Below are positions 1 to 64,000 of a DNA stretch of 64,000 bases, one piece after another; position 1 is the first letter of the stretch; each line of letters starts with the position of its first letter. The translations under genes were made by a program, and so were the position numbers. The stretch spans positions 2,914,001 to 2,978,000 of the forward strand of contig NZ_CP099997.1 of assembly GCF_024138145.1 (NCBI RefSeq). Reading direction: 5' to 3'. The notes under the pieces are model-generated. The model had not been told where the DNA came from. It worked only from the letters and a program-made list of their open reading frames with translations, and ran no database searches. The DNA is from Natronosalvus halobius. GTDB taxonomy: Archaea; Halobacteriota; Halobacteria; Halobacteriales; Natrialbaceae.

Positions 1-1210
1 TCATGAAGCCGAAGAAGACCGGGAACGTCAGGAACAGGAAGATCGTCGGGTCGAGTTCGCTGTATTTGGGTTTGTTGACCGCGTTGACCAGGGCCTCGAA
101 CGGCTTCGCGGCCGAGGGGTTGTCCTGGATGACCGGCGGTTCGTCGTCCATCGTGACGGCCGAGCCGCCGTCGGTGACGGCTTTCTGCTCGGCCCGCTCT
201 TCTTCGTCCTCGCTGGCGGTCGGCCCGTCCTCGTCCTGTGCGGCGGGCGTCCCCTTCTGGACGTCTTCGGTGTGCGTGTGGGCGCCGTGACGGTCGTAGT
301 CGGCGCGTTCGAGTTCTTCGATCTCGACGCTGTCGCCGACGGCGTCGTTCAGCGCGGCGACGAGGCGGTCGTACTCGGTCGTCGGGATCCAGCCCTCGGC
401 GATGAACGCCCGGTCGCTCGTCGCGAACTGCAGCGGCGCCTCGGCGCGCTGGACCTCGATCGTGAGTTTCTCCTCGGCGAGCAACAGGAACGCGCCCTCC
501 TCGGTCTTGATCGTTTCGAGGTCGGCGTCGATCTCCTCGAGTTTGGCCTCGAGTTCGTGTTCCTCGCGCTCGAGATCGGACACGTAGGACTCGGGGTCCT
601 TCTCCGTCTCGGGCACCTGGTAGCGGCTGAAGTCGACGCCGACGAGGGCGTCGTCGACGAACCCTTCGTCGGCTCCGGCGGCGGGCGCCGCGACGATGGC
701 GACGACCTCGTCGCCGGTGAAGGTCTCGTAGGCGCGAACGTCGTCGGACGCGTCGAGGACCGTCTCGACCTCCGTCAACGAGCCGTCGCCGACGACGACC
801 TCGACCGAATCGTACCCCGACAGCAAGTCGAGGTCGATCCCGAGGTCCGCGAAGGGTTCGATCCGGTCGAGTCGTTCCCTGACGCGGCGCAACTGGTCGC
901 GAACCTCGGTCCGTCGGTCGTCGAGGTCGTTAGCCCGCGTCCGGATGGACTCGAGGCGAGGCTCCCAGTCGTCACCGAGCCTGCCGGTGGCGACGTCTAC
1001 GTCCTCGTCCTCGAGGCCGAGCGTGCTCTCGAGGGCCCGGACCGTGACGAGCTTCTCGGAGGCCTCGTCGGCGCCCGCGATGGGGTTGCCGTTGTCGAAG
1101 CCCGTCCAGGAGCCGTCGTAGTCCGAGAGGTGTACCAGGTTCAGGTCGTAGACTGCCTCGATGACCGTGGGCATGACGCCCTTCGAACCGGTCACCGAGA
1201 CCTTGCTCAT
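1..1210 (-). CDS. atpI: A-type ATP synthase subunit I (partial, 3' end outside window)
   Basis: This is the membrane stator/rotor-interface subunit of the archaeal A-type ATP synthase (V-type 'a' subunit homologue), which forms the proton half-channels. About 403 residues are visible. The N-terminus MSKVSVTG is followed by the soluble domain with long coiled-coil stretches (about residues 85-120 and 195-230), an acidic linker near residue 330, and the first membrane segment (TIFLFLTFPVFFGFM) exactly at the window edge. Most of the membrane domain is missing. The ATG at 1210 lies 4 bp after the atpH stop, so the two genes are co-transcribed and probably translationally coupled. Family and operon order (H then I) are well established; the symbol is the haloarchaeal usage. 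Confidence 0.93.
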   Translation of the reverse strand, partial: MSKVSVTGSKGVMPTVIEAVYDLNLVHLSDYDGSWTGFDNGNPIAGADEASEKLVTVRALESTLGLEDEDVDVATGRLGDDWEPRLESIRTRANDLDDRRTEVRDQLRRVRERLDRIEPFADLGIDLDLLSGYDSVEVVVGDGSLTEVETVLDASDDVRAYETFTGDEVVAIVAAPAAGADEGFVDDALVGVDFSRYQVPETEKDPESYVSDLEREEHELEAKLEEIDADLETIKTEEGAFLLLAEEKLTIEVQRAEAPLQFATSDRAFIAEGWIPTTEYDRLVAALNDAVGDSVEIEELERADYDRHGAHTHTEDVQKGTPAAQDEDGPTASEDEEERAEQKAVTDGGSAVTMDDEPPVIQDNPSAAKPFEALVNAVNKPKYSELDPTIFLFLTFPVFFGFM

Positions 1211-1214
1211 CCGT

Positions 1215-1547
1215 TCAGGTCTGAGCATTGACGTCCTCCTGGAACAGGTCGACGACGTGGGATGCCACCTCGTCGACCCGTGTCGTGGCGCGTTTCTCGA
1301 GCGCCTCGCGATCTTCGGTTCCCTCCCGGAGCACGCGCTCACACTCGGCGTCGATTTCCTCGCGAGCGTCCTCGAGTCGGCGCTCCTTGAGGTCTCGAGC
1401 CTCCGCTTCCGCCTCCGAGCGAATCTCCTCGGCGCGTTTCCGGGCCTCGGCGATGCGCTCGTCGCGGTCGTTCTCCGCCTGTGCGACGATTTCGTCGGCC
1501 TGCTCTTCTGCCGACTTGATCTCTTGTAGAACCTGTGGCCTCGGCAT
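1215..1547 (-). CDS. atpH: A-type ATP synthase subunit H
   Basis: This 110-residue peripheral stalk protein pairs with subunit E to form the stator of the A-type ATP synthase. Nearly the whole chain is a charged Ala/Glu/Arg heptad-like coiled coil (AEEQADEIVAQAENDRDERI and onward), as expected of the H/G-type stalk subunit. It is the first gene of the atp operon and is followed 4 bp later by atpI. The promoter should lie in 1548-1767, a divergent region shared with the methyltransferase on the other strand. Confidence 0.9.
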   Translation of the reverse strand: MPRPQVLQEIKSAEEQADEIVAQAENDRDERIAEARKRAEEIRSEAEAEARDLKERRLEDAREEIDAECERVLREGTEDREALEKRATTRVDEVASHVVDLFQEDVNAQT

Positions 1548-1767
1548 ACTCTAAGCACCCGACGTTTGCTTGAGCGCGTATAAGGTAGTTGCGAAAGTGG
1601 TTGGCGTGCGTCTTCACGTTTCGTTGCAAACGGGGCGAACGAACTGCCGACGAGCGCCCCTCTCGAATCGTGCCAACGGTGTCGACAGCCGCCCTGTCGA
1701 CGGACGCGGCCGCCCGAGTCCCGCTGGATGGACAGACCTATCACGCCAGGCGACCAATCGGCGCCAA

Positions 1768-2394
1768 ATGGGAATCCTCGAGAACAAGGCGCGGGCGCGG
1801 CTGTTCTACAAGTACCTCTCGACGATTTACGACCGGATCAACCCCTTCATCTGGAACGAGGAGATGCGAACCGAGGCGCTCTCGCTGCTCGACTTCGAGG
1901 AGAGCGAGATGGTGCTCGACGTTGGCTGTGGCACCGGATTCGCGACCGAGGGGCTGCTCGAGCACGTCGATACCGTCTACGCGCTCGACCAGAGCGAACA
2001 CCAGCTCGAGAAGGCCTACGCCAAGTTCGGGAAGACGGGCGGCCCCGTCGACTTTCACCGGGGCGACGCCGAGCGACTCCCGTTTAAGACCGACACATTT
2101 GATATTATCTGGTCGTCGGGTTCGATCGAGTACTGGCCCGAACCCGTCCTCGCCCTCCGGGAGTTCAACCGCGTGCTCAAACCGGGCGGCCAGGTGCTCG
2201 TCGTCGGGCCAAACTACCCGGACAACCGGATCGCCCAGGCGCTGGCCGACGCGATGATGCTCTTCTACGACGAGTACGAGGCCGACCGCATGTTCAAGGC
2301 GGCGGGCTTCGAGGAGGTCAAACACCTGTTCCAGGGACCCAGCTACGAACCCGAGGTGGCGATCACGACGATCGCTCGAGCGCCCGAAGAGTAA
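1768..2394 (+). CDS. MPBQ/MSBQ-type SAM-dependent methyltransferase
   Basis: This 208-residue class I SAM methyltransferase probably methylates a quinone precursor. Motif I LDVGCGTGF is at about residues 49-57, followed by the DQSEHQL acidic loop, GDAERLPF (motif II region), GSIEYWPEP and the LKPGGQVLVVGP post-motif. The GSIEYW and DQSxHQL signatures match the archaeal/plant VTE3-like 2-methyl-6-phytyl-benzoquinol methyltransferases rather than UbiE. The start was placed at MGILENKARARLFYKYL because the upstream open frame is low-quality and arginine-rich. The quinone substrate is inferred from family membership; haloarchaea make methylated menaquinones. Confidence 0.8.
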   Translation: MGILENKARARLFYKYLSTIYDRINPFIWNEEMRTEALSLLDFEESEMVLDVGCGTGFATEGLLEHVDTVYALDQSEHQLEKAYAKFGKTGGPVDFHRGDAERLPFKTDTFDIIWSSGSIEYWPEPVLALREFNRVLKPGGQVLVVGPNYPDNRIAQALADAMMLFYDEYEADRMFKAAGFEEVKHLFQGPSYEPEVAITTIARAPEE

Positions 2395-2446
2395 CCCCAG
2401 AGGGGGTTTGACGCCGATTCTTTGGCTGGCCCATATCGAGCCGGCC

Positions 2447-4312
2447 TCACTCCACCCGCCGCTCGAGGAAGTCCGCCAGCAACTCGAACATCCGCAGTTT
2501 CTGTGCCTGATCGGAGGACGCGTGGCCCTCCTCGCCGAGTTCCTCGTACTCGAAGTCCTCGCCCTCCTCGTAGCCGTTCTCGAGCAGGGCGTCACGGAAG
2601 ATTCGGGCCTGCGACACCGGGACGCGGTGGTCGTTGACGCCGTGAACGAGGAAGATCGGATCCTCGACGTTCTCGACGTGGGTTACCGGACTGCGCTCAC
2701 GGTAGAGGTCGGGGTTCTCCTCGGGCGTCCCGAGGTAGGTCTCCATCAACTCCGTCCGGAAGTGGGGCATCGTGTTCTCGAACATGTCCTCGAGGTCAGT
2801 GAGGCCGATCCAGGCGACGCCCGCGGTGTACAGGTCCGGATACTGGACCATCTGCCAGTAGGCGGAGTAACCGCCGTAAGAACCACCGAAGACGACGACG
2901 CGGTCCGAATCGAGGAAGTCGTAGGTCTCGAGGACGTACTCGGCCGCGGCAGCGACATCGCCCTGTTCGGCGCCCGCCCAGTCGTCGTAGAGTTCGCGGA
3001 CAAATTTTCGGCCTCGTCCCGTGGATCCGCGGTAGTTGATCTGGAGTACCGAGAATCCCTGGGAGACCAGCACCTGGGTGTAGAGGTCGAACGACTTCGT
3101 GTCTCGAGCGCGGGGGCCGCCGTGGGGGTTGACGATCAGCGGCGACGGTCGCTCGCCCGAATCGTAGAAGAGCGCGCCGATCTCGAGCTCGTCGTAGGGT
3201 TCGTGCTCGACGGCGCGCTGGGGCGTCTCCGGAATCCCGTCGGAGTCCACGCGGAGGTACTCTGCGTCCGCGAAGTCCTCGGGATCGAACGGCCCGTACT
3301 CGGCCTCGAGCAGCGTCTCGTAGCTGTCATCGGACAGGTCGTAGACCAGCAGCTCGGGGCGCCGGGTGGGCGTCGTGTGCTGGACGAGCACCCGATCGTC
3401 GTCGACGACGACGCTGCCGGGACCGTAGCCGCCCAGGGAGGCGACGCCCTCGGGGACGTCGAACTCGCGGCCCTCGCCGGTCTCGAGGTCGTAGACGACG
3501 GGGACGGCGACGGCGTCGCGGCTCCGCGTGGCGAGCACGCGCTCGCCGTCAGGGAGGAAGGCGGTCCCGTGTTCCTCGTACTCGTCCTCGCCGTACCACT
3601 CGACCGACTCCGACTCGAGGTCGTAGACGCCGATCCGCCCCAGGTCCGCGGAGTTGTCGCTGACGAGCAAGCGCTCGCCGTCGGGCCCCCAGTCGTTGGG
3701 CATCGACTCCGCACCGTCCTCGCCCAGTTCGAGGTTTTGGGGGTTCGAGCCGTCGCCGTCCATCACGTAGACGTCCTGGTTGTTGTGGTCGTCGGATTCG
3801 TTCGTCGAGAACGCCACCCGTTCGCCGTCCGGCGAGAGCGTCGCCCCGCTAGCAGCCCGCTCGTAGTCGGTGATCTTGGTCGTCTCGCCACTCGCGAGGT
3901 CGTGACGATAGAGGTTCATCTGCCCGTCTCGCGTGGAGCCGACGACCAGCGTCTCGCCGTCGTCGCTCACGTCCTGGATCATGACCTGACCGTCCACCTC
4001 GAGGACGGACTCGACCTCGCCATCGCGGGTGAGCGCGTAGACGTCGTTCTGCTCGTTGCCGTCGTCGTCGAGGTGGAAGAACACCCGATCACCGTCACCC
4101 CAGGTGACGAACCAGCGGGCGTTTCGGGGAACCTCACCGTCGGACCACTGCTCGAGGTCGCCGCTCTCGACGTCCAGGATGTGGAGTTCGTTTCGGCCCG
4201 TCACGTCGTAGTAGAGCGCCACTTCGTCGCCGTCGGGACTCACCGTCGGGTGGGCCATCGTCGGCAAGCTCGCCAGTTCCTCGAGGACGTCAGCGTCGGC
4301 AGACTGTGCCAT
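2447..4312 (-). CDS. S9 family prolyl oligopeptidase-like serine peptidase
   Basis: This 621-residue protein has the acylaminoacyl-peptidase/prolyl-oligopeptidase layout. An N-terminal beta-propeller (about residues 1-350) carries repeated TolB/WD-like strands (TVSPDGDEVAL, TLSPDGERVAF). A C-terminal alpha/beta hydrolase follows, with the nucleophile in GGSYGGYS, an aspartate in the VHGVNDHRVP segment and a histidine in GEEGHAS. Likely role: cytoplasmic degradation of short peptides. The ATG at 4312 (MAQSADAD) is preferred over a start 54 bp upstream because propeller homology begins there and the upstream extension is basic and unlike the family. It is monocistronic between convergent and divergent neighbours. 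Confidence 0.87.
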   Translation of the reverse strand: MAQSADADVLEELASLPTMAHPTVSPDGDEVALYYDVTGRNELHILDVESGDLEQWSDGEVPRNARWFVTWGDGDRVFFHLDDDGNEQNDVYALTRDGEVESVLEVDGQVMIQDVSDDGETLVVGSTRDGQMNLYRHDLASGETTKITDYERAASGATLSPDGERVAFSTNESDDHNNQDVYVMDGDGSNPQNLELGEDGAESMPNDWGPDGERLLVSDNSADLGRIGVYDLESESVEWYGEDEYEEHGTAFLPDGERVLATRSRDAVAVPVVYDLETGEGREFDVPEGVASLGGYGPGSVVVDDDRVLVQHTTPTRRPELLVYDLSDDSYETLLEAEYGPFDPEDFADAEYLRVDSDGIPETPQRAVEHEPYDELEIGALFYDSGERPSPLIVNPHGGPRARDTKSFDLYTQVLVSQGFSVLQINYRGSTGRGRKFVRELYDDWAGAEQGDVAAAAEYVLETYDFLDSDRVVVFGGSYGGYSAYWQMVQYPDLYTAGVAWIGLTDLEDMFENTMPHFRTELMETYLGTPEENPDLYRERSPVTHVENVEDPIFLVHGVNDHRVPVSQARIFRDALLENGYEEGEDFEYEELGEEGHASSDQAQKLRMFELLADFLERRVE

Positions 4313-4432
4313 ACGACACCGTGACTCGGACGGCTCTTCAATACTTGGAAGTACGTCACGTCTCACCGGTTTCGTGCCATCGCCATCGGGCGATATGGTG
4401 GCTTCAAGCCCCTCGAATCCGAACCGCCGGTC

Positions 4433-5032
4433 GTGTCACAGCCGATCGTCGTCCCCGGGGCGCGAGACGTCCGGGCCACGCTCGAGGAACCGTCGTCGGA
4501 GCCGACTGCCATCGTCGTCGCCTGCCCGCCGCACCCCCAGCACGGCGGGAACCGAGGGGACCGCCGCCTGGTCGCCGTCAGCGACGCCCTCGTCGAGCGG
4601 GGGATTGCCTGCCTGCGGATCGACTACGGGGAGTGGGACGAGGGCCACGGCGAGCGAGAAGACGTCCGGAACGCGATCCGCTGGGCGAGCCCACGATACG
4701 ACCGCGTCGGCGTCTTCGGCTTCAGTTTCGGCTCCGGCCTGGCCCTGCTCACGAGCGCCGACGACCCCGCCGTCGACGCGGTCTCGGCACTGGCGCCGCC
4801 CTCGAGCCTCGGTCCGGATCTCGAGGTGGTGCCGGCACTCGCGTCGCTCGAGATTCCGGTCCAGATCGGGTACGGGGCCCGGGATTCGACCGTCGACTGG
4901 GGACCGGTCGTCGAGGCGGCGACGGAGCGGAGCGACCGCGTGCTCGAGTTCTCGTCGGATCACTTCTTCGTCGGTCAGCACGAGGCGGTCGCGACTGAAA
5001 TCGGCGAGTTCTTCGCCGAGACGCTGGGCTAA
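4433..5032 (+). CDS. Alpha/beta hydrolase (dienelactone hydrolase-like)
   Basis: This small 199-residue serine hydrolase has the core order strand-HxxHGG-like loop (CPPHPQHGG), nucleophile elbow GFSFGSG near residue 99, a probable acid in GARDSTVDW and a catalytic histidine in SSDHFFVGQ. Length and motifs fit the dienelactone hydrolase/KANL3-like family often annotated simply as hydrolase. The start is a GTG at 4433. The substrate is unknown. It is divergent from the S9 peptidase gene, with about 120 bp between the starts. Confidence 0.78.
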   Translation: MSQPIVVPGARDVRATLEEPSSEPTAIVVACPPHPQHGGNRGDRRLVAVSDALVERGIACLRIDYGEWDEGHGEREDVRNAIRWASPRYDRVGVFGFSFGSGLALLTSADDPAVDAVSALAPPSSLGPDLEVVPALASLEIPVQIGYGARDSTVDWGPVVEAATERSDRVLEFSSDHFFVGQHEAVATEIGEFFAETLG

Positions 5033-5204
5033 CGTCGTCGCTGTCGCCTTCGCTCCGGTTGGATTCTTCTCGACTTTGACTTCGGTCCCGACTCTGCCTC
5101 TTACTTCGACGTCAACTCCGACTCTGCCTCCGACTTTGGCGCTCGCTCGAGCGCCTACTCATCGTCACTGGAGAAAGCTCCGTAAAAACCAAACCGTCGA
5201 CCGC

Positions 5205-5882
5205 TCAGGTTGTCCGGAACGCCCGGTCGCCGGCGTCACCCAGGCCGGGGACGATGAAGCCGTTCTCGTCGAGGTGGTCGTCGATAGCCACCGTCAGGAG
5301 GTCGGCCTCGGGGACGGCCTCGCTCACGCGGAGGAGCCCCTCCGGCGCCGAAACCGCCGAGAGGACGATCAGGTGCTCCGGATCGGTCGAGTTCGCGATC
5401 ACGTGCTCCAGGACGGCGTTCATCGTGCTGCCGGTCGCGAGCATCGGATCCGCGACGATCACGGTGTCGTCCTCGGTGATCTCGGGCAATTTGACGTAGT
5501 CGATGGTGATCGGGAAGGTGCCATTCTCGTCGCGGCCGGCCTCCTCGTCGCGACTGGCACTGATAACGCCCTGGCGGGCGCGCGGGAAGGCCTTGAGCAA
5601 TCCCTCGACGAACGGCGTCGCGGCCCGGAGGACGTTGATGATGACCACGTCGTCGAGGCCCTTGACCCGCTCGCCCATCGTGGGCTCGAGGGGCGTCTCG
5701 ATCTCGACGTACTCGGTCTCCATGCGCCCGTCGATGATCTCGTAGCCACAGATCCGCCCGAGTTTCACGAGTCCCTTCCGGAAGCTCACCTGTTCGGTTT
5801 CGACGTCCCGCAGGCGCGAGAGCGTGTCCTTCGCCAGCGCGTGGGTGACGAGGTAGGCGTCACCGCGGTCTTCGATCGGCAT
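5205..5882 (-). CDS. upp: Uracil phosphoribosyltransferase
   Basis: This enzyme converts uracil and PRPP to UMP in pyrimidine salvage. It is 225 residues long, with the usual PRTase fold. The PRPP-binding loop reads [10 protein letters not shown] (about residues 140-149), followed by the [10 protein letters not shown] strand and the C-terminal uracil-recognition hood with [10 protein letters not shown], all characteristic of UPRTase. The gene stands alone, with about 170 bp of noncoding sequence on the left and 210 bp on the right. UMP kinase (pyrH), which acts next in the pathway, is elsewhere in the window at 13653-14384. Confidence 0.94.
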
Positions 5883-6092
5883 ACCGGCATTCCGCAGGCG
5901 GTAACATTTATTGTACCGATTGCTCGAGACGACCCTCCCTCCGAGCGCCCGCTCTCGTCATCACTCGAGCCTCGAACCTCGAACGGCTCGCGGACGGTGC
6001 CTCGAGTCGGTCCGAAGGGGGCGCTTCAGCCGCAGGTACAGGTGCAGGTGGCGCCCGACGGCTCGCCGGTCGTCCGGCATCGGTTGGTCCGT

Positions 6093-7763
6093 TCAGTGCC
6101 CAGCGTCGTGCGGGTTCAGCTTCGTTCCGTAGTGTTCCGCGTGGTCGGCGTAGTCAATGAACCGCGGCGCGTCCGGGTCGAACGGCCGCTCGAGGCTCTC
6201 GAAGGCCTTCTTCTTGTCCCAGCTCTGAAGACCGCCGATGGCCGACCGGTCCTCGAGGTCGTGGTACTCGAGAACGGGTTCGGTGAGTTCCCACGCCTGC
6301 AGCCCCTGCTCGGTGCGGACGATGACGCTCGAGTACTCGTCGGCGGAGCCAACGGAGCCGACGGTGATGTCGGCGGCATAGCCGGTGAAATCGGCGCACT
6401 CGTCGCAGCCCTTGAGCGCGGCGTCGTGGAAGTTCTCGATGTCCTCTTCCAGCATCATCCGACCGTCGTGACCGTAGACCATCAATTTCCCGTGGAGGAC
6501 GTCCATCTTGCCGATTTCGTCGGGCGAGATGCCCCGTTGTTCCTCGAGGTGCTCGCCCATGAGGCTGTAGTAGTTGAAGTTCTTGGTGCACATCAGCGCG
6601 ATGGTGTAGTCCACTGCGCGGACGCCCTCCTCCTGGGCGCCGTATTCCCAGCCGAAGTCCTGCAGGGCGCGGATGCCCTCGATCTCGCAGGGAGTGCCCA
6701 CGAGCGCCAGCGAGATGTCCTCCCAGGGCTCGTCGGGAAGCTTGTGCTCCCACTGACCGAGATCGAGGTTGCCGAGCGCGAGCGTCTGATTGTAGATGGT
6801 GCCTGCGTTCTCGATCAGGTCCTCGCGGCTGGTGGCGAGGTAGCTCTCGGCCTTCCAGGGCTCCTCCTCGCTCTCGGTAGCGATGAGCGCGCCGTCGATC
6901 TCGCCGGCCTCGAGCAGAGTGGCGAGGATGCCGGTGACGACGCCGCCGTCCTGGGCCCCGCCGGTCCAGTCGTCGTCGACCTTCGCGGAGAACTCCGTGA
7001 TCGGGTCGCCTGCGCCCGAGACGTTGTCGTCGCCGCCGGTGATCTTCCACTGGCGCTCGTAACGCAGGCCGCCGCGGGGACAGAAGTCCCAGCAGAGCGA
7101 ACAGCCGGTGCACATCTTGACCAGTTTCGGCAGGTCGTCGTCACCGACGCCGATGGAGTCCGACGGACAGGCCGAAACGCAGGTTCCACACTGGATACAG
7201 CGCCCGTCGTCGATGACGGCCTCGTCCAGTTCCATGAACCAGGTCTTCTCGTCGGGCGTCTCGATGTCGTTCATCTCCGAGCGGATCTCGTAACCCGGCG
7301 TCTCGAGGTCGACGCCCTCGGGAACGCCGACGCGCTCGTCGGGCGCGCCGCCGTCGACGTCCTGGCTGACCCCTTCGGCGGGTTCGGTGAACTTCACGTC
7401 GCCGAGGGTTCCGTCGGCGTCGACGTTGGCCGGTCGAGCGCCACCGTCAGGGCGAAGCCCTGACCTGCCCCCGTTCGTTTCACTCACGGGAACGCCGTTG
7501 GAACGGATCTCCGACGAGCCCTCGTTGGCAGTTTCCGCCGCAACCGTCGTGGCCGACTCGGGTTCCTCGCCGCCGGGACCGACGCCGTCGGCGGGAATCG
7601 TGCCGTGTTCGCTGTCGGGGCGGTGGATCCGCGCGCCGGAGGCAATCGGGACCGACTCCTCGTCATCGTCGGCGTCCGTCTCGGGGACCGCCGGGAACGC
7701 GGGGGTATCGTCGACGTCGCTGTCCCGTTCCTCGGTCGTCCGTTCGTCGTGTTCCTCAGTCAT
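6093..7763 (-). CDS. F420 hydrogenase/dehydrogenase beta-subunit-like (FrhB/FpoF) flavoprotein
   Basis: This 556-residue oxidoreductase is predicted to pass electrons between F420H2, FAD and iron-sulfur clusters. The first ~150 residues are an acidic low-complexity extension. Two 4Fe-4S motifs follow (CIQCGTCVSACP, about 189-200; CTGCSLCWDFCP, about 218-230), then the FrhB-type core with LVGTPCEIEGI, MCTKNFNYYSL and the KGCDECADFTG cysteine motif. It sits downstream of the siroheme reductase gene and the two reading frames overlap by 8 bp, so the proteins are almost certainly made together. The architecture resembles the N-terminal half of methanogen F420-dependent sulfite reductase (Fsr). 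An 8-bp perfect hairpin lies inside the variable linker (7446-7464). F420 use is inferred from family, not shown. Confidence 0.85.
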   Translation of the reverse strand: MTEEHDERTTEERDSDVDDTPAFPAVPETDADDDEESVPIASGARIHRPDSEHGTIPADGVGPGGEEPESATTVAAETANEGSSEIRSNGVPVSETNGGRSGLRPDGGARPANVDADGTLGDVKFTEPAEGVSQDVDGGAPDERVGVPEGVDLETPGYEIRSEMNDIETPDEKTWFMELDEAVIDDGRCIQCGTCVSACPSDSIGVGDDDLPKLVKMCTGCSLCWDFCPRGGLRYERQWKITGGDDNVSGAGDPITEFSAKVDDDWTGGAQDGGVVTGILATLLEAGEIDGALIATESEEEPWKAESYLATSREDLIENAGTIYNQTLALGNLDLGQWEHKLPDEPWEDISLALVGTPCEIEGIRALQDFGWEYGAQEEGVRAVDYTIALMCTKNFNYYSLMGEHLEEQRGISPDEIGKMDVLHGKLMVYGHDGRMMLEEDIENFHDAALKGCDECADFTGYAADITVGSVGSADEYSSVIVRTEQGLQAWELTEPVLEYHDLEDRSAIGGLQSWDKKKAFESLERPFDPDAPRFIDYADHAEHYGTKLNPHDAGH

Positions 7764-9453
7764 CGACAGCCACCCCCTCGGTGACGGGTGCGTCTGCCTG
7801 CTTCATGATCGAGCGCAGTCGCCCGTTGTCGACCCGGCGACACCACTCGTAGAACCGCTCGCCGTCGGCCCGGCCCTCGGCGTAGGCCTCGAACAGCCGC
7901 TCGAGGGCGGGGATGACCGCCTCGGCGGGGACCGCGTTCTCGACCCAGTCGAGGAACTCGTTGTCGGACCCGAGCGAGCCGCCGAGACCGAAGTCCATGC
8001 CCTCGACGATGTCGTCGGCGTCATCGTCCCCATCGGTATCGACCTGGACGGTCTCACCACGGAAGCCGATGTCCGCGATCTGGGGCTGGGCGCACGACGC
8101 GGAACAGCCCGACATGTGCATCCGGACGACCTCGAGGTCGTCCGGCGTGTCGATGCGCTCGTCGAGTTCGCGGGCCCAGCGCCTGACGCGCTTTTTCGTC
8201 TCGATGATGCCGTAGTTGCAGAACTCCGAACCGGTGCAGCCGACGGCGCCGCGCGAGAACGGGCCGGGGTCGGGCTGGTAGTCCTGGGCGAACGGCTCCG
8301 CGAGCAGGTCCTTGACGTTCTCCGCCGGAACGTGCGTGATGAGGAAGTTCTGGTCGGTCGCCAGCCGGATCGAGGCGTCCTCGGTGCCGTACGTCCTGGC
8401 CGCGCGGGCCGCCTCGGCGAACTCGTCGCCGCCCATCCGTCCCGCGATTACGTTGAAGCCAACGTAGGTCAGGCCCTCCTGTTTCTGGTCGTGAACGCCG
8501 ACGTGGTCGCCGGCGTACCCCTCGGTGAGGTCGACGCCCCTGGTGGGCAGGTCGACGGTGCAGCGGTCGCGAATCGCCACCTCGAACGTCTCGGGGCCGA
8601 GTTGCTCGACGAGGTAGCGCATCCGGCAGACGCCACGGTTGTTGCGGTCGCCGAGTTCCTTGAACGTCTGGGCGACCGCCCGGCAGAACTCGACAGCGTC
8701 CTCCGGCGAGACGAACACGTCGAGGTTCGAGGCCATCCGCGGGCCGTCCGAGAGGCCGCCGCCGACGCGGACGTGGAAGCCGTAGTACTCCTGTCCGCCG
8801 AGTTCCTTGCGTGCGGGAACCAGTCCGAGGTCGTTGATCTGGGACTGGGCGCAATCGTGTTTACACCCCGTGATCGTCATCTTGAACTTCCGGGGGAGGT
8901 TCGCGTACTCGCGATTGCCGGTGAAGTACTCGGAGACGGCGTCGACGACCGGCTGGGCGTCGAAGTACTCGTGATCGTCGAGCCCCGCGGCGGGACAGCC
9001 GAGCACGTTCCGCGCGCCGTCACCGCACCCCTGGATCGTCGTCAGGCCGACCTCGTCGTAGCGCTCCCAGACGTCGGGGACGTCCTCGATCTCCACCCAG
9101 TGTTTCTGGACGTCCTGACGCGTGGTGATGTCGAGGTAGGCGTCGCCCCAGCATTCGTTCTGGTTCTCACCGCCGTACGCCTCGGGTGCCCTGGCGTACT
9201 CCTCGACGACCTCGCCGATCACCTCCGCCTGATCGGGCGTGAGGTAGCCGCCGGGAACTTTCGTCCGCATCATGAAGTAGCCGTCCTGGACGCCGTGGCT
9301 GTACATCCCGGCCCACTTGAGCCGTTCCCACTCGCCGCCGCCGGCGCGTTCTTCAATCTCGTCGAAGGACAACCCCTCCTCGGCGTATCGCCTGACGTCA
9401 TCGATGACGTCCAGCGGGTGCTTCTCTCGTTTCCACTCCTCGACCGCGTTCAT
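7756..9453 (-). CDS. Siroheme/4Fe-4S nitrite or sulfite reductase
   Basis: This 565-residue reductase performs six-electron reduction of nitrite or sulfite at a coupled siroheme-4Fe4S centre. It has the duplicated ferredoxin-like/NiR-SiR layout: RTKVPGGYL near the N-terminus, GCGDGARNVLGCP, TITGCKHDCAQSQ, and the C-terminal cluster ligands GCTGSEFC and MSGCSASCAQPQI (C-x5-C ... C-x3-C). The start MNAVEEWKREKHPLD at 9453 was chosen over an upstream GTG-type extension of 19 residues. It overlaps the downstream F420-type flavoprotein gene, suggesting that this protein supplies its electrons in place of ferredoxin or NADPH. Nitrite versus sulfite cannot be decided by eye. Confidence 0.88.
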   Translation of the reverse strand: MNAVEEWKREKHPLDVIDDVRRYAEEGLSFDEIEERAGGGEWERLKWAGMYSHGVQDGYFMMRTKVPGGYLTPDQAEVIGEVVEEYARAPEAYGGENQNECWGDAYLDITTRQDVQKHWVEIEDVPDVWERYDEVGLTTIQGCGDGARNVLGCPAAGLDDHEYFDAQPVVDAVSEYFTGNREYANLPRKFKMTITGCKHDCAQSQINDLGLVPARKELGGQEYYGFHVRVGGGLSDGPRMASNLDVFVSPEDAVEFCRAVAQTFKELGDRNNRGVCRMRYLVEQLGPETFEVAIRDRCTVDLPTRGVDLTEGYAGDHVGVHDQKQEGLTYVGFNVIAGRMGGDEFAEAARAARTYGTEDASIRLATDQNFLITHVPAENVKDLLAEPFAQDYQPDPGPFSRGAVGCTGSEFCNYGIIETKKRVRRWARELDERIDTPDDLEVVRMHMSGCSASCAQPQIADIGFRGETVQVDTDGDDDADDIVEGMDFGLGGSLGSDNEFLDWVENAVPAEAVIPALERLFEAYAEGRADGERFYEWCRRVDNGRLRSIMKQADAPVTEGVAVDD

Positions 9454-9920
9454 CGTGTCGTCCTCCGGTTCTGGTCCGGGGGACCGTCTGTACCGTGCAT
9501 GGTGAATCACCGACGCGACTTGCGTGCGAATGTCTTACAGAGTCCTTATCAATGCCTCTTGGTATCACGGTCAACGCTGCTTGCGCTGCGCGAAACGTTC
9601 ACATTCTTGCCGGTACCCGTGACGCGCCCATCAGCGAGATCAGTAGCGGAGGTCGATCCTATCCGGGCGTCCGCCGGCCTCGCCGGGGTCGGCCCCGGCA
9701 TGCCCGACCGACGTTCTTGGCGCTCGCCGTGAGCACTCCGAACCAGTACGATTTCGGTCCAAGCGGGTGACCGGGTGCTCGTCGCTCGCTACGATGCGGG
9801 GGAAATTGCCGGTTTCGGGCAGCGGCGGCGACAGCCGGGCCCGACCGTCTTCAGGTTGATTGACAACGTCGGCGAGCGCTCGATTCGATTACTCCCTCGA
9901 GCCAAGACGTTCTCGGCCGG
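9454..9920. other. Intergenic region, no supported gene
   Basis: About 470 bp between the nitrite/sulfite reductase start and the stop of the site-2 protease gene. A 91-codon open frame at 9495-9770 has no recognisable family and arginine-rich composition typical of a frame shadow in GC-rich DNA. The reductase promoter should lie at the left end (around 9500-9560), where local AT content rises. Nothing else is supported. Confidence 0.5.
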
Positions 9921-11750
9921 TCAGCCTGCCAACAGCTGCGGCCCGAAGAGCATGAACAGGAAGCTCACGAGCATCGTGACGCCGACGAGGGTCGTCACGA
10001 CCCGGACCATCCCCCGGGTCGCCTCGAGCGGGAGCCGCGAGAGGACCGACTCCGTGCTCGTCCGGAGGATGTGCCCGCCGTCGAGCGGGAATGCCGGAAT
10101 GCAGTTGAAGAAGCCGAGCTGGATGTTGATCCACCCGGTCCAGAACAGCGCGTTGGCGATGGCGAACACGGTCCAGTCGCCCAGGCCGGCGAGCAGCCCC
10201 TGGGCCTGGTAGAAGTTCTCGATGCCGCCGGCGAAGCCGGCGAAGTTGTACGGCAGGAGGCCGACGACGGAGACGATCGGCAAGAAGAGCACGAACGCGA
10301 CCTTCCCGAGGAAGCTGTCGGTGATGTGGCCGTAACTGCCCTGAACGTCGCCGTTGCCGCCGAGGACCGCCAGGTACTCCTCGACCGGGTACAGCTCGAG
10401 GCCGGCGTCGCTCACCTGGACGCCCGAGATGCCGCCGACGCTGAAGAAGCCGACGGTTCCGCCCTCGGTGAGCTGACTGCGTTCGCCGAGGGTGACGTCG
10501 TAGCTGACGCGCTCGCCGTCGAGGTAGCCCGCGACGGTCACCTCGTCGCCGGGATCGGTGGAGCCCAGCAGGGACTCGAGGTCGGCGTACGATCGCGTGC
10601 GCTCGCCGTCGAACTCGGTGATGACGAATCGCTCGCCGGCGGGTGCTCCCGCCTCGGTGAGCGGCCCGTCGTCGGCGACCTGGACGACGCTTCCGATGGG
10701 GACGGCCTCGAGCGTTCGCTCCTCGCCGTCGCGCTGGATCGTCAGGTCGACCGTTTCGCTATCGCCGACGGCCTCCAGGAAGCCGGCCTCGGTGACGACC
10801 GGCTCGCCGTCGACGGCCAGGATGAGGTCGCCGGGCTGAATGTCGATCGGCGAGTCCTCGAGCGCGGCGGTCACCGGCAGGGACTGGTCCATCTCCTCGG
10901 TCCGGTCGCCGTTGAGCTCGACGGTGACGGTGCCGCTACCCGCGGCCTCGAGCGTCTCCGAGAGGTCGTCGTTCGACGCGACCGGCTGCCCCTCGATGGC
11001 GGTGATGCGATCGTTAGGCTGGATGCCCGCCGCTTCGGCGGGCGAGCCGGGGGCGACCCCGCCGACGGCGGCGCCCGGGGCGGCGCCGATCGATCCGACG
11101 ACCGGGCCGAAGAGCAGGGCGAACGCGAGGATCGTCACCGCGAAGTTGAACGTGACGCCCGCGGCGAACATTCGCGTTTGCGCCCCCCGGGAGGCCGCTC
11201 GGCTGCTCTCCTGGTCGGGTTCGACGAACGCGCCGATGGGCAAGACGGCGAGCATGGCGACGCCCATCGAGTCGATGTCGATGTTCTCGACGCGACAGAG
11301 CAGACCGTGGCCGCCCTCGTGGACGACGAGGCCGACCAGGAGGCCGATGACGATGCCCGGTGTGGCCGACAGCGGCAGGAACTCGTTGACGCCCGGAATC
11401 ACGAGGACGTTCGAGGGTTGCTGGACGCTCGAGGGCTGGGGCGAGTTCGCGGCGGCGAACGCGGCGGTGAGCAGGAAGACGAACATCGCGCCCATGACGA
11501 CGATGGCGATGCCGACGCCGAAGTTCGCCCAGGCGCGCCAGAACCGCTTCGGCCCGGCGAGCCAATCGAGGAAGGCGCGCCCACGTTTCGTGTGGATCGT
11601 CAGGATCGGCCCCTGGGTCTTGACGTAGTTGGGGAGGAGACCGCGCTGGCGGAGGGCGACGATGGCGAGCCAGTAGGCGGCGATCCCGGCGAGAATCCAC
11701 GTGAGAGTGTCCGAGATGGGGAGGAACGCGACGACCGTGGAAGACTGCAT
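9921..11750 (-). CDS. Site-2 protease family zinc metalloprotease with PDZ domains (M50)
   Basis: This 609-residue intramembrane protease belongs to the RseP/S2P class. N-terminal membrane helices are followed by the zinc motif HEGGHG in the segment VGLVVHEGGHGLLCR, then tandem PDZ-like domains (GVAPGSPAEAAGIQPND and a second domain around QPGDLILAVDGEPV), and a C-terminal membrane region with the second metal ligand in FPLDGGHILRT. The family cuts transmembrane regulatory proteins; the haloarchaeal substrate is unknown. The ATG at 11750 is the only good start. A second S2P paralogue without these PDZ insertions lies at 16268-17392. Confidence 0.9.
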   Translation of the reverse strand: MQSSTVVAFLPISDTLTWILAGIAAYWLAIVALRQRGLLPNYVKTQGPILTIHTKRGRAFLDWLAGPKRFWRAWANFGVGIAIVVMGAMFVFLLTAAFAAANSPQPSSVQQPSNVLVIPGVNEFLPLSATPGIVIGLLVGLVVHEGGHGLLCRVENIDIDSMGVAMLAVLPIGAFVEPDQESSRAASRGAQTRMFAAGVTFNFAVTILAFALLFGPVVGSIGAAPGAAVGGVAPGSPAEAAGIQPNDRITAIEGQPVASNDDLSETLEAAGSGTVTVELNGDRTEEMDQSLPVTAALEDSPIDIQPGDLILAVDGEPVVTEAGFLEAVGDSETVDLTIQRDGEERTLEAVPIGSVVQVADDGPLTEAGAPAGERFVITEFDGERTRSYADLESLLGSTDPGDEVTVAGYLDGERVSYDVTLGERSQLTEGGTVGFFSVGGISGVQVSDAGLELYPVEEYLAVLGGNGDVQGSYGHITDSFLGKVAFVLFLPIVSVVGLLPYNFAGFAGGIENFYQAQGLLAGLGDWTVFAIANALFWTGWINIQLGFFNCIPAFPLDGGHILRTSTESVLSRLPLEATRGMVRVVTTLVGVTMLVSFLFMLFGPQLLAG

Positions 11751-11890
11751 TGGTATGCTCTGAGGGAGGCGTGGCCAAAGGCGTTTTGTCTGGTCACAGC
11801 GAGCGCCACGGTTGCCGAACGGCTCGAAGCCGTCGGCTCGTCAGTTGGCGTCTCCAATAACTATACTTTCTATAGCTTTTCTCGAGCCGA

Positions 11891-13663
11891 CTATCGCTCC
11901 CGTCGAAGCCGGTCAACGACGAACGCTCGATCCACCTTCGCGAGGAACGGGCCGAGCTTCGGGCCCTGCTCCTCGTCGAAGAAGAGGCGGTAGCCAGCGG
12001 CGAAGAAGTCGCCGACGCCGACGTCGTGACGCTTCGCAGTCTCGTAGATCTCGCCCTGGATCTCGTCGGGTCCGTGGCCTGCTTCGATGAAGTCGGCCAG
12101 TTCCTCGAGCGCCGCCTCCGTCGCCGCGTCGAAGTCGTGGGCCGGGATCGCCTCACGCTTGAGTTCGTAGTCGAACTCGTTCTCGGTTCGCCGGGCCCAG
12201 TTCTGGGCGCGCTCGACGCGGGCGAGGGCGTCCTGGACGGCCCACTCGGGGTCGTCGTCCGAAATGTGTCCCTCGCGGCGGGCAATCTCCTCGCGCAAGT
12301 CGGGATCTTCGGTCATACCGAGGACGGCGGCGAAGGTGTAGGGGAGACGGATGCGCTCCTCCGAGGCCTCAAGTTCGTCGACGCCGGTCGCGTCGCCTTC
12401 GTCACCGTCGCCGGTAACGCCGCCGACCACCAGCGGATACACCCGCTCGGCGAACGCCTGTTCGTCGTCGTTGGCCTCCACTTCGCCGAAGTAGATCGCC
12501 TCGAAGCGGTCGAACTCGTCGACCAGGAGGTCGAGGCGCTCGACGCTGAAGTCCCGGGCTTTCGCCGGGTCCTTCGCGAAGAAGTACCGCAGCACTTCGG
12601 GCTCGAGCACCTCGAGGACGTCCGATACCAGAATCACGTTGCCCTGTGAGGACGAGAAGGGCTCGCCGTCGAGGGTGAACCACTCGTAGACCATCGGGAC
12701 GGGAGGGTCGTTCTCGAAGACGTTCCGGGCGATGTCCTCGCCGCTGGGCCAGGAGCCCTCGGCGTGATCCTTTCCGAAGGGCTCGAAGTCGACGCCCAGG
12801 ACCTGCCACTGGCCGGGCCACTCGAAGCGCCAGGGCATCTTGCCCTCGCGGAACGTGGCAGTTCCCTCGTGGCCACAGCCCGAAATCGTTCGGTCGCCCG
12901 CCTCCATGTCGGTGCACTCGTAGTCGACGGTACCGGCCTCGATGTCGACGCCGGTGACGGTCTCGGTTACCTTGCCACACTCCTCACAGATCGGGTTGAA
13001 CGGCACGTAGTCGCCTTCGCTATCGACCTTGTCCTGGTAGGCCGAGAGGACGTCGGCCGCGCGTTCGCGGTTCTCGAGGACGTACTCGACGACGTCGTCG
13101 AACTCGCCCTCCAGGTAGAGGTCGGTCGTCGAGACGAGGTCGATGGGCACATCGAGAGCGTCCGCGCTGTCCTGGATGATGGTCGAGAAGTGGTCGCCGT
13201 AGGAGTCACAGCAGCCGAAGGGGTCCGGGATGTCGGTGTAGGGCGCGCCCAGGTTCCGACCGAGCGCACCCGCGTCGACGTCCCCGAGGTCGACGAGGGT
13301 CCCCTCGAGGTCACAGAGCGTTCGCGGGAGCTTTCTGAGGGGGTCGCGGTCGTCGCTGGTGAACACCTGTCGGACGTCGTGGCCGCGCTCGCGGAGGACC
13401 TCGGCGACGTAGTAGCCGCGCATGATCTCGTTCATGTTGCCGAGGTGGGGGACGCCGGAGGGGGAGATGCCACCCTTGATGACGATCGGCTCCTCGGGAT
13501 CGCGCGCCTCGACGCGGTCGGCGACCTCGTCGGCCCAGAAGACGTGGTACTCGCCGTCGCCGTCGCCTGGATCGCGCTGGAGGGTGTACGGGCTCTCGGC
13601 GTCGCCTCTGTCGTCCTCGCCGTCACTCGGGTCCGGATCCGAGTCGTCGGCGCTAGTGCTCAT
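11891..13663 (-). CDS. lysS: Lysyl-tRNA synthetase, class I
   Basis: This 590-residue class I LysRS charges tRNA-Lys, as in most Euryarchaea. The HIGH-type motif reads PHLGN (about 72-76) and the KMSKS-type motif is SSSQGN (about 337-342). Zinc-type cysteines include CEEC (226-229) with further Cys at about 250 and 263. The N-terminal ~35 residues are an acidic tail. The start overlaps the end of pyrH by 11 bp, so pyrH and lysS form a translationally linked pair with pyrH first. Upstream of the S2P gene on the same strand, with a 140-bp AT-rich gap between them (TATA-like stretch near 11865-11880). Confidence 0.96.
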   Translation of the reverse strand: MSTSADDSDPDPSDGEDDRGDAESPYTLQRDPGDGDGEYHVFWADEVADRVEARDPEEPIVIKGGISPSGVPHLGNMNEIMRGYYVAEVLRERGHDVRQVFTSDDRDPLRKLPRTLCDLEGTLVDLGDVDAGALGRNLGAPYTDIPDPFGCCDSYGDHFSTIIQDSADALDVPIDLVSTTDLYLEGEFDDVVEYVLENRERAADVLSAYQDKVDSEGDYVPFNPICEECGKVTETVTGVDIEAGTVDYECTDMEAGDRTISGCGHEGTATFREGKMPWRFEWPGQWQVLGVDFEPFGKDHAEGSWPSGEDIARNVFENDPPVPMVYEWFTLDGEPFSSSQGNVILVSDVLEVLEPEVLRYFFAKDPAKARDFSVERLDLLVDEFDRFEAIYFGEVEANDDEQAFAERVYPLVVGGVTGDGDEGDATGVDELEASEERIRLPYTFAAVLGMTEDPDLREEIARREGHISDDDPEWAVQDALARVERAQNWARRTENEFDYELKREAIPAHDFDAATEAALEELADFIEAGHGPDEIQGEIYETAKRHDVGVGDFFAAGYRLFFDEEQGPKLGPFLAKVDRAFVVDRLRRER

Positions 13664-14384
13664 CGGTCTCGCCCGCCCAGTAAGTCGGTTCCTCGCCCGC
13701 TCCCTCCGGAATAATGTCCGTGCCGTCGTGGTCGCCGTAGCGAACGGCCCGGGCGATCCGATCCGGGTCCGTCCCGTCCAGGACGATGGTTCGCATGCCT
13801 GAACGCTGGATGATTTTGGCGGCGAGCAGGTCGACGGGCGCCGAGGAGCCGGCGTTCATCTCGAGGCCGGCGATGACGTCGACGAGTTCTGTAGCCGATA
13901 GCTCCCCGTACTTCGTCGCCTCGTCGTTCTCGTTCGGGTCGTCGGAGTAGACGCCGGGGACGCTCGTGGCGTAGACGAGCAGGTCGGCGTCGACGTACTC
14001 CGCCAGCGCTGCCCCTACGGCGTCGGTCGTCTGGGCCGGAGCGACCCCGCCCATCACGCAGACCTCCCCGCGCCGGAGGGCGTCACCGGCAGTCTCGTAG
14101 TCTCGAGCCGGCGCCGTCACGGAATCTTCGCCGAGAGCGGCGATGAGCAGGCGCGCGTTGAGCCGGGTGACGTCGATGCCCAGCTGGTCGAGTTCGATCT
14201 CGTTGGCGCCCAGGTCCCGGGCGGCGCTGATGTACTCGCGAGCGACGCCGCCGCCCCCGACGACGGCCCCGACTCGACACCCGTCCGCGACGAGGTCTTC
14301 GACGACGGCGGCGTGTGCCTGCACCCGATCCGCGCCGGGCTCGGGCACGAGCACGCTCCCGCCGATTGAGACGACCACTTTCAT
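13653..14384 (-). CDS. pyrH: UMP kinase (archaeal type)
   Basis: This 243-residue amino-acid-kinase-family enzyme phosphorylates UMP to UDP. The N-terminus MKVVVSIGGSVL carries the phosphate-binding GGS. VVGGGGVAREYI and the LARLLIAAL-like helix follow, then YATSVPGVYSDDPN, the uridylate-binding region, and the C-terminal GMRTIVLDGTDP. The start at 14384 begins exactly at the conserved first beta strand; a 14-residue upstream extension was rejected. The end overlaps lysS by 11 bp. Confidence 0.95.
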   Translation of the reverse strand: MKVVVSIGGSVLVPEPGADRVQAHAAVVEDLVADGCRVGAVVGGGGVAREYISAARDLGANEIELDQLGIDVTRLNARLLIAALGEDSVTAPARDYETAGDALRRGEVCVMGGVAPAQTTDAVGAALAEYVDADLLVYATSVPGVYSDDPNENDEATKYGELSATELVDVIAGLEMNAGSSAPVDLLAAKIIQRSGMRTIVLDGTDPDRIARAVRYGDHDGTDIIPEGAGEEPTYWAGETDEH

Positions 14385-14491
14385 ACTACCGCGGTCTAAC
14401 CGGGTTGCCATCTTAAGGGTTGTCAACCCTGTTCGGCGGCCGCTCCGCGCGCGGACGACAGCTACAAAACGCTCGGCGCCGAGTATCGAGT

Positions 14492-15325
14492 ATGCACGTC
14501 CTGGGAATCGTCGGCGATGGGTCCGCCGACGTCCTCGAGCGAACGGCCGACCTGGCCGTGGACAGGCTCTCGCAGGCGGGCCGAGTCGGCGTCGTGCGCT
14601 ACGACGCGACGATCGCGGACGGACTGGCGGACGCCCGCGGTTCGGGGCTCGCCCCCGGCGGCGACGTCACCTACGCCCTCGGCGCCGACGGCGACTGGAC
14701 GGCCACGGGGACCGGCCTCTCGGTGACCGACGCTCTCGACACGCTGGCGACCGACTGCGCGTTCGCGGTCGTCGTCGGCCTCGAGATTCCCGGCCACCCG
14801 TCGGTCGTGGTCAGCAGCGACGCCGCGATCGCTCGTTCGCCGGTTCTCGCGACCGTCGACGCGCCCGGTGACCTCGACCTCGAGTCCCTCGTCGCGGAGC
14901 TGGAAGTCCACGAGCCCTACGAGACGCTTGAGTCCCTCGTAGATCGCCTCAGAGATCGTCCGGCGGCAGATCGGGCGGGAGCGATCGCGACGTTCACCGG
15001 GCGCGTCCGCGCGAAAGACGCGCCGGACGACGAGCGGACGGAGTACCTCGAGTTCGAGACCTACGAAGGGGTCGCCGAGCAGCGCATGGCGACGATCAAG
15101 GCGGAACTCGAGGCGCGCGAGGGCGTCTTCGGCGTCGAGTTGCACCACCGGACGGGCGTCGTTCGCGACGGCGAGGACATCGTGTACGTCGTCGTCCTCG
15201 CAGGCCACCGCGAGGAGGCGTTTCGGACGGTCGAAGACGGGATCAATCGGCTCAAAGACGAGGTGCCACTGTTCAAGAAGGAAGTGACGGTCGAGGACGA
15301 ATTCTGGGTTCACGAACGCTCGTGA
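14492..15325 (+). CDS. moaE: Molybdopterin synthase catalytic subunit with MobB-like N-terminal domain
   Basis: This 277-residue fusion contains a MoaE domain in the C-terminal half (about residues 165-277). It includes GAIATFTGRVR, EYLEFETYEG, HHRTGVVRDGEDIVYVVV, HREEAF and the catalytic-lysine region PLFKKEVT. MoaE transfers sulfur to cyclic pyranopterin monophosphate with MoaD. The N-terminal half looks like MobB (GTP-binding protein of the Mo-bis-MGD step), but the expected P-loop GKT/GKS is absent: the loop reads GIVGDGSADVLE. The start at 14492 gives the typical MHVLGIVGDGSADVLERTA beginning. It is divergent from pyrH, with 107 bp between the starts. Confidence 0.88.
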   Translation: MHVLGIVGDGSADVLERTADLAVDRLSQAGRVGVVRYDATIADGLADARGSGLAPGGDVTYALGADGDWTATGTGLSVTDALDTLATDCAFAVVVGLEIPGHPSVVVSSDAAIARSPVLATVDAPGDLDLESLVAELEVHEPYETLESLVDRLRDRPAADRAGAIATFTGRVRAKDAPDDERTEYLEFETYEGVAEQRMATIKAELEAREGVFGVELHHRTGVVRDGEDIVYVVVLAGHREEAFRTVEDGINRLKDEVPLFKKEVTVEDEFWVHERS

Positions 15326-15561
15326 GAGGCTCAAAGTGACATTGAAACACCACTTTTGCGACCGTTCATAGGTCTCGATGAGAATTGCCCAGTAATACGT
15401 TAGCAGCTGTTTTAAAACGTCTAAGTGGATCTGGTGGCGCCTTTAACGGTTCGTAAAACACGGATAAAACGACGATTACCCCTCGTTTGGCTGAAGCGAT
15501 TTGAAACGGTTCTAAGTAACTGACCTTTATAACAGTATCCGGTCTGTAGGGATAGTTGTCG

Positions 15562-15801
15562 ATGAGCACGACAGCCCAACCCTCCACCGACCGCAAAGAA
15601 CTCCGCCTGAAGCAGTACCTGCGCGACCGTGCCGCAGACGGCGAGATGTACTTCAAAGGGAAGTTCATCGCCGACGACGTCGGCCTCTCCCCCAAGGAAA
15701 TCGGCGCGCTGATGGTCAAGCTCTCCGACTCCGCGACCGACCTCGAGATCGAGAAGTGGTCGTACACGAGTGCGACGACCTGGCGCGTCGCCCCCGCCTG
15801 A
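15562..15801 (+). CDS. Conserved small haloarchaeal protein (DUF7123-like)
   Basis: This 79-residue protein has a charged helical N-terminus and a compact core (KGKFIADDVGLSPKEIGALM) that reads like a small winged-helix or HTH fold. The ending WSYTSATTWRV recurs in haloarchaeal genomes in my memory of the family. The function is unknown. The ATG at 15562 is used; a TTG two codons upstream is in frame. A TATA-like stretch (ttataacag near 15526) lies about 35 bp upstream, consistent with a short leader. Confidence 0.72.
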   Translation: MSTTAQPSTDRKELRLKQYLRDRAADGEMYFKGKFIADDVGLSPKEIGALMVKLSDSATDLEIEKWSYTSATTWRVAPA

Positions 15802-16267
15802 TCGCGTCGTGCCATTGACGCCCTGAACGGCCCCGACGCGTGTGCGTTCCTCCAAGGCGCACACGGCGATCATTGCCGGACCCGGGCGATCCCGTATCGC
15901 CCACCCACGTACTGCCGTCCTCGCCAACTGGGCGAGGGCGTGATCGAACGCACAGCGGACACCTAACACGCACACACGTTCCGGCGCCGACCCTGTCGTA
16001 CCCGTCGGCGCCGGGCGTTCCCCTTCCATTGTATTGGCGCCTCGAGTGGCGACTGGTGTCCGATTGTCTCCACACCCCGAGTGGCGACTGGTGTCCGATT
16101 GTCTCCACACCCCGAGTGGCGACTGGTGTCCGATTGATTCCACACCCCGAGTGGCGATTGGGCCGGAAACGCCCGGAATAGTCACCCTCTCCCCCAGGTC
16201 GTCCAGTTCCCACCAGCGTTCGCCGCCGACAGTCGATTTATACGCACAGACGGTCAACGAATCAGCA
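15802..16267. other. Intergenic region carrying a tandem repeat
   Basis: About 465 bp with no supported coding sequence on either strand. The right half holds a 35-bp tandem repeat (listed separately). Open frames through it are repeat translations on all strands and are not supported. Confidence 0.6.
16043..16160. repeat. 35-bp tandem repeat, three full copies plus a partial fourth
   Basis: Copies begin at 16043, 16078 and 16113, and a partial one at 16148; the period is exactly 35 bp. The core word is gagtggcgactggtgtccga. The first two copies are identical; the third differs near its end, and the fourth breaks off after about 12 bp. There are no spacers, so this is not a CRISPR. It ends about 110 bp before the start of the membrane protease gene. 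Confidence 0.9.
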
Positions 16268-17392
16268 ATGGATCCGGCGGACCCGACCGATCCCGTCGAC
16301 GGCCCACCCCTCGAGTCGATCGAACCGGCCTTTTCAGTCTACGAGATCGCCGTCGACGGCGAGGAGATTCGCTACTACGGAACGCCGCAGATGGCTCCCG
16401 AGCGGATGATGCGCGAACTCTGGCAAGACTTTCGAGATGCCGGCTACGACGTGCAACTCACGGTTCGTCGCGGCGAGTACGTGCTCGTCGCGGAACCGCG
16501 CTCACTCGGCCCCGATGGCGTCCCCTGGACGAACGTCTTTCTCTTGCTCGCCACGGTCGTCTCGACACTCTTCGCCGGGACGATGTGGTACGGCATCGAT
16601 CCGATCGCCGACCCAGCTGAGATGTGGCGCGCCTGGCCGTTCACCGTCGCTATTCTCGGCGTCCTCGGCGTCCACGAGATGGGCCACTACGTGCTGAGTC
16701 GCTACCACCGGGTCGACGCCTCATTGCCGTACTTCCTGCCGGTGCCGACGCTCATCGGGACGATGGGCGCCGTGATCAAGATGAAAGGCCAGATGCCCGA
16801 CCGCAAGGCGCTGTTCGACATCGGCGTCGCGGGTCCGATCGCCGGCCTCGTCGCGACGGTCGTCGTCACCGTCGTCGGCCTCCACCTCCCGCCGGTGCCC
16901 GTCCCCGAGGGGGCAACCGACCCGAACGCGACCCAGATTCGACTGGGGTTCCCGCCGATGCTCGAGTTGATCGCGGCTGCCGTCGATCAGCCGCTGTACG
17001 CCGACGATCAGACGCGAAACGTCAACCCGGTCGTCATCGGCGGCTGGGTCGGCATGTTCATCACGTTCTTGAACCTGATCCCGGTGGGCCAGCTCGACGG
17101 CGGCCACATCCTTCGGGCGATGGCCGGCGACCTCCAGGAGACCATCGCGGCGCTTGTTCCCGGGGTCCTGTTCGCGCTCGCGGGCTACCTCTACTACGTG
17201 GGCAATTACAGCGGAAACTCGGTGTTCATCTGGGTGTTCTGGGGGCTGTTCACCGGGTTGCTCGCGGCGGTGGGTCCAGCGGTTCCGATCGACGACGACC
17301 GACTGGACCGCAAACGGTTCGCACTCGGGGTCGTCACGTTCGGGCTGGGATTGCTGTGTTTTATGCCGGCACCGATCGCCGTGATCAACTGA
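16268..17392 (+). CDS. Site-2 protease family metalloprotease (M50), compact form
   Basis: This 374-residue polytopic intramembrane protease has a ~90-residue cytosolic N-terminal domain. A first membrane helix (VFLLLATVVSTLFAGTMWY) is followed by the zinc motif HEMGHY in GVLGVHEMGHYVLSR, several further helices and the second motif QLDGGHILRAMAGD. This is the common archaeal S2P without PDZ domains. The start MDPADPTDP at 16268 was chosen because the upstream in-frame sequence is the tandem repeat. The substrate is unknown. Confidence 0.88.
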   Translation: MDPADPTDPVDGPPLESIEPAFSVYEIAVDGEEIRYYGTPQMAPERMMRELWQDFRDAGYDVQLTVRRGEYVLVAEPRSLGPDGVPWTNVFLLLATVVSTLFAGTMWYGIDPIADPAEMWRAWPFTVAILGVLGVHEMGHYVLSRYHRVDASLPYFLPVPTLIGTMGAVIKMKGQMPDRKALFDIGVAGPIAGLVATVVVTVVGLHLPPVPVPEGATDPNATQIRLGFPPMLELIAAAVDQPLYADDQTRNVNPVVIGGWVGMFITFLNLIPVGQLDGGHILRAMAGDLQETIAALVPGVLFALAGYLYYVGNYSGNSVFIWVFWGLFTGLLAAVGPAVPIDDDRLDRKRFALGVVTFGLGLLCFMPAPIAVIN

Positions 17393-17464
17393 CGGCTCGA
17401 GACTGCCGGAGACGACCGTGTGCACTCGCTGTGCATTTATTCGCTTCACTCGCTGTGCGTGGGG

Positions 17465-18415
17465 TCACTCGCCGTGCGTGTAGCCCCGATCGGCCAGCGC
17501 TTCGCCGTCGAGCGTGATCTCTGCGTCGGCGTCTACGACCCGTCCGACGACCGCGAGCGGGCACTCGAGTTCGTCCCGTACGCGTTCGACGGCCACCTCG
17601 GGCAGGGTGCAGACGAGTTCGAAGTCCTCGCCGGTCGTGATCGCTCGCTCGAGGGCGGTTTCGTGATCGTCGGCTACGGCCTCGAGTTCGGGTGCGACGG
17701 GGATCGACTCGCGCTCGAGGGCGAACCCGCAGTCGCTGGCCTCGGCCAGCTGGTGAAGCGATCGGGCGAGGCCGTCGCTCGAGTCCATCATCGCGCTTGC
17801 GTGGGGGGCGAGGGCGCGGCCCGCACGGACGCGAGGCTCGAATTGGAAGAGGTCGTTGGCTCGCTCGAGGGCACTGTTGGCATTTCCGCCGTCGCCTCCG
17901 TCTCTGCCGCCTCCACCCTCGTCATCGCCTCCCCCATCTTTGCCGTCCTCGAACAACTCGAGAGCCGCCGCGGTCCGGCCGAGCGTCCCCGTCACACAGA
18001 CGACGTCTCCAGGGGAGGCCCCGTCGCGAAACACCGGCTCGTCGGCCCGCCCGACGGCCGTCGTCGCCACCGTAAACTCCCGGTGGGTGTCCAGGTCGCC
18101 GCCGACGTACTTCGCATCGACGAGGTCACAGACCGCGCTCGCGCCGTCGACGAACGCCTCGAGGGCTGCGGCGTCGAACTCGGGGGATGCGTAGGCGGCG
18201 ACGGCCGCCGTTGCCTCGGCACCCATGGCTGCGACGTCCGAGAGCGAGGCACCGACGGCGCGCCAGCCCGCCGTGTACCGGGTCGTCCCCGGCGGAAAGT
18301 CGGTCGTTTCGTGGAGCATGTCCGTCGTAATGACGAGGTCATCCACGACGGCGGCGTCGTCGCCCGCCGGGTCGAGCCGGTTCTCGAGCAACGCCAGCGC
18401 AGCCCGTTCGTCCAT
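17465..18415 (-). CDS. thiL: Thiamine-monophosphate kinase
   Basis: This 316-residue PurM-superfamily kinase makes thiamine diphosphate from thiamine monophosphate. It shows GDDAAVVDD at the N-terminus, the conserved GWRAVGASLSDVAAMGA segment, GDVVCVTGTLG, MMDSSDGLARSL and GEDFELVCTLP. An unusual Gly/Asp-rich insert (DGGGDDEGGGGRDGGDGG, about residues 160-180) sits between the two domains and is probably a flexible loop. The start at 18415 places the family N-terminus correctly; the longer open frame upstream is rejected. Confidence 0.93.
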   Translation of the reverse strand: MDERAALALLENRLDPAGDDAAVVDDLVITTDMLHETTDFPPGTTRYTAGWRAVGASLSDVAAMGAEATAAVAAYASPEFDAAALEAFVDGASAVCDLVDAKYVGGDLDTHREFTVATTAVGRADEPVFRDGASPGDVVCVTGTLGRTAAALELFEDGKDGGGDDEGGGGRDGGDGGNANSALERANDLFQFEPRVRAGRALAPHASAMMDSSDGLARSLHQLAEASDCGFALERESIPVAPELEAVADDHETALERAITTGEDFELVCTLPEVAVERVRDELECPLAVVGRVVDADAEITLDGEALADRGYTHGE

Positions 18416-18566
18416 ACCGAGCCATTCGACGGCGGGGCGAAAAACCATCCGGATCCGCGGGCCCAACCCGTGCGTGGCTCTCACACCCGGAATCGGCGAG
18501 GCGAGCCGGTCAGCCGCCGAAGAGACAACGATGCGCTTAAATGGCGCAAGCGGGAACCAGAACCCA

Positions 18567-19022
18567 ATGGCTACGATGTACGACGTCCCGGCGGAAGCGC
18601 TCATCGAGGCGCTCGCCGACGACCTCGAAGATGACCTCGAGCAACCGGAGTGGGCAGCGTTCGCGAAAAACGGCGTCAACCGAGACCTTCCCCCAGTGCA
18701 GGAGAACTTCTGGGCGGTCCGTGCGGCGAGCCTGCTCCGCAAAATCGCCGACAACGGTCCCATCGGCGTCGAGCGCTTGGCGACCGAGTACGGTGGCGCC
18801 AAACGCGGCTCGAACCGCTACCAGGTTGCCCCCGACAAACGCGCTGACGGCTCGCGAAACGTAATTCGGACGATTCTCCAGCAACTCGAGGAACTCGACC
18901 TCGTCGAGACCGCCGAGGGCGAGGGCCGCCGCATCACCGCCGAGGGACGCAGCCGCCTGGACGAGACTGCCGGGGAGGTCCTCTCGGAACTCGACCGTCC
19001 GGAACTCGAGCGCTACGCCTGA
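18567..19022 (+). CDS. rps19e: Ribosomal protein eS19
   Basis: This is the 151-residue archaeal/eukaryotic small-subunit protein eS19. Recognisable segments are MYDVPAEALIEAL at the N-terminus, PEWAAFAKNG, FWAVRAASLLRKI, the conserved YGGAKRGSNRYQ loop and a C-terminal winged-helix end (IRTILQQLEELDLVE). It is followed after 300 bp by the PDCD5-family gene, a gene order widely conserved in archaea. Confidence 0.96.
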   Translation: MATMYDVPAEALIEALADDLEDDLEQPEWAAFAKNGVNRDLPPVQENFWAVRAASLLRKIADNGPIGVERLATEYGGAKRGSNRYQVAPDKRADGSRNVIRTILQQLEELDLVETAEGEGRRITAEGRSRLDETAGEVLSELDRPELERYA

Positions 19023-19323
19023 GACGGCCCCGTTGTGATTTTCTACCGCCGACCATCAAATGAGGCGTAGTCGGCAGTAAAATGGTAACACGGCAAATGG
19101 TACCACGGTACGGCGACTCGTCTAATCGATTTTCGACGTGCTTATACTTCGCAGTCGGACGGCGAGCGTCGGCGCAATCTGACAGTGAGACGGCGCAGTC
19201 GCTCGAGAGCGACCCAACGGCCCGATTCTCGCCCCCATCCTACGGGTTTCGACCTCCACCTCCAGGTGCACGTACCTACACGCGTCCGTAATCATTTTCT
19301 CCGTCGCCCGACAACACGCGTCT
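19023..19323. other. Intergenic region before the PDCD5-like gene
   Basis: About 300 bp with no supported gene. Short open frames exist on both strands but have no family signal. The PDCD5 promoter is expected near the right end. Confidence 0.5.
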
Positions 19324-19701
19324 ATGAACGGCGGACAATCGGACGACGATCTCGAAGAACTGCGCCGGAAGAAACTCGAGCAGCTACAGGACCGCGCCGA
19401 TTCCCAGGGTGGGCAGGGGCAGGGACAGGGGCAAGTCGACGCGGAGGCCCAGGAGGCCGCCCAGCAACAGGCAGACGCCCAGCGCCAGGCCCTGTTACGC
19501 CAGTACCTCACCGACGACGCGCGAAAGCGCCTGAACACCGTCAAGATGAGCAAACAGCAGTTCGGCGAGCAGGTCGAACGCCAGGTCGTCGCCCTCGCCC
19601 AGAGCGGGCGCATCCAGGGCAAGATCGACGACCAGAAGATGGAGCAGTTGCTCAAGGAGCTCAAACCCGAGAAAAAGCGCTTCGACATCAAGCGCCGCTA
19701 G
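19324..19701 (+). CDS. PDCD5/TFAR19 family DNA-binding protein
   Basis: This 125-residue protein belongs to the archaeal PDCD5-related family. It opens with an acidic helix, then a Gln/Gly-rich repeat ([12 protein letters not shown], about 32-43) that is longer than in most archaea. The conserved three-helix bundle ([16 protein letters not shown]) and the basic C-terminus KKRFDIKRR follow. Its exact role is unsettled; it is associated with eS19 by gene order. It ends 1 bp before the next gene. Confidence 0.9.
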
Positions 19702-19702
19702 A

Positions 19703-20329
19703 ATGGACGAGTCGACGCCTGCCTCACTCCGTCTCGGGCTCCTCTACAGCGGCGGCAAGGACTCGACGCTCGCCGCACTTTTGCTCGAGGACTTCTACGA
19801 CGTGACGCTGACGACGGCCACCTTCGGCGTCACCGACGACTGGACCTACGCACGAGACACCGCCCGTTCGCTCGGCTTCACGTTCGAGAAGCTCGAGCTC
19901 GATCCCGACGTCGCGACCGAGGCCGTCGAGACGATTCGCACCGACGGCTTTCCGCGAAATGGAATCCAGCGGGTCCACCAGCACGCCCTCGAACGCCTGG
20001 CGGAGATGGACTTCGACGCCGTCGCCGACGGAACGCGACGCGACGATCGAGTGCCAACGGTCTCGCGTGCCCAGGCCCAGAGCCTCGAGGATCGCCACGA
20101 CGTCGACTACATCGCGCCGCTGTCGGGATTCGGCCGCCAGGCGGTCGATCGGCTGGTCGAGTCGACGCTCGACGTGACGGTCGGACCGAGCGAGGAGATC
20201 ACACGGGCGGATTACGAGGGCGAGTTACGAGCGCTCATCGCCGAGCGCGACGGGGAGGCGGCGCTCGGGTCGATCTTCCCGGCTCACGAACAGACGCACG
20301 TCACGGGCGTCCAGGACTGGAATCGCTGA
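19703..20329 (+). CDS. PP-loop (adenine nucleotide alpha hydrolase-like) ATPase
   Basis: This 208-residue protein has the PP-loop motif SGGKDST at about residues 16-22, as in tRNA-modifying and asparagine-synthase-type ATP pyrophosphatases that activate substrates by adenylation. GTRRDDR and the C-terminal FPAHEQTHVTGVQD are other recognisable segments. It starts 1 bp after the PDCD5 gene, so the three genes rps19e, PDCD5 and this one probably act in translation-related functions. A tRNA or ribosome modification role is inference. Cysteine motifs typical of thiolases are not evident. Confidence 0.78.
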   Translation: MDESTPASLRLGLLYSGGKDSTLAALLLEDFYDVTLTTATFGVTDDWTYARDTARSLGFTFEKLELDPDVATEAVETIRTDGFPRNGIQRVHQHALERLAEMDFDAVADGTRRDDRVPTVSRAQAQSLEDRHDVDYIAPLSGFGRQAVDRLVESTLDVTVGPSEEITRADYEGELRALIAERDGEAALGSIFPAHEQTHVTGVQDWNR

Positions 20330-20349
20330 CTCGACGTCGAACCCCGTTT

Positions 20350-21165
20350 CTAACCGAGCGTCGTCGCGACCTCGAGTACCATTGCCGTCCCCGAGGTCAC
20401 TTCTTCGATCATTTCCTCGTCGCCGTACTCGAAGATCAAGTATAACTGGCCGAATTGGAACGCGTTGAACATCGCGTGGGCGGTGATCGGTACCAAGAGG
20501 TTGTCGGTGATGGCGTACAGGTAGCCGAAGATGATCGAGCCACCAGTGACGACGAGCAGCGAGGCGACCGCGGCCATCATGGGGGCGCCGCTAAGGGCGA
20601 AATTTGGGATGTGTACGAGCCCGAATATCACGCTCGTCAGAACCACGGCCTGGGTTTTCGTGAACCCCTCGTAGAGACGTTTCTGGATGACGCCTCGAAA
20701 GAGAAACTCCTCGGCCGGGGCGTTGAACAGGAATACGATAACGATCATGATGAGGACCATGGTCGAGTCCGTGCCGACGAAATCCAGCACGCTATTCGAC
20801 GTCGATTCGATGCCGAGACCCTGGAAGAGTAACCCGACGAGGATCACGAACGCGATACTTGCGACGACGCCAGCTACCCCGATGAGCCACCCGCGACGGT
20901 CGGGGGTCGAGAGGTCGACGAACGACCAGCCGCGGTCTGTCCACCAGAGGTAGGCGGCGCCGGCGACGACGAACCCGGCAAAGTTCAGGATGAAAAAGAG
21001 CGATCTGATCTCGTAAGACGTCTGCGTTGGCTCGTCGATTAACCCTGGCTCGGCCAGGATCGCGGGAAGCGTCAGTAGTTGCGACATGAGAATTCCGCCC
21101 ACCGTCAACAGGGCGGCGACGGCAACCGACCGAGCGTACCCGTCGGTCCGCTTCAAGGTGTTCAT
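20350..21165 (-). CDS. CPBP family intramembrane metalloprotease
   Basis: This 271-residue membrane protein has about 7-8 hydrophobic helices. It carries the Abi/CAAX-protease signature: EEFLFRGVIQKRLYE (motif 1, EExxxR), FGLVHIPNF (motif 2, FxxxH) and AHAMFNAFQF (motif 3, HxxxN/B). The family includes CAAX-type and bacteriocin-immunity proteases; the substrate is unknown here. The ATG at 21165 is chosen over a GTG two codons upstream. It is convergent with the PP-loop gene, with 20 bp between the stops. Confidence 0.87.
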   Translation of the reverse strand: MNTLKRTDGYARSVAVAALLTVGGILMSQLLTLPAILAEPGLIDEPTQTSYEIRSLFFILNFAGFVVAGAAYLWWTDRGWSFVDLSTPDRRGWLIGVAGVVASIAFVILVGLLFQGLGIESTSNSVLDFVGTDSTMVLIMIVIVFLFNAPAEEFLFRGVIQKRLYEGFTKTQAVVLTSVIFGLVHIPNFALSGAPMMAAVASLLVVTGGSIIFGYLYAITDNLLVPITAHAMFNAFQFGQLYLIFEYGDEEMIEEVTSGTAMVLEVATTLG

Positions 21166-21211
21166 GACCACGGGTTAGCGTTCACACTCCTTGTGCATTC
21201 CTTTCCTGGAT

Positions 21212-22201
21212 TCACTGCCCGGAATCGCCGCCGTCGCGCCAGGAGTCCGGCACGTTGATCACGTAGCGGCCGTCTTCCTGCAGAGAGACGATGTACTCCT
21301 CGCGGTCGTAGAGTTCCATCAGGTTGAGTTCGTACTGGCCGGGTTTGAGGATCTTGATGCTCTCGAACTGTTCGTTGAGTTCCTCGCGAAGGTCGTCGAG
21401 CGAGGGGCGGTCGTCGTCGGTCGGTTCGCTGACGACGCGGCCGTTTTCGACGTCGGGCCCTGCCTTCTCGTCGGCCGGATTGGTCGCACTCGAGGCGGGG
21501 AGTTCGTCGCTCGAGACGACGTCGCTCCGTGCGCTCGCCTGGGCAGCGTCCTCGTCCCCGTCGCTTCCCTCGAGTTCGGTGGGGGTGTCACCGGCTTCGA
21601 CCGTCGAGTCGTCCGTTCGAGGCGCGGATTGCTCGGTGTGTTTCTCCGTTTGGTCCTGGTCGTCGGGTCGTCGTGCCGATTCGGGCCACTCAGAGAACTC
21701 CGCCGGCACGTCGTCGTGCTCGGACGAGGGAGGTTCGCTCGCGGTTCGAGGCCAGGTGCGGTTCGTCGACATCGATGTGGACGCCGATTCCGACGTCGAT
21801 GTCGATTCCGATGTCGAGGTGGTCCTGGACCCGGACCTGGATCCAGACTCGGATACGGTTCCGGTTCCAGTTCCAGTTCCAGTTCCAGTTCCGGCTTCAG
21901 ACTCGGATCTGGATTCGGATTCGGATTCGGATCTGGACCCGGACGTCGACCCTGACTGCGTAATCCCACGTTCGTCACCGTCACTCGAGGACGCCGACTC
22001 GGACTCTCGCGTGATACCACCGGACTGACCGCCGGTGGCTGACCTGGTGTCGGTGTCGGTGTCGGCCCCACTCGAAGTCGCGGTGGCGGACGACGCCGGC
22101 GCAAACTGGAACTTGTTGCCGCCACAGTTCGGACATCCCGAGAGCATCTCTTTGGATCCGTCGGGAAACGTCTGACCGCAGGTGGTACACTGGTGTGGCA
22201 T
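21212..22201 (-). CDS. oapC: OapC-type zinc-ribbon protein with long low-complexity linker
   Basis: This 329-residue protein has an N-terminal zinc ribbon (CTTCGQTF ... CPNCGG, Cys pairs at about residues 5/8 and 23/26) and a conserved C-terminal domain (about 260-329; ESIKILKPGQYELNLMELYDREEYIVSL). Between them are more than 200 residues of Ser/Glu/Thr/Gly dipeptide repeats, encoded by hexanucleotide microsatellites near 21780-21960. It is the last gene of the oapA-oapB-oapC operon, 9 bp after oapB. The oap genes were named for their position next to a replication origin in other haloarchaea; the function is unknown and no orc1 gene is present here. Confidence 0.85.
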   Translation of the reverse strand: MPHQCTTCGQTFPDGSKEMLSGCPNCGGNKFQFAPASSATATSSGADTDTDTRSATGGQSGGITRESESASSSDGDERGITQSGSTSGSRSESESESRSESEAGTGTGTGTGTGTVSESGSRSGSRTTSTSESTSTSESASTSMSTNRTWPRTASEPPSSEHDDVPAEFSEWPESARRPDDQDQTEKHTEQSAPRTDDSTVEAGDTPTELEGSDGDEDAAQASARSDVVSSDELPASSATNPADEKAGPDVENGRVVSEPTDDDRPSLDDLREELNEQFESIKILKPGQYELNLMELYDREEYIVSLQEDGRYVINVPDSWRDGGDSGQ

Positions 22202-22210
22202 TCGTCGTCG

Positions 22211-22609
22211 CTAGCTCCGGGAGACGAGCGCGCTGATGAGCGTCTCGTCCTTGTGCAGGGTCTCGATCTGGTTCGCCGGCCCGATGACGGTGAGTTTCTT
22301 CGGCGACTCGTCGTTGCCCATGATCCGACCGAGTAGCGAGGAGTCGCGGGTACCGGACTTGGGGTAGGTTTCGATCTCGATACCGTTGAACTCGTCCGGG
22401 CTGATCTCGGCCATCGTCACCTCGATCAGGCGACTCTCCTCGTCCGGAGTGAGCCCTTCCTCGAGGATGACGATGTTACCGTCGTGAACGCCGTCGAGGA
22501 TCATCCGGATCTTCTCCATGCTCGCTAGACCCTCCATGCGCTCTCCGCTGATGAGGTCGATCTGGACGCCGTCGTGGCGGTCGTCGTCGGCTTTGGTTGC
22601 TTCCGGCAT
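22211..22609 (-). CDS. oapB: OapB family protein (DUF2073)
   Basis: This 132-residue conserved archaeal protein is recognised by VQIDLISGERMEGL, KIRMILDGVHDGNIVILEEGL and EISPDEFNGIEIETYP. The core resembles a small KH-like or ferredoxin-like fold, but this is a guess. It starts 2 bp after oapA and ends 9 bp before oapC, giving a tight three-gene operon. The function is unknown. Confidence 0.87.
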   Translation of the reverse strand: MPEATKADDDRHDGVQIDLISGERMEGLASMEKIRMILDGVHDGNIVILEEGLTPDEESRLIEVTMAEISPDEFNGIEIETYPKSGTRDSSLLGRIMGNDESPKKLTVIGPANQIETLHKDETLISALVSRS

Positions 22610-22611
22610 GA

Positions 22612-23250
22612 TTACCCGAAGTACTCCGCGATGTTTTCGTACACTTCGTCCATGTTCTCTCCTTCTTTCGCCGACAGCGGGACCGTCTTGTGCTGGGGGA
22701 AGGCGTCCTCGATCCGCTTGACGCTCGATTCGGGGAGGTCGATCTTGTTCGCGAAGATGAGTACGGGCAGGTCGCGCGATTCGATGATACCGATCAGCAT
22801 CGTGTTGACCTGCGTAATCGGGTCTTCGGCGCTGTCGAGTACGTAGATGACGCCGTCGACGTCCTCGCGAAGCCAGTGCATGGCCTCTGCGACCCCTTCC
22901 GTGGCCTCTCGAGAGCGTCTGATCGCGTCGTCTTTCTCCATCTCGTCGGTGAACTCCTCGTAGTCGACTTTCGTCGTCACGCCGGGGGTGTCGACGATGT
23001 CGATGGTCACCGACTTGCCGTTACGCTCGATTTCGACGTCTTCCTTCCGGCGAGCGCGCCGGGTTTCGTGAGGAATGTGGCTTTCGGTGCCGATGGCGTC
23101 ACCGGTCCAGTCACGAGCTATGCGGTTTGCTAACGTGGTTTTTCCGGCGTTAGGCGGCCCGTAGATGCCGATTCGCTTTGGCTCCTGCTCGGAGAAGAGC
23201 CGATCCGTCGCGCGAGAGATGCTATCTTTGAGTCCTGTAAACAATCCCAT
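22612..23250 (-). CDS. oapA: OapA Era-like GTPase
   Basis: This 212-residue P-loop GTPase shows G1 GPPNAGKTT (about residues 30-38), G3 DTPGVTT, G4 NKID and the G5-like PLSAKEGE. The start MGLFTGLKDS at 23250 is the usual one; the 6-residue upstream extension is rejected. It is first in the oap operon. The family is Era/Obg-like and its partners are unknown. A small inverted repeat (ACACT-TGCG-AGTGT, about 23266-23279) lies just upstream and could be part of the operon's control region. Confidence 0.9.
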   Translation of the reverse strand: MGLFTGLKDSISRATDRLFSEQEPKRIGIYGPPNAGKTTLANRIARDWTGDAIGTESHIPHETRRARRKEDVEIERNGKSVTIDIVDTPGVTTKVDYEEFTDEMEKDDAIRRSREATEGVAEAMHWLREDVDGVIYVLDSAEDPITQVNTMLIGIIESRDLPVLIFANKIDLPESSVKRIEDAFPQHKTVPLSAKEGENMDEVYENIAEYFG

Positions 23251-23487
23251 CCTGGAGATCCTCCACACTTGCGAGTGTGTCTGAACGTACTACAGAACCG
23301 AATTCACTTAAGTCTACGTCAGACAGAGGGATTGTCACGCACGGGCGACGGTTTCGACCGCGAGATCGCGTCCCTTCCCGTGGTTTGAGCGGTAGATAAC
23401 TCGAGTTTCGACCGGTACGAACCGGATCGGGCCGCGAGACGATCGCCAGAGGCGAAGGTTCTTGCTCCAGGACTCGCATGTTGCGCT

Positions 23488-24738
23488 ATGAGCAGCGCGG
23501 CCGACTCGCTCGCGGAACCGCAGGTGCTCGCCCACACCAAGCGCGCGCTGTTTCCGGCGGGAGACGCCGACACCTACGCCGTCGTCGACACGCAGTTTTC
23601 GACGCGGGAGTGGCGGCCCGGCCAGCGCCTCGAGACGGACCTCCTGGAGACGCTCGCCCCGTTCAATCGCGTCCAGGTCGGCGGCGGGTATCCCGACCTC
23701 GTCGGCGTGAGGCGTCTCGAGTCGGACCTGCTCGCGGTCGAACGCTTCGGCGACGAACCACCGCTGATCGCCGTTGAGGCCAAAGGCTACGCGACGAGCG
23801 GCGTCGACACCGAGCGGGGCATCGTCCAGGCCTACGACCGGCTCCACGAGGCCAACGCGGCCTACCTTGCCGCGCCAGCGGCCGTCGTCTCCCAGACGGA
23901 TCGAACCCTCGCCCGCGAGTTGAACGTGGGTATCCTCGGCGTAACCCCCTCTGGGGCGGTCGAGCCGCTCGAGGTGCCCCGCGTCGTCGGCAACCGGACG
24001 ACTACTGAGGCGAACGCGATCCGGTTTCAGGCGAGCGCCCAGGGCGTGACCGACCGCTCGTTCGGGCTCAACCACCCGAAGAACTACCTCGGCTATCCGC
24101 TGGCCAGCTACGCCGACGGCGACACCGCGACGCTGCTCGAGACGTGCGACGTGGTCGGCGCCGTCGACGAGGCGAGGCGGGGTGCGGCGTTCCTGGGGCT
24201 GGTCGAGGCGAACGCCGACTCTCTCGAGGAGCCCGGACTCACGCCCCTCGGCCGGGAGGTCGTCCGCTTTGCCCTCGCCCGTCACGGCACGGTCGAGGCC
24301 GCCCTCGAGAAGTTCGCTGACTGGTACCGCTCGCGAACGCGGTTCGTCGACCTCGCCCCCGCCTGGGGGCAGCTAGCACGCCGAATCGTCTACGCCTACC
24401 CGGCGACGAAACTGCTCGTCACCGAACTCCAGGCACTGCACGACGACGGCGCCCTCGAGCCGTCGCTGGTCGACCTCGTTCGACGGTTGCACGCGTTACA
24501 CCCCAGTTTCACCGTCGAGCTGTTCGTCAGGGGAGACCGCGCGGTTCGAAGCCGGGTGCTCACCGTCGACGGCGAACTGCAGCCGGCCGCGCTCGAGGAG
24601 GGATCAGTTTACCACGCGCCGACGGTGTTTCAGTTGAAGGCGATGCTGTATCACACCGGCATCCTGACCGAGCGCGGCGCCGAACCACACCGACTGGACC
24701 CGCTCCAGGACGTGTGGGCGCTTCGGGACCCGCTGTAG
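23488..24738 (+). CDS. Conserved haloarchaeal protein with PD-(D/E)XK-like domain
   Basis: This 416-residue protein has no name I can assign. The N-terminal third contains a plausible PD-(D/E)XK nuclease core: GGGYPDLVGV (about residues 68-77) followed by PLIAVEAKGY (about 92-101), the spacing expected of D...ExK. The C-terminal half is helical with a likely winged-helix end (VFQLKAMLYHTGILTERG). It is GC-rich like the host, so it is not an obvious recent import. It is divergent from oapA with a 237-bp gap. DNA repair or another nuclease role is inference. Confidence 0.6.
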   Translation: MSSAADSLAEPQVLAHTKRALFPAGDADTYAVVDTQFSTREWRPGQRLETDLLETLAPFNRVQVGGGYPDLVGVRRLESDLLAVERFGDEPPLIAVEAKGYATSGVDTERGIVQAYDRLHEANAAYLAAPAAVVSQTDRTLARELNVGILGVTPSGAVEPLEVPRVVGNRTTTEANAIRFQASAQGVTDRSFGLNHPKNYLGYPLASYADGDTATLLETCDVVGAVDEARRGAAFLGLVEANADSLEEPGLTPLGREVVRFALARHGTVEAALEKFADWYRSRTRFVDLAPAWGQLARRIVYAYPATKLLVTELQALHDDGALEPSLVDLVRRLHALHPSFTVELFVRGDRAVRSRVLTVDGELQPAALEEGSVYHAPTVFQLKAMLYHTGILTERGAEPHRLDPLQDVWALRDPL

Positions 24739-24840
24739 CCAGTTTGGATCCTCGATTCACAGAAAGCGGTCAGTTGTTGGGGGAACCGAGACGGTTTTCG
24801 CGCTCAGTACCCTCCACTCGAGCGCACAGTATACCACCCA

Positions 24841-25575
24841 ATGGCACCATCTCACGACCACACCGCACCGGCAGACTCCGCCTCCGATTCCGCCGTCAGG
24901 TTCTCTCTCGAGGGCGTCCGCGTCGGATTCTTGACCTGCATCCCGGTCGCGCTCGGGGTCGCCGGCTACGGCGTCGCCTTCGGCGTCGTCGCGAACCAGG
25001 CTGGCCTCAGCGTCGCCGAAGCCGCACTGATGAGCGCGACAGTCGTCGCCGGCGCCTCCCAGCTCATCGCAGTGGAACTCTGGGCCGATCCTCTCCCGGT
25101 GACCGCAATTCTCGTGACGACCGTCGCCGTCAACCTCCGATACTCGCTCATGGGCGCCGCCCTGGAGCGCTGGTTTCGTCACCTCTCGCCCGCCCAGGTC
25201 TACGGTAGCCTCTTCCTGATGGCCGACGAGAACTGGGCACTCACCGTTCGCGACCTGAAAACCGGGAGCGGCCGCGGCGCCTTCCTCCTCGGCAGCGGCA
25301 TCGCAGTCTGGACGTTCTGGGTCGCCTCGACGGTCCTCGGCGTCCTCGCCGGGGGCGTCATCGGCGATCCGGCCAGGTACGGCTTCGACTTCATCCTCGC
25401 CGCCGTCTTCCTCGCGCTCGCGGCCGACCTGTGGGAGGGCCGGTCGACGTTCGTCCCCTGGCTCGTCGCCCTCGCCACGGCGTTGGTCGCCTCGTCGGTG
25501 CTTCCCGGTCGCTGGTACATCCTCCTCGGCGGACTCGCCGCGGCGGCCCTCGAGGTGATCCGCTACGATGCGTGA
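24841..25575 (+). CDS. azlC: AzlC family branched-chain amino acid exporter, large subunit
   Basis: This 244-residue membrane protein has six or more hydrophobic helices. It carries the AzlC features VALGVAGYGVAFGVVANQAGLS, GASQLIAVELW and NLRYSLMGAALE. With AzlD it forms a two-component exporter of branched-chain amino acids in characterised relatives. The last codons overlap azlD by 8 bp, so the two are coupled. Confidence 0.88.
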   Translation: MAPSHDHTAPADSASDSAVRFSLEGVRVGFLTCIPVALGVAGYGVAFGVVANQAGLSVAEAALMSATVVAGASQLIAVELWADPLPVTAILVTTVAVNLRYSLMGAALERWFRHLSPAQVYGSLFLMADENWALTVRDLKTGSGRGAFLLGSGIAVWTFWVASTVLGVLAGGVIGDPARYGFDFILAAVFLALAADLWEGRSTFVPWLVALATALVASSVLPGRWYILLGGLAAAALEVIRYDA

Positions 25576-25885
25576 GGGATGGCTCTCGCTCGACCCGTTC
25601 GTCGTCGCCGTCGTCCTCGCGATGGCCGTCCTCACCTACCTCACGAAGGTCGGCGGACTCTGGGTTCTGAGCCGACTCGAGGTGAGCGACCGCCTCGAGG
25701 CCGGACTGTCGGTGCTCCCGGGGGCGATCGTGATCGCGATCCTGGGCCCGGAACTGGCGTCGGGCGGACCGTCCGAGTGGGCCGCTGGAATCGTCGTCCT
25801 GGCAATCGCGTGGCGAACTGAGAACATCCTCCTGGCGCTGTGTGGCGGCATCCTCGCTGTCGTGGCGTTTCGCGGGCTGGTATAG
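25568..25885 (+). CDS. azlD: AzlD family branched-chain amino acid exporter, small subunit
   Basis: This 105-residue protein has three to four membrane helices and the AzlD pattern (AVLTYLTKVGGLWVL at the N-terminus, LSVLPGAIVIAILGPEL in the middle, AWRTENILLALCGGILAV near the end). Its start lies within the end of azlC (8-bp overlap). The pair forms the transporter. Confidence 0.87.
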   Translation: MREGWLSLDPFVVAVVLAMAVLTYLTKVGGLWVLSRLEVSDRLEAGLSVLPGAIVIAILGPELASGGPSEWAAGIVVLAIAWRTENILLALCGGILAVVAFRGLV

Positions 25886-25985
25886 CGGTGAGGAAACGGG
25901 TGTGGACTCTTTTTGCTCGAGTGGCGGCCATGCCACTATCGACAGTCACACCGATTCACGAGCCATCGTCCGCGAACCAGGCCGG

Positions 25986-27194
25986 TCAGCCCGACTGGTC
26001 GCTGACGGCGACGTCCCGAAACTCGAATCGCGCCCCACCGGCGTCGCTCTCGATCAATCGCCGCTCCCAGCCGTAGACGCCGGCCAGTCGGTCGACGAAC
26101 GCCAGTCCGAGCCCGGTCCCATCTCTATCGGCGGTCGTCGTGAACCCCGGCTTGAACACCATCTCCCTGTCCTCGGGTGGGATGCCGTCCCCGTCGTCGG
26201 CCACGTAGAACCCGTCCGCCACCGTTCCGACCTCGATTATCACGTCCGATCCGCCGTGTCGAATCGCGTTCTCGAACAGGTTCCTGAACAGGTGTCGTAC
26301 GTACACCTCGTCCGCTTCGATCACGAGGTCGACGTCGACCACCAAAGTCGCCTCGCGGGTCTCCACGTCGTCCCAGACGTCCCGGGCCATCTCGGCGAGG
26401 GAAACGGGTGCACGCTTCCCGACGGCGTCCCCACGCCGCGTCAACACGAGCATCACGTCGATCATGTTCTCGATCCGGTCGAACGACTCCACGACGTTTT
26501 CGACCGCCTTCGGCGCAGCCTCCTCCGGCAGGTGCTGGGCGTAGATCTGACCGATCGTCACCGGGTTCCGAAGTTCGTGGGCGAGCATGCTGGCGAACTT
26601 CTCGAGGCGCGTGTTCAGCTCCTGGAGTTCCGCGACCGTCTCCTCGAGTTCGTCCTGGTAGGTGTGGCGCTCGATCGCTGCGGCGAGGAGGTTGGCGACG
26701 CTCTGGACGAAGTCGACGTCGTGGTCGGTGAACGCGATCTCGTCCGTCGTATGGAGGCCCAGGATCCCCCACGGGTCGTCGACGGTGCCGATGATGACGC
26801 TGATGCCACTCACTACGTCGTGATCGGTGAGGAGATCCGGGCCACTGAATCGCTCTTCGGTTCGCAGATCGTCGACGACGACCGGTTCCTCCGAGAGGAG
26901 CGTGTACCCGGCTTGCGAGTTCGTATCCGTCGGGATCTCCGCCTCCCCGACGATCCCCTCCTGCCAGCCGACCCCCTGTCGAAGGAAGACGTTCCCGGAG
27001 GGGAGCAACTCGAGCACTTTGCAGTACTCGCAGTCGAGCGTCTCCGCGACCGTCGCCGCCGCGTCGTGCATGAGTCGATCGATGTCGTCCGTCTCGAGAG
27101 CCCGCCTTCCCAGCGAAGAAACGACTTTCTGCTGATGAATGCGGGTGTGAAGCTCCGTCTCTGAGTCGGACGATGAACTCATCGTGGCAGCCAT
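25986..27194 (-). CDS. GAF-domain sensor histidine kinase
   Basis: This soluble 402-residue kinase has a GAF domain (about residues 25-165), a helical linker, the HisKA box FASMLAHELRNPVTI with the phosphorylated histidine near 219, and an HATPase domain with N box NLFENAIRHGG, G1 DDGDGIP and G2 GTGLGLAFV. No membrane segments are seen. No response regulator is next to it, so its partner is elsewhere. The ATG at 27194 (MAATMSSSS) is preferred; a second ATG four codons later is possible. It is the last host gene before the integrated element, 270 bp from attL. Confidence 0.87.
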   Translation of the reverse strand: MAATMSSSSDSETELHTRIHQQKVVSSLGRRALETDDIDRLMHDAAATVAETLDCEYCKVLELLPSGNVFLRQGVGWQEGIVGEAEIPTDTNSQAGYTLLSEEPVVVDDLRTEERFSGPDLLTDHDVVSGISVIIGTVDDPWGILGLHTTDEIAFTDHDVDFVQSVANLLAAAIERHTYQDELEETVAELQELNTRLEKFASMLAHELRNPVTIGQIYAQHLPEEAAPKAVENVVESFDRIENMIDVMLVLTRRGDAVGKRAPVSLAEMARDVWDDVETREATLVVDVDLVIEADEVYVRHLFRNLFENAIRHGGSDVIIEVGTVADGFYVADDGDGIPPEDREMVFKPGFTTTADRDGTGLGLAFVDRLAGVYGWERRLIESDAGGARFEFRDVAVSDQSG

Positions 27195-27466
27195 TATTCT
27201 GAACCCGCATAAGTTTCTGTCCAATACACATTGGGTTCGATTTCACGGCCGGCGGTGATCCGTGTGGCTACTGTTTCGATGGTCTCGCACTTCTGACAGA
27301 CGATGGTGCGGGTCCGGACCGTTGGCTACGGAGCGTCATTTCCTCTAACGAATTGTATGACGGAGACGGGTGAACACGAATCGTGACGAACGCCAGCTGG
27401 ATAGCGGTACTTTGTTCATATACACCATGCCGCCGGCTAGTGGATTTGAACCGTGACGAAACGTAG

Positions 27467-27479
27467 CGGGCGCGACGGG
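27467..27479. repeat. attL: 13-bp copy of tRNA-Arg 3' end
   Basis: The word cgggcgcgacggg is identical to 45414-45426. Neither neighbouring base matches, so the identity is exactly 13 bp. It marks the left junction between host DNA and the element. Confidence 0.82.
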
Positions 27480-27563
27480 CACCTGGCACTCTATCGAGGA
27501 TATCCGCTACACTGCGAAGTCGCACCTAGGACGGAATCGAATACTTCCGCTCCAGCTCTCACT

Positions 27564-27586
27564 CATGGGTCTACCTCACACCCATG
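27564..27586. promoter_or_regulatory. Inverted repeat over the integrase start codon
   Basis: The arms CATGGGT (27564-27570) and ACCCATG (27580-27586) form a perfect 7-bp dyad with a 9-nt centre; the second arm contains the integrase ATG (27584-27586). It could be an autoregulatory operator or an mRNA hairpin hiding the start. This is inference from position only. Confidence 0.5.
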
Positions 27587-28591
27587 TCATTAGAACCAAT
27601 CAGTCCAGAACAAGCGCTTGAACTGTACCTCGCTGACCGCGAAACGGAACTCGCCGTCGCAACGATATACTCGCACAAATCCAGACTTGGCCACTTTGTC
27701 CGTTGGTGCGATGAGAACAACATCACCAACCTCAACATCCTCACAGGACGGAAATTACAAGAGTTTCGTCTCTGGCGGCGACGCGATGGTAACCTTTCGA
27801 AAGCCACGGAGAAAACGCAGATGGATACAATTCGGGTATTCATCAAATGGCTCGAATCTATCGAAGGGGTCGAGCCAGACCTCCATGTCAAAGTGCGCTC
27901 ACCCTTGCTAAGCCGTGAAGATAACACCCGAGATGTGATGCTCTCCCATGAGGATGCACAGATGGTGCTCTCTTACCTTGACAAATATGCATATGCGTCG
28001 ATAAAACACGTGACTGTGGCTCTCCTCTGGCAAACAATGATGCGTCGTGGTGCTCTCCGAGCACTGGACATTAGCGACTATCACCCCACCGAACAATATC
28101 TGGAGGTCAAGCATCGACCCGAATCCGAAACACCCCTAAAAAACGACGAGAATGGAGAACGGCTTATCGCCCTGTCAGATGACGTGTGTACTCTGCTTGA
28201 TGACTGGATAGAGATGAACCGCCCAGAAGTGCACGACGATTACGGTCGCAAACCACTATTGGCGACATCTCAGGGGCGCATCCATTACAGTACTATTCAG
28301 CATTATTGCTATCTGATGACTCGACCCTGCGAGTACACGAGTGCGTGTCCACATGGAAGGACAGTTGACTCATGTGAGGCTGTGGAGCCTGATTCAGCAT
28401 CTAAATGCCCTAGCAGTCGGAGCCCGCATGCTCTGCGTCGAGGCTCAATCACTGCGAATCTCCAGCAAGACGTACCTGAAAAAGCGATTAGCGACCGAGC
28501 ACAGGTAAGTCAAGATGTGCTCGAGCAGCACTATGATAACCGTAGTGAGAAAGAGAAAATGGAACAACGGAGAGAGTACTTTAGTGGTTGA
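27584..28591 (+). CDS. Tyrosine recombinase/integrase (Int1, element integrase)
   Basis: This 335-residue XerC/D-like recombinase has an N-terminal SAM-like core-binding domain (about 1-105) and a C-terminal catalytic domain with Arg in MMRRGALRAL (R154/155), the HxxR box HALRR (H282, R285) and the nucleophile Tyr in EQHYDNR (about Y317). A cysteine-bearing insert just before the HxxR box (CPHGRTVDSC ... SKCPSS, Cys at about 255, 264 and 275) is shared with Int2 and may bind metal. Its position 105 bp from attL makes it the likely enzyme for integration and excision at tRNA-Arg. Confidence 0.92.
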   Translation: MSLEPISPEQALELYLADRETELAVATIYSHKSRLGHFVRWCDENNITNLNILTGRKLQEFRLWRRRDGNLSKATEKTQMDTIRVFIKWLESIEGVEPDLHVKVRSPLLSREDNTRDVMLSHEDAQMVLSYLDKYAYASIKHVTVALLWQTMMRRGALRALDISDYHPTEQYLEVKHRPESETPLKNDENGERLIALSDDVCTLLDDWIEMNRPEVHDDYGRKPLLATSQGRIHYSTIQHYCYLMTRPCEYTSACPHGRTVDSCEAVEPDSASKCPSSRSPHALRRGSITANLQQDVPEKAISDRAQVSQDVLEQHYDNRSEKEKMEQRREYFSG

Positions 28592-29048
28592 CTCTGAAAC
28601 CGCTTGATTTCTAACTAATAGAAAGAATACGGTTGGAAAAGCCGATGCCACTGCTGAGGGCGTCATAGAAGAACTATCCCCTATTCTGGTGTCCTACGAA
28701 TGGTCAGTACAGTAAAAATATTTATCAATACATACTACATTTCTTCTATGAGGAGAGATAGCATCTACGGGATATGGGTCAAACCTGCTCCCAGTCACAT
28801 AGCCGAAATAAAGGCAGAGGGGCACGCTGTCTCCCTTGGGTTCTGTCCAACAGGTGGTAACTCCCCTGCTGGGCTGGCCTGAACGGTACCGTTCCTTCAG
28901 TAGAGGTAGTGAAAGGAGAGATGTTGCTACTCCTTCCAATAGCAAATACAAGTACCAACCGCAAGGTTAACACATTCCGCACCGACTCGTTTGCCGAAAA
29001 GTTGCTGGAATTATTCCGTGGGAACTATTCTCTGACACCTCTCTGCTT
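28592..29048. other. Region between two convergent integrase genes
   Basis: About 455 bp between the stops of Int1 and Int2. Open frames of 60-85 codons on both strands show no family resemblance, and none has a convincing start signal. No gene is supported. Confidence 0.5.
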
Positions 29049-30233
29049 TTAATCGGACGTCGGTCGCGCAGTTGAGCCCGATTCACCAAACCTGGACCCA
29101 TTGCCGAGCACTTCCCCCAGTATTTGATTTCGCAGTTTCATCTTTTCTTCCTCCGTCCGTGCATCGTAGTGTTTCTCCAGAGTATTACGTGTCACATCAC
29201 ATCGGCCAGTCAGAACCTCTGTTTGTACGCCTTTACTGAGGCAATGGGTAATGTACCCACGTCGTACAGGATGAGAGCTGCGTGATGAGGGGCATTTCGA
29301 AGCTTCATCCACATTTTGGGCAGCAGAGCATTCCTCGACGGTCTTTCCATGTGGGCATTTACCCGAGGTCGCGCATGGTCGAGTCCATTTGTATATGTAC
29401 TTCTGTATGGTTGATTTGGATAGACGCCCCAATGATGAGGTAATAAGCGGCTCTCTCCCGTGTTCATCTGCAACTTCGATACGTCTGTCAGCAATGTAAT
29501 CATCAAGAACCTCACAGACGTCTGGGGAGATGCTTACTTTACGTTCTGATGCGTCTCCGTTCTTGAGCGGTGTTCCTTCCTCTGGACGGTGTCTCAAATC
29601 GAGACAGGGTACCTCGGCATCAGGATAATAGTCGTCTTTATCGAGAGCATGTATAGTCCCTCGTCGATGGCCACCCTCAAGAAGCAACATCCAAACAACG
29701 TGCTCACGTGAGGCATAATGATATTTTGATAGGTAGCTGAGGATTTCTTCTGCACGCTCCCCAGTTACCTGCTCATCGCGGACCTCGTCTTCTTTGTTGA
29801 CAGATGGTACTTTCACTTTTTTCCACAAGTCTGTCGGAACCGCTTCAATTGTCCCACAGAACCTGATAAACTGGCGGAGAGTCTTTTGCTGAGTATTTTT
29901 ACTCTTTATGCTCAACCCCTCTTCTCGCCACATTCGATAAGCCTGTAATTGCCTGCCTGTAACATCATTCATATCACCTATATTATTTGCACTACACCAC
30001 TTAATGAAGAATTTTAAACGGCTTTTGTACGAAAGTATCGTCGCCTCTGCCAGTTCATCACTCCTCTCTTTTTCATCTATGAATTCGTCTAAAGCTTCTG
30101 ACGGTGTAATTGGCTCCAGTGATTCTCCGCTTTTCACTATGTCCGCCCTCAGCTGTTCGACTAGCTCATTGCTGACACTCTCAATCCATTCTAGTTGGCC
30201 ATTGTCGGTGTTTCGTTCATTACTATCAATCAC
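29049..30233 (-). CDS. Tyrosine recombinase (Int2)
   Basis: This 394-residue paralogue of Int1 has an extra ~60-residue N-terminal segment. The catalytic set is intact: Arg in GGHRRGTIHAL, HxxR in HPVRRGYIT and Tyr in EKHYDAR. It has the same CPHGKTVEEC ... SKCPSSRS cysteine insert as Int1. The C-terminus adds a short tail (GESGSTARPTSD). It lies downstream of the MCM gene on the same strand, with an 88-bp gap containing TATA-like stretches, so it may have its own promoter. Two complete integrases suggest either separate integration and resolution roles or an older nested insertion. Confidence 0.9.
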   Translation of the reverse strand: MIDSNERNTDNGQLEWIESVSNELVEQLRADIVKSGESLEPITPSEALDEFIDEKERSDELAEATILSYKSRLKFFIKWCSANNIGDMNDVTGRQLQAYRMWREEGLSIKSKNTQQKTLRQFIRFCGTIEAVPTDLWKKVKVPSVNKEDEVRDEQVTGERAEEILSYLSKYHYASREHVVWMLLLEGGHRRGTIHALDKDDYYPDAEVPCLDLRHRPEEGTPLKNGDASERKVSISPDVCEVLDDYIADRRIEVADEHGREPLITSSLGRLSKSTIQKYIYKWTRPCATSGKCPHGKTVEECSAAQNVDEASKCPSSRSSHPVRRGYITHCLSKGVQTEVLTGRCDVTRNTLEKHYDARTEEEKMKLRNQILGEVLGNGSRFGESGSTARPTSD

Positions 30234-30321
30234 TTGTATAGCTGTATTAGAATCCGAGGAGAGAGGGTATTTATTCCTATCGCCGATTTGTATAATCGTT
30301 TTAAATATAGCCCTTTGAACT

Positions 30322-32355
30322 CTACGCAGGCAGGTCGATGACGTCGATTATCTCATCGTCTCTGTGTATATGTCCTCTATCCGCGAACGTCTCCAGTACC
30401 CAATCCACGACAGAGCCCTCAGCATCGATAGCGTCGTACATTATGTTCACGTCGAATTCTCGACCTTCGTGTAACCTGAGAGTTGCAATCGCTTGGTGCA
30501 CTACCTGTTGCTGTATCGAAGAGGAAGCTAGCGAGTGAGCGACAGCTGCCTCTTCCGCTGTCTCAAGACCGAGGTCCTCCATGGCTAAGCCCTGCCAGCA
30601 CTCCGCCATTAGTGCGTACGCTCGCTCCGCATCGTGTGCAGTCACCGTCTCACCCAGACGGAGCTTAGCCATCGCCTCGGAGAGACCGATGAGCGTTTCA
30701 CGCACTCGACCGCTGACCTGCATCCCATCAGGAGAGACGCGGGATACCCTTACACGCAACTCAGCGAGCTTGTCGAGCACATAATCCTCTGCTGCTCCAG
30801 ATAGCTCGGGTTCGAGAGTCTGTGCGTGAGCGATGAACTTACGCAGCGTCTCATTGTCGAGGATTTCATCTCTAAACTCACCCCGACGACGTACCATTAT
30901 CTCCTCGAGTTCGGCTCGCTCCTTTGCGACTGTATCCTCAACCGAGTCGTTAACGACGACACAGAGGTCAAATCGACTAAATACGGAGTCTTTGAGGGGC
31001 TGCTGAGCGATTGGGGCGATACTACTGTCAAATACCTCCTTTTCAGGATTGCACGCAGCCACCAGTGTCGTATCAGCCTCTAGCACGCCCTTGCCGTGCT
31101 TAGTGATGTGTACCTCTCCATGCTCCATCGGTGTATTCAATGCCGTCTGCGACTCGATGTGCGACTTATCTAATTCGTCAACCGCGAGGACCGACTGGTG
31201 CGCCCGTGGTATTGCACCTGCCTCCAGTAGCACCGTATCCTCATCCTGGATGAGTCCATTATAACTTACCGCACCCGTGAGACCCGCCTTTGTCGTCTGT
31301 GACATATCGACATAGTATCCATTTACAACCTTACGGGCTGCTCGTATCATCTCAGACTTGGCACTGCCAGGCTCACCCATTAGTAGCGTATGCAAGCGAG
31401 AGTCGTTCCCACCGACTAGACTGCAAGCTAGAGCTAAACGGGCCGAGTTATGCCCACCTCGGTTAACAATCTCAGGAGCGATAGACTGTGCGACCGTCTC
31501 TGGAGCATTATCTGCCTCCTTTGAAATCCTCTCGAGTTCTTCGATATCCTCTTTAGTCACTTCAATCTCATCTGATTCTACGTGCGTCATGCCGACGATA
31601 TGCAGGTACAACTCAGTTTTTTGCGTCTCTACGTCGGGGATAGTAGGTATCGCCCAGACCGTCACGACATCATCACGGTTGACAATATCAATTAGAGGAG
31701 TATCCACCTCACCGACAATCTTACGACTGTTACGGTCGTCTTCGTTAGGCTCGGCTAGGATGACCTGCTGGCTGTCACGTAGTACAGTTTCACGACCTCT
31801 GATGAGCCCCATAATCGGAGCACCGCAGCGGTCGTCATCACTTGCTTCTGTATGAGGGCAACTTGGTGGTTTCTTTAGGTTTGGAGACGCTCGGGACTGA
31901 TGTTTAGCAACAGCATGTCCTTGTTGACATTCGAATGTCGCCACAATTCGATTTGTTTTAACGTCTGTCGTATCCATCACACGGGCACGCACCTTAACGA
32001 GATTATTGGTGTCGCTCTGTCGAAGGCTTCGTAGGTCACGCGCATCTTCTGAGTCGCCACACACGGTCGCGACCGCGTTATTCGCATAATCATCGTGATG
32101 ACGAGCCCAGGCTGATAGCGCCGACAGCGTAATTAGAGGATGGTCTATGACGAGCTCAGACCTCACATTAGAATTATCAACCTCACTGAGGTTGAGCACC
32201 ACATCACCATCATCGGTCGGCTCGATAGCCTCTTCCGTTTCCACGTAATGGTCAATAACCAATTCCGTGAGGTCTTTGTTCGTTCCGTGCTGATGCCGAT
32301 TACGATACGCAGGTACGGCCTTGTCTAACCACTCTGGTTCGGTAGCTTCAGACAT
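30322..32355 (-). CDS. MCM replicative helicase homologue (element-encoded)
   Basis: This 677-residue AAA+ helicase is of the MCM family. The N-terminal OB region has a cysteine cluster (FECQQGH ... SCPHTEASDDDRC, about 143-177). The helicase core shows Walker A GEPGSAKS (about 327-334), Walker B VLAVDELDK (about 389-397), sensor/arginine-finger segment VFSRFDL (about 459-465) and a C-terminal winged helix. The start ATG at 32355 has a good AGGTGG ribosome site. Haloarchaeal hosts normally encode their own MCM, so this is an extra copy for element replication. It is divergent in sequence and AT-rich, and sits next to a candidate origin at 32.7-33.0 kb. Confidence 0.92.
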   Translation of the reverse strand: MSEATEPEWLDKAVPAYRNRHQHGTNKDLTELVIDHYVETEEAIEPTDDGDVVLNLSEVDNSNVRSELVIDHPLITLSALSAWARHHDDYANNAVATVCGDSEDARDLRSLRQSDTNNLVKVRARVMDTTDVKTNRIVATFECQQGHAVAKHQSRASPNLKKPPSCPHTEASDDDRCGAPIMGLIRGRETVLRDSQQVILAEPNEDDRNSRKIVGEVDTPLIDIVNRDDVVTVWAIPTIPDVETQKTELYLHIVGMTHVESDEIEVTKEDIEELERISKEADNAPETVAQSIAPEIVNRGGHNSARLALACSLVGGNDSRLHTLLMGEPGSAKSEMIRAARKVVNGYYVDMSQTTKAGLTGAVSYNGLIQDEDTVLLEAGAIPRAHQSVLAVDELDKSHIESQTALNTPMEHGEVHITKHGKGVLEADTTLVAACNPEKEVFDSSIAPIAQQPLKDSVFSRFDLCVVVNDSVEDTVAKERAELEEIMVRRRGEFRDEILDNETLRKFIAHAQTLEPELSGAAEDYVLDKLAELRVRVSRVSPDGMQVSGRVRETLIGLSEAMAKLRLGETVTAHDAERAYALMAECWQGLAMEDLGLETAEEAAVAHSLASSSIQQQVVHQAIATLRLHEGREFDVNIMYDAIDAEGSVVDWVLETFADRGHIHRDDEIIDVIDLPA

Positions 32356-32739
32356 ATCGACCACCTGCCATAATGGCGGTGTTCTCTGTAACTCTGTTTG
32401 GATACTGTACTGTCATTTCCGTTACCACTGTGCTAACAGTAGTGGGGATAGGGGCATACATTGCCATTATTTAGTAAGATTTATTTGAATAAATAAGTAC
32501 CGCCAATTAATAGAATTAAGCATAGTTAGAAGATACTTAGTAACCGTATCACATCGTAACGGAGATACAGCCACAGCTGCGAAGATAATGACAGGAGCGA
32601 AAATGTGAATCGCCCTATCCCCAATTATATTATTAAACTCCATACCATTTATAATTACCGCTAACCAGCCACGCTCTCCCAATATTGAATTCAGAAGGCG
32701 AACTATCTATGGGGTTTTAACAATTATTATTAAAAACAA

Positions 32740-32758
32740 CCCCATATATAATATGGGG
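32740..32758. repeat. 19-bp perfect palindrome
   Basis: CCCCATAT-ATA-ATATGGGG, 8-bp arms with a 3-bp centre. It is 5 bp from the left inverted G-string repeat and about 385 bp upstream of the MCM start. A partner inverted word TGGGGTTTT / AAAACAACCCCA also spans 32710-32743, so the site could form alternative cruciforms. Confidence 0.75.
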
Positions 32759-32763
32759 GCGCT

Positions 32764-32790
32764 CGAAGAGGTGTTACGACCCCCCGCCCC
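32764..32790 (+). repeat. Left ORB-like inverted repeat arm
   Basis: 27 bp ending in CCCCCCGCCCC; pairs in inverted orientation with 32980-33006. Confidence 0.65.
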
Positions 32791-32979
32791 TAGTGGATTA
32801 TACGAAGAGGCAAGTTGATTGTATGATAAAACGCTTCTACTTTGGTTCACAACTAGTTATCTAATTTAATCAATTGATTCATATTGTATGACAAATTTAA
32901 ACGGGGTCGCACGTTAACAATACGATGGTGTTGTACTTTCATCATATATTTATGTTGGTTATATAATGGGTCGGGTGCG

Positions 32980-33006
32980 GGGCGGGGGGCTGATACACCC
33001 TTTCGA
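32980..33006 (-). repeat. Right ORB-like inverted repeat arm
   Basis: 27 bp beginning GGGGCGGGGGG; the reverse complement matches the left arm at 21 of 27 positions (shared blocks CGAA, GGTGT and CCCCCCGCCCC). Confidence 0.65.
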
Positions 33007-33170
33007 GAGGTCAAGTCCCCAGGGCGGGGGTGGTCTATACTTTGGACGGTCAACTTTTGCTACGGGCCATCTCCTGAATGATAGTCTCCTCGCTCGATTT
33101 ACTCAGATACGGCTTGACAAAGGAGGACCATCCGTCAAGTTCCATCAACACTCGCACGTTAATATTTCAT

Positions 33171-33441
33171 TCATCGGCGTTCCAGTAGGCCCAATGTCTC
33201 CGCAAGTCGTGACAGCTTAGCGAGCACCAAGCTTCGACCTGAGTACGTTTCGCCATCTCTTGACCTAACCCACTCATTCAATGCTGTACTGTCCTCTGGG
33301 CGGGCACTCGCACCTCCTTCGTGAATGTCAGCAATTGTGACGAGAGGATGTAGGAACAGGTTCGAGTGCTGACCGCGTGTCCACGGTGCGCTAGGGATAA
33401 TTACATCCCGATATTCGAATAAGGATTTACTTGTGGAGGAA
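33171..33441 (-). pseudogene. 5'-truncated gene remnant abutting the GHKL gene
   Basis: The minus frame ending at 33171 reads like real protein (VTIADIHEGGASARPEDSTA, then LVLAKLSRLAETLGLLERR) but has no ATG or GTG start before it runs into the GC-rich GHKL gene on the other strand. Beyond 33441 the frame turns into the antisense shadow of that gene. The simplest reading is the C-terminal remnant of an older gene whose 5' part was replaced when the GHKL gene arrived. A short TTG-start protein of about 35 residues is an alternative. No function can be given. Confidence 0.35.
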
Positions 33442-33446
33442 TCTAT

Positions 33447-34877
33447 ATGTTGTCCGCAAATGCTATTCTTGGCATGGCATCGACAGCCACGGGGAAGTTC
33501 GACCTCAACATGGAGGAAGTGCTGGAGGCGTGGGGTCCCGCAGACGCGCTCCGCGAACTGCTCGCCAACGCACTCGACGAGCAGGCACTCACGGACACCG
33601 CCGAACCAGAGGTGTTCAAACGGGATGGCTGCTGGCACATCCGCGACTACGGGCGCGGTCTCCGCTACGACCACTTGACGCAGTCCGAAGACGAGGAGAA
33701 ACTCGCCAACCCCGACACGGTCATCGGCAAATTCGGCGTCGGGCTCAAGGATTCGCTCGCGACGTGCCACCGTCACGGTATCGACATCACCATTCACTCC
33801 ACGTACCACACGTTTTCCCTCGAACATGCGCCGAAACACGGCTTCGAAGACATTTCGACGCTACACGTCCACGTCCAGGAGCCTCAGAAGGATATCGAAG
33901 GGACAGAAGTCGTCCTCGATGGGATAATCGACGAACAGGTCGAGGCGGCGAAGCAGAACTTCCTCCGTTTTTCCGATGAGGAGAGATTAGAGGAGACGCG
34001 GTTCGGCGAGGTGTACCGCTCCGACCCCGACAAGGAGTCGGCCATCTACGTCACTGGTCTCAAGGTTGCAACTGAAGAGAACTTTCTCTTCAGCTATAAC
34101 ATCACCAACACGACGAAGCAGATTCGCGACGCGTTGAACCGTGAGCGGTCGAACGTCGGGCGCACGGCGTACACAGCGCGAGTGAAGCGGATACTTCAGG
34201 CGTGCGAGTCCGAAGTGGTCGCCACAGCACTCACGGACGATATGGAGAATTTCCTCGATGGGACGACCCACGATGAGCTACAATGGAAGCCCATCCAGGT
34301 CCACGCGGTGAAGGTGTTGAACGCGCGGCGCGACGTCGTTGTCGCGACCGCCGAAGAACAGGGTGCACACCGCGACTTGGTGACGCACGCACATCAGGAC
34401 GGATACGAGGTAGTAACGATACCGAACCGCGTCCGCGACGCTATCGCTGACGAAGTCGACACTGAGGGTGACATCATCCGCGATTTAGACCTGTATCGGA
34501 CGGAGTACAACGAGAGCTTTGAGTACGAGTGGGTCGATGAAACCGACCTCACGGACGCAGAGAGAGAAGTGTGGGAGCTCCAAGAGCCGCTGTTCGAGAT
34601 AGTGAACCGCCCGCCACTCGTTAAGGATATGCGGATTTCTGAGACGCTACGGGTGACTGATATGCACGACGAGGACAGCACGCTCGGCGTCTGGGAGGGC
34701 GTCGAGGGACGCATCATCGTCAAGCGAGACGTGCTAGCCGACCCGAAAGAGTTCCTCGCCACCGTTCTCCACGAGGTGGCCCACCCGATGAGCGGAGCGC
34801 CAGACCAGACCCTGTCGTTCGAACACGCGCTGACGCAACTGCTCGGCCAGGTCAGCTACCACGCCGTGCAGGACTGA
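33447..34877 (+). CDS. GHKL ATPase fused to an HExxH metallopeptidase-like domain
   Basis: This 476-residue protein combines an N-terminal Bergerat-fold ATPase with a C-terminal zinc-peptidase-like domain. ATPase motifs: N box RELLANALDEQ (about residues 37-47), G1 RDYGRGL (about 66-72) and G2 GKFGVGLKDS (about 94-103). The peptidase part has FLATVLHEVAHPMSGAPD (HExxH near residue 444) followed by a downstream Glu in SFEHAL, as in gluzincins. The start is supported by a GGAGG site 8 bp upstream. GC content and codon use match the host far better than the neighbouring genes, so it was probably acquired separately. A role in defence or protein quality control is inference; the domain reading itself is fairly secure. 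Confidence 0.72.
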   Translation: MLSANAILGMASTATGKFDLNMEEVLEAWGPADALRELLANALDEQALTDTAEPEVFKRDGCWHIRDYGRGLRYDHLTQSEDEEKLANPDTVIGKFGVGLKDSLATCHRHGIDITIHSTYHTFSLEHAPKHGFEDISTLHVHVQEPQKDIEGTEVVLDGIIDEQVEAAKQNFLRFSDEERLEETRFGEVYRSDPDKESAIYVTGLKVATEENFLFSYNITNTTKQIRDALNRERSNVGRTAYTARVKRILQACESEVVATALTDDMENFLDGTTHDELQWKPIQVHAVKVLNARRDVVVATAEEQGAHRDLVTHAHQDGYEVVTIPNRVRDAIADEVDTEGDIIRDLDLYRTEYNESFEYEWVDETDLTDAEREVWELQEPLFEIVNRPPLVKDMRISETLRVTDMHDEDSTLGVWEGVEGRIIVKRDVLADPKEFLATVLHEVAHPMSGAPDQTLSFEHALTQLLGQVSYHAVQD

Positions 34878-35157
34878 AGGGCAGGTGCTGCCCGCCTCTA
34901 TGTCTATCATAGGAGACTCGTACAACTCCTCTCCACTACCCAACCAGTTCGTAGAAAAACTCCCATTCATCCACATTCCAAAACCGACATTGCCCCTACT
35001 ACAATAAGTGTACTCACCTCCCAGATATACTTAGTAAGGCTTGGGAACGATGCATTAACAATGAATTCGATGTCGTGGAATTTTCGACTCGAGGTGAAGT
35101 TACTGCGACGAAGAATTAAGACGGTTCGTAGACACACCTTCGGTTCCGTCGCTTCTC

Positions 35158-35718
35158 CTAGTCGTCAAACCAGTGAGTGAGCGGCGTCATGACCACGTAC
35201 CCTCGACCATCAGGCACTGCAACCTCGTATCGTTGTATGAATTCATCAACAGATGCTGGACGTGCTCCCATGTGAATAAGCGCCCCTCCCGTGAATAACA
35301 GCAATCCTGTGTTGTAGACTATCACTAGGAAGGCGAATAATGCCGCCCCTGGGGCTGAATTAGTGAATATAAGCCCAAACAACCAGAGAATTTGTGGATA
35401 GAGTATGATAGTGCCAACAACCAGCGAACCATATCCGAGATATGAAAGTGAATAGTACGCCCCTGGTAGTGACCGATGCTTGTAGTACGCGATGAATCCG
35501 ATAACACCGAGGAGAAGCCCGATGTTTGCATGCAGTCTTAGCAGAAGTCCAGGGTCATCGACCGTGACATAGTGCACTACGAGGGCCAGACTATTTGTGA
35601 AGCACGTAATCCTCCCAACATAGTGACGTTCCACAGCGTGACCAATGAAGAGTAGCGAGAGAGCTGGAAGAAGCATGACCACGGATTCGGGTAGTATTGT
35701 GAACATAGAGAGTATCAT
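35158..35718 (-). CDS. Membrane protein of unknown function (HEPN operon, last gene)
   Basis: This 186-residue protein has about five hydrophobic segments (for example VVMLLPALSLLFIGHAV, NIGLLLGVIGFIAYY, ALFAFLVIVYNTGLLLF) and a hydrophilic tail of about 35 residues. It matches no family I recognise. Its ATG overlaps the stop of the preceding gene (TAATG), so it is translationally coupled to the 114-residue protein and belongs to the recombinase-HEPN-small protein-membrane protein cluster. A membrane effector or anchor is possible but unproven. Confidence 0.65.
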   Translation of the reverse strand: MILSMFTILPESVVMLLPALSLLFIGHAVERHYVGRITCFTNSLALVVHYVTVDDPGLLLRLHANIGLLLGVIGFIAYYKHRSLPGAYYSLSYLGYGSLVVGTIILYPQILWLFGLIFTNSAPGAALFAFLVIVYNTGLLLFTGGALIHMGARPASVDEFIQRYEVAVPDGRGYVVMTPLTHWFDD

Positions 35719-36062
35719 TACTTCCGTTCTATTTTACTATAACTCCTGTTCGTAGTCTCGTAGAACGGGGGTCTGATATCATGCGGACGTGCGTCAATTG
35801 TTATGTTGTAGTCCTTTAACCCGACCTCGTAACGTATCCCCAATTCATCGATGTCAACACCAGTTACGATACCGTTCTCTCCGTGATATCTGAAGTCAGG
35901 GTCTGTTGTATCAGGAATATCAATACGAACGTGATTTCCCAAACCGTAACAAGTCATGAACAGGACTGGCCGCGTTTTCATATTTAAATTCTTGACTTCA
36001 AAACTAGCGTCTATGCTATTTCTTAGACTGTCAAGAAACCCTATAGTATGATGCTCTGCCAC
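35718..36062 (-). CDS. Small hypothetical protein, beta-rich (HEPN operon)
   Basis: This 114-residue protein is unrecognised. It contains VLFMTCYGLGNHVRIDIPD and a run of predicted beta strands (GIVTGVDIDELGIRYEVGLK), then a basic C-terminus. It starts 44 bp after the HEPN gene and overlaps the membrane protein gene by 1 bp. Coupling suggests a working partnership with that membrane protein. Confidence 0.6.
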   Translation of the reverse strand: MAEHHTIGFLDSLRNSIDASFEVKNLNMKTRPVLFMTCYGLGNHVRIDIPDTTDPDFRYHGENGIVTGVDIDELGIRYEVGLKDYNITIDARPHDIRPPFYETTNRSYSKIERK

Positions 36063-36106
36063 GGGTTCAAGAACGTTTCAGACCGAATTTGTGCTCTAAA
36101 ATACTA

Positions 36107-37432
36107 TCATTTGTATCTATTATCTTCTGGCATTAGTTCGCTGAGGCTACTATACTTATCAAGGTCGCCTGGGTCAACGAGCTGATTCCGTAATAACCGC
36201 TGGAAGTAACGGATTCCTGCTTCGTAGTCTTTGAACAACCCGTTAGAGGGAATACGGAGATTATCTCCATGCATCACGTATTGTCGCGCTTGGTAGTGGA
36301 AATACTCATTCGCGTACTCATCATCATCAAGTTTCGAATTCTCGAACGAACCTGCGAACTCGGCTAAATCTCGAACCTCTACACCAAGTTCATTTACCAA
36401 ATGCTTTATTCGGTCTTCCGTCGCTGAGTGCTCAGGACCGAGGTCAGAGTACCTCTTTGCAAGGAGTTCAATACCTGAACAGATAGACGCAAATTTCGCA
36501 TCTATTGTACGAGTGTTATTTAGTGCGTCAAGATACCAGTTGATAACCATATTGAGTCGGTATCGGTCCCGAGAACCCTCAGCATAATCATCGTACGCTT
36601 CATCAAGGAACTGTGTGATATCAGATGACCAAACGATTCTCGGTCCTACGAAAGCATGCCCGACTGCCTTGCTGTAATTGGTAATCCATTTCTCGTATCT
36701 GAAGTCTGTCTCTTGCCCATCTATTCTGGTTACTCTTGCGCGGAATGGACACGGCTTCACTCCCTGGACAAAGGACAACAATTCGATGATATCTCCTAGT
36801 GTATCGAGAGCCCGCTCAACCTGAATACATGGTGGTCCACTCACTTCTTGGGTAACTTCCAAAGTTGCTGTTCGTAACGGACGTCGATACTCCTTAATTA
36901 GGTCTACACGTTCCTCTCTGTCTTCCAAGGATTCTGCGGAGATAGACCATCCGTCCCGTTCCAGCAGCGTCACAGGTTCGCTGCGTTCGATAAATGGTAT
37001 AGTTGGCTTGAGACAGAGAAAGTCAAATTCGACAGTGACCTTGCTGTTAACTATTGGAAAGTTCTCTGATGAGTTAAAAACCATGATAGCAGGACTCATC
37101 TCTTTTACAAAGAGACCACCATTCGGACCGAGCGTAATATTAGTACCAAGAATCGTTTTCTGAAATTCTACTGACACTCCAGAATCGGTTTCTCCATTAA
37201 ATTTGTACAACTTCGGTTCATTCTTCCCAAAGAAATCGTTTACATCTTCATCGGGGTCTATCGCTACCTTCTCAGGAATATTGGTGTTGATTGACCCTGA
37301 CTCTGTCAGGCAGACCTCGACATCCGCGGACGTGTCGAAGAGGTCTACCTTCACAGATTTGCGTTCAATAGGTTCCGAAAACATACAGTCAATTCTCATT
37401 CCATTATTTAAAAATAGACGGTTGTAACTCAC
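36107..37432 (-). CDS. HEPN-type (ApeA-like) protein, probable RNase effector
   Basis: This 441-residue protein has a beta-rich N-terminal half (about 1-190; FGKNEPKLYKFNGE, TILGTNITLGP) and an all-helical C-terminal half. The latter ends in the HEPN signature RX4H: ARQYVMHGDN (R383, H388), preceded by a helix with FASICSGIELLAKRYSD. The arrangement resembles ApeA, an anti-phage HEPN protein, and other Apea-like HEPN RNases. The start is a GTG overlapping the stop of the upstream recombinase gene (GTGA); an ATG 11 codons in is an alternative. A nuclease role is inference from the RX4H motif. Confidence 0.65.
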   Translation of the reverse strand: MSYNRLFLNNGMRIDCMFSEPIERKSVKVDLFDTSADVEVCLTESGSINTNIPEKVAIDPDEDVNDFFGKNEPKLYKFNGETDSGVSVEFQKTILGTNITLGPNGGLFVKEMSPAIMVFNSSENFPIVNSKVTVEFDFLCLKPTIPFIERSEPVTLLERDGWSISAESLEDREERVDLIKEYRRPLRTATLEVTQEVSGPPCIQVERALDTLGDIIELLSFVQGVKPCPFRARVTRIDGQETDFRYEKWITNYSKAVGHAFVGPRIVWSSDITQFLDEAYDDYAEGSRDRYRLNMVINWYLDALNNTRTIDAKFASICSGIELLAKRYSDLGPEHSATEDRIKHLVNELGVEVRDLAEFAGSFENSKLDDDEYANEYFHYQARQYVMHGDNLRIPSNGLFKDYEAGIRYFQRLLRNQLVDPGDLDKYSSLSELMPEDNRYK

Positions 37433-38031
37433 AGAATCCCGTGCATCTCCTCAACGATGTGCTTCTCCGATGGCGCGTTCAGATATGGCTCGATGGCCGA
37501 ATATGACCCCCACCCACCAAGAGACATGACCACACGAGGGTTCACACGCTGTTCGACCAACAGATGCTGTGCCCACTGTCGACGGAGGTCGTGTGTCGAG
37601 ACCTTGTGGTAATCCTCGTCGTTGTATTGGTTGGCTGCATCATTGCCAGCGTAGGACACCCAGTTGTTCAGGGTTCGACGTGAGACCTGGACAAGTGGTT
37701 CATCATGTTCGAGGTCATTTTCTTCCTTGAATTTATACAAACGCATTTCGAGGTCGTCGGGAAGCCAGGTCTCACGGTACTTACCACCAAGCTTCTCTCC
37801 CGTGCTATCCTTCCCGTGCCGAACACGGAGGAAGTAGCTGTTACCGTTTCCAGAGCGTTTGACGTCTGAATAACGAGCGTTGAGGACCTCTTTGCTGCGA
37901 AGACCACAGTCCCCCATCAATCGAAGAGCGATTTCCTCTTCAGTGGATTCGGTGCAGCGGACTAATCGCTGATACTCATTGCGACTCATCCACACGTTGT
38001 ACGTTCCATCCGCGTTCCGTTCAACTCTCAT
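37429..38031 (-). CDS. Catalytic-domain-only tyrosine recombinase (Int3)
   Basis: This 200-residue recombinase consists essentially of the catalytic domain. Arg lies in GDCGLRSKEVLNARYSD, the HxxR box in STHDLRRQWAQHL and the nucleophile Tyr in GSYSAIEPYLN. The usual ~100-residue core-binding domain is missing. Its stop overlaps the GTG of the HEPN gene by 4 bp, so both come from one transcript. It is unrelated in detail to Int1 and Int2 (no cysteine insert). It could be a mobile-module recombinase or a DNA-binding regulator. The promoter region upstream has a 9-bp inverted repeat (38136-38161). Confidence 0.82.
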   Translation of the reverse strand: MRVERNADGTYNVWMSRNEYQRLVRCTESTEEEIALRLMGDCGLRSKEVLNARYSDVKRSGNGNSYFLRVRHGKDSTGEKLGGKYRETWLPDDLEMRLYKFKEENDLEHDEPLVQVSRRTLNNWVSYAGNDAANQYNDEDYHKVSTHDLRRQWAQHLLVEQRVNPRVVMSLGGWGSYSAIEPYLNAPSEKHIVEEMHGIL

Positions 38032-38135
38032 TTCCCACTAGTCTAGACGAATGGGAAGAATGTAAATATGTCGGGTATTTTTGGTGGGTGATTTTGGCCT
38101 GATTAGGGCTGAATAGATGATTTGAACGGATTTGT

Positions 38136-38161
38136 TTTCCCATTAGAAATGAAATGGGAAA
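38136..38161. promoter_or_regulatory. Inverted repeat between the Int3 operon and the eS6-like gene
   Basis: Arms TTTCCCATT (38136-38144) and AATGGGAAA (38153-38161), perfect 9-bp dyad with an 8-nt centre, in the 319-bp divergent gap. Position suggests an operator for one or both directions. Nothing else is supported in 38032-38350. Confidence 0.5.
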
Positions 38162-38350
38162 GCGACTGGTACTCCTCAACAGAATATGTCCGACCAGTCG
38201 ACTCAACACACCCCAAATGCATAGACAGATGTGCCCCCGTGATGGCACCTAATCCCACAATGAGTATTTTCATAGACCCAGATGAAACTCAGTCTGGACC
38301 ACCGTATCCTCTATCGACGTATTTTTGGCTGCTGCCTGTTTTTCACAAGT

Positions 38351-38737
38351 ATGGTTAGTTACACTATTGTGGTCGGTGATTCCGATACAGGCTCGTCGTA
38401 CCAGCTTGAAGTAGATGGTCAGGATGCTAATAGATTCGTCGGGAAATCAATCAATGACGAAGTCGACGGTGATGCAGTGGGACTTGACGGATACACACTC
38501 AAAATCACGGGTGGGTCTGACGAATCTGGCCGACCGCTTAATGAGTCAACCAGTGGAACGAATCTGAAGCAAGTACTGATGGGTGAACGACAGACAGGTT
38601 ATAAGCCAAAGCGAGATGGCGAGCGTCGAAGAGTCACAACCCGTGGTCGAGAGATTTCTGACTCTACCGTTCAAATCAATACTTCAATCATTAGCTCAGG
38701 CGATACTCCCGCCGAGGAACTTCTCGAAAGCGAGTAA
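38351..38737 (+). CDS. Ribosomal protein eS6-like protein encoded within the element
   Basis: This 128-residue protein is clearly of the archaeal eS6 family: [20 protein letters not shown], the [20 protein letters not shown] core, DESGRP, the [19 protein letters not shown] signature and DSTVQIN near the end. eS6 is a small-subunit ribosomal protein. It is surrounded by element genes and is AT-rich, so it is probably an extra, diverged copy and not the host's main gene; the central stretch ([20 protein letters not shown]) departs from what I remember of typical haloarchaeal eS6. The start at 38351 matches the family N-terminus; a 23-residue upstream extension is rejected. Confidence 0.85.
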
Positions 38738-38792
38738 CAAAATCAGCCTCTTTTGGTGTTGCTAAGCCACGCACCTGAGCCACAAGAGTAGT

Positions 38793-40184
38793 CTACTCGG
38801 GCATCGTGAGAATGAGAATATTCTCTTCGATGTCGTCGTAGTCTGCTGTAGTGGCCGCCATGTTTCTCCAGAGGTTGATTTCTGTATCTGCGAAACCAAC
38901 ACGGTTCTCAGCAAGCTCCCCGAGGATTTTCGCGGTCGGGACTTCGAACTGCCAGTAGGAGCCCGAGTCGCCGACAACATAGGCAGCTTTCCCACCTGGA
39001 GCCATGATATCGTAGACCTGTTCGAAGTGATGCTGCATACCCGCAAAGTACTCCTCAATCACCCGAGGATAGTAATTTCCAAACCCGTGTGAAATATCTT
39101 CATCCACGATGTAGTTCTCCATCTTCGTAACGATTTCATTAATGTGGTCGTTCTCGCGGATGTTGACCTGCTCTCCTTCATTATCAGCTACATAGATGTT
39201 CTTCGTATGAGAGCGAATATTCGACTTCTTGATTTTCTGCAATTCTTTATTGTTATCGGCAGCACCTAACCAGATGAGTTCGAGGCGCTGGTTTCTGGTA
39301 TAGTCGTGTTCGGCAGGATAAGGCGGTGAGGTGATGAGATAGTCTATTTCACCTTCGTGCTTCTCACTGTTCAGAAGCTTAGACTCCTCCTTGAGTTTGT
39401 CACCAATCTTCCTAGCGTCACCTTGGATGATTTCAACTTTGCCAAGTTGCACATTATCCTTGTGCATGGTTCGCTGGACTTTCTTGAGGTCGTCCTCCAT
39501 CTGGCGCAGCTTTTGCTCGAAGAACATGAAAACATCCTTGTCACCCTCTTGCTTACGGTCGCGAGTAGCTTCAGGGCCGAAGCGGACATTGCCTACATCC
39601 TCAGGGAGGATGGCAATCATCGCCAATTTGAATAGGTCTGTTACCTCATCGTCTGGCATTTCCTCGACGTGATATCGCAAGACCTTCATCTTCTTCAAAG
39701 GCTTCTCGCTCAACCAGCCTTTGGGTATTTTCTTTGGCTCGCTAAAATCGTATTTCTCGAGCGAGATTTCTTCCTTTTCTTCGTCGGTGAAATCGGAAAG
39801 CGTCTTATTCTCCTCTGAACTAATCTGACGGAAAATAGGCTCAAGTGTGTCTAATAGCTCGGTCCGTCGTTTCCTGAATTTGTCTAAGTCAACGTCCCAG
39901 TTCGTCTTCGCACGCGCAGATAGCACACTGGCTGGACTGGTATCAGTACCAATCGCATCTATACCGAGCTTTTTCGCCGCGAGAGCGGTGGTCCCTGTCC
40001 CGTTAAATGGGTCTAAGATTAGGTCATCCTGAGTGATACCAAATTCCTCAGCTAACCCTGTAATTACCCTATCTGAGTACGCATAGACAAATCTATACCA
40101 ACTATGAATACTCACATCATCGAGTCGTCCAATATTGCTCTGGTGCTTCAACGTATCAACCTCGTTGTTTTGAGTCGTATTCAT
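38793..40184 (-). CDS. Site-specific DNA methyltransferase (N4-cytosine/N6-adenine type)
   Basis: This 463-residue amino-methyltransferase has SAM-binding motif I LDPFNGTGTTAL at about residues 57-68 and catalytic motif IV TSPPYPAEHDY at about 285-295, with a long charged helical segment between that may include target recognition. SPPY is typical of m4C and some m6A enzymes. It is divergent from a winged-helix regulator and a PD-(D/E)XK nuclease gene, forming a restriction-modification module. The target sequence is unknown. Confidence 0.88.
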   Translation of the reverse strand: MNTTQNNEVDTLKHQSNIGRLDDVSIHSWYRFVYAYSDRVITGLAEEFGITQDDLILDPFNGTGTTALAAKKLGIDAIGTDTSPASVLSARAKTNWDVDLDKFRKRRTELLDTLEPIFRQISSEENKTLSDFTDEEKEEISLEKYDFSEPKKIPKGWLSEKPLKKMKVLRYHVEEMPDDEVTDLFKLAMIAILPEDVGNVRFGPEATRDRKQEGDKDVFMFFEQKLRQMEDDLKKVQRTMHKDNVQLGKVEIIQGDARKIGDKLKEESKLLNSEKHEGEIDYLITSPPYPAEHDYTRNQRLELIWLGAADNNKELQKIKKSNIRSHTKNIYVADNEGEQVNIRENDHINEIVTKMENYIVDEDISHGFGNYYPRVIEEYFAGMQHHFEQVYDIMAPGGKAAYVVGDSGSYWQFEVPTAKILGELAENRVGFADTEINLWRNMAATTADYDDIEENILILTMPE

Positions 40185-40240
40185 GGTTTCGAGTAGGTCT
40201 TTTTGGTTCTTCTCTTTGCTATCTTTCGACTCTACTACCG

Positions 40241-40260
40241 AGACTCTATGAAGAGAGTCT
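40241..40260. promoter_or_regulatory. Candidate operator of the restriction-modification module
   Basis: AGACTCT (40241-40247) and AGAGTCT (40254-40260) form a perfect 7-bp dyad with a 6-nt spacer. It sits between the divergent methyltransferase and regulator genes, immediately before a TATA-like stretch (ttttatatag, 40271-40280). The position is what one expects for a control protein that times nuclease expression. Confidence 0.55.
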
Positions 40261-40327
40261 TGATATAACTTTTTATATAGGTCAAATCAAGAATGGTGTT
40301 TTAAACTCACGCTCTGGATGCGCTACT

Positions 40328-40669
40328 ATGACTGATGAAGCGGAGGATTTCACCTTTCAAGAATCCATATACAAGGTTCTCGCCTCAGAGGTTCGCTTGC
40401 GGCTCCTGAAGAAAGCAGCGGAAGGGGAGCCAATCTCTGCACCTGATTTAGCTAAATCAGGTGAATTCAATATTACAGCTGAGAGTATAGTGAACAACCT
40501 AAACCGACTTGAGAACATAGGGCTTCTTGAATCAAAGACCGTGCGTGGTCCTGGAAACCGCCCTAGGAAAGAATTCTCGGTACCAAAGGACGGGAAGTCG
40601 CTTAAGTTCGAATTAGTTCCCGACGATTACCATTTTATGTTTGAGGACGCAGGCACGGCTGATTTCTAA
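40328..40669 (+). CDS. Winged-helix transcriptional regulator (R-M control protein candidate)
   Basis: This 113-residue protein has an ArsR-like winged-helix domain (YKVLASEVRLRLLKKAAEGE, then FNITAESIVNNLNRLENIGL as the recognition helix and the PRKEFSVPKDG wing). It lies 46 bp after a TATA-like site, downstream of the 20-bp dyad and 111 bp before the nuclease gene. It probably represses or times the divergent methyltransferase and the nuclease. Confidence 0.8.
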   Translation: MTDEAEDFTFQESIYKVLASEVRLRLLKKAAEGEPISAPDLAKSGEFNITAESIVNNLNRLENIGLLESKTVRGPGNRPRKEFSVPKDGKSLKFELVPDDYHFMFEDAGTADF

Positions 40670-40780
40670 GTTTTCTTTTTTCGTCTACCGAGTTTCTTCA
40701 AAGTCTTCTGTTATATGACTTTGAACGTATGTAAAATCGACGACATGTTTAGTGCCCCTCTCTGTGAATGTCTGGTCGTA

Positions 40781-41545
40781 ATGGCAAAATACGAACCCGT
40801 TATCAGGCGGGTCTTCGAGAAGAAGGCCGAAGAGTTCGGAACGGAGGAGGAAATTCCGTTCCGTCGTAGTGATATTGAAGACGCAATGGACGAGTTGGAT
40901 ATCAGCGTGGGAAACGTACCAGATATCCCGTACGCCTACCGAAGCCGCCGTCCCCTTCCCAGGGATATCGCAGAGTACGGATACACCGCTGTCATCATCG
41001 ATGACACTCGTGAAGGGTCTGACCCAACATACATGTTCACCAAGCAGGAACAGTTGATTCCTGTCCCCGATGATGATGAAATCGACGCAACGTTCACCAC
41101 AAGCGCTGGGGACCTACCTGGTCCCGTGCAGGAGTACATCGGGAAAGACGAACAGGGAGCACTCACGCAAGTACGGTACGCAGGGCTGCTAGATGACTTC
41201 ACAGGTCTGGAGACGTACCATCTGCAGAGCCACCTGCGGATGCGAGTTAAGGGTCGCGAAGCTGAACTGGACGACCTCTATGTCGGTGTCGATGAAGAAG
41301 ATAACCACCACGCGCTCGCGGTGGAAGCCAAAGGTGCTGGTGAAACTCTGAATCGCAACCAGCTCATCCGTAACACCCGAGGTATCGAACACAAGTCGGA
41401 CTATCCGAACTCAGTAGAAACACTCGCCGTCAAACTGGACGACAACGGCCACTTCTACCTGTTCGAGTTCGAAGTCTACCAAGAGGACGGGGACGACAAG
41501 GTGAGCACTGAGCGAGTCTGGAAATACGAGTTCGATTCGAAGTAA
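40781..41545 (+). CDS. Probable restriction endonuclease (PD-(D/E)XK)
   Basis: This 254-residue protein shows a C-terminal nuclease core: ELDDLYVG (Asp at about 164-165) followed by HALAVEAKGAGE (E182, K184), the D...ExK pattern. The N-terminal half (YEPVIRRVFEKKAEEFG, RSDIEDAMDEL) looks helical and may bind DNA. The ATG at 40781 (MAKYEPVI) is preferred over upstream starts at 40715 and 40745 because it begins at the conserved-looking segment. With the methyltransferase and regulator it completes a type II-like R-M unit. Confidence 0.75.
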   Translation: MAKYEPVIRRVFEKKAEEFGTEEEIPFRRSDIEDAMDELDISVGNVPDIPYAYRSRRPLPRDIAEYGYTAVIIDDTREGSDPTYMFTKQEQLIPVPDDDEIDATFTTSAGDLPGPVQEYIGKDEQGALTQVRYAGLLDDFTGLETYHLQSHLRMRVKGREAELDDLYVGVDEEDNHHALAVEAKGAGETLNRNQLIRNTRGIEHKSDYPNSVETLAVKLDDNGHFYLFEFEVYQEDGDDKVSTERVWKYEFDSK

Positions 41546-41573
41546 CTAACCTTACCTCTTCACGAGCAGAGGT

Positions 41574-42197
41574 CTATTCTAACAATTCACTCAACCTATT
41601 CCTGAGTTGTTCGAAGAGCTCTTGAGATGTTTCTGTGTCACTGCTACCAGTGATAACTATTTTACCAGATGCAAATATTAAGAGAGTCTCAGAACTTCCA
41701 TCAGGACGATATATCAGCCCTGGAAATTGCTCGGGTTCGTATTCCGTATTCTCGAGACCCAATTCAATTGATGCAGCATTTAGATTCACCTCTGAGTCGA
41801 GTTCACCTACACAAACCAGGTTTCTCACGCTAAATTTGTCTATGAATCTAATATCCTCGACTTCAGCTGAGTGAAGTAAGCTGATTTCCTCTAGTACTAG
41901 GTAGAATTTTTGCCGAGCATCAATCAGTTCCTCATGGGATTTTGCGCCTGTAAGAACATGTACGCCCGAAGCGGTGAGTATGACTACTGCATTATTGTTA
42001 GATATACTTATTATGAGTCTGTTGCCTTTTTCGTATCGGTGTTCAAATTTTTCCACCAATCCACTCTCAAGTGATACTAATTCTCCAGCTACTGCAGATA
42101 ACTCGATTTCCATATCAAACCGAGCAGAAGCAACGATATTCGCGATAGATACGTCTTCAGATAGATAATCTTCATTCGTCTGCTCGGCATCTAACAT
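41574..42197 (-). CDS. Divergent TATA-box-binding protein
   Basis: This 207-residue protein has the two-repeat TBP layout. Repeat 1 starts ANIVASARFDMEIELSAVAG and ends VHVLTGAKSHEEL. Repeat 2 has VNLNAASIELGLENTEYEPE, QFPGLIYRPDGS and LLIFASGKIVITGSS. Repeat 2 keeps both intercalating phenylalanines (QFPG, LIFASGK). Repeat 1 appears to have lost both: the position of IFRSGK reads ILTASG, and no FPG segment is present. It is 9 bp downstream of a winged-helix gene on the same strand. Haloarchaea often carry several TBPs, but this one is unusually asymmetric. Confidence 0.82.
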   Translation of the reverse strand: MLDAEQTNEDYLSEDVSIANIVASARFDMEIELSAVAGELVSLESGLVEKFEHRYEKGNRLIISISNNNAVVILTASGVHVLTGAKSHEELIDARQKFYLVLEEISLLHSAEVEDIRFIDKFSVRNLVCVGELDSEVNLNAASIELGLENTEYEPEQFPGLIYRPDGSSETLLIFASGKIVITGSSDTETSQELFEQLRNRLSELLE

Positions 42198-42206
42198 ATT
42201 ATCGAG

Positions 42207-42446
42207 TCAATCCCGCAACTCATCTATCGTATACGTACGAATTGATTCTAAATCCTCTTTAGTGGCCTCTGGGTTCCACTTGTAGACTTTCCCAGATTTC
42301 TCCTCGACCACGAGGTCCTTTTTCATCAATTTATGTAGAGATGTTCGGACAGATGACTCAACATTACCAGTATGCCGCTGGATTTTTTCAAAGCGAACCT
42401 CTCTATCAGAACTGTAGAGCATTTTCGCAATCTCGTACTGACCCAT
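42207..42446 (-). CDS. Small winged-helix DNA-binding protein
   Basis: This 79-residue protein is almost entirely a winged helix (YEIAKMLYSSDREVRFEKIQ, then VESSVRTSLHKLMKKDLVVE as the recognition helix and KSGKVYKWNP as the wing). It is placed 9 bp before the TBP gene and 53 bp after the coiled-coil protein gene, in one operon. A role as partner or regulator of the TBP is inference. Confidence 0.75.
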   Translation of the reverse strand: MGQYEIAKMLYSSDREVRFEKIQRHTGNVESSVRTSLHKLMKKDLVVEEKSGKVYKWNPEATKEDLESIRTYTIDELRD

Positions 42447-42499
42447 CTTATCTCAACTACGCATCGGGTATTCTTATAAACCCGCCTAATCAGGGCAAC

Positions 42500-43213
42500 T
42501 TATCTCCCCTTATACATATCGTACTTATCTGATAAAGCTGCATCTCGTGCCATGTCTTCTTCAATGTCGTTCAAGGAATTTTCCCACTGCTCAATCTCAA
42601 GAGCCTCTGTTAGAATCAGAACCAATTCACTGGGGATTCTCTCTGTTTTTTCTTCAACTACCTCCAACCTTTCCTGGAGAGCTTCTGCCTCTTGATTCAG
42701 GTCATTTTGCTGATTCTGAAGACCACTAAATCGACTACTGGGGTCTTCTTTAGCAGACTTAATTTTCTCTCTTGCCATTCGTAACATCATCTCACGAGAG
42801 TTCATATTGGCAACACTCTCTCGGTATCTCTTCGCTTCGTCTAACAACCACTCGTACCAATCTTGTGCTTTATCTCGGGCATTTTGTAGGGGTTCAATCG
42901 GCGGGTTTTCATCGAAGTCATGGTCTACGTCATTGCTTACTTTGTTCACAACAATTGGATGAGAGTCTATATTGTTTGGAACATCTACTCCGTCTACCCA
43001 TTCTAATCGGGTTTTGATTTTAATCCATTGAAATTTTGGGCTCCGTTTTCGGAAATCTGGAGGAAACTCCAAGTACTCCTGACCAATTTTACTCATTGAT
43101 GAACCATAGAAATCACGGAGAGCATAAGCAGCAAGACGCCGTTGGACCATATCCTCAAGGTCAAATACATCGAACTGTTCTAAGGATTCAAACGGTGATT
43201 CACGTTCGGGCAT
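42500..43213 (-). CDS. Coiled-coil hypothetical protein (first gene of TBP operon)
   Basis: This 237-residue protein is not recognised. The N-terminal ~110 residues are mixed (FDVFDLEDMVQRRLAAYALR). From about 110 the sequence is helical and charged, with a strong coiled coil (LQNQQNDLNQEAEALQERLE). The C-terminus is acidic then basic (KYDMYKGR). The upstream region holds four 27-bp iterons 200-300 bp away. Confidence 0.65.
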   Translation of the reverse strand: MPERESPFESLEQFDVFDLEDMVQRRLAAYALRDFYGSSMSKIGQEYLEFPPDFRKRSPKFQWIKIKTRLEWVDGVDVPNNIDSHPIVVNKVSNDVDHDFDENPPIEPLQNARDKAQDWYEWLLDEAKRYRESVANMNSREMMLRMAREKIKSAKEDPSSRFSGLQNQQNDLNQEAEALQERLEVVEEKTERIPSELVLILTEALEIEQWENSLNDIEEDMARDAALSDKYDMYKGR

Positions 43214-43410
43214 GCCTGATTGAGTGTCATCAAATATTATAGATGCTCTGTTTATCTCTTCTATACAACTTGTTAGATGGCTTCTCCCGCTATCTCAGAC
43301 GTCCATTTTCATTTCATCAATTATTATAATCAAATAGGAGGGGGTAGTAAACCCGCCATCTTCCAAGCCCATTATCTCATTGCTGTTGTTGTGCATACGA
43401 TATTTAGACA

Positions 43411-43518
43411 ACCTTAGGTTCCTAAGGATACTTAGGTTCTAGAGGTTTCTAAGGATACTTAGGTTCTAGAGGTTTCTAAGGATACTTAGGTTCTAGAGGT
43501 TTCTAAGGATACTTAGGT
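43411..43518. repeat. Four 27-bp iterons with an internal palindrome
   Basis: The core CTAAGGATACTTAGG recurs at 43422, 43449, 43476 and 43503, period exactly 27 bp; copies are joined by ttctagaggtt. Each core extends to the dyad CCTAAG-GATA-CTTAGG or close to it. The array lies in the 366-bp divergent gap between the TBP operon and the acidic repeat protein gene. It could be a replication iteron set, a partition site or an operator array. There are no spacers, so it is not a CRISPR. Confidence 0.9.
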
Positions 43519-43579
43519 CTATTAACTCTAAATGCTAATTGATGATTAATTATATCACCTCTGGGCGGATGTATTGACT

Positions 43580-43825
43580 ATGGCAAAGACGCCAAACGAT
43601 GACGATAACGAGACTGAGGATGACCAGTACGTGAGTCCGTTCGACAAGATAGCTGACGAAGTAGAGGCCAGGATAGCTGACGGTGACGATAACGAGACTG
43701 AGGATAACCAGTATGTGAGTCCGTTCGACAAGATAGCTGACGAAGTAGAGACCAGGATAGCTGACGATAATGAAGACGAAGATAGCAAGAAATTTGACCC
43801 GCTAGCCGATTTGAAGGGATTATAA
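43580..43825 (+). CDS. Small acidic protein with a tandem 28-residue duplication
   Basis: This 81-residue protein is built of two near-identical 28-residue units (each DDNETED, QYVSPFDKIADEVE and RIAD) plus a tail KKFDPLADLKGL. The duplication is also near-perfect in DNA: 43601-43684 and 43685-43768, period 84 bp, so it is recent. The ATG at 43580 is used; a TTG two codons earlier is in frame. The function is unknown. It lies just right of the iterons. Confidence 0.65.
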   Translation: MAKTPNDDDNETEDDQYVSPFDKIADEVEARIADGDDNETEDNQYVSPFDKIADEVETRIADDNEDEDSKKFDPLADLKGL

Positions 43826-43830
43826 CGGTC

Positions 43831-44007
43831 CTATTGCTCTTCTCTTGCCTCAGGTATTGACTTAGCAATCTTCCTCAGACGACCAGCTGTCCTTGAGTAC
43901 GTCCGTCGCTCGTCTGCAGACCTTTCCTCCTCCATTGCGACATCATCGAGCAGGTCAATCGCATCTTCGAGTGTACTACGAATTCTATCTGCATCCTCTA
44001 TAGTCAT
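43831..44007 (-). CDS. Short helical protein, 58 residues
   Basis: This open frame begins MTIEDADRIRSTLEDAIDLL and ends RKIAKSIPEAREEQ. It is charged, helix-forming and free of rare-looking codons, with acidic and basic faces alternating. It is convergent with the acidic repeat protein, with 5 bp between the stops. Short length means that coding status is probable, not certain; no family is recognised. Confidence 0.5.
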   Translation of the reverse strand: MTIEDADRIRSTLEDAIDLLDDVAMEEERSADERRTYSRTAGRLRKIAKSIPEAREEQ

Positions 44008-44637
44008 ATATCTGCCATTGCGGCCATGTTACATCTAACTGGCGCTAATTAGACTCAATATATTCTCTTGACAGCGTTGGGGGTCGTTTAGTCACGGGCC
44101 AGTTTTATTATCAGCGGAGTACGCTGCTTTCAGCACCTTATTTCGGTGGTACTTTTCGACCAAGTCGAGTAAAACTGTTACCTGTTCTTCTACACTTCCA
44201 CACCTAATGTTCTCTATAGTATAATTATATAACTGAGATGGTGTGAGGTTTTGGAATTTGAATGCTTTTGGAATTAGATGTGATTACCGTTTTTAGATTG
44301 AATTACAGAATAATCAATTTTCAAAAATAGTGGGGTCTCCAACACCCCTCAATCCGAGTGTATACCGTTGATTTCCAGCAGAAAAGGGCCTGCGAAGTAG
44401 ATTCTATTCAAGAACGAATATTTGTCCTTGACTTTACAATTTCTATTTGATGGCACAAACGGCGAGTTATAGGGTGGGCATTGGACGGATGTTTGAGTTG
44501 ATTCTATGCGCTTGCTCCCGACCAACTGGATTCTAGCGTGGAGACATGGTGTGTATAGTTGTGGCCCGTTATCCTTGAACCCCATATTTATACCACATTC
44601 ACAATAATTTAATAGTAATAAATGACGTACATATATT
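44008..44637. other. Low-GC gap, mostly without genes
   Basis: About 630 bp before the next gene. The only protein-like frame is the startless fragment at 44092-44283 (minus). TATA-like sequence is abundant near 44600-44635 and may serve the gene at 44638. Confidence 0.5.
44092..44283 (-). pseudogene. Startless coding-like fragment
   Basis: The minus frame reads like protein (IPKAFKFQNLTPSQLYNYTI, then VEEQVTVLLDLVEKYHRNKV) and ends at a TGA, but between its upstream TAA and the protein-like part there is no ATG, GTG or TTG start. It may be a decayed gene end. No family is recognised. Confidence 0.28.
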
Positions 44638-44958
44638 ATGGGTTCTACAACTACTAAGGACGATTTCCCCAGCAAATCCGTAATGCACGCATTGTGTGCC
44701 GACGAGCAACGACGACTTCTCATTGAGTTCCTGTATTCACACGCGAATGGTTGGTGTACTCAAGCAGAACTTATCGATTACATCTCGGAAAACAGTGAAC
44801 AACATATGAGCCACAAAGCGATTCGTCTTAGACTCATACATAGTCATTTACCATGTCTTGAGGATATAGGCGTAATACGCTACCACAAGCAAACAAAAGC
44901 GGTCCACAATTGGGATGATGACATAGTTGAGGAATTATACGAATTAGGACACTCTTGA
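44638..44958 (+). CDS. Winged-helix-like haloarchaeal regulator
   Basis: This 106-residue protein resembles the haloarchaeal winged-helix DUF7344 type: an ALCADEQRRLLIEFLYSHAN opening helix pair, TQAELIDYISENSE, a recognition-like segment SHKAIRLRLIHSHLPCLEDI and a final VIRYHKQTKAVHNW wing. It is the last gene before the right att site. Its target may be the repeat cluster at 45025-45098, about 70 bp downstream of its stop. Confidence 0.65.
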   Translation: MGSTTTKDDFPSKSVMHALCADEQRRLLIEFLYSHANGWCTQAELIDYISENSEQHMSHKAIRLRLIHSHLPCLEDIGVIRYHKQTKAVHNWDDDIVEELYELGHS

Positions 44959-45024
44959 TTCGTCTAATCTACAGAATGCCTTTTTGAAGCGACGAAGATG
45001 AGTTCCCTTTCATAATTTTATTTC

Positions 45025-45098
45025 CACACGGTGAACCGTGTGTACCGTGTGCTGACCGTTTTCTCATTGACCGTGTGTCAAACGTTTCCAACCGTGTG
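45025..45098. repeat. Cluster of ACCGTGTG motifs with one inverted pair
   Basis: ACCGTGTG occurs at 45035, 45044, 45070 and 45091. A reverse copy CACACGGT at 45025 forms the 18-bp dyad CACACGGTGAACCGTGTG with the first. The cluster lies about 315-390 bp inside the right end of the element, where arm-type sites for recombinase or excisionase are usual. The rest of 44959-45413 has no supported gene. Confidence 0.75.
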
Positions 45099-45341
45099 TT
45101 GGGTACTAACGACAAGCCTCCATAGGAGCACCTTCCACTGATGCCCATTCAAATTAGCCACCCTCCCTGATGATATAGCTGAATTCACTTTTCGGTATTG
45201 CGTTCCAGAATATGGAGATGACCTCCAAATCCACTACCAGATTCCCAACCTGAGACCCTAAAGAATATGTAAGCTTGCCGTGATTGGTTCTTATAGACCG
45301 CATGAGGAGAGCGACCCTCGCGAGTGAACATCATCAACTCA

Positions 45342-45398
45342 ATTCCGAACCAATGTCTCTACTTAAAAAGGAGTCGACATCGTCTGTTGGTTCGGAAT
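45342..45398. repeat. 12-bp inverted repeat next to attR
   Basis: ATTCCGAACCAA (45342-45353) and TTGGTTCGGAAT (45387-45398) are perfect inverted copies separated by 33 bp. The right arm ends 15 bp before the att core. Candidate recombinase- or Xis-binding site, or a terminator hairpin. Confidence 0.7.
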
Positions 45399-45413
45399 CG
45401 TTCGATAGGATGA

Positions 45414-45426
45414 CGGGCGCGACGGG
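45414..45426. repeat. attR: 13-bp att core inside tRNA-Arg
   Basis: Identical to 27467-27479. It starts exactly at the discriminator base of the tRNA and covers the acceptor 3' strand and the first T-stem bases, so the tRNA stays intact after integration. Confidence 0.85.
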
Positions 45427-45486
45427 ATTTGAACCCGCGACATCCTGGTCCGGAACCAGGGACTCTGTCCACTGAGCTACGCGCCC
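45414..45486 (-). tRNA. tRNA-Arg (anticodon CCG)
   Basis: A 73-nt cloverleaf on the minus strand: acceptor GGGCGCG/CGCGCCC, discriminator G, D arm AGCTC...GAGTC, anticodon stem CCTGG/CCAGG with loop TTCCGGA (anticodon CCG, reads CGG), T arm GCGGG-TTCAAAT-CCCGT. No intron and no encoded CCA. It is the integration target of the element to its left. Confidence 0.95.
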
Positions 45487-45532
45487 TCGTCGGTACAGAT
45501 TGACTACGACTGTATAACGTTTCTGTCGTCGG

Positions 45533-47296
45533 CTAGTCTTCGTCTCGAGCGGTCGTTGGTTCGGTTTCGGGTTCGGCCTTGGTTGTGTTTTCTCCTACTT
45601 CGTCTCCCACTTTGCCACCGTCTCCTTTTGCTTCCGCTTCTCCTACTGCGTCGCCTTCAGCACCCACCTCGAGCCCCTGGTCCTCCCCGACATCACCCAC
45701 GTCCGCGTCGTCGATGTACTTCTCCTTCCAGGTACCGCGGGTGAACCAGGCGACCCCCACGGTGGCGCCGAGGACGTTCCCCAGGGCCATGCCGGTCCAG
45801 ACGCCGGTTTCGCCCCAGCCGAGAGCGGCCAGGGTAATCCCGACGCCAGGAATCGTGACCGACCAGGAGAACGCCAGCACGAGGACGCTCACGACGCGAC
45901 CGACCCAGAGGGTGAGCATCGAGATGACCATCGCGGTCTTCGTGTTGCCGGCGCCGCGGAAGGCGCCGAGGATCACCTGTGAGACACCGATAAAGGCGAA
46001 CTCGACGGAGCGGATGCGGACGTACTCGACGCCGTAGGCGATGGTCGCGGGGGCGTCGGGGACGTCGCCGAGGAAGACGCTAACGATGGGTTCGGTGAAG
46101 GCGACGGCGATCACGGCGACGACGACCATTACGCCGGCGCCAGTCGAGGCGGCGAGCCAGACCGAGCGTTCGGCGCGGTCGCTCCGGTCGGCACCGAGGT
46201 TCTGGCCGACCATGGTGTCGATGGCGCGGCCGAGCCCCATCGCGGGCAGGAAGACGAGCGAGATCAGCCGGTTGCCCAGGCCGTAGGCGGCGACCACCGG
46301 CGGCGAGAACGTGACGATCATGGCGGTGAGCGTGATCATCGCCATCGCGCTCGTGGTCTGTTCGACCGTGCTCGGCACGCCGAGGCGAACGATGTCCCCG
46401 ATGATCTCGCGGTCCAGTGGAAGGTGCTCGAAGCGCACGGCCGGCCCGCTCGCGGTGGTGAAGAGGATCCACAGTCCCATCACGGTCGCGACGCCACGGG
46501 CGGCGATCGTCGCGAACGCGGCGCCCTGGATCCCCAGGCCAGAAAAGCCGGTCCAGGCGTAGAGGGCGGCCTCGAGGCCCTCGAGGTTGAGCCAGACGAA
46601 CAGGGGGTTGTCGGCGAACCCGAAGATGAAGAACGGGTCGAGCAGGACGTTGAGGAAGACGGAGACGACCATCACGAGCATCGGGGTTCGGGTGTCGCCG
46701 TAGCCGCGCATGAGCGCCGAGAAGACGAAGAAGCCGAACATGAGGGGGATGCCGAGAAAGATGACCTCCATGTAGTCTGCGGCCAGCGGAATCACCGACG
46801 CGGCGGTCTCCTGGTCGCTGGGCAGGAGCTCGAGGGCGGGGCGGGTGTAGAAGTAGCCGGCGATGCCGATGAACACCGAGAGGAGGCCGACGAACGAGAG
46901 GGTCTGGCCGGCGACGAGACCCGCGGATCGATCCCCTTTTGCACCGGTGTACTGAGCGACGAGAATCGCGCCGGCGGTGGTGAAGCCGCCGGCGATAGCG
47001 ATAAGTAAGAATATGAGCGGGAAGGCGAGGCTGATCGCGCCGACGGCCTCGGCGGAGAGCCGGCCGAGGTAGAGAGTGTCGACGACGTTGTAGGTGACCT
47101 GCAGCAACTGGATGACGACGATGGGCCAGGCGAGGCGAAAGAGCGGTCGGACGAGGCTGCCCTCGGTGATCGATGCGCTGGTGTCGGCGGGAGTGTGGTC
47201 GGCTGGGGCGTCGTCGTTGCCATCGTCGCCGACGTCGGCGTCGCCGTCGCCGTCCTGGACTGGCCGGTCGCTCGAGGCGTCTGACTCGTCGCTCAC
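45533..47296 (-). CDS. MATE family efflux transporter
   Basis: This 587-residue transporter has about 12 membrane helices in two halves. Typical MATE segments are LFRLAWPIVVIQLLQVTYNVVD at the start, IFLGIPLMFGFFVFSALMRG, GLGNRLISLVFLPAMGLGRA and GAFRGAGNTKTAM. Acidic N- and C-terminal tails (about 45 and 60 residues) are haloarchaeal additions. The start is a GTG at 47296. It would export drugs or metabolites using a cation gradient. It is downstream of the tRNA-Arg gene. Confidence 0.9.
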   Translation of the reverse strand: MSDESDASSDRPVQDGDGDADVGDDGNDDAPADHTPADTSASITEGSLVRPLFRLAWPIVVIQLLQVTYNVVDTLYLGRLSAEAVGAISLAFPLIFLLIAIAGGFTTAGAILVAQYTGAKGDRSAGLVAGQTLSFVGLLSVFIGIAGYFYTRPALELLPSDQETAASVIPLAADYMEVIFLGIPLMFGFFVFSALMRGYGDTRTPMLVMVVSVFLNVLLDPFFIFGFADNPLFVWLNLEGLEAALYAWTGFSGLGIQGAAFATIAARGVATVMGLWILFTTASGPAVRFEHLPLDREIIGDIVRLGVPSTVEQTTSAMAMITLTAMIVTFSPPVVAAYGLGNRLISLVFLPAMGLGRAIDTMVGQNLGADRSDRAERSVWLAASTGAGVMVVVAVIAVAFTEPIVSVFLGDVPDAPATIAYGVEYVRIRSVEFAFIGVSQVILGAFRGAGNTKTAMVISMLTLWVGRVVSVLVLAFSWSVTIPGVGITLAALGWGETGVWTGMALGNVLGATVGVAWFTRGTWKEKYIDDADVGDVGEDQGLEVGAEGDAVGEAEAKGDGGKVGDEVGENTTKAEPETEPTTARDED

Positions 47297-47377
47297 TGGT
47301 TGAGGATGTAGGAGGAGGACAATGAACGTTCTGAACCTGCCGTGTTGCCGCGATTTATCGGTCGCGTTCGAGGAGCC

Positions 47378-48232
47378 CTACTCGACCAGTCGCTCGATTT
47401 CGGTGACCAGGATGTCGCTCGCGCCGGCGTTCTTCACGTCGGTGATAGTCTCGAACACCTCGCGCTCGTCGACGACGGCGTGGACGGCGACGGACTCGCC
47501 GCCGCCGTTGGCGATGTCCATGATCGTCGGGCCACCCATGCCGGGGATGACTTCGCGGACGTCCTGGAGCCGGTCTCTGGGAACGTTCATCATCAGGTAC
47601 CGTTTGCCGTCGGCGGCCAGCACCGACGAGAGTGCGGTTCGAATCTCTTGTACCTTGGGTTCTTCGAGGACGTCCTCGCGGGCGAACAGGCGGACGGAAC
47701 TCGAGAGGACCTCCTCCACGATGGCGAGGCGGTTCATCTTCAGGGTCGTCCCCGTGCTGGTGATGTCGACGATGGCGTCGGCCATCTCGACGTGCGGCGT
47801 CAGCTCGGTCGCGCCCGTAACCTCGACGATTGCGGGTTCGAGCCCGCGTTCGTCGAAGAACTGCCGGGTGACGGTCGGGAACTCGGTGGCGACGGTCTTG
47901 CCCGCCAGGTCTTCGACGGTGTCGATGTCTCCGTCCTCGGGCGCCGCGAGCACGAGTCGACAGCGGCCGAACTCGAGGTCGAGCAGTTCCGAGACGGTGG
48001 CGATGTCGGCTTCCCGGTACTGGTCGTAGCCGGTGATTCCGAGGTCGGCTGCCCCGTCGGCGACGTACTCGGGGATGTCGGCGGCCCGGGCGAAGAGGAT
48101 GGTGACCTCGGGGTCGACGGTGTCGGCGTAGAGCTTTCTGGCGGCGCCGTTTTCGAGGTGGAGGCCGGCCCGCTCCAGGAGGTCGATGGTCGGGTCGTGC
48201 AGGCGGCCCTTGTTGGGGACGGCGAGACGCAT
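47378..48232 (-). CDS. hisG: ATP phosphoribosyltransferase (long form)
   Basis: This enzyme catalyses the first step of histidine biosynthesis: ATP plus PRPP to phosphoribosyl-ATP. It is 284 residues long, matching the HisG long form with a C-terminal regulatory domain. Key segments: [38 protein letters not shown], the PRPP-type [12 protein letters not shown] and [12 protein letters not shown]. The last ~75 residues ([26 protein letters not shown]) are the histidine-binding domain. No other his genes are nearby. Confidence 0.95.
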
Positions 48233-48708
48233 TTACTGGTCATTGGATGCGCGGCGGGAACTGTCTTTCCATCGCAACTGCTCCGCGTTTGCCCGATTCA
48301 GGCGAGGTCGCATCGTCCCGAGTCGACGGAGAAATCGCCAGCTCGATTAGTCCGATTCCGGGAATCGGCTCTCGAGTACACTGATTACGGAACGGTTAAC
48401 GGAAATTGAGAGGGAAGTGAGTCGAAGGCCTACAGTCGACTGTCGAGACGTGGAAACTAATCCGCGGTCGAGATTTTTCTGGCCCGTCTCGAAAACACTC
48501 TAGTGAAGCGGGCGACCGAGGTTTCATCGCTTTCGAAGCGGGCAACGGCTCGATTACTCCAGCGAGTCCATCACTCAGCTCTCGATCGGTAAGCGCACTT
48601 TTACCCGTTCGTAGTCGATTGCATCCGTCAGTTTCCGGTTTCTAATATCGATCTTTGGACGAAACGATCCGCCTCGCTTTACGTCCGACCGTGCATCTCG
48701 AAGGTGTT
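48233..48708. other. Intergenic region, no supported gene
   Basis: About 475 bp between divergent hisG and the PRC-barrel gene. No conserved open frame or RNA was recognised. Promoters for both directions are expected here. Confidence 0.5.
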
Positions 48709-50184
48709 ATGGACGAACCCACAGACCAACCCCAGGAGAGTCGATTGTCGGCAGACCGAGAGACGATCCGCCGCTGGGCGGACGAACACACCGCGACCCC
48801 CGTTCGACACGAGGACGAACCGGATCGCTATCGCATCCTCCCGGAGTCCGAAACGATGGGGTCCCACGAGACGGTCGAGTGGGACGATTTCTTCGGCCGA
48901 CTCGACGAAGGCGACCAGGTCGTAATCTACCACGGTACGGAGGCGTCCGACCCCTTCGAAGTGACCCGTCGCGAAGAGGCCCTCACGCGAAGCAGCGTCG
49001 ATCGAGAGGACCTGAAAGAGCGCCTCCTGGAGGGCGAGACGGTGACGACGGAGATTACCGAGACCACCGTCGTCGAGAGCGTCGTCGTCGAGGAGACGAG
49101 TATCGAGAGCGAACTCGTCGACACCGAGGTGATCGACGAGAGCGTGGTCGACGTCGAACTCCTGCAACGTGAGTGTACGGGCTGTACGCTCGTCGACGAG
49201 GGAGGGAGTGATCGTGATCACGCGGACTGGTTCGACGAGGACCGTTACTACGACGCGGTCGACCGTACGGGGTCAGAGCCCGTGCCCGCAGACACCGGGG
49301 CAGGCTCCATCGAGTCCACTACCGACGTCCCGTACTCCGCCGAACTCGACGTCGAGGAGATGTGGTCGGTCACTCGCGAGTTCACCGAACGATTCACTGT
49401 CGAGAGCCACGTCGCGGGCACCGATGTGGTTGAAACCGACACCGTCGAGGACCGCGACATCGATATCGAGGGACTCCAGCGCACAATCGCCGAGAGCAAT
49501 CTTCTCGACGTCGACGTGTCGACCGACAACGTGCTCACGGAGTACGAGATCGAATCCGAGGTGAGGGAAGACAACCGAATTCACACCTACTTCACCCGCG
49601 AACACGTCGTCGAGGACGAGGTGGTCGACCGGAAGCGCCTGTACGCCGACGTGACCGGAGGCGAACTCCTGGCGATGGAGACCGTTCACACCGAGGACAT
49701 CGTTACCGAGGAATCCGGAACGATGCCGACCGGCACGACCGAGGGCGGGGTCGTCGAGGGTGCCGAAGGGGAGTCGATGGGAGCTACCGAAGAGGAACCG
49801 ATGGGGGCTACCGAAGAGGAACCGATGGGGGCTACCGAAGGAGAACCGATGGGGGCCACCGAAGGAGAACCGATGGGGGCCTCTGAAGGTGAATTTACGG
49901 AGGGGGCCGAGCGAGTAACCCTCTCCGACGACGAAATCGGAAAAGCGGTCGTCGACACCGCGGGCGAGGAACTCGGAATGGTTACCGACGTCGAAGACGG
50001 CGGCGAAACGATGTACGTCGATGCCCACCCGGGGATCACCGAGAAGATCAAAGCCGCGCTCGACTGGGGCGACGTCAACGACGATGCCTTCCCCGTCGAT
50101 GCCACGGAGATCGAGCGCGTGACCGACGACCAGGTAGTACTCAAAGGAGCCGAGGAGCTCGGATCGGACGAGAACTCGATGTAG
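48709..50184 (+). CDS. PRC-barrel protein with octapeptide repeats
   Basis: This very acidic 491-residue protein has an N-terminal domain of about 90 residues, long Glu/Val/Thr-rich beta-type segments (TTEITETTVVESVVVEETSI) and five EPMGATEG-type octapeptides encoded at 49771-49890. A C-terminal PRC-barrel follows (IGKAVVDTAGEELGMVTDVE to DDQVVLKG). PRC-barrels mediate protein interactions in RNA metabolism and other contexts; the role here is unknown. The ATG at 48709 has AAGGTG just upstream; an 18-residue longer start is rejected. Confidence 0.7.
   Translation: MDEPTDQPQESRLSADRETIRRWADEHTATPVRHEDEPDRYRILPESETMGSHETVEWDDFFGRLDEGDQVVIYHGTEASDPFEVTRREEALTRSSVDREDLKERLLEGETVTTEITETTVVESVVVEETSIESELVDTEVIDESVVDVELLQRECTGCTLVDEGGSDRDHADWFDEDRYYDAVDRTGSEPVPADTGAGSIESTTDVPYSAELDVEEMWSVTREFTERFTVESHVAGTDVVETDTVEDRDIDIEGLQRTIAESNLLDVDVSTDNVLTEYEIESEVREDNRIHTYFTREHVVEDEVVDRKRLYADVTGGELLAMETVHTEDIVTEESGTMPTGTTEGGVVEGAEGESMGATEEEPMGATEEEPMGATEGEPMGATEGEPMGASEGEFTEGAERVTLSDDEIGKAVVDTAGEELGMVTDVEDGGETMYVDAHPGITEKIKAALDWGDVNDDAFPVDATEIERVTDDQVVLKGAEELGSDENSM
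49771..49890 (+). repeat. Five 24-bp tandem repeats within the PRC-barrel gene
   Basis: Units begin at 49771, 49795, 49819, 49843 and 49867 and encode variants of EPMGATEG/ESMGATEE. Copy number is a multiple of three bases, so changes keep the frame. Confidence 0.9.
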
Positions 50185-50372
50185 CCCGGTCGCGTAATTT
50201 CGCCCGCTGTGTTCTTCGAGCGGCGGGTTCTTTTTCGAGACGACGAGTGGCCCACTCACTTTCACTTCATCAATCCACCGGGCGTGGTGGTTTACAATCG
50301 AAATTCGGATGGTGGAATAACGTGTAATTGAAAGGCACAACTCGCTTGAATCCGTAGCCCGTAGTCTCCACC

Positions 50373-53018
50373 ATGACGAAACGACGCGCCCACCTCGAAA
50401 TCACCGGAATGTCCTGTGCGACGTGTTCGGGGACCGTCCAGGACGCCCTGAGCGATCTCGAGGGGGTCGAGGAGGCGAGCGCGAACTTCGCGACCGACGA
50501 GGGGGTCGTCGCGTACGATCCCGACGTGGTCAGCCTGGAGGCGATCGTCGAGGCGGTATCGAACGCGGGCTACGAGGTCGCGACCGAAACCACCTCGATT
50601 CCCGTAATGGGGATGTCCTGTGCAACCTGTTCGGGGACCGTCCAGGAGGCGACGGAGGCCCTTCCCGGGGTCGTTGCGGCGGACGTGAACTTCGCCTCGG
50701 ACGAGGCCCGGATTCGATACAACCCGTCGGACGTCTCGCTGGCCGAAATCCGACGAGCGATCGAGGAGGCGGGGTACGAACCTGCGGGCGGCGAGGACGA
50801 GGAAGACGAGGGCCAGCGCGAGCGCGCTGTCGAGCGCGAACTGTCCCGGCAGCGACGGCTGGTGATCGGCGGCGGCCTGCTCACCCTGCCGTTCGTCCCG
50901 ATCATGCTCGCGATGCTCGGGCTGATCCCGCCTCTCCACGAAGTGCTCGGAATCGGCGAGGGAGTCGTCGACTGGACCGAGTTCGCCATCGCGACGGTCA
51001 TGATGGCGACCCTCGGCCGCGAGTTTCTCGTCGGCGCCTATCGTGCGTTTGCGCACAACCGACGGGCGAACATGGACACCCTCGTCGCCGTCGGCACCCT
51101 CGCGGGCTACGTCTATTCGACGGCCGTGCTCACGATCGGGTTGACCGGCAACCTCTACTTCGAGGCTGTCGCGTTCATCCTCTGGTTCATCACGCTGGGC
51201 AACTGGCTCGAGGTCCGCTCGAAGGCGCGGGCGGGCAACGCCCTGCGGGAACTCCTCGAGATGGAGGCCGAGGACGCCACGGTCGTGCGAGACGGTACTG
51301 AAGTGCAGGTCCCCCTCGAAGACGTCCAGGTCGGCGACGTACTCAAGGTCAGACCGGGCGAGCGGATTCCGACCGACGGCGTCGTCCGCGAGGGCCAGAG
51401 CGCCGTCGACGAGTCGATGCTGACCGGCGAATCCGTTCCCGTCGAGAAGGGCGAGGGCGACGACGTCGTGGGGAGCACGATCAACGAGAACGGCGTCCTG
51501 CTGGTCGAGGCGACCAAAGTCGGCTCCGAGACGGCCTTACAACAGATCGTCGACCGGGTCAAGGAGGCCCAGTCGCGCCAGCCCGAAATACAGCGGGTGG
51601 TCGACACAGTGAGCGCCTACTTCGTCCCCGCGGTGATCGTCAACGCCGTGGTCTGGGCGGTCCTCTGGGCGCTGTTCCCCGACGCCCTCCACGGCGCCTC
51701 GGCCTGGCTCGGCTCCTGGATCCCCATCCTCGAGCCGGTCGGGGGCGGCCCGGTTGTGGGCGGCGTGCCCGTCCTCGAGTTCTCGGTCGTCGTGCTCGCC
51801 TCAGCGCTGTTGATCGCCTGTCCCTGCGCGCTCGGGCTGGCGACGCCCGCGGCGACGATGGTCGGATCCACGCTGAGCGCGACCAACGGCGTCCTCTTCA
51901 AGGGCGGCGACGTCCTCGAGCAGGTCCGTGGGATCGACACCGTCGTCTTCGACAAGACCGGGACGCTGACCCACGGCGAGATGACGCTGACCGACGTGGT
52001 CGTCCTGCACGACGAAGCGAGCGGAGTCGCAGCGGACGGCGGTACCGACTCCCGCGCCGACGGCGGCCTCCTCGAGACGCGCGAGGAATCCCTCGAATCG
52101 TTCGTCCTGGGGGCCGCGGCGGCCGCCGAATCGGGCTCGGAACACCCCATTGGACGCGCCATCGTCGAGGGCGCCACTGAGCGCGGCGTCGAGATGGGTG
52201 ACCTGGAGGACTTCGAGAACGTCCCCGGTCACGGGATCCGCGCGGAGACGGTCCGCGGGACGGTCGTGGTCGGCCGACGAAAGCTGCTCGAGGACGAGGG
52301 GATCGACCCCGAGCCAGCCGAAGAGACCCTCGAGCGCCTCGAGCGCGAGGGGAAGACCGCGATTCCGGTCGCCGTCGACGGCGCGTTGCTGGGCGTCGTC
52401 GCGGTGGCGGACGAGGTTCGCGAGAGCGCGACGGAGACCGTCGCCGCCCTGCGAGCGCGGGGCATCCAGGTCGTCATGCTGACCGGCGACAACGAGCGAA
52501 CCGCTCGAGCGGTCGCGGAGCGAGTGGGTATAGACCCCGAGAACGTCCGGGCAGGCGTGCTGCCGGAGGACAAGGCGGACCACGTCGAGGACCTACAGTC
52601 GGCTGGCGGCGACGGCAGCGACGGCACGCGAGTGATGATGGTCGGCGACGGCGTCAACGACGCCCCCGCGCTCACGACGGCCCACGTCGGTGTCGCCATC
52701 GGGTCCGGGACCGACGTGGCCATCGAATCGGCCGACGTAACGTTGATGCGTGACGACCCCGCCGACGTACTCAAGGCGATCCGCATCTCGGAGGCGACGA
52801 TCACGAAGGTTCGACAGAACCTCTTCTGGGCGTTGATCTACAACACCACGCTGATTCCGATCGCCTCGCTCGGACTGCTCAACCCCGCCCTGGCCGGCCT
52901 GGCGATGGCGACCTCGAGCGTGAGCGTCATGACGAATAGCCTCTCGTTCGCCGCCTACGATCCCCACGAGGACTACCGACCGCTGGTTACGCGCCCGCTC
53001 GAGTGGCTTGGTCGGTAG
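50373..53018 (+). CDS. copA: Copper-translocating P1B-type ATPase
   Basis: This 881-residue exporter of Cu(I) carries two N-terminal heavy-metal domains with GMSCATCSG (about 12-20 and 80-88), eight predicted membrane helices, TGES (351-354), the CPC metal site ACPCALG (482-488), DKTGTLTH (527-534), the HP locus SEHPIG (589-594) and the hinge [10 protein letters not shown] near 755. The end [15 protein letters not shown] matches CopA. No metallochaperone or regulator lies beside it. The stop codon is embedded in an 8-bp tandem repeat. Confidence 0.95.
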
Positions 53019-53073
53019 GTCGGTAGATCGGTAGGTCGGTAGGTCGGTAGATCAGTAGATCGGTAGATCGGCA
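53010..53073. repeat. Eight 8-bp tandem repeats over the copA stop
   Basis: Units of GGTCGGTA or GATCGGTA run from 53010 to 53073 with single-base variants. The copA TAG (53016-53018) lies within the first two units, so the repeat could alter the C-terminus if copy number changes. It also fills most of the 88-bp gap before the glmS stop. Confidence 0.85.
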
Positions 53074-53106
53074 AATCGATGGGTCGAGTCTCGACGAGTC
53101 AAACTG

Positions 53107-54912
53107 CTACTCGACGGTCACGCTCTTTGCCAGGTGACGGGGCTTATCGATCGACCGCCCCAGTTCGTTGGCGATCCAGTACGATACAAGCTGGAGCTGA
53201 ACGTTTGCCACGACCGAACTCGCAACGTGCTCGAGCGCTGGGATCTCCAGGACGTGATCCGCGTAACGTTCGACATCCGATTGGCCATCCGTGACCGCGA
53301 CGATGGGAACGCCGCGGGCCTCGACTTCCTTGACGTTACCGATGGTCTTCTCGGCTTCCTCGCCGTCGCCGGTCACGAGCGCGAAGACCGGCGTGTTCGG
53401 GCCGACGAGCGCGAGCGGACCGTGTTTCAACTCGCCCGCCGCGAAGCCCTCGGCGTGCTCATAGGAGATTTCCTTGAGCTTCAGCGCCCCCTCGAGCGCG
53501 ACGGGATAGTGGAGGCCGCGACCGATGAAGAAGTACGCGTCGGCGTCGGCGTAGACCTGGGCGATCTCCCGGGCGCTCGAGGTGTCGAGCACCTGCTGGA
53601 TGGCGTCGGCGATCGATCGGAGCGACTGGATCAGTTCGCGAGAACGGTGGTCGCTCAGCGCGGCGGCGACCATGGTGAGGGCGGCCTGCTGGCTCGCGAA
53701 CGTCTTCGTGGCGGCGACACCGATCTCCGGGCCGGCCCGGATGTAGAGGACGTGATCGGTCTCGCGGGCGGCCGAACTGCCGACGACGTTCGTCACGGCG
53801 AGCGTCGTCGCGCCCGCCCGGTTCGCCTCCCGGAGGGCGCGCATCGTGTCGGCGGTTTCGCCACTCTGGGTGACGCCGACGACGAGCGACTGGTCCGTGA
53901 GCGGCATCGTCTCGGCCGTAAATTCGCTCGCCAGGGCCGCCTGGGCGGGGACGCCCCAGCGGTTCAACAGCGAGACGCCGAACATCGCGGCGTGGTAGGA
54001 GGTCCCGCAGGCGACGAACGTCACGGGGCCGTCGAAGGCGATGTCCGCCAGTTCCTCGAGTTCGATCCGGCCGGTGAGTTCGTTGAGTCGCCCGCGGAGA
54101 CACTCCCGGATCGCGGTGGGTTGTTCGTGAATCTCCTTGAGCATGTAGTGGTCGTAGCCGCTCTTGCCGGCGTCTTCGGCGTCCCACTCGATGGTCTCGA
54201 CGCTACTCTCGACGACCTCGCCTGCCGAATCGGTGATCCGGATCGAGTCGCCGGTGAGCGTCGCGAACTCGCCGTCGTCGAGGTAGATCACGCGGTCGGT
54301 GTACTCGATGAACGCCGGGACGTCGCTCGCCAGGTAGTGGCCGTCCTCGCCCAGGCCGAGCACCAGCGGCGACTCGTGACGGGCTGCGTACACCGTCTCC
54401 GACCCCTCGAAGACGGCGGCGATGGCGTAACTCCCCTCGAGGCGCTCGATGGCCGCCCGGAACGCCGTCTCGGGGTCGAGGCCGTCCTCGAGGCCGCGGG
54501 CGATCAGGTGGGGAACGACTTCGGTGTCGGTGTCACTCTGGAACGTGACGCCGGCCTCGCGCAGTTCCGTCCGGAGCGACTGGTAGTTCTCGATGATGCC
54601 GTTGTGGACAACGGCGACCCGGCCCTCCGCGTCGGTGTGCGGGTGGGCGTTCACGTCCGATGGCGGGCCGTGGGTGCTCCAGCGGGTGTGGCCGATGCCG
54701 ACGGACTCGCCGCCCGGTTCGTTCGCCTCCAGGGTCTCCTCGAGCGAGGACACCTCGCCCTGGCGTTTGTGGACGCGGAGGTCCATATCCCCGAGAGCGA
54801 CGCCGGCGGAGTCGTACCCCCGGTACTCGAGGCCCGAAAGTCCGGTCATCAGGACGTCGAGCGCGTCGGTGTCGTGCTCGCCGTTGCCGACGAAGCCGAT
54901 GATGCCACACAT
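53107..54912 (-). CDS. glmS: Glucosamine-6-phosphate synthase (isomerising)
   Basis: This enzyme makes glucosamine-6-phosphate from fructose-6-phosphate and glutamine. It is 601 residues long, opening MCGIIGFVG, so Cys2 is the N-terminal nucleophile. The glutaminase domain includes IGHTRWSTHG and VVHNGIIEN. Two SIS domains follow (CGTSYHAAMFG, GVTQSGETADT, and FIGRGLHYPVALEGALKLKE). The C-terminus ends HLAKSVTVE. The start overlaps the glmU stop (TGATG), so GlmU is translated first and both feed UDP-GlcNAc synthesis. Confidence 0.96.
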   Translation of the reverse strand: MCGIIGFVGNGEHDTDALDVLMTGLSGLEYRGYDSAGVALGDMDLRVHKRQGEVSSLEETLEANEPGGESVGIGHTRWSTHGPPSDVNAHPHTDAEGRVAVVHNGIIENYQSLRTELREAGVTFQSDTDTEVVPHLIARGLEDGLDPETAFRAAIERLEGSYAIAAVFEGSETVYAARHESPLVLGLGEDGHYLASDVPAFIEYTDRVIYLDDGEFATLTGDSIRITDSAGEVVESSVETIEWDAEDAGKSGYDHYMLKEIHEQPTAIRECLRGRLNELTGRIELEELADIAFDGPVTFVACGTSYHAAMFGVSLLNRWGVPAQAALASEFTAETMPLTDQSLVVGVTQSGETADTMRALREANRAGATTLAVTNVVGSSAARETDHVLYIRAGPEIGVAATKTFASQQAALTMVAAALSDHRSRELIQSLRSIADAIQQVLDTSSAREIAQVYADADAYFFIGRGLHYPVALEGALKLKEISYEHAEGFAAGELKHGPLALVGPNTPVFALVTGDGEEAEKTIGNVKEVEARGVPIVAVTDGQSDVERYADHVLEIPALEHVASSVVANVQLQLVSYWIANELGRSIDKPRHLAKSVTVE

Positions 54913-56096
54913 CAGGAACGCACCTCCACGTCGTCCTCGATCGTTCCGCGAAGCGTCGACCCCGCCTGGACGTAGGCGTCGGCGCCGACGATTACGCCGG
55001 GGGCGAACGTCGACCCGCCCTCGTCGTGGGCGTGGTCGGCGAACAGCGCGCCGAAGTCGACGTCGCGGTGGACCGAGTCGTTGATCTGCACGTCGCTCGG
55101 CCCGCCGACGACGGTCGACCCGGGGCCGATTCGCGCCCCGCGACCGGTGACGCAGTCGCGAACCGTCGCCCCGTCTTCGATTCGCGTGTCGGCGTCGACG
55201 ACGGCGTGCGTGAGGGAAACGTTCGACCCGACCGTCACGTTCTCGCCGAGACAGACGTTCGGCCCCACGACTGACCCCGCTCCGACGACGCAATCGGCGG
55301 GGACGACGACGGGGTCGACGATCGTCGCGGACTCGTGGACGTAGGCGTCCGCTGAGACCTGGCTCTCGACGCCGCCGCTGGCGAGGAGGTCCTCGGCGAT
55401 AGTCAGTAAGTCCCACGGGTAGGTCGCGTCGACCCAGAGGCCGTCGGAGACGACACCCTGAACGCTGGCTGTCTCGTCGCCGATCAGGCTCGAGATGCCG
55501 TCGATGAGCGACTGTTCGCCCACGCGCGGGTCGACCCCGCGAATCGCCTCGAAGATGCGCTCGTCGAAGACGTAGACGCCGGCGTTGAGGGTGTACTCCC
55601 GGTCGTCGAGCGGTCGTTCGACAATCTCGATCACCTCGCCGTCGTCCGTGAGGACGCCGCCGTACTCGCCGACGTCGTCGGTCGGGATCAGGCCGAGCGT
55701 CGCGACCGATCCCTCGTCGTGGGACTCGAGCACGTCCGCGACGATGTCGCCGTCGACGAGCTGGTCGCCGTAGACGACGAGCGTCGGCCCTCGGTGGTCC
55801 CGATGGGCGTCTTCCGCGGCCAAGAGCGCGTGGCCGCTTCCCAGCAACTTCTCCTGTTTGACGTATCTGATCGGGACGTTGCGGTAAGTCGGCCCGAAGT
55901 GTGACTGGACGCGGTTTCGCTGGTAGCCCACGACTGTCGTGATCTCGGTCACGCCCGCGTCGATTAGCGCGTCGAAGACGTGCTCCAGGATCGGCTTCGT
56001 CGCCGCCGGCAACATCGGCTTCGGCCGGTGTTTGGTCAGCGGTCTGAGACGGCTTCCCTCCCCGGCCGCGAGCACGATCGCGGAACGTTCGGTCAT
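54912..56096 (-). CDS. glmU: Bifunctional sugar-1-phosphate nucleotidyltransferase/acetyltransferase
   Basis: This 394-residue protein has an N-terminal nucleotidyltransferase domain with IVLAAGEGSRLRPLT, the RPKPMLP site and DQLV. The C-terminal left-handed beta-helix has hexapeptide repeats (VVPADCVVGAGSVVGPNVCL). It makes UDP-GlcNAc or a related sugar nucleotide; archaeal homologues may act on other sugar-1-phosphates. The start MTERSAIVLAAGEG at 56096 is exact for the family; an upstream extension is rejected. It is coupled to glmS. Confidence 0.92.
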   Translation of the reverse strand: MTERSAIVLAAGEGSRLRPLTKHRPKPMLPAATKPILEHVFDALIDAGVTEITTVVGYQRNRVQSHFGPTYRNVPIRYVKQEKLLGSGHALLAAEDAHRDHRGPTLVVYGDQLVDGDIVADVLESHDEGSVATLGLIPTDDVGEYGGVLTDDGEVIEIVERPLDDREYTLNAGVYVFDERIFEAIRGVDPRVGEQSLIDGISSLIGDETASVQGVVSDGLWVDATYPWDLLTIAEDLLASGGVESQVSADAYVHESATIVDPVVVPADCVVGAGSVVGPNVCLGENVTVGSNVSLTHAVVDADTRIEDGATVRDCVTGRGARIGPGSTVVGGPSDVQINDSVHRDVDFGALFADHAHDEGGSTFAPGVIVGADAYVQAGSTLRGTIEDDVEVRS

Positions 56097-56406
56097 ACTA
56101 TTCGAACCTCCGTCTGGCGACGTCAGTCTTTTGGATGGACTCATTTGCACGGTTTCAGTATCTCGGTCGATTCTCACGGCGGGTTTCGAGTTTCCTTCGA
56201 GCGTTCCCTATTCGACGGGTCCAGTGGCCTCGAGTCGGCGGTGTGTGGGCGGGTGGTCGGACGAACGGGCAAGCGGGCGAATGGTCGTACGGATGGACGC
56301 GAACACCGGACGTGGACACGTACACCGGAAATTGACGCGAACGCCGGGCGAGGGCGCGAGCGACGGCGGAAGCGAGAGCGGAAACGGGGACCAGGGCGGA
56401 GCCGAT
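56097..56406. other. Intergenic region, no supported gene
   Basis: About 310 bp between the glmU start and the stop of the DUF5789-like gene. No family-like frame or RNA was recognised; open frames here are shadows. It should contain the glmU-glmS promoter. Confidence 0.5.
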
Positions 56407-56661
56407 CTATCCTTCCCCCTCGGACTGGTAGGGTTCGCCCACGGCCTCCATCGGCAGGGCGTTGTACAGCGAATCCTCGAGTTGGTCCGCGGAGTCGTAC
56501 TCCTCGCTGTGCGTGTCTTCGACGAGCGACCCGAGGTTGGCCTCGCCGTCGGCGAGCAACAGCGTCACGTCGTTCAACTCGACGGCAGCGTCGGCTCGCG
56601 TGATCGGGTACGAGAGCTCCGAGAGGGCGTGTTCGACGCGGCTGAGTTTGACTTCTTCCAT
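56407..56661 (-). CDS. DUF5789-like small acidic protein
   Basis: This 84-residue protein resembles the haloarchaeal DUF5789 family: MEEVKLSRVEHALSELSYPI, then AVELNDVTLLLADGEANLG and an acidic tail SADQLEDSLYNALPMEAVG. The function is unknown. The ATG at 56661 opens on a conserved-looking lysine/leucine segment. It is the first gene leftward of a divergent methyltransferase. Confidence 0.75.
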   Translation of the reverse strand: MEEVKLSRVEHALSELSYPITRADAAVELNDVTLLLADGEANLGSLVEDTHSEEYDSADQLEDSLYNALPMEAVGEPYQSEGEG

Positions 56662-56745
56662 ACACTCCGGTCACCGGCGAATGGCTTGAATTTCTGCGAG
56701 GTTTTTCGTGAGTGTCCGCTCGAGTGACGTGAATTCGGGTTCGCT

Positions 56746-56755
56746 AGTATATAAC
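56746..56755 (+). promoter_or_regulatory. TATA box of the methyltransferase gene
   Basis: AGTATATAAC, 55 bp before the ATG at 56810, in otherwise GC-rich DNA. The spacing implies a leader of about 25-30 nt. Confidence 0.5.
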
Positions 56756-56809
56756 TGACCGATAGGCTTCGCGAGCAGCTACTCGGCCGATACAGCCGAA
56801 ACCACGACT

Positions 56810-57655
56810 ATGGGCAGCGAACCGACGGGGTCGAGGGACGCGACGGGAGCGGACGGTGACGTCTCGAACGCCGAACGCGAGGCTCACCTGGAACGCAGTC
56901 GGAAGGTGTGGAACCGCTGGAGCGACTGGTACGCGATGAGCGAACGCGACTTCGAGCCGATCCGCGAGGCCGCGATCGACCACCTGGACCTTCGGCCGGG
57001 GGATCTGGTGCTCGACGTCGGCTGCGGTCCAGGAGTGAACTTCGAACCGATCCTGCGGGCGATCGGGGAGGACGGACGCCTCGTCGCCGTCGACTACAGT
57101 CCGGCGATGGTCGCGAAGGCTCGAGACCGGATCGACCGACAGGGGTGGGAAAACGTCGAGGTTCGTCGCGCCGACGCGACGACCGTCGCGTTCGACGAGC
57201 GGTTCGACGCCGCTGTCGCGACCCTCTCGATGAGCGTCATGCCCGATGTGCGCCTGGCGGTGGAGAACGTGCACCGACTCCTCGTTCCCGGCGGATCGTT
57301 CGTCGTGTTCGACCTCGGGGTCGTCTCGGCGGGGCCTGCCCGGGTCGCGAATCCGTTCCTCCGGTGGTTCCTTCGCTGGTACGCGAACTGGAATCCCGAC
57401 GGCGACGTCGACGAGTCGCTCCGGGCGGTCTTCGACGAGCGCGAGACTGTCGCGACGTACGCCGCGGGAATCGGGTACACGGTACGGTGTCGGAAGGCTC
57501 TCGATCAGGATGGCGGTGTCGACGCGGGCGCTCGAGACGATCCGGGGGTCGGTGGCGACCCGGACGTCGGTGTCGATCCGGGGGTTGGTGACGACCCGGA
57601 CGTCGGTGTCGATCCGGGTATCGACGCCGATTCCACCGCTCGAGACGACCGCTAG
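56810..57655 (+). CDS. SAM-dependent methyltransferase with C-terminal repeat tail
   Basis: This 281-residue class I methyltransferase has motif I LVLDVGCGPGVNFEP (about 66-80), AVDYSPAMVAKARDRI and LLVPGGSFVVFDLG. The last ~45 residues are a Gly/Asp/Val/Pro tail made of tandem 12-residue units (DPDVGVDPGVGD), encoded by a 36-bp DNA repeat (57557-57628). The substrate is unknown. A TATA box precedes it at 56746. Confidence 0.82.
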   Translation: MGSEPTGSRDATGADGDVSNAEREAHLERSRKVWNRWSDWYAMSERDFEPIREAAIDHLDLRPGDLVLDVGCGPGVNFEPILRAIGEDGRLVAVDYSPAMVAKARDRIDRQGWENVEVRRADATTVAFDERFDAAVATLSMSVMPDVRLAVENVHRLLVPGGSFVVFDLGVVSAGPARVANPFLRWFLRWYANWNPDGDVDESLRAVFDERETVATYAAGIGYTVRCRKALDQDGGVDAGARDDPGVGGDPDVGVDPGVGDDPDVGVDPGIDADSTARDDR

Positions 57656-57670
57656 CGGACGCCCGTGCGA

Positions 57671-58318
57671 TCACCGTCGCGTCTCGAGCACCCGACCGAC
57701 GACGTTCGCCTCGCCACGCCTGAGCAGTTCCGAGGCCGTCGACACGGCACACCCGAGTTCGTCGGCGACCGCTTCGATGCCGTTGCGGCGAGGAACCTCG
57801 TAGTAGCCGACCTCCCAGGCGGTCTCGAGCGCCGTCAACTGTCGCTGCGAAGCCACCGTTTCGTTCACCGTCACGGAATCGCTCGTCCAGCGGACGTCGA
57901 CCGCGACGCCGCCCGCGAGTTCCTCGATCACGGTCGCGAGGTCGTTCGAGTGGCCGACGAGGGTCGCTCGGATCGTCCGATCGGACCGAATTTCGATCGG
58001 CGGAACCACGACGACGGTCTCCTGTGAGAGCGCGTCGAGCAACGACGTCCCTTCGGGCCCGAGGTCTCGACGGAGGTAGAGGAAGAACCCGTCCTCGGTG
58101 GGCGTCGTGTCGTACTCGCGAACCGTCTCGAGGGCGTCCAGGATCGATTCGTAGGCGTCGACGTTCCCGTACACGAACGAGGTAATCGTCTCGACACCGT
58201 CGACTGCTTGCCCGCCGAGGACGACCTCGCGGTCGATGGCGGGCGATTCGCAGATGGCCGCGTGAATCGGCGCGAGCGCCTCCGCATCGTGACCGAGGGA
58301 AACGCGTACGGACTTCAT
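57671..58318 (-). CDS. HTH_10 (bacterioopsin activator-like) transcriptional regulator
   Basis: This 215-residue haloarchaeal regulator has an N-terminal sensor-like domain (ITSFVYGNVDAYESILDALE) and a C-terminal HTH_10 domain (RQLTALETAWEVGYYEVPRR, then IEAVADELGCAVSTASELLR). The start at 58318 (MKSVRVSLGH) is preferred to a longer upstream frame. It is convergent with the methyltransferase, with 15 bp between the stops. The target is unknown. Confidence 0.88.
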   Translation of the reverse strand: MKSVRVSLGHDAEALAPIHAAICESPAIDREVVLGGQAVDGVETITSFVYGNVDAYESILDALETVREYDTTPTEDGFFLYLRRDLGPEGTSLLDALSQETVVVVPPIEIRSDRTIRATLVGHSNDLATVIEELAGGVAVDVRWTSDSVTVNETVASQRQLTALETAWEVGYYEVPRRNGIEAVADELGCAVSTASELLRRGEANVVGRVLETRR

Positions 58319-58514
58319 GCGTCGACGACACGGACCCGGCCGGTATAAAATCACGAAATTCTCGATGTACTTCGACACCGGCCGGAACTCCTGTCGGTTC
58401 GTTCGCCTCCCTTCATGGAGACGATCGGGGAAGACCACGGAGAACGTACGAGAACAATTCGCACGCGGCGATTCGCACCGCTTTTGGCCCTCGAGACCGA
58501 ACCGATGCTATTGA

Positions 58515-59510
58515 ATGATCTCGAAGGGCTGTGAGCAGTGTGCGAAAGGCGGCAAGATGGTGCTGTTCGTCTACGGCTATTGCGACCAGCGCGACTGCTT
58601 CTACTGCCCGCTCGGCGAGAACCGCAAGAACGTCACGGACGTCTACGCCAACGAGCGCCTCGTCGAGTCCGACGAGGACGTGCTCACCGAGGCCCACCGG
58701 ATGGACGCCCTCGGCACCTCCATCACCGGCGGCGAACCCCAGGAGGCCCTCGAGCGAACCTGCCACTACCTTTCCTTGCTGAAAGACGAGTTCGGCGAGG
58801 ACCACCACACCCACCTCTACACCGGCATTCCGGGGGGCCGAGAGAATATGCGACGGCTCTCGGAGGCCGGCCTCGACGAGATTCGATTCCACCCACCGCT
58901 CGAGCAGTGGGGCGACCTCCACGGCACCGAGTGGGAGGACATCCTCTACGTCGCCCGGGAGGAGGGGCTCACCCCCGCCTTCGAGATCCCCGGCATTCGC
59001 CCCGAGACGGAGTTCCTCGACTTTCTGGACGAGGGCGCTGCCGACTTCTGTAACGTCAACGAGTTCGAGATGTCCCACGGCAACTACCGCCGGATGCAGG
59101 CGGAGGGCTTCGAACTCAAAGAGGGGCACATGAGCGCCGTCGACAACGACCGCGACGGCATCCTGGAGGTGATGGGCGATCACCCGAAGGTCTACTTCTG
59201 CACCTCGGTGTTCAAGGACGCGGCCCAGCACCGGCGGCGACTCAAGCGAATGGCCCGCACGGTCCGCCGGGAATTCGACGACGTCACCGACGACGGGACG
59301 CTCGTTTATGGAAAGACGCGGGCCGCCCCCTCGAGATTCGAGGCGCTCGGGGTCCCCGAGGAGTTCTACACCGTGAAGTCGAACCACGTCGAAGTCGCCT
59401 GGTGGCTGCTCGAGGAGATGATCGAGGCGGGCGACGTCGACGACGGCGAGATCGTCGAGCAGTATCCGACGTACGACGGCCAGGTAGTCGAGCGGACGCC
59501 GCTGGCGTAG
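58515..59510 (+). CDS. Radical SAM protein
   Basis: This 331-residue protein carries the cluster motif YCDQRDCFYCPLG, a C-x4-C-x2-C pattern instead of the usual C-x3-C-x2-C. SAM-binding GITGGEP-like SITGGEPQE and TGIPGG follow. An extra early pair CEQCAKGG may bind a second cluster or metal. It starts ATGATCTCGAAGGGCTGTG at 58515. It belongs to an archaeal radical SAM group of unknown substrate. It is divergent from the HTH_10 gene. Confidence 0.83.
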   Translation: MISKGCEQCAKGGKMVLFVYGYCDQRDCFYCPLGENRKNVTDVYANERLVESDEDVLTEAHRMDALGTSITGGEPQEALERTCHYLSLLKDEFGEDHHTHLYTGIPGGRENMRRLSEAGLDEIRFHPPLEQWGDLHGTEWEDILYVAREEGLTPAFEIPGIRPETEFLDFLDEGAADFCNVNEFEMSHGNYRRMQAEGFELKEGHMSAVDNDRDGILEVMGDHPKVYFCTSVFKDAAQHRRRLKRMARTVRREFDDVTDDGTLVYGKTRAAPSRFEALGVPEEFYTVKSNHVEVAWWLLEEMIEAGDVDDGEIVEQYPTYDGQVVERTPLA

Positions 59511-59640
59511 TGTTCGACCCGTGAGCGAGCGGCGTAAGTGAGCGGCTTTTCGGTGCAGAACCTTTGCTGAACAACTGCTGTAATATCTCTTCACAAATAC
59601 ATTCGTTATCTCACAATTGCTGTAATATCCCCAATGTTTG

Positions 59641-59655
59641 TATAAACAATTATTA
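59641..59655 (+). promoter_or_regulatory. TATA box of the BasB/BasT-like operon
   Basis: tataaacaattatta, 37 bp before the ATG at 59678, giving a leaderless or nearly leaderless transcript. The surrounding AT-rich tract (59570-59670) contrasts with the flanking genes. Confidence 0.6.
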
Positions 59656-59677
59656 ATATGACCTCTAATACAGCGGT

Positions 59678-60958
59678 ATGACTTCACCCCCTAGGCGTGC
59701 GGTGCTCGCTGCCGTTGGTGCCGGCAGTCTGACCGCGCTGGCCGGCTGCCTGAACGACGTTCGCGAGTTCGTTCCCTCGAGCGACGGCCAGAGCCAGGAT
59801 GAAACGGATCGAACGATCAAACTCGGCGTGATGCAACCACTGACGGGCGACCTCGAGGCAGTGGGGAAGCCGATTCGGGACGCGGCGATCCTGCCTGCAG
59901 ATCAGGTCGCCGACGCGGTCGATATGGGTGTCGACTACAGCGTCGTCGACACCGCCGCCGATCAGGTGACCGGCGTCCAGCGGGCCGTCGAACTCGTCGA
60001 GGCGGGGTACCCGATGGTGAACGGACCGGCCGCTTCAGACGTCACGTTGCAGGCGACCCAGCAGGTCTTGATTCCGTACCGGGCAGTCTGTTGCTCGCCG
60101 GCGAGTACGACCCCGACAATTACGTCGCTGAACGACGGTGGGCTGGTCTTTCGGACGGCGCTCTCGGACTCCATGCAGGCGGTCGTCCTCGCCGAACGCG
60201 CTGCGAGCGACCTGGGCCACGACAGCGCGGCGGTCCTGTACGTCAACAACGACTACGGCTGGCAGTTGAGTCAGGCGTTCACCCAGGCGTTCGAGACGGA
60301 ACACGACGGAACGGTGACGAACCGGGTGCCGTTCGAACCCCTCGAGGACGAGGGGGACGACCGATCGTACGAGGACGAACTCGAGTCCGCTCAGGCCGAC
60401 GATACGGAGTTGCTGGTGCTCATCGGCTACCCGCTCACTGGCGCGCGGATCCTCACGAACTTCTTCGACGCCGGCGGGGAGGCAGACGTGCTGGTGACCG
60501 AAGGGATGCGGGATCCGACGCTCCACGAGGCCGTCGATCACTCCCTCGACGGCATCCGGGGGACGGCCCCGCTCTCGGCCGGTCCGTACGCCGACGAGTT
60601 CGCCGACCTCTTTACGGATGCCTACGACGCCGATCCGGGCATCTTCACCGCCCACGCCTACGACGCGTCGGCCGCGCTGTTGCTCGCAAACGCGTACGCC
60701 GGGCAGAACGACGGGACGGCCATCCGGAGCGCGATGTACGCCGTCACGAGCGGGTCCGGAACGACCGTGACGCCCGCGAGCCTCGCAGACGGCCTCGAGC
60801 GAGCCGCCGCCGGCGACCCCGTCGAGTACCAGGGGGCCTCGAGTTCCGTGGTCTTCGATACGAACGGTGATACGGTGGACGCGACGTTCGAGTACTGGGA
60901 GTTCGACGAAAGTGCCGACGGCGGCATCGCCAGTCTGGACGAGGTGAGTCTCGAATGA
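59678..60958 (+). CDS. Tat lipoprotein solute-binding receptor (BasB-like)
   Basis: This 426-residue periplasmic-binding-type protein opens with a Tat signal (PPRRAVLAAVG) and lipobox LAGC (Cys24), so it is exported folded and lipid-anchored outside the cell. The mature part has the branched-chain amino acid receptor fold: KLGVMQPLTGDLEAVG, VNGPAASDVTLQ, VLYVNNDYGWQLSQAF and VTEGMRDPTLH. It overlaps the transducer gene by 4 bp (ATGA). In Halobacterium, BasB delivers branched-chain amino acids to the transducer BasT, which this pair resembles; the ligand here is inferred. Confidence 0.85.
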   Translation: MTSPPRRAVLAAVGAGSLTALAGCLNDVREFVPSSDGQSQDETDRTIKLGVMQPLTGDLEAVGKPIRDAAILPADQVADAVDMGVDYSVVDTAADQVTGVQRAVELVEAGYPMVNGPAASDVTLQATQQVLIPYRAVCCSPASTTPTITSLNDGGLVFRTALSDSMQAVVLAERAASDLGHDSAAVLYVNNDYGWQLSQAFTQAFETEHDGTVTNRVPFEPLEDEGDDRSYEDELESAQADDTELLVLIGYPLTGARILTNFFDAGGEADVLVTEGMRDPTLHEAVDHSLDGIRGTAPLSAGPYADEFADLFTDAYDADPGIFTAHAYDASAALLLANAYAGQNDGTAIRSAMYAVTSGSGTTVTPASLADGLERAAAGDPVEYQGASSSVVFDTNGDTVDATFEYWEFDESADGGIASLDEVSLE

Positions 60959-63456
60959 GCCGTCTCTCGCGACTCGTTCCGGGCCCGATTCGCCGGCGGT
61001 ACCTGCTCAAATTCGTCATCTCGATTCTCGCCGTGACGCTCGTGATCGGCGCCGTCGGCGCGGTCAGCTACACGGAGATCGACCGAACGGTTCGCGACGA
61101 CGCGACCGACCAGCTCGCCTCGACGGCCGAGTTGCAGGCGGAGGGGATCGGCGACTGGGTCGAGTCGATGCGCGTCCAGACGCGAACGAGTTCGACCGAC
61201 GAGACCCTGCGTTCCGAGGACGTGCAAGAAGTGCAGGGGGCGATCGTCGAATCGCAGGCGCGCCTCTCCGTCGACGTCCGGGCGATCCACGTCGTGAACG
61301 CAGAGACGGGAACGATCGAGACCAGCACGAGTTCCCAGTACCGGGACGTCTCCCTCGAGTCGGTCTCGGAGCCCTGGACAGACGCCGACTTCGCGAGCGA
61401 ACTCGGCAACGAGGAAGCGGTCTGGAACACCGAGGAGGCCTACGAGTCAGAGGCTCTGGGCGATCAGGTGATGGCCTTCGTCAGCCCGGTCGCTGGCGAC
61501 GACGATCGCGTGGTGGTGCTGATCGGCACCCTCGAGTACCGCGTCAACCAGCTCGACCAGCCCGGCGCGGCGTCGACGACGATGATCGTCGACGGCGACC
61601 GAAACGGGGTGCTGGCGCCGGGATCGCTCGCGTTCGACGGCGACGACCTCGACGGGGAAGCCGTCGAAGCGGCCCTCGGCGGACGGATGACGGTCGAGAA
61701 CGAGGGCGACTACGTCCGCGCGTACGTCCCCGTCGCTGACACTCAGTGGGTCGCCGTCTCGAGCGTGCCCACCGACGCGGCCTACGGCGTGGCAACGGAC
61801 GTGGGCCAGAACGTCCTCGCGATGCTCCTGGTGAGCCTGCTCGCGCTGGGGCTCGTCGCAGTCGTCCTCGGGCGGCAGACGGTCGCCCCGCTCGGGCGCC
61901 TCCGGGATCGAGCGGCGGACATGGAACGCGGGGACCTCGAGGTCGACCTCGAGACGAACCGCGTCGACGAGATCGGACAGCTGTTCGTGGCGTTCGACAG
62001 CATGCGAACGTCGCTTCGCGAGCAGATTCGTGAGGCCGAGCGGGCGCGGACGGACGCCGAGAAAGCCCGCGCCGAATCCGAGGCGATGGCCCGTCACCTC
62101 GAGACGAAAGCCGACGAGTACCGCGTCGTGATGGAGGAGGCCGCCGACGGCGACCTCACCCGACGACTCGACCCCGAGAGCCGGAGCGAGGCGATGACCG
62201 ACATCGCTCACTCGTTCAATGCAATGCTCGAGGAACTCGAGGAGACGACCGACGGTGTCAAGCGATTCGCCCACGAGGTCGCCACCGCGAGTGAGCAGGT
62301 CACGGCCTCGAGCGAGGAGGTGCGCTCCGCGAGTGAGCAGGTCACGCAGTCGATCCAGGCGATTTCGGACGGTGCGGACAGACAGCACGAGGAACTGCAG
62401 GCCGTCTCCGGGGAGATGGAGGGCCTCTCGACGACGACCGAGGAGATCGCGGCCTCCTCGAACGAGGTCGCCGACATCGCGGCGCGGACGGCGGAAACCG
62501 GCCGCCGCGGGAAGCAGGCCGCTCAGGCGGCCAAAGACGGCATGGACGAGATCGAGGCGGAGTCCGAGGAGGCTGTCGAGGCGATCGACGCCCTCGAGGC
62601 GGAGATGGCCCAGATCGACCACCTGGTCGAGTTCATCTCTGACATCGCCAGGGAGACGAACATGCTGGCGCTCAACGCGAACATCGAGGCCTCCCGCGGC
62701 GGAACTAGCGGCGACGAAGACGGCGGGTTCGCGGTCGTCGCCGCGCAGGTCAAGGAACTGGCCGCCGACGCCAAGGAGACGGCCGAGGACATCGAGGAGC
62801 GCATCGAGTCGATCAGTTCTCAAACCCACGAGACGGCTGCCCAGATCGAGGGTACGGCGACGCGCATCGACGAGCACAGCGAGTCGATCGAGAACGCGGT
62901 GACGGCACTCGACGAGATCGCCGAGTTCGCCCAGCGGACGAACGATGGCGTCCAGGAGATCTCGGCGGCGACTGAGGAACAGGCGGCCTCGACCCAGGAG
63001 GCCGTAGCGATGGTCTCGAACGCAACCGAGATCTCCCAGGCGACCTCGAACGAGTCACAGCACGTCGCCGCCGCAGCCGAGGAACAGACCTCCGCGATTT
63101 CCGAAGTGACGACCTCCGCGAGTTCGCTCACTGACCAGGCGAGCCAGTTGAGCGCCGCCCTCGAGCGCTTCGAGACGGATGGTGCGGGCGTCGGGATCGA
63201 CGGCTCTGGGGCTGGGGCCCTTCCGGACTCCGATACAGCCCACGCATCGACGGCGTCGGACGAGCCGCTCGAGTTCGACGACGCGTCGGCAACGGAATCG
63301 CCCCACGACTCGACTGGTGACGAACCCGTGCAGGTGGGTGGAGACGGAGACGAAGACAAAGACGAAACCATCGAGGACGTCGAGGATGAGCGCGAAACTG
63401 CAGACGACTCGGGGCCCGACACCGAGGGAACATTCACGTTCGGCGACACTAAATAG
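60955..63456 (+). CDS. Methyl-accepting chemotaxis transducer (BasT-like)
   Basis: This 833-residue class I transducer has a first membrane helix (LLKFVISILAVTLVIGAVGA, about 17-36), an extracellular domain (about 40-275) of Cache-like character and a second helix (VLAMLLVSLLALGLVAVVLG). A HAMP domain (PLGRLRDRAADMERGDLEVD) and a long cytoplasmic coiled-coil signalling domain with the tip segment IARETNMLALNANIEAS follow. An acidic tail ends the protein. It is coupled to the BasB-like receptor and should signal to the CheA pathway. Confidence 0.92.
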   Translation: MSRLSRLVPGPIRRRYLLKFVISILAVTLVIGAVGAVSYTEIDRTVRDDATDQLASTAELQAEGIGDWVESMRVQTRTSSTDETLRSEDVQEVQGAIVESQARLSVDVRAIHVVNAETGTIETSTSSQYRDVSLESVSEPWTDADFASELGNEEAVWNTEEAYESEALGDQVMAFVSPVAGDDDRVVVLIGTLEYRVNQLDQPGAASTTMIVDGDRNGVLAPGSLAFDGDDLDGEAVEAALGGRMTVENEGDYVRAYVPVADTQWVAVSSVPTDAAYGVATDVGQNVLAMLLVSLLALGLVAVVLGRQTVAPLGRLRDRAADMERGDLEVDLETNRVDEIGQLFVAFDSMRTSLREQIREAERARTDAEKARAESEAMARHLETKADEYRVVMEEAADGDLTRRLDPESRSEAMTDIAHSFNAMLEELEETTDGVKRFAHEVATASEQVTASSEEVRSASEQVTQSIQAISDGADRQHEELQAVSGEMEGLSTTTEEIAASSNEVADIAARTAETGRRGKQAAQAAKDGMDEIEAESEEAVEAIDALEAEMAQIDHLVEFISDIARETNMLALNANIEASRGGTSGDEDGGFAVVAAQVKELAADAKETAEDIEERIESISSQTHETAAQIEGTATRIDEHSESIENAVTALDEIAEFAQRTNDGVQEISAATEEQAASTQEAVAMVSNATEISQATSNESQHVAAAAEEQTSAISEVTTSASSLTDQASQLSAALERFETDGAGVGIDGSGAGALPDSDTAHASTASDEPLEFDDASATESPHDSTGDEPVQVGGDGDEDKDETIEDVEDERETADDSGPDTEGTFTFGDTK

Positions 63457-63506
63457 GGTTCGGAACGGCTTCGACTTCCTCCTCGGACGACGCTCGATTC
63501 TCGGGA

Positions 63507-64000
63507 CTATACCAGGACTTCGACCGCGTACCCGTGATTCTCGATGGCCGCGAGCAACTCCTCGACGTGGTCGTGGCCGCGCGTCTCGAGGTCGATCTCG
63601 ACTTCGGTGTCGCTCATCTTGATGTCCCTGGAGGTGCGATCGTGCTGGATCCCGTAGATGTTCGCGCGGTGGCCCGAGATGATCGCCAGGAGTTCCTCGA
63701 GCGCACCTGGCTGGTCTTTGAGCACGGTCTGGATCTTCAGGTAGCGGCCGGTTTCGATCAACCCGCGAACGATCACCGTGGTGAGCATGTTGAGGTCGAT
63801 GTTCCCTCCCGAGAGGAGCGGAACGATCACCTCGCCGTCGTCGTAGTCGAACGCCTCGAAGAGAATCGCCGCGAGCGGGACGGCACCCGCGCCCTCGACG
63901 ACGGTCTTCGAGCGCTCCAGGAGGTGGGCGACGGCCATCGCGATCTGTTCATCGGTGACGGTGACGACTTCGTCGACGCGCTCCTGGATGACCGAGAACG
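63507..64000 (-). CDS. ilvA: Threonine ammonia-lyase with ACT domain (partial, 5' end outside window)
   Basis: Only the C-terminal ~164 residues are visible. The PLP-enzyme part ends with VEGAGAVPLAAIL and VIVPLLSGGNIDL, a segment diagnostic of catabolic/biosynthetic threonine dehydratase. An ACT-like domain follows (KIQTVLKDQPGALEELLAII to HVEELLAAIENHGYAVEVLV). The gene enters from the right edge and is convergent with the transducer gene. Confidence 0.9.
   Translation of the reverse strand, partial: FSVIQERVDEVVTVTDEQIAMAVAHLLERSKTVVEGAGAVPLAAILFEAFDYDDGEVIVPLLSGGNIDLNMLTTVIVRGLIETGRYLKIQTVLKDQPGALEELLAIISGHRANIYGIQHDRTSRDIKMSDTEVEIDLETRGHDHVEELLAAIENHGYAVEVLV

What the first reader, a model, noticed from the sequence alone, without database searches (positions are those of the whole stretch)
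41574..42197. Asymmetric element TBP lacking one intercalating phenylalanine pair
The second TBP repeat is well conserved (QFPG, LIFASGK), but at the equivalent positions of repeat 1 the phenylalanines appear replaced. TBP bends DNA by inserting two Phe pairs; losing one should change promoter choice or bending. It is co-encoded with a small winged-helix protein that could compensate.
Basis: partly seen in the sequence, partly recalled or inferred. Interest (0 to 1): 0.8.

Follow-up and report, generated by a model that had tools for sequence, protein, structure and literature searches.

The report
Restriction-cassette TATA-binding protein, one-sided
A salt-loving archaeon carries, inside a DNA restriction-modification (anti-virus) gene cassette, a TATA-binding protein whose first half has lost the two phenylalanines that kink DNA; nearly all haloarchaeal TBPs of this altered kind examined here sit beside restriction or BREX defence genes, while 36 of 37 normal ones do not, which suggests that these systems carry their own modified basal transcription factor.

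Summary
Observation confirmed. ORF 41574-42197(-) is a real TBP (Pfam E 2e-35; saddle-fold model, pLDDT 87). Repeat 2 keeps F158/F175. Repeat 1 has G58/T75 instead, and no substitute aromatic is conserved in its relatives. Loss of the N-terminal Phe pair is already known as a class (TbpC-like; Becker 2014).

What appears new is the context. The gene lies in a Type II R-M cassette (MTase, wHTH, REase, TBP, wHTH). The cassette's 3.76 kb is shared at 88% with Natrinema hispanicum; the flanking genes are not. Across haloarchaea, 91 of 94 TBPs with an altered N-terminal pair have an R-M gene within 4 kb, against 1 of 37 four-Phe TBPs. The three exceptions sit beside BrxC, PglZ, or HsdS plus a mad8-like gene. 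A replicate in other families, with fixed HMMs, gave 44/46 against 0/14. The original tbpC of Halobacterium NRC-1 lies in an MTase-helicase-TBP operon. Partner systems vary (Type I, IIG, II, BREX) and the TBP is optional in the window's cassette type, so it behaves like a portable accessory module. TFB-binding Glu residues are nearly invariant and dN/dS is 0.21, so it is not decaying.

Most likely it is a cassette-dedicated transcription factor, comparable in role to bacterial C proteins. That mechanism is inferred.

The parts
41574..42197 (-). TBP, 207 aa; repeat 1 with G58/T75 in place of the Phe pair, repeat 2 with F158/F175
42207..42446 (-). 79-aa winged-helix protein, 9 bp upstream of the TBP gene on the same strand; orthologue (77%) in the N. 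hispanicum cassette
   Evidence: Pfam Penicillinase_R E 4.7e-6
40715..41545 (+). Type II restriction endonuclease, 276 aa, convergent with the TBP gene
   Evidence: PADLOC REase_II E 9.3e-33
40328..40669 (+). 113-aa winged-helix protein just upstream of the REase gene (position typical of C genes)
   Evidence: weak HTH matches; present in all five close REase relatives
38793..40184 (-). Type II DNA methyltransferase, 463 aa
   Evidence: PADLOC MTase_II E 5e-40; Pfam N6_N4_Mtase E 3e-12
38769..42530 (.). Extent of the five-gene cassette: DNA block 87.6% identical to N. hispanicum; flanking genes not shared
42447..42530 (-). Upstream region of the wHTH-TBP operon: conserved TATA element (42474-42480) about 28 nt before the start codon, and GATAAG repeats (42444-42454 overlapping the start codon, 42496-42506, 42523-42530)
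40185..40327 (.). 143-bp divergent MTase / wHTH-REase intergenic region, AT-rich, conserved with N. hispanicum

Best explanation
This is a restriction-modification-dedicated TBP. It is a mobile TBP that travels as an optional module of a five-gene Type II R-M cassette and belongs to a broad haloarchaeal class of TBPs tied to R-M and BREX systems. Shown: its anatomy, its cassette, the class-wide linkage, and purifying selection. Inferred: it acts on transcription of its own cassette. The intact C-terminal half would engage the TATA half-site next to the BRE and hold TFB, while the altered N-terminal half sits in the minor groove without the second kink, so the complex would be weaker, restricted to particular promoters, or a competitor of the host TBP. 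That would set the level and timing of restriction relative to modification, as C proteins do in bacteria. The 79-aa winged-helix protein may be a co-regulator acting on the shared upstream region.
For: Cassette moves as a unit with its TBP. 91/94 altered TBPs have an R-M gene within 4 kb against 1/37 four-Phe TBPs; replicate in other families with fixed HMMs 44/46 against 0/14; the three exceptions carry BrxC, PglZ, or HsdS with a mad8-like gene. NRC-1 tbpC overlaps a helicase gene in an MTase-helicase-TBP operon. Partner system type changes at least 25 times on the TBP tree, as expected of a portable regulator rather than a specific subunit. TBP is absent from five otherwise similar cassettes. 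Gene arrangement: 46/94 same strand within 60 bp, 18/94 divergent. TFB-contact Glu residues 63, 60, 62 of 63 and C-terminal Phe 61/63 kept. dN/dS 0.21. Conserved TATA element and GATAAG repeats upstream of the operon.
Against: No expression, binding or deletion data. The loss of Phe and the R-M linkage are largely one deep transition on the tree (3 changes; 3 independent pairs), so cause cannot be separated from shared ancestry. No shared operator was evident across the divergent TBP/R-M regions. Deleting tbpC in NRC-1 gave no apparent phenotype under standard conditions.
Confidence: 0.6

Rival explanations
1. The TBP is a working DNA-recognition subunit or sensor of the defence machinery: it binds target or invading DNA and hands it to the methyltransferase, helicase or nuclease.
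For: Frequent 4-bp overlap with BrxHII/DrmD-like SNF2 helicase or MTase genes, as for subunits; TBP genes occur in bacterial TOTE/TALON conflict systems.
Against: The same TBP class accompanies Type I, IIG, II and BREX systems with at least 25 switches; it is absent from five otherwise similar Type II cassettes; TFB-contact residues stay nearly invariant, which a pure DNA-target sensor would not need; it is often divergent from the R-M operon.
Confidence: 0.22
2. It is an element-wide or anti-host factor: the integrated element brings its own TBP to transcribe its genes or to divert the host transcription machinery.
For: It lies in a low-GC integrated island next to tRNA-Arg with integrases and an MCM-like helicase; two haloviruses carry relatives.
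Against: The flanking island genes are not shared with N. hispanicum while the R-M cassette is; the viral copies also sit beside R-M genes; the linkage to R-M holds across plasmids, chromosomes and viruses.
Confidence: 0.1
3. It is a degenerate, non-functional passenger (an option raised for TbpC by Becker et al. 2014).
For: It lost residues needed for efficient bending in M. jannaschii TBP. NRC-1 tbpC is dispensable and, per PMC4230888, its transcript was not detected in H. salinarum PHH1. A few relatives carry stop codons, e.g. G032.
Against: dN/dS 0.21 with both repeats constrained; open frames across most divergent members; near-invariant C-terminal half; Tyr, not random residues, in most N-terminal pairs; carried by two haloviruses next to R-M genes.
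Confidence: 0.06

Closest known systems
Haloarchaeal TbpC (Halobacterium NRC-1; Becker et al. 2014, PMC4230888)
   Same: TBP with the N-terminal Phe pair lost and the C-terminal pair kept; often on plasmids; NRC-1 tbpC itself is in an MTase-helicase-TBP operon
   Different: TbpC-like proteins mostly have Tyr/Tyr; the window's subclade has Gly and Thr/Ala/Ser with a GNRL stirrup. The R-M linkage is not mentioned in that paper's section on TBPs
Bacterial R-M controller (C) proteins
   Same: Small factor encoded in or beside the R-M operon, exchangeable between R-M types
   Different: C proteins are dedicated DNA-binding regulators of another family; this is a TBP. Regulation has not been shown here
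TOTE / TALON conflict systems (PMC12458937)
   Same: TBP encoded within a defence locus
   Different: Those are described with TPR-CSD/OB partners and (TALON) mostly in Chloroflexota; the present TBPs accompany R-M and BREX genes in haloarchaea
KSHV ORF24 viral TBP mimic (PMC12529657)
   Same: Non-host TBP with an altered DNA-binding surface
   Different: ORF24 keeps and needs all four Phe but lacks TFIIB-contact Glu residues; here the reverse

Membership tests
TBP superfamily (archaeal TBP) | Two TBP repeats forming a saddle | tested here: met
TBP superfamily (archaeal TBP) | TFB-contacting Glu residues in the C-terminal stirrup | tested here: met
   E152, E154, E156; role taken from yeast TBP E184/E188 and own knowledge
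Canonical four-Phe TBP | Intercalating Phe pair in both repeats | tested here: not met
   Repeat 1 G58/T75
TbpC-like TBP (Becker 2014) | N-terminal Phe pair lost, C-terminal pair kept | tested here: met
TbpC-like TBP (Becker 2014) | Groups with Halobacterium TbpC in a tree | tested here: inconclusive
   Window subclade is well supported (99) but its deeper placement is open
R-M controller (C) protein, by function | Gene in or next to an R-M system | tested here: met
R-M controller (C) protein, by function | Regulates transcription of the R-M genes | not testable with these tools
   needs expression and binding data
R-M controller (C) protein, by sequence family | C-protein fold | tested here: not met
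   TBP fold
TOTE/TALON conflict systems | TPR-CSD or TPR/OB partners with the TBP | not tested
   Window neighbours scanned with Pfam showed no TPR match, but TOTE profiles were not run

The most novel reading that the evidence does not exclude
Haloarchaeal restriction-modification and BREX systems often carry their own one-sided TBP paralogue as the control factor of the defence operon: a class of R-M regulator built from a general transcription factor, which would explain the long-puzzling surplus of TbpC-type TBPs. Some loci even pair TBPs that lost opposite halves.
Probability: 0.5. Interest if true: 0.88.

Novelty: new variant of a known kind. Interest (0 to 1): 0.75.

Why it matters
TbpC-type TBPs were known but unexplained and suspected to be dead. 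Linking them almost without exception to restriction and BREX genes gives them a testable job. It suggests that archaea may regulate anti-virus systems with modified general transcription factors, and it provides a natural series of TBPs with one altered half for studying how each kink contributes to promoter choice.

Tried and rejected
1) Shifted Phe in repeat 1: no conserved aromatic near G58/T75 in the subclade. 2) Homology of the window's 79-aa wHTH with the HJTV-2 wHTH next to its TBP: none by BLAST. 3) wHTH as obligatory partner: found in only 4 of 391 genomes, with an MTase but no TBP in L279; no match in plasmids. 4) A shared operator in the divergent TBP/R-M intergenic regions: none obvious by eye; no motif program was run. 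5) Phylogeny-independent test of Phe loss against R-M linkage: only 3 independent pairs, not informative. 6) R-M-linked TBPs of this type outside haloarchaea: none at E <= 1e-45 in 393 genomes of the phylum, a strict cut-off, so weak evidence. 7) Direct repeat of the tRNA-Arg end as attachment site: none found with seeds of 14. 8) Prior report of the link: not in the two archaeal R-M surveys that could be searched nor by full-text search. Two papers that might mention it, Pfeiffer 2020 and Goldfarb 2015, are not held, and the TOTE review was not read.

Full report
Observation. The ORF at 41574-42197(-) encodes 207 aa. It matches Pfam TBP at E 2.2e-35 in two repeats and archaeal TBPs of the PDB. 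An AlphaFold2 model from a 14-sequence alignment has pLDDT 86.7 and matches TBPs in the PDB at E 3e-15, with TM-scores up to 0.89 normalised by the target. Repeat 2 keeps F158 and F175. In gap-free register the repeat-1 positions are G58 and T75. The other minor-groove contacts of repeat 1 (N20, V22, V81, T83) are kept, so the saddle is intact and it is the wedge residues that are gone. The relatives from N. hispanicum (83%), Halobacteriaceae archaeon SHR40 (51%) and Haloarcula virus HJTV-2 (46%) share the GNRL...[AST]xxG pattern. The host also has one ordinary four-Phe TBP.

What is already known. Becker et al. 2014 described haloarchaeal TbpC-like TBPs that lost the N-terminal Phe pair and kept the C-terminal one, and left open whether they are dead or specialised. 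In my sample of 63 dereplicated TBPs with an altered N-terminal pair, most have Tyr (40 of 63 at the first position, 54 of 63 at the second). The window's subclade is the extreme without any aromatic. In M. jannaschii both Phe sets are needed for efficient bending (PMC4041446).

The cassette. Immediately beside the TBP lies a Type II restriction endonuclease at 40715-41545(+) (PADLOC E 9e-33) and, further on, a DNA methyltransferase at 38793-40184(-) (E 5e-40). A 113-aa winged-helix gene sits in the usual C-gene position before the REase. Comparison with N. hispanicum shows one 3.76-kb homologous block, 38769-42530, with 87.6% identity. It holds MTase, wHTH, REase, TBP and wHTH. The flanking genes tested (237 aa, 200-aa integrase, 441 aa) have no orthologue in that locus; the only other DNA match was a short 67% stretch. 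dN/dS is 0.21 for the TBP (0.23 and 0.19 for the two repeats), 0.03 for the MTase and 0.09 for the REase. Five other genomes have the same REase-wHTH-MTase cassette (49-85% identity by gene) without a TBP, one of them with the 79-aa wHTH. The TBP is thus an optional module of a mobile R-M cassette.

The class. I fetched up to 14 kb around TBPs of the same type and around ordinary accessory TBPs. Neighbour clustering showed large methyltransferases in 30 altered-TBP loci and none among the controls, SNF2-type BrxHII/DrmD-like helicases in 10 against 0, and Type I HsdR and HsdS. With HMMs built from these clusters, nearly every altered-TBP locus in the window's family had an R-M gene, and among four-Phe controls only one had a weak hit. 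I then fixed the HMMs and tested other haloarchaeal families: 44 of 46 loci against 0 of 14. Loci that I had picked as controls by rank but whose TBPs turned out to be altered (L244, L246, L247, L256, L258) also had methyltransferases; L250 did not, but has PglZ. Pooled at 4 kb: 91 of 94 altered TBPs against 1 of 37 four-Phe TBPs; after dereplication at 80% identity Fisher p = 1.5e-12 (which counts two C-terminally altered TBPs with the N-terminal-FF group). The three exceptions carry BrxC, PglZ, or HsdS with a mad8-like gene. SHR40, in the window's own subclade, has BrxC beside its TBP and a PglX-like methyltransferase 406 bp away. The original tbpC of NRC-1 lies in a 4-bp-overlap operon methyltransferase-helicase-TBP. 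Two haloviruses carry such TBPs next to different R-M genes, both between a ribonucleotide reductase gene and a tRNA-Thr/integrase.

Reading the mechanism. Forty-six of 94 altered TBPs are on the same strand within 60 bp of the nearest R-M gene, most often with a 4-bp overlap; 18 are divergent. On the TBP tree the partner system type changes at least 25 times. The residues that contact TFB in other TBPs are nearly invariant (63, 60 and 62 of 63), as are the C-terminal Phe (61 of 63). A portable, selected, non-obligatory module that keeps its TFB face and half of its DNA wedge fits best with a transcription factor for the defence operon. Binding without the second kink would give a weak, promoter-restricted or competing complex. 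The upstream region of the wHTH-TBP operon has a conserved TATA element about 28 nt before the start codon and three GATAAG repeats, one of which overlaps the start codon; these are candidates for autoregulation. These functional steps are inferred. The main rival is that the TBP is a DNA-recognition subunit of the defence complex, for which the overlap with an SNF2 helicase gene is the best argument.

Limits. The association between Phe loss and R-M linkage is mostly one deep transition, so cause cannot be read from the tree. Gene calls were simple ORFs, and R-M calls rest on profile similarity. Some loci in the pooled counts are near-duplicates, which is why the dereplicated test is given. 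The literature searched is open-access only. No expression or binding data were available.

Noticed in passing
L140 2821-3369 and 6310-6858; L040 7318-7860 and 7998-8546; L150 6812-7363: Some defence loci carry two TBPs that deviate in opposite halves: one with the N-terminal Phe pair but altered C-terminal positions (FFSP, FFHF), the other YYFF. L150 has a single TBP altered in both (FYSP).
   Followed up: partly
L262 (NRC-1 pNRC100) 1077-6540: tbpC of Halobacterium NRC-1 overlaps by 4 bp a helicase gene that follows a DNA methyltransferase gene; a PadR-family gene lies 1.9 kb downstream.
   Followed up: yes
L035 5968-9245; L036 2235-6531: Two related haloviruses use the same genome slot for different R-M genes (N4-MTase, Trm112-like and Eco29kI-like REase against a type IIG enzyme), each with its own TBP.
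   Followed up: partly
window 43416-43545: Tandem array of about 27-bp units (AGGTTTCTAAGGATACTTAGGTTCTAG), iteron-like.
   Followed up: no
window 27584-32364 and 45414-45486: Two integrase-like genes and an MCM-like helicase at one side of the low-GC island, tRNA-Arg at the other; attachment repeats not found.
   Followed up: partly
window 43574-43825: ORF containing an 84-bp tandem duplication (95% identical copies).
   Followed up: no
window 35718-36062 and cluster members in L118, L121, L124, L134, L139, L140, L143, L146: Small protein family (75-114 aa, no Pfam match in three members tested) present in nine altered-TBP loci and none of the controls.
   Followed up: partly
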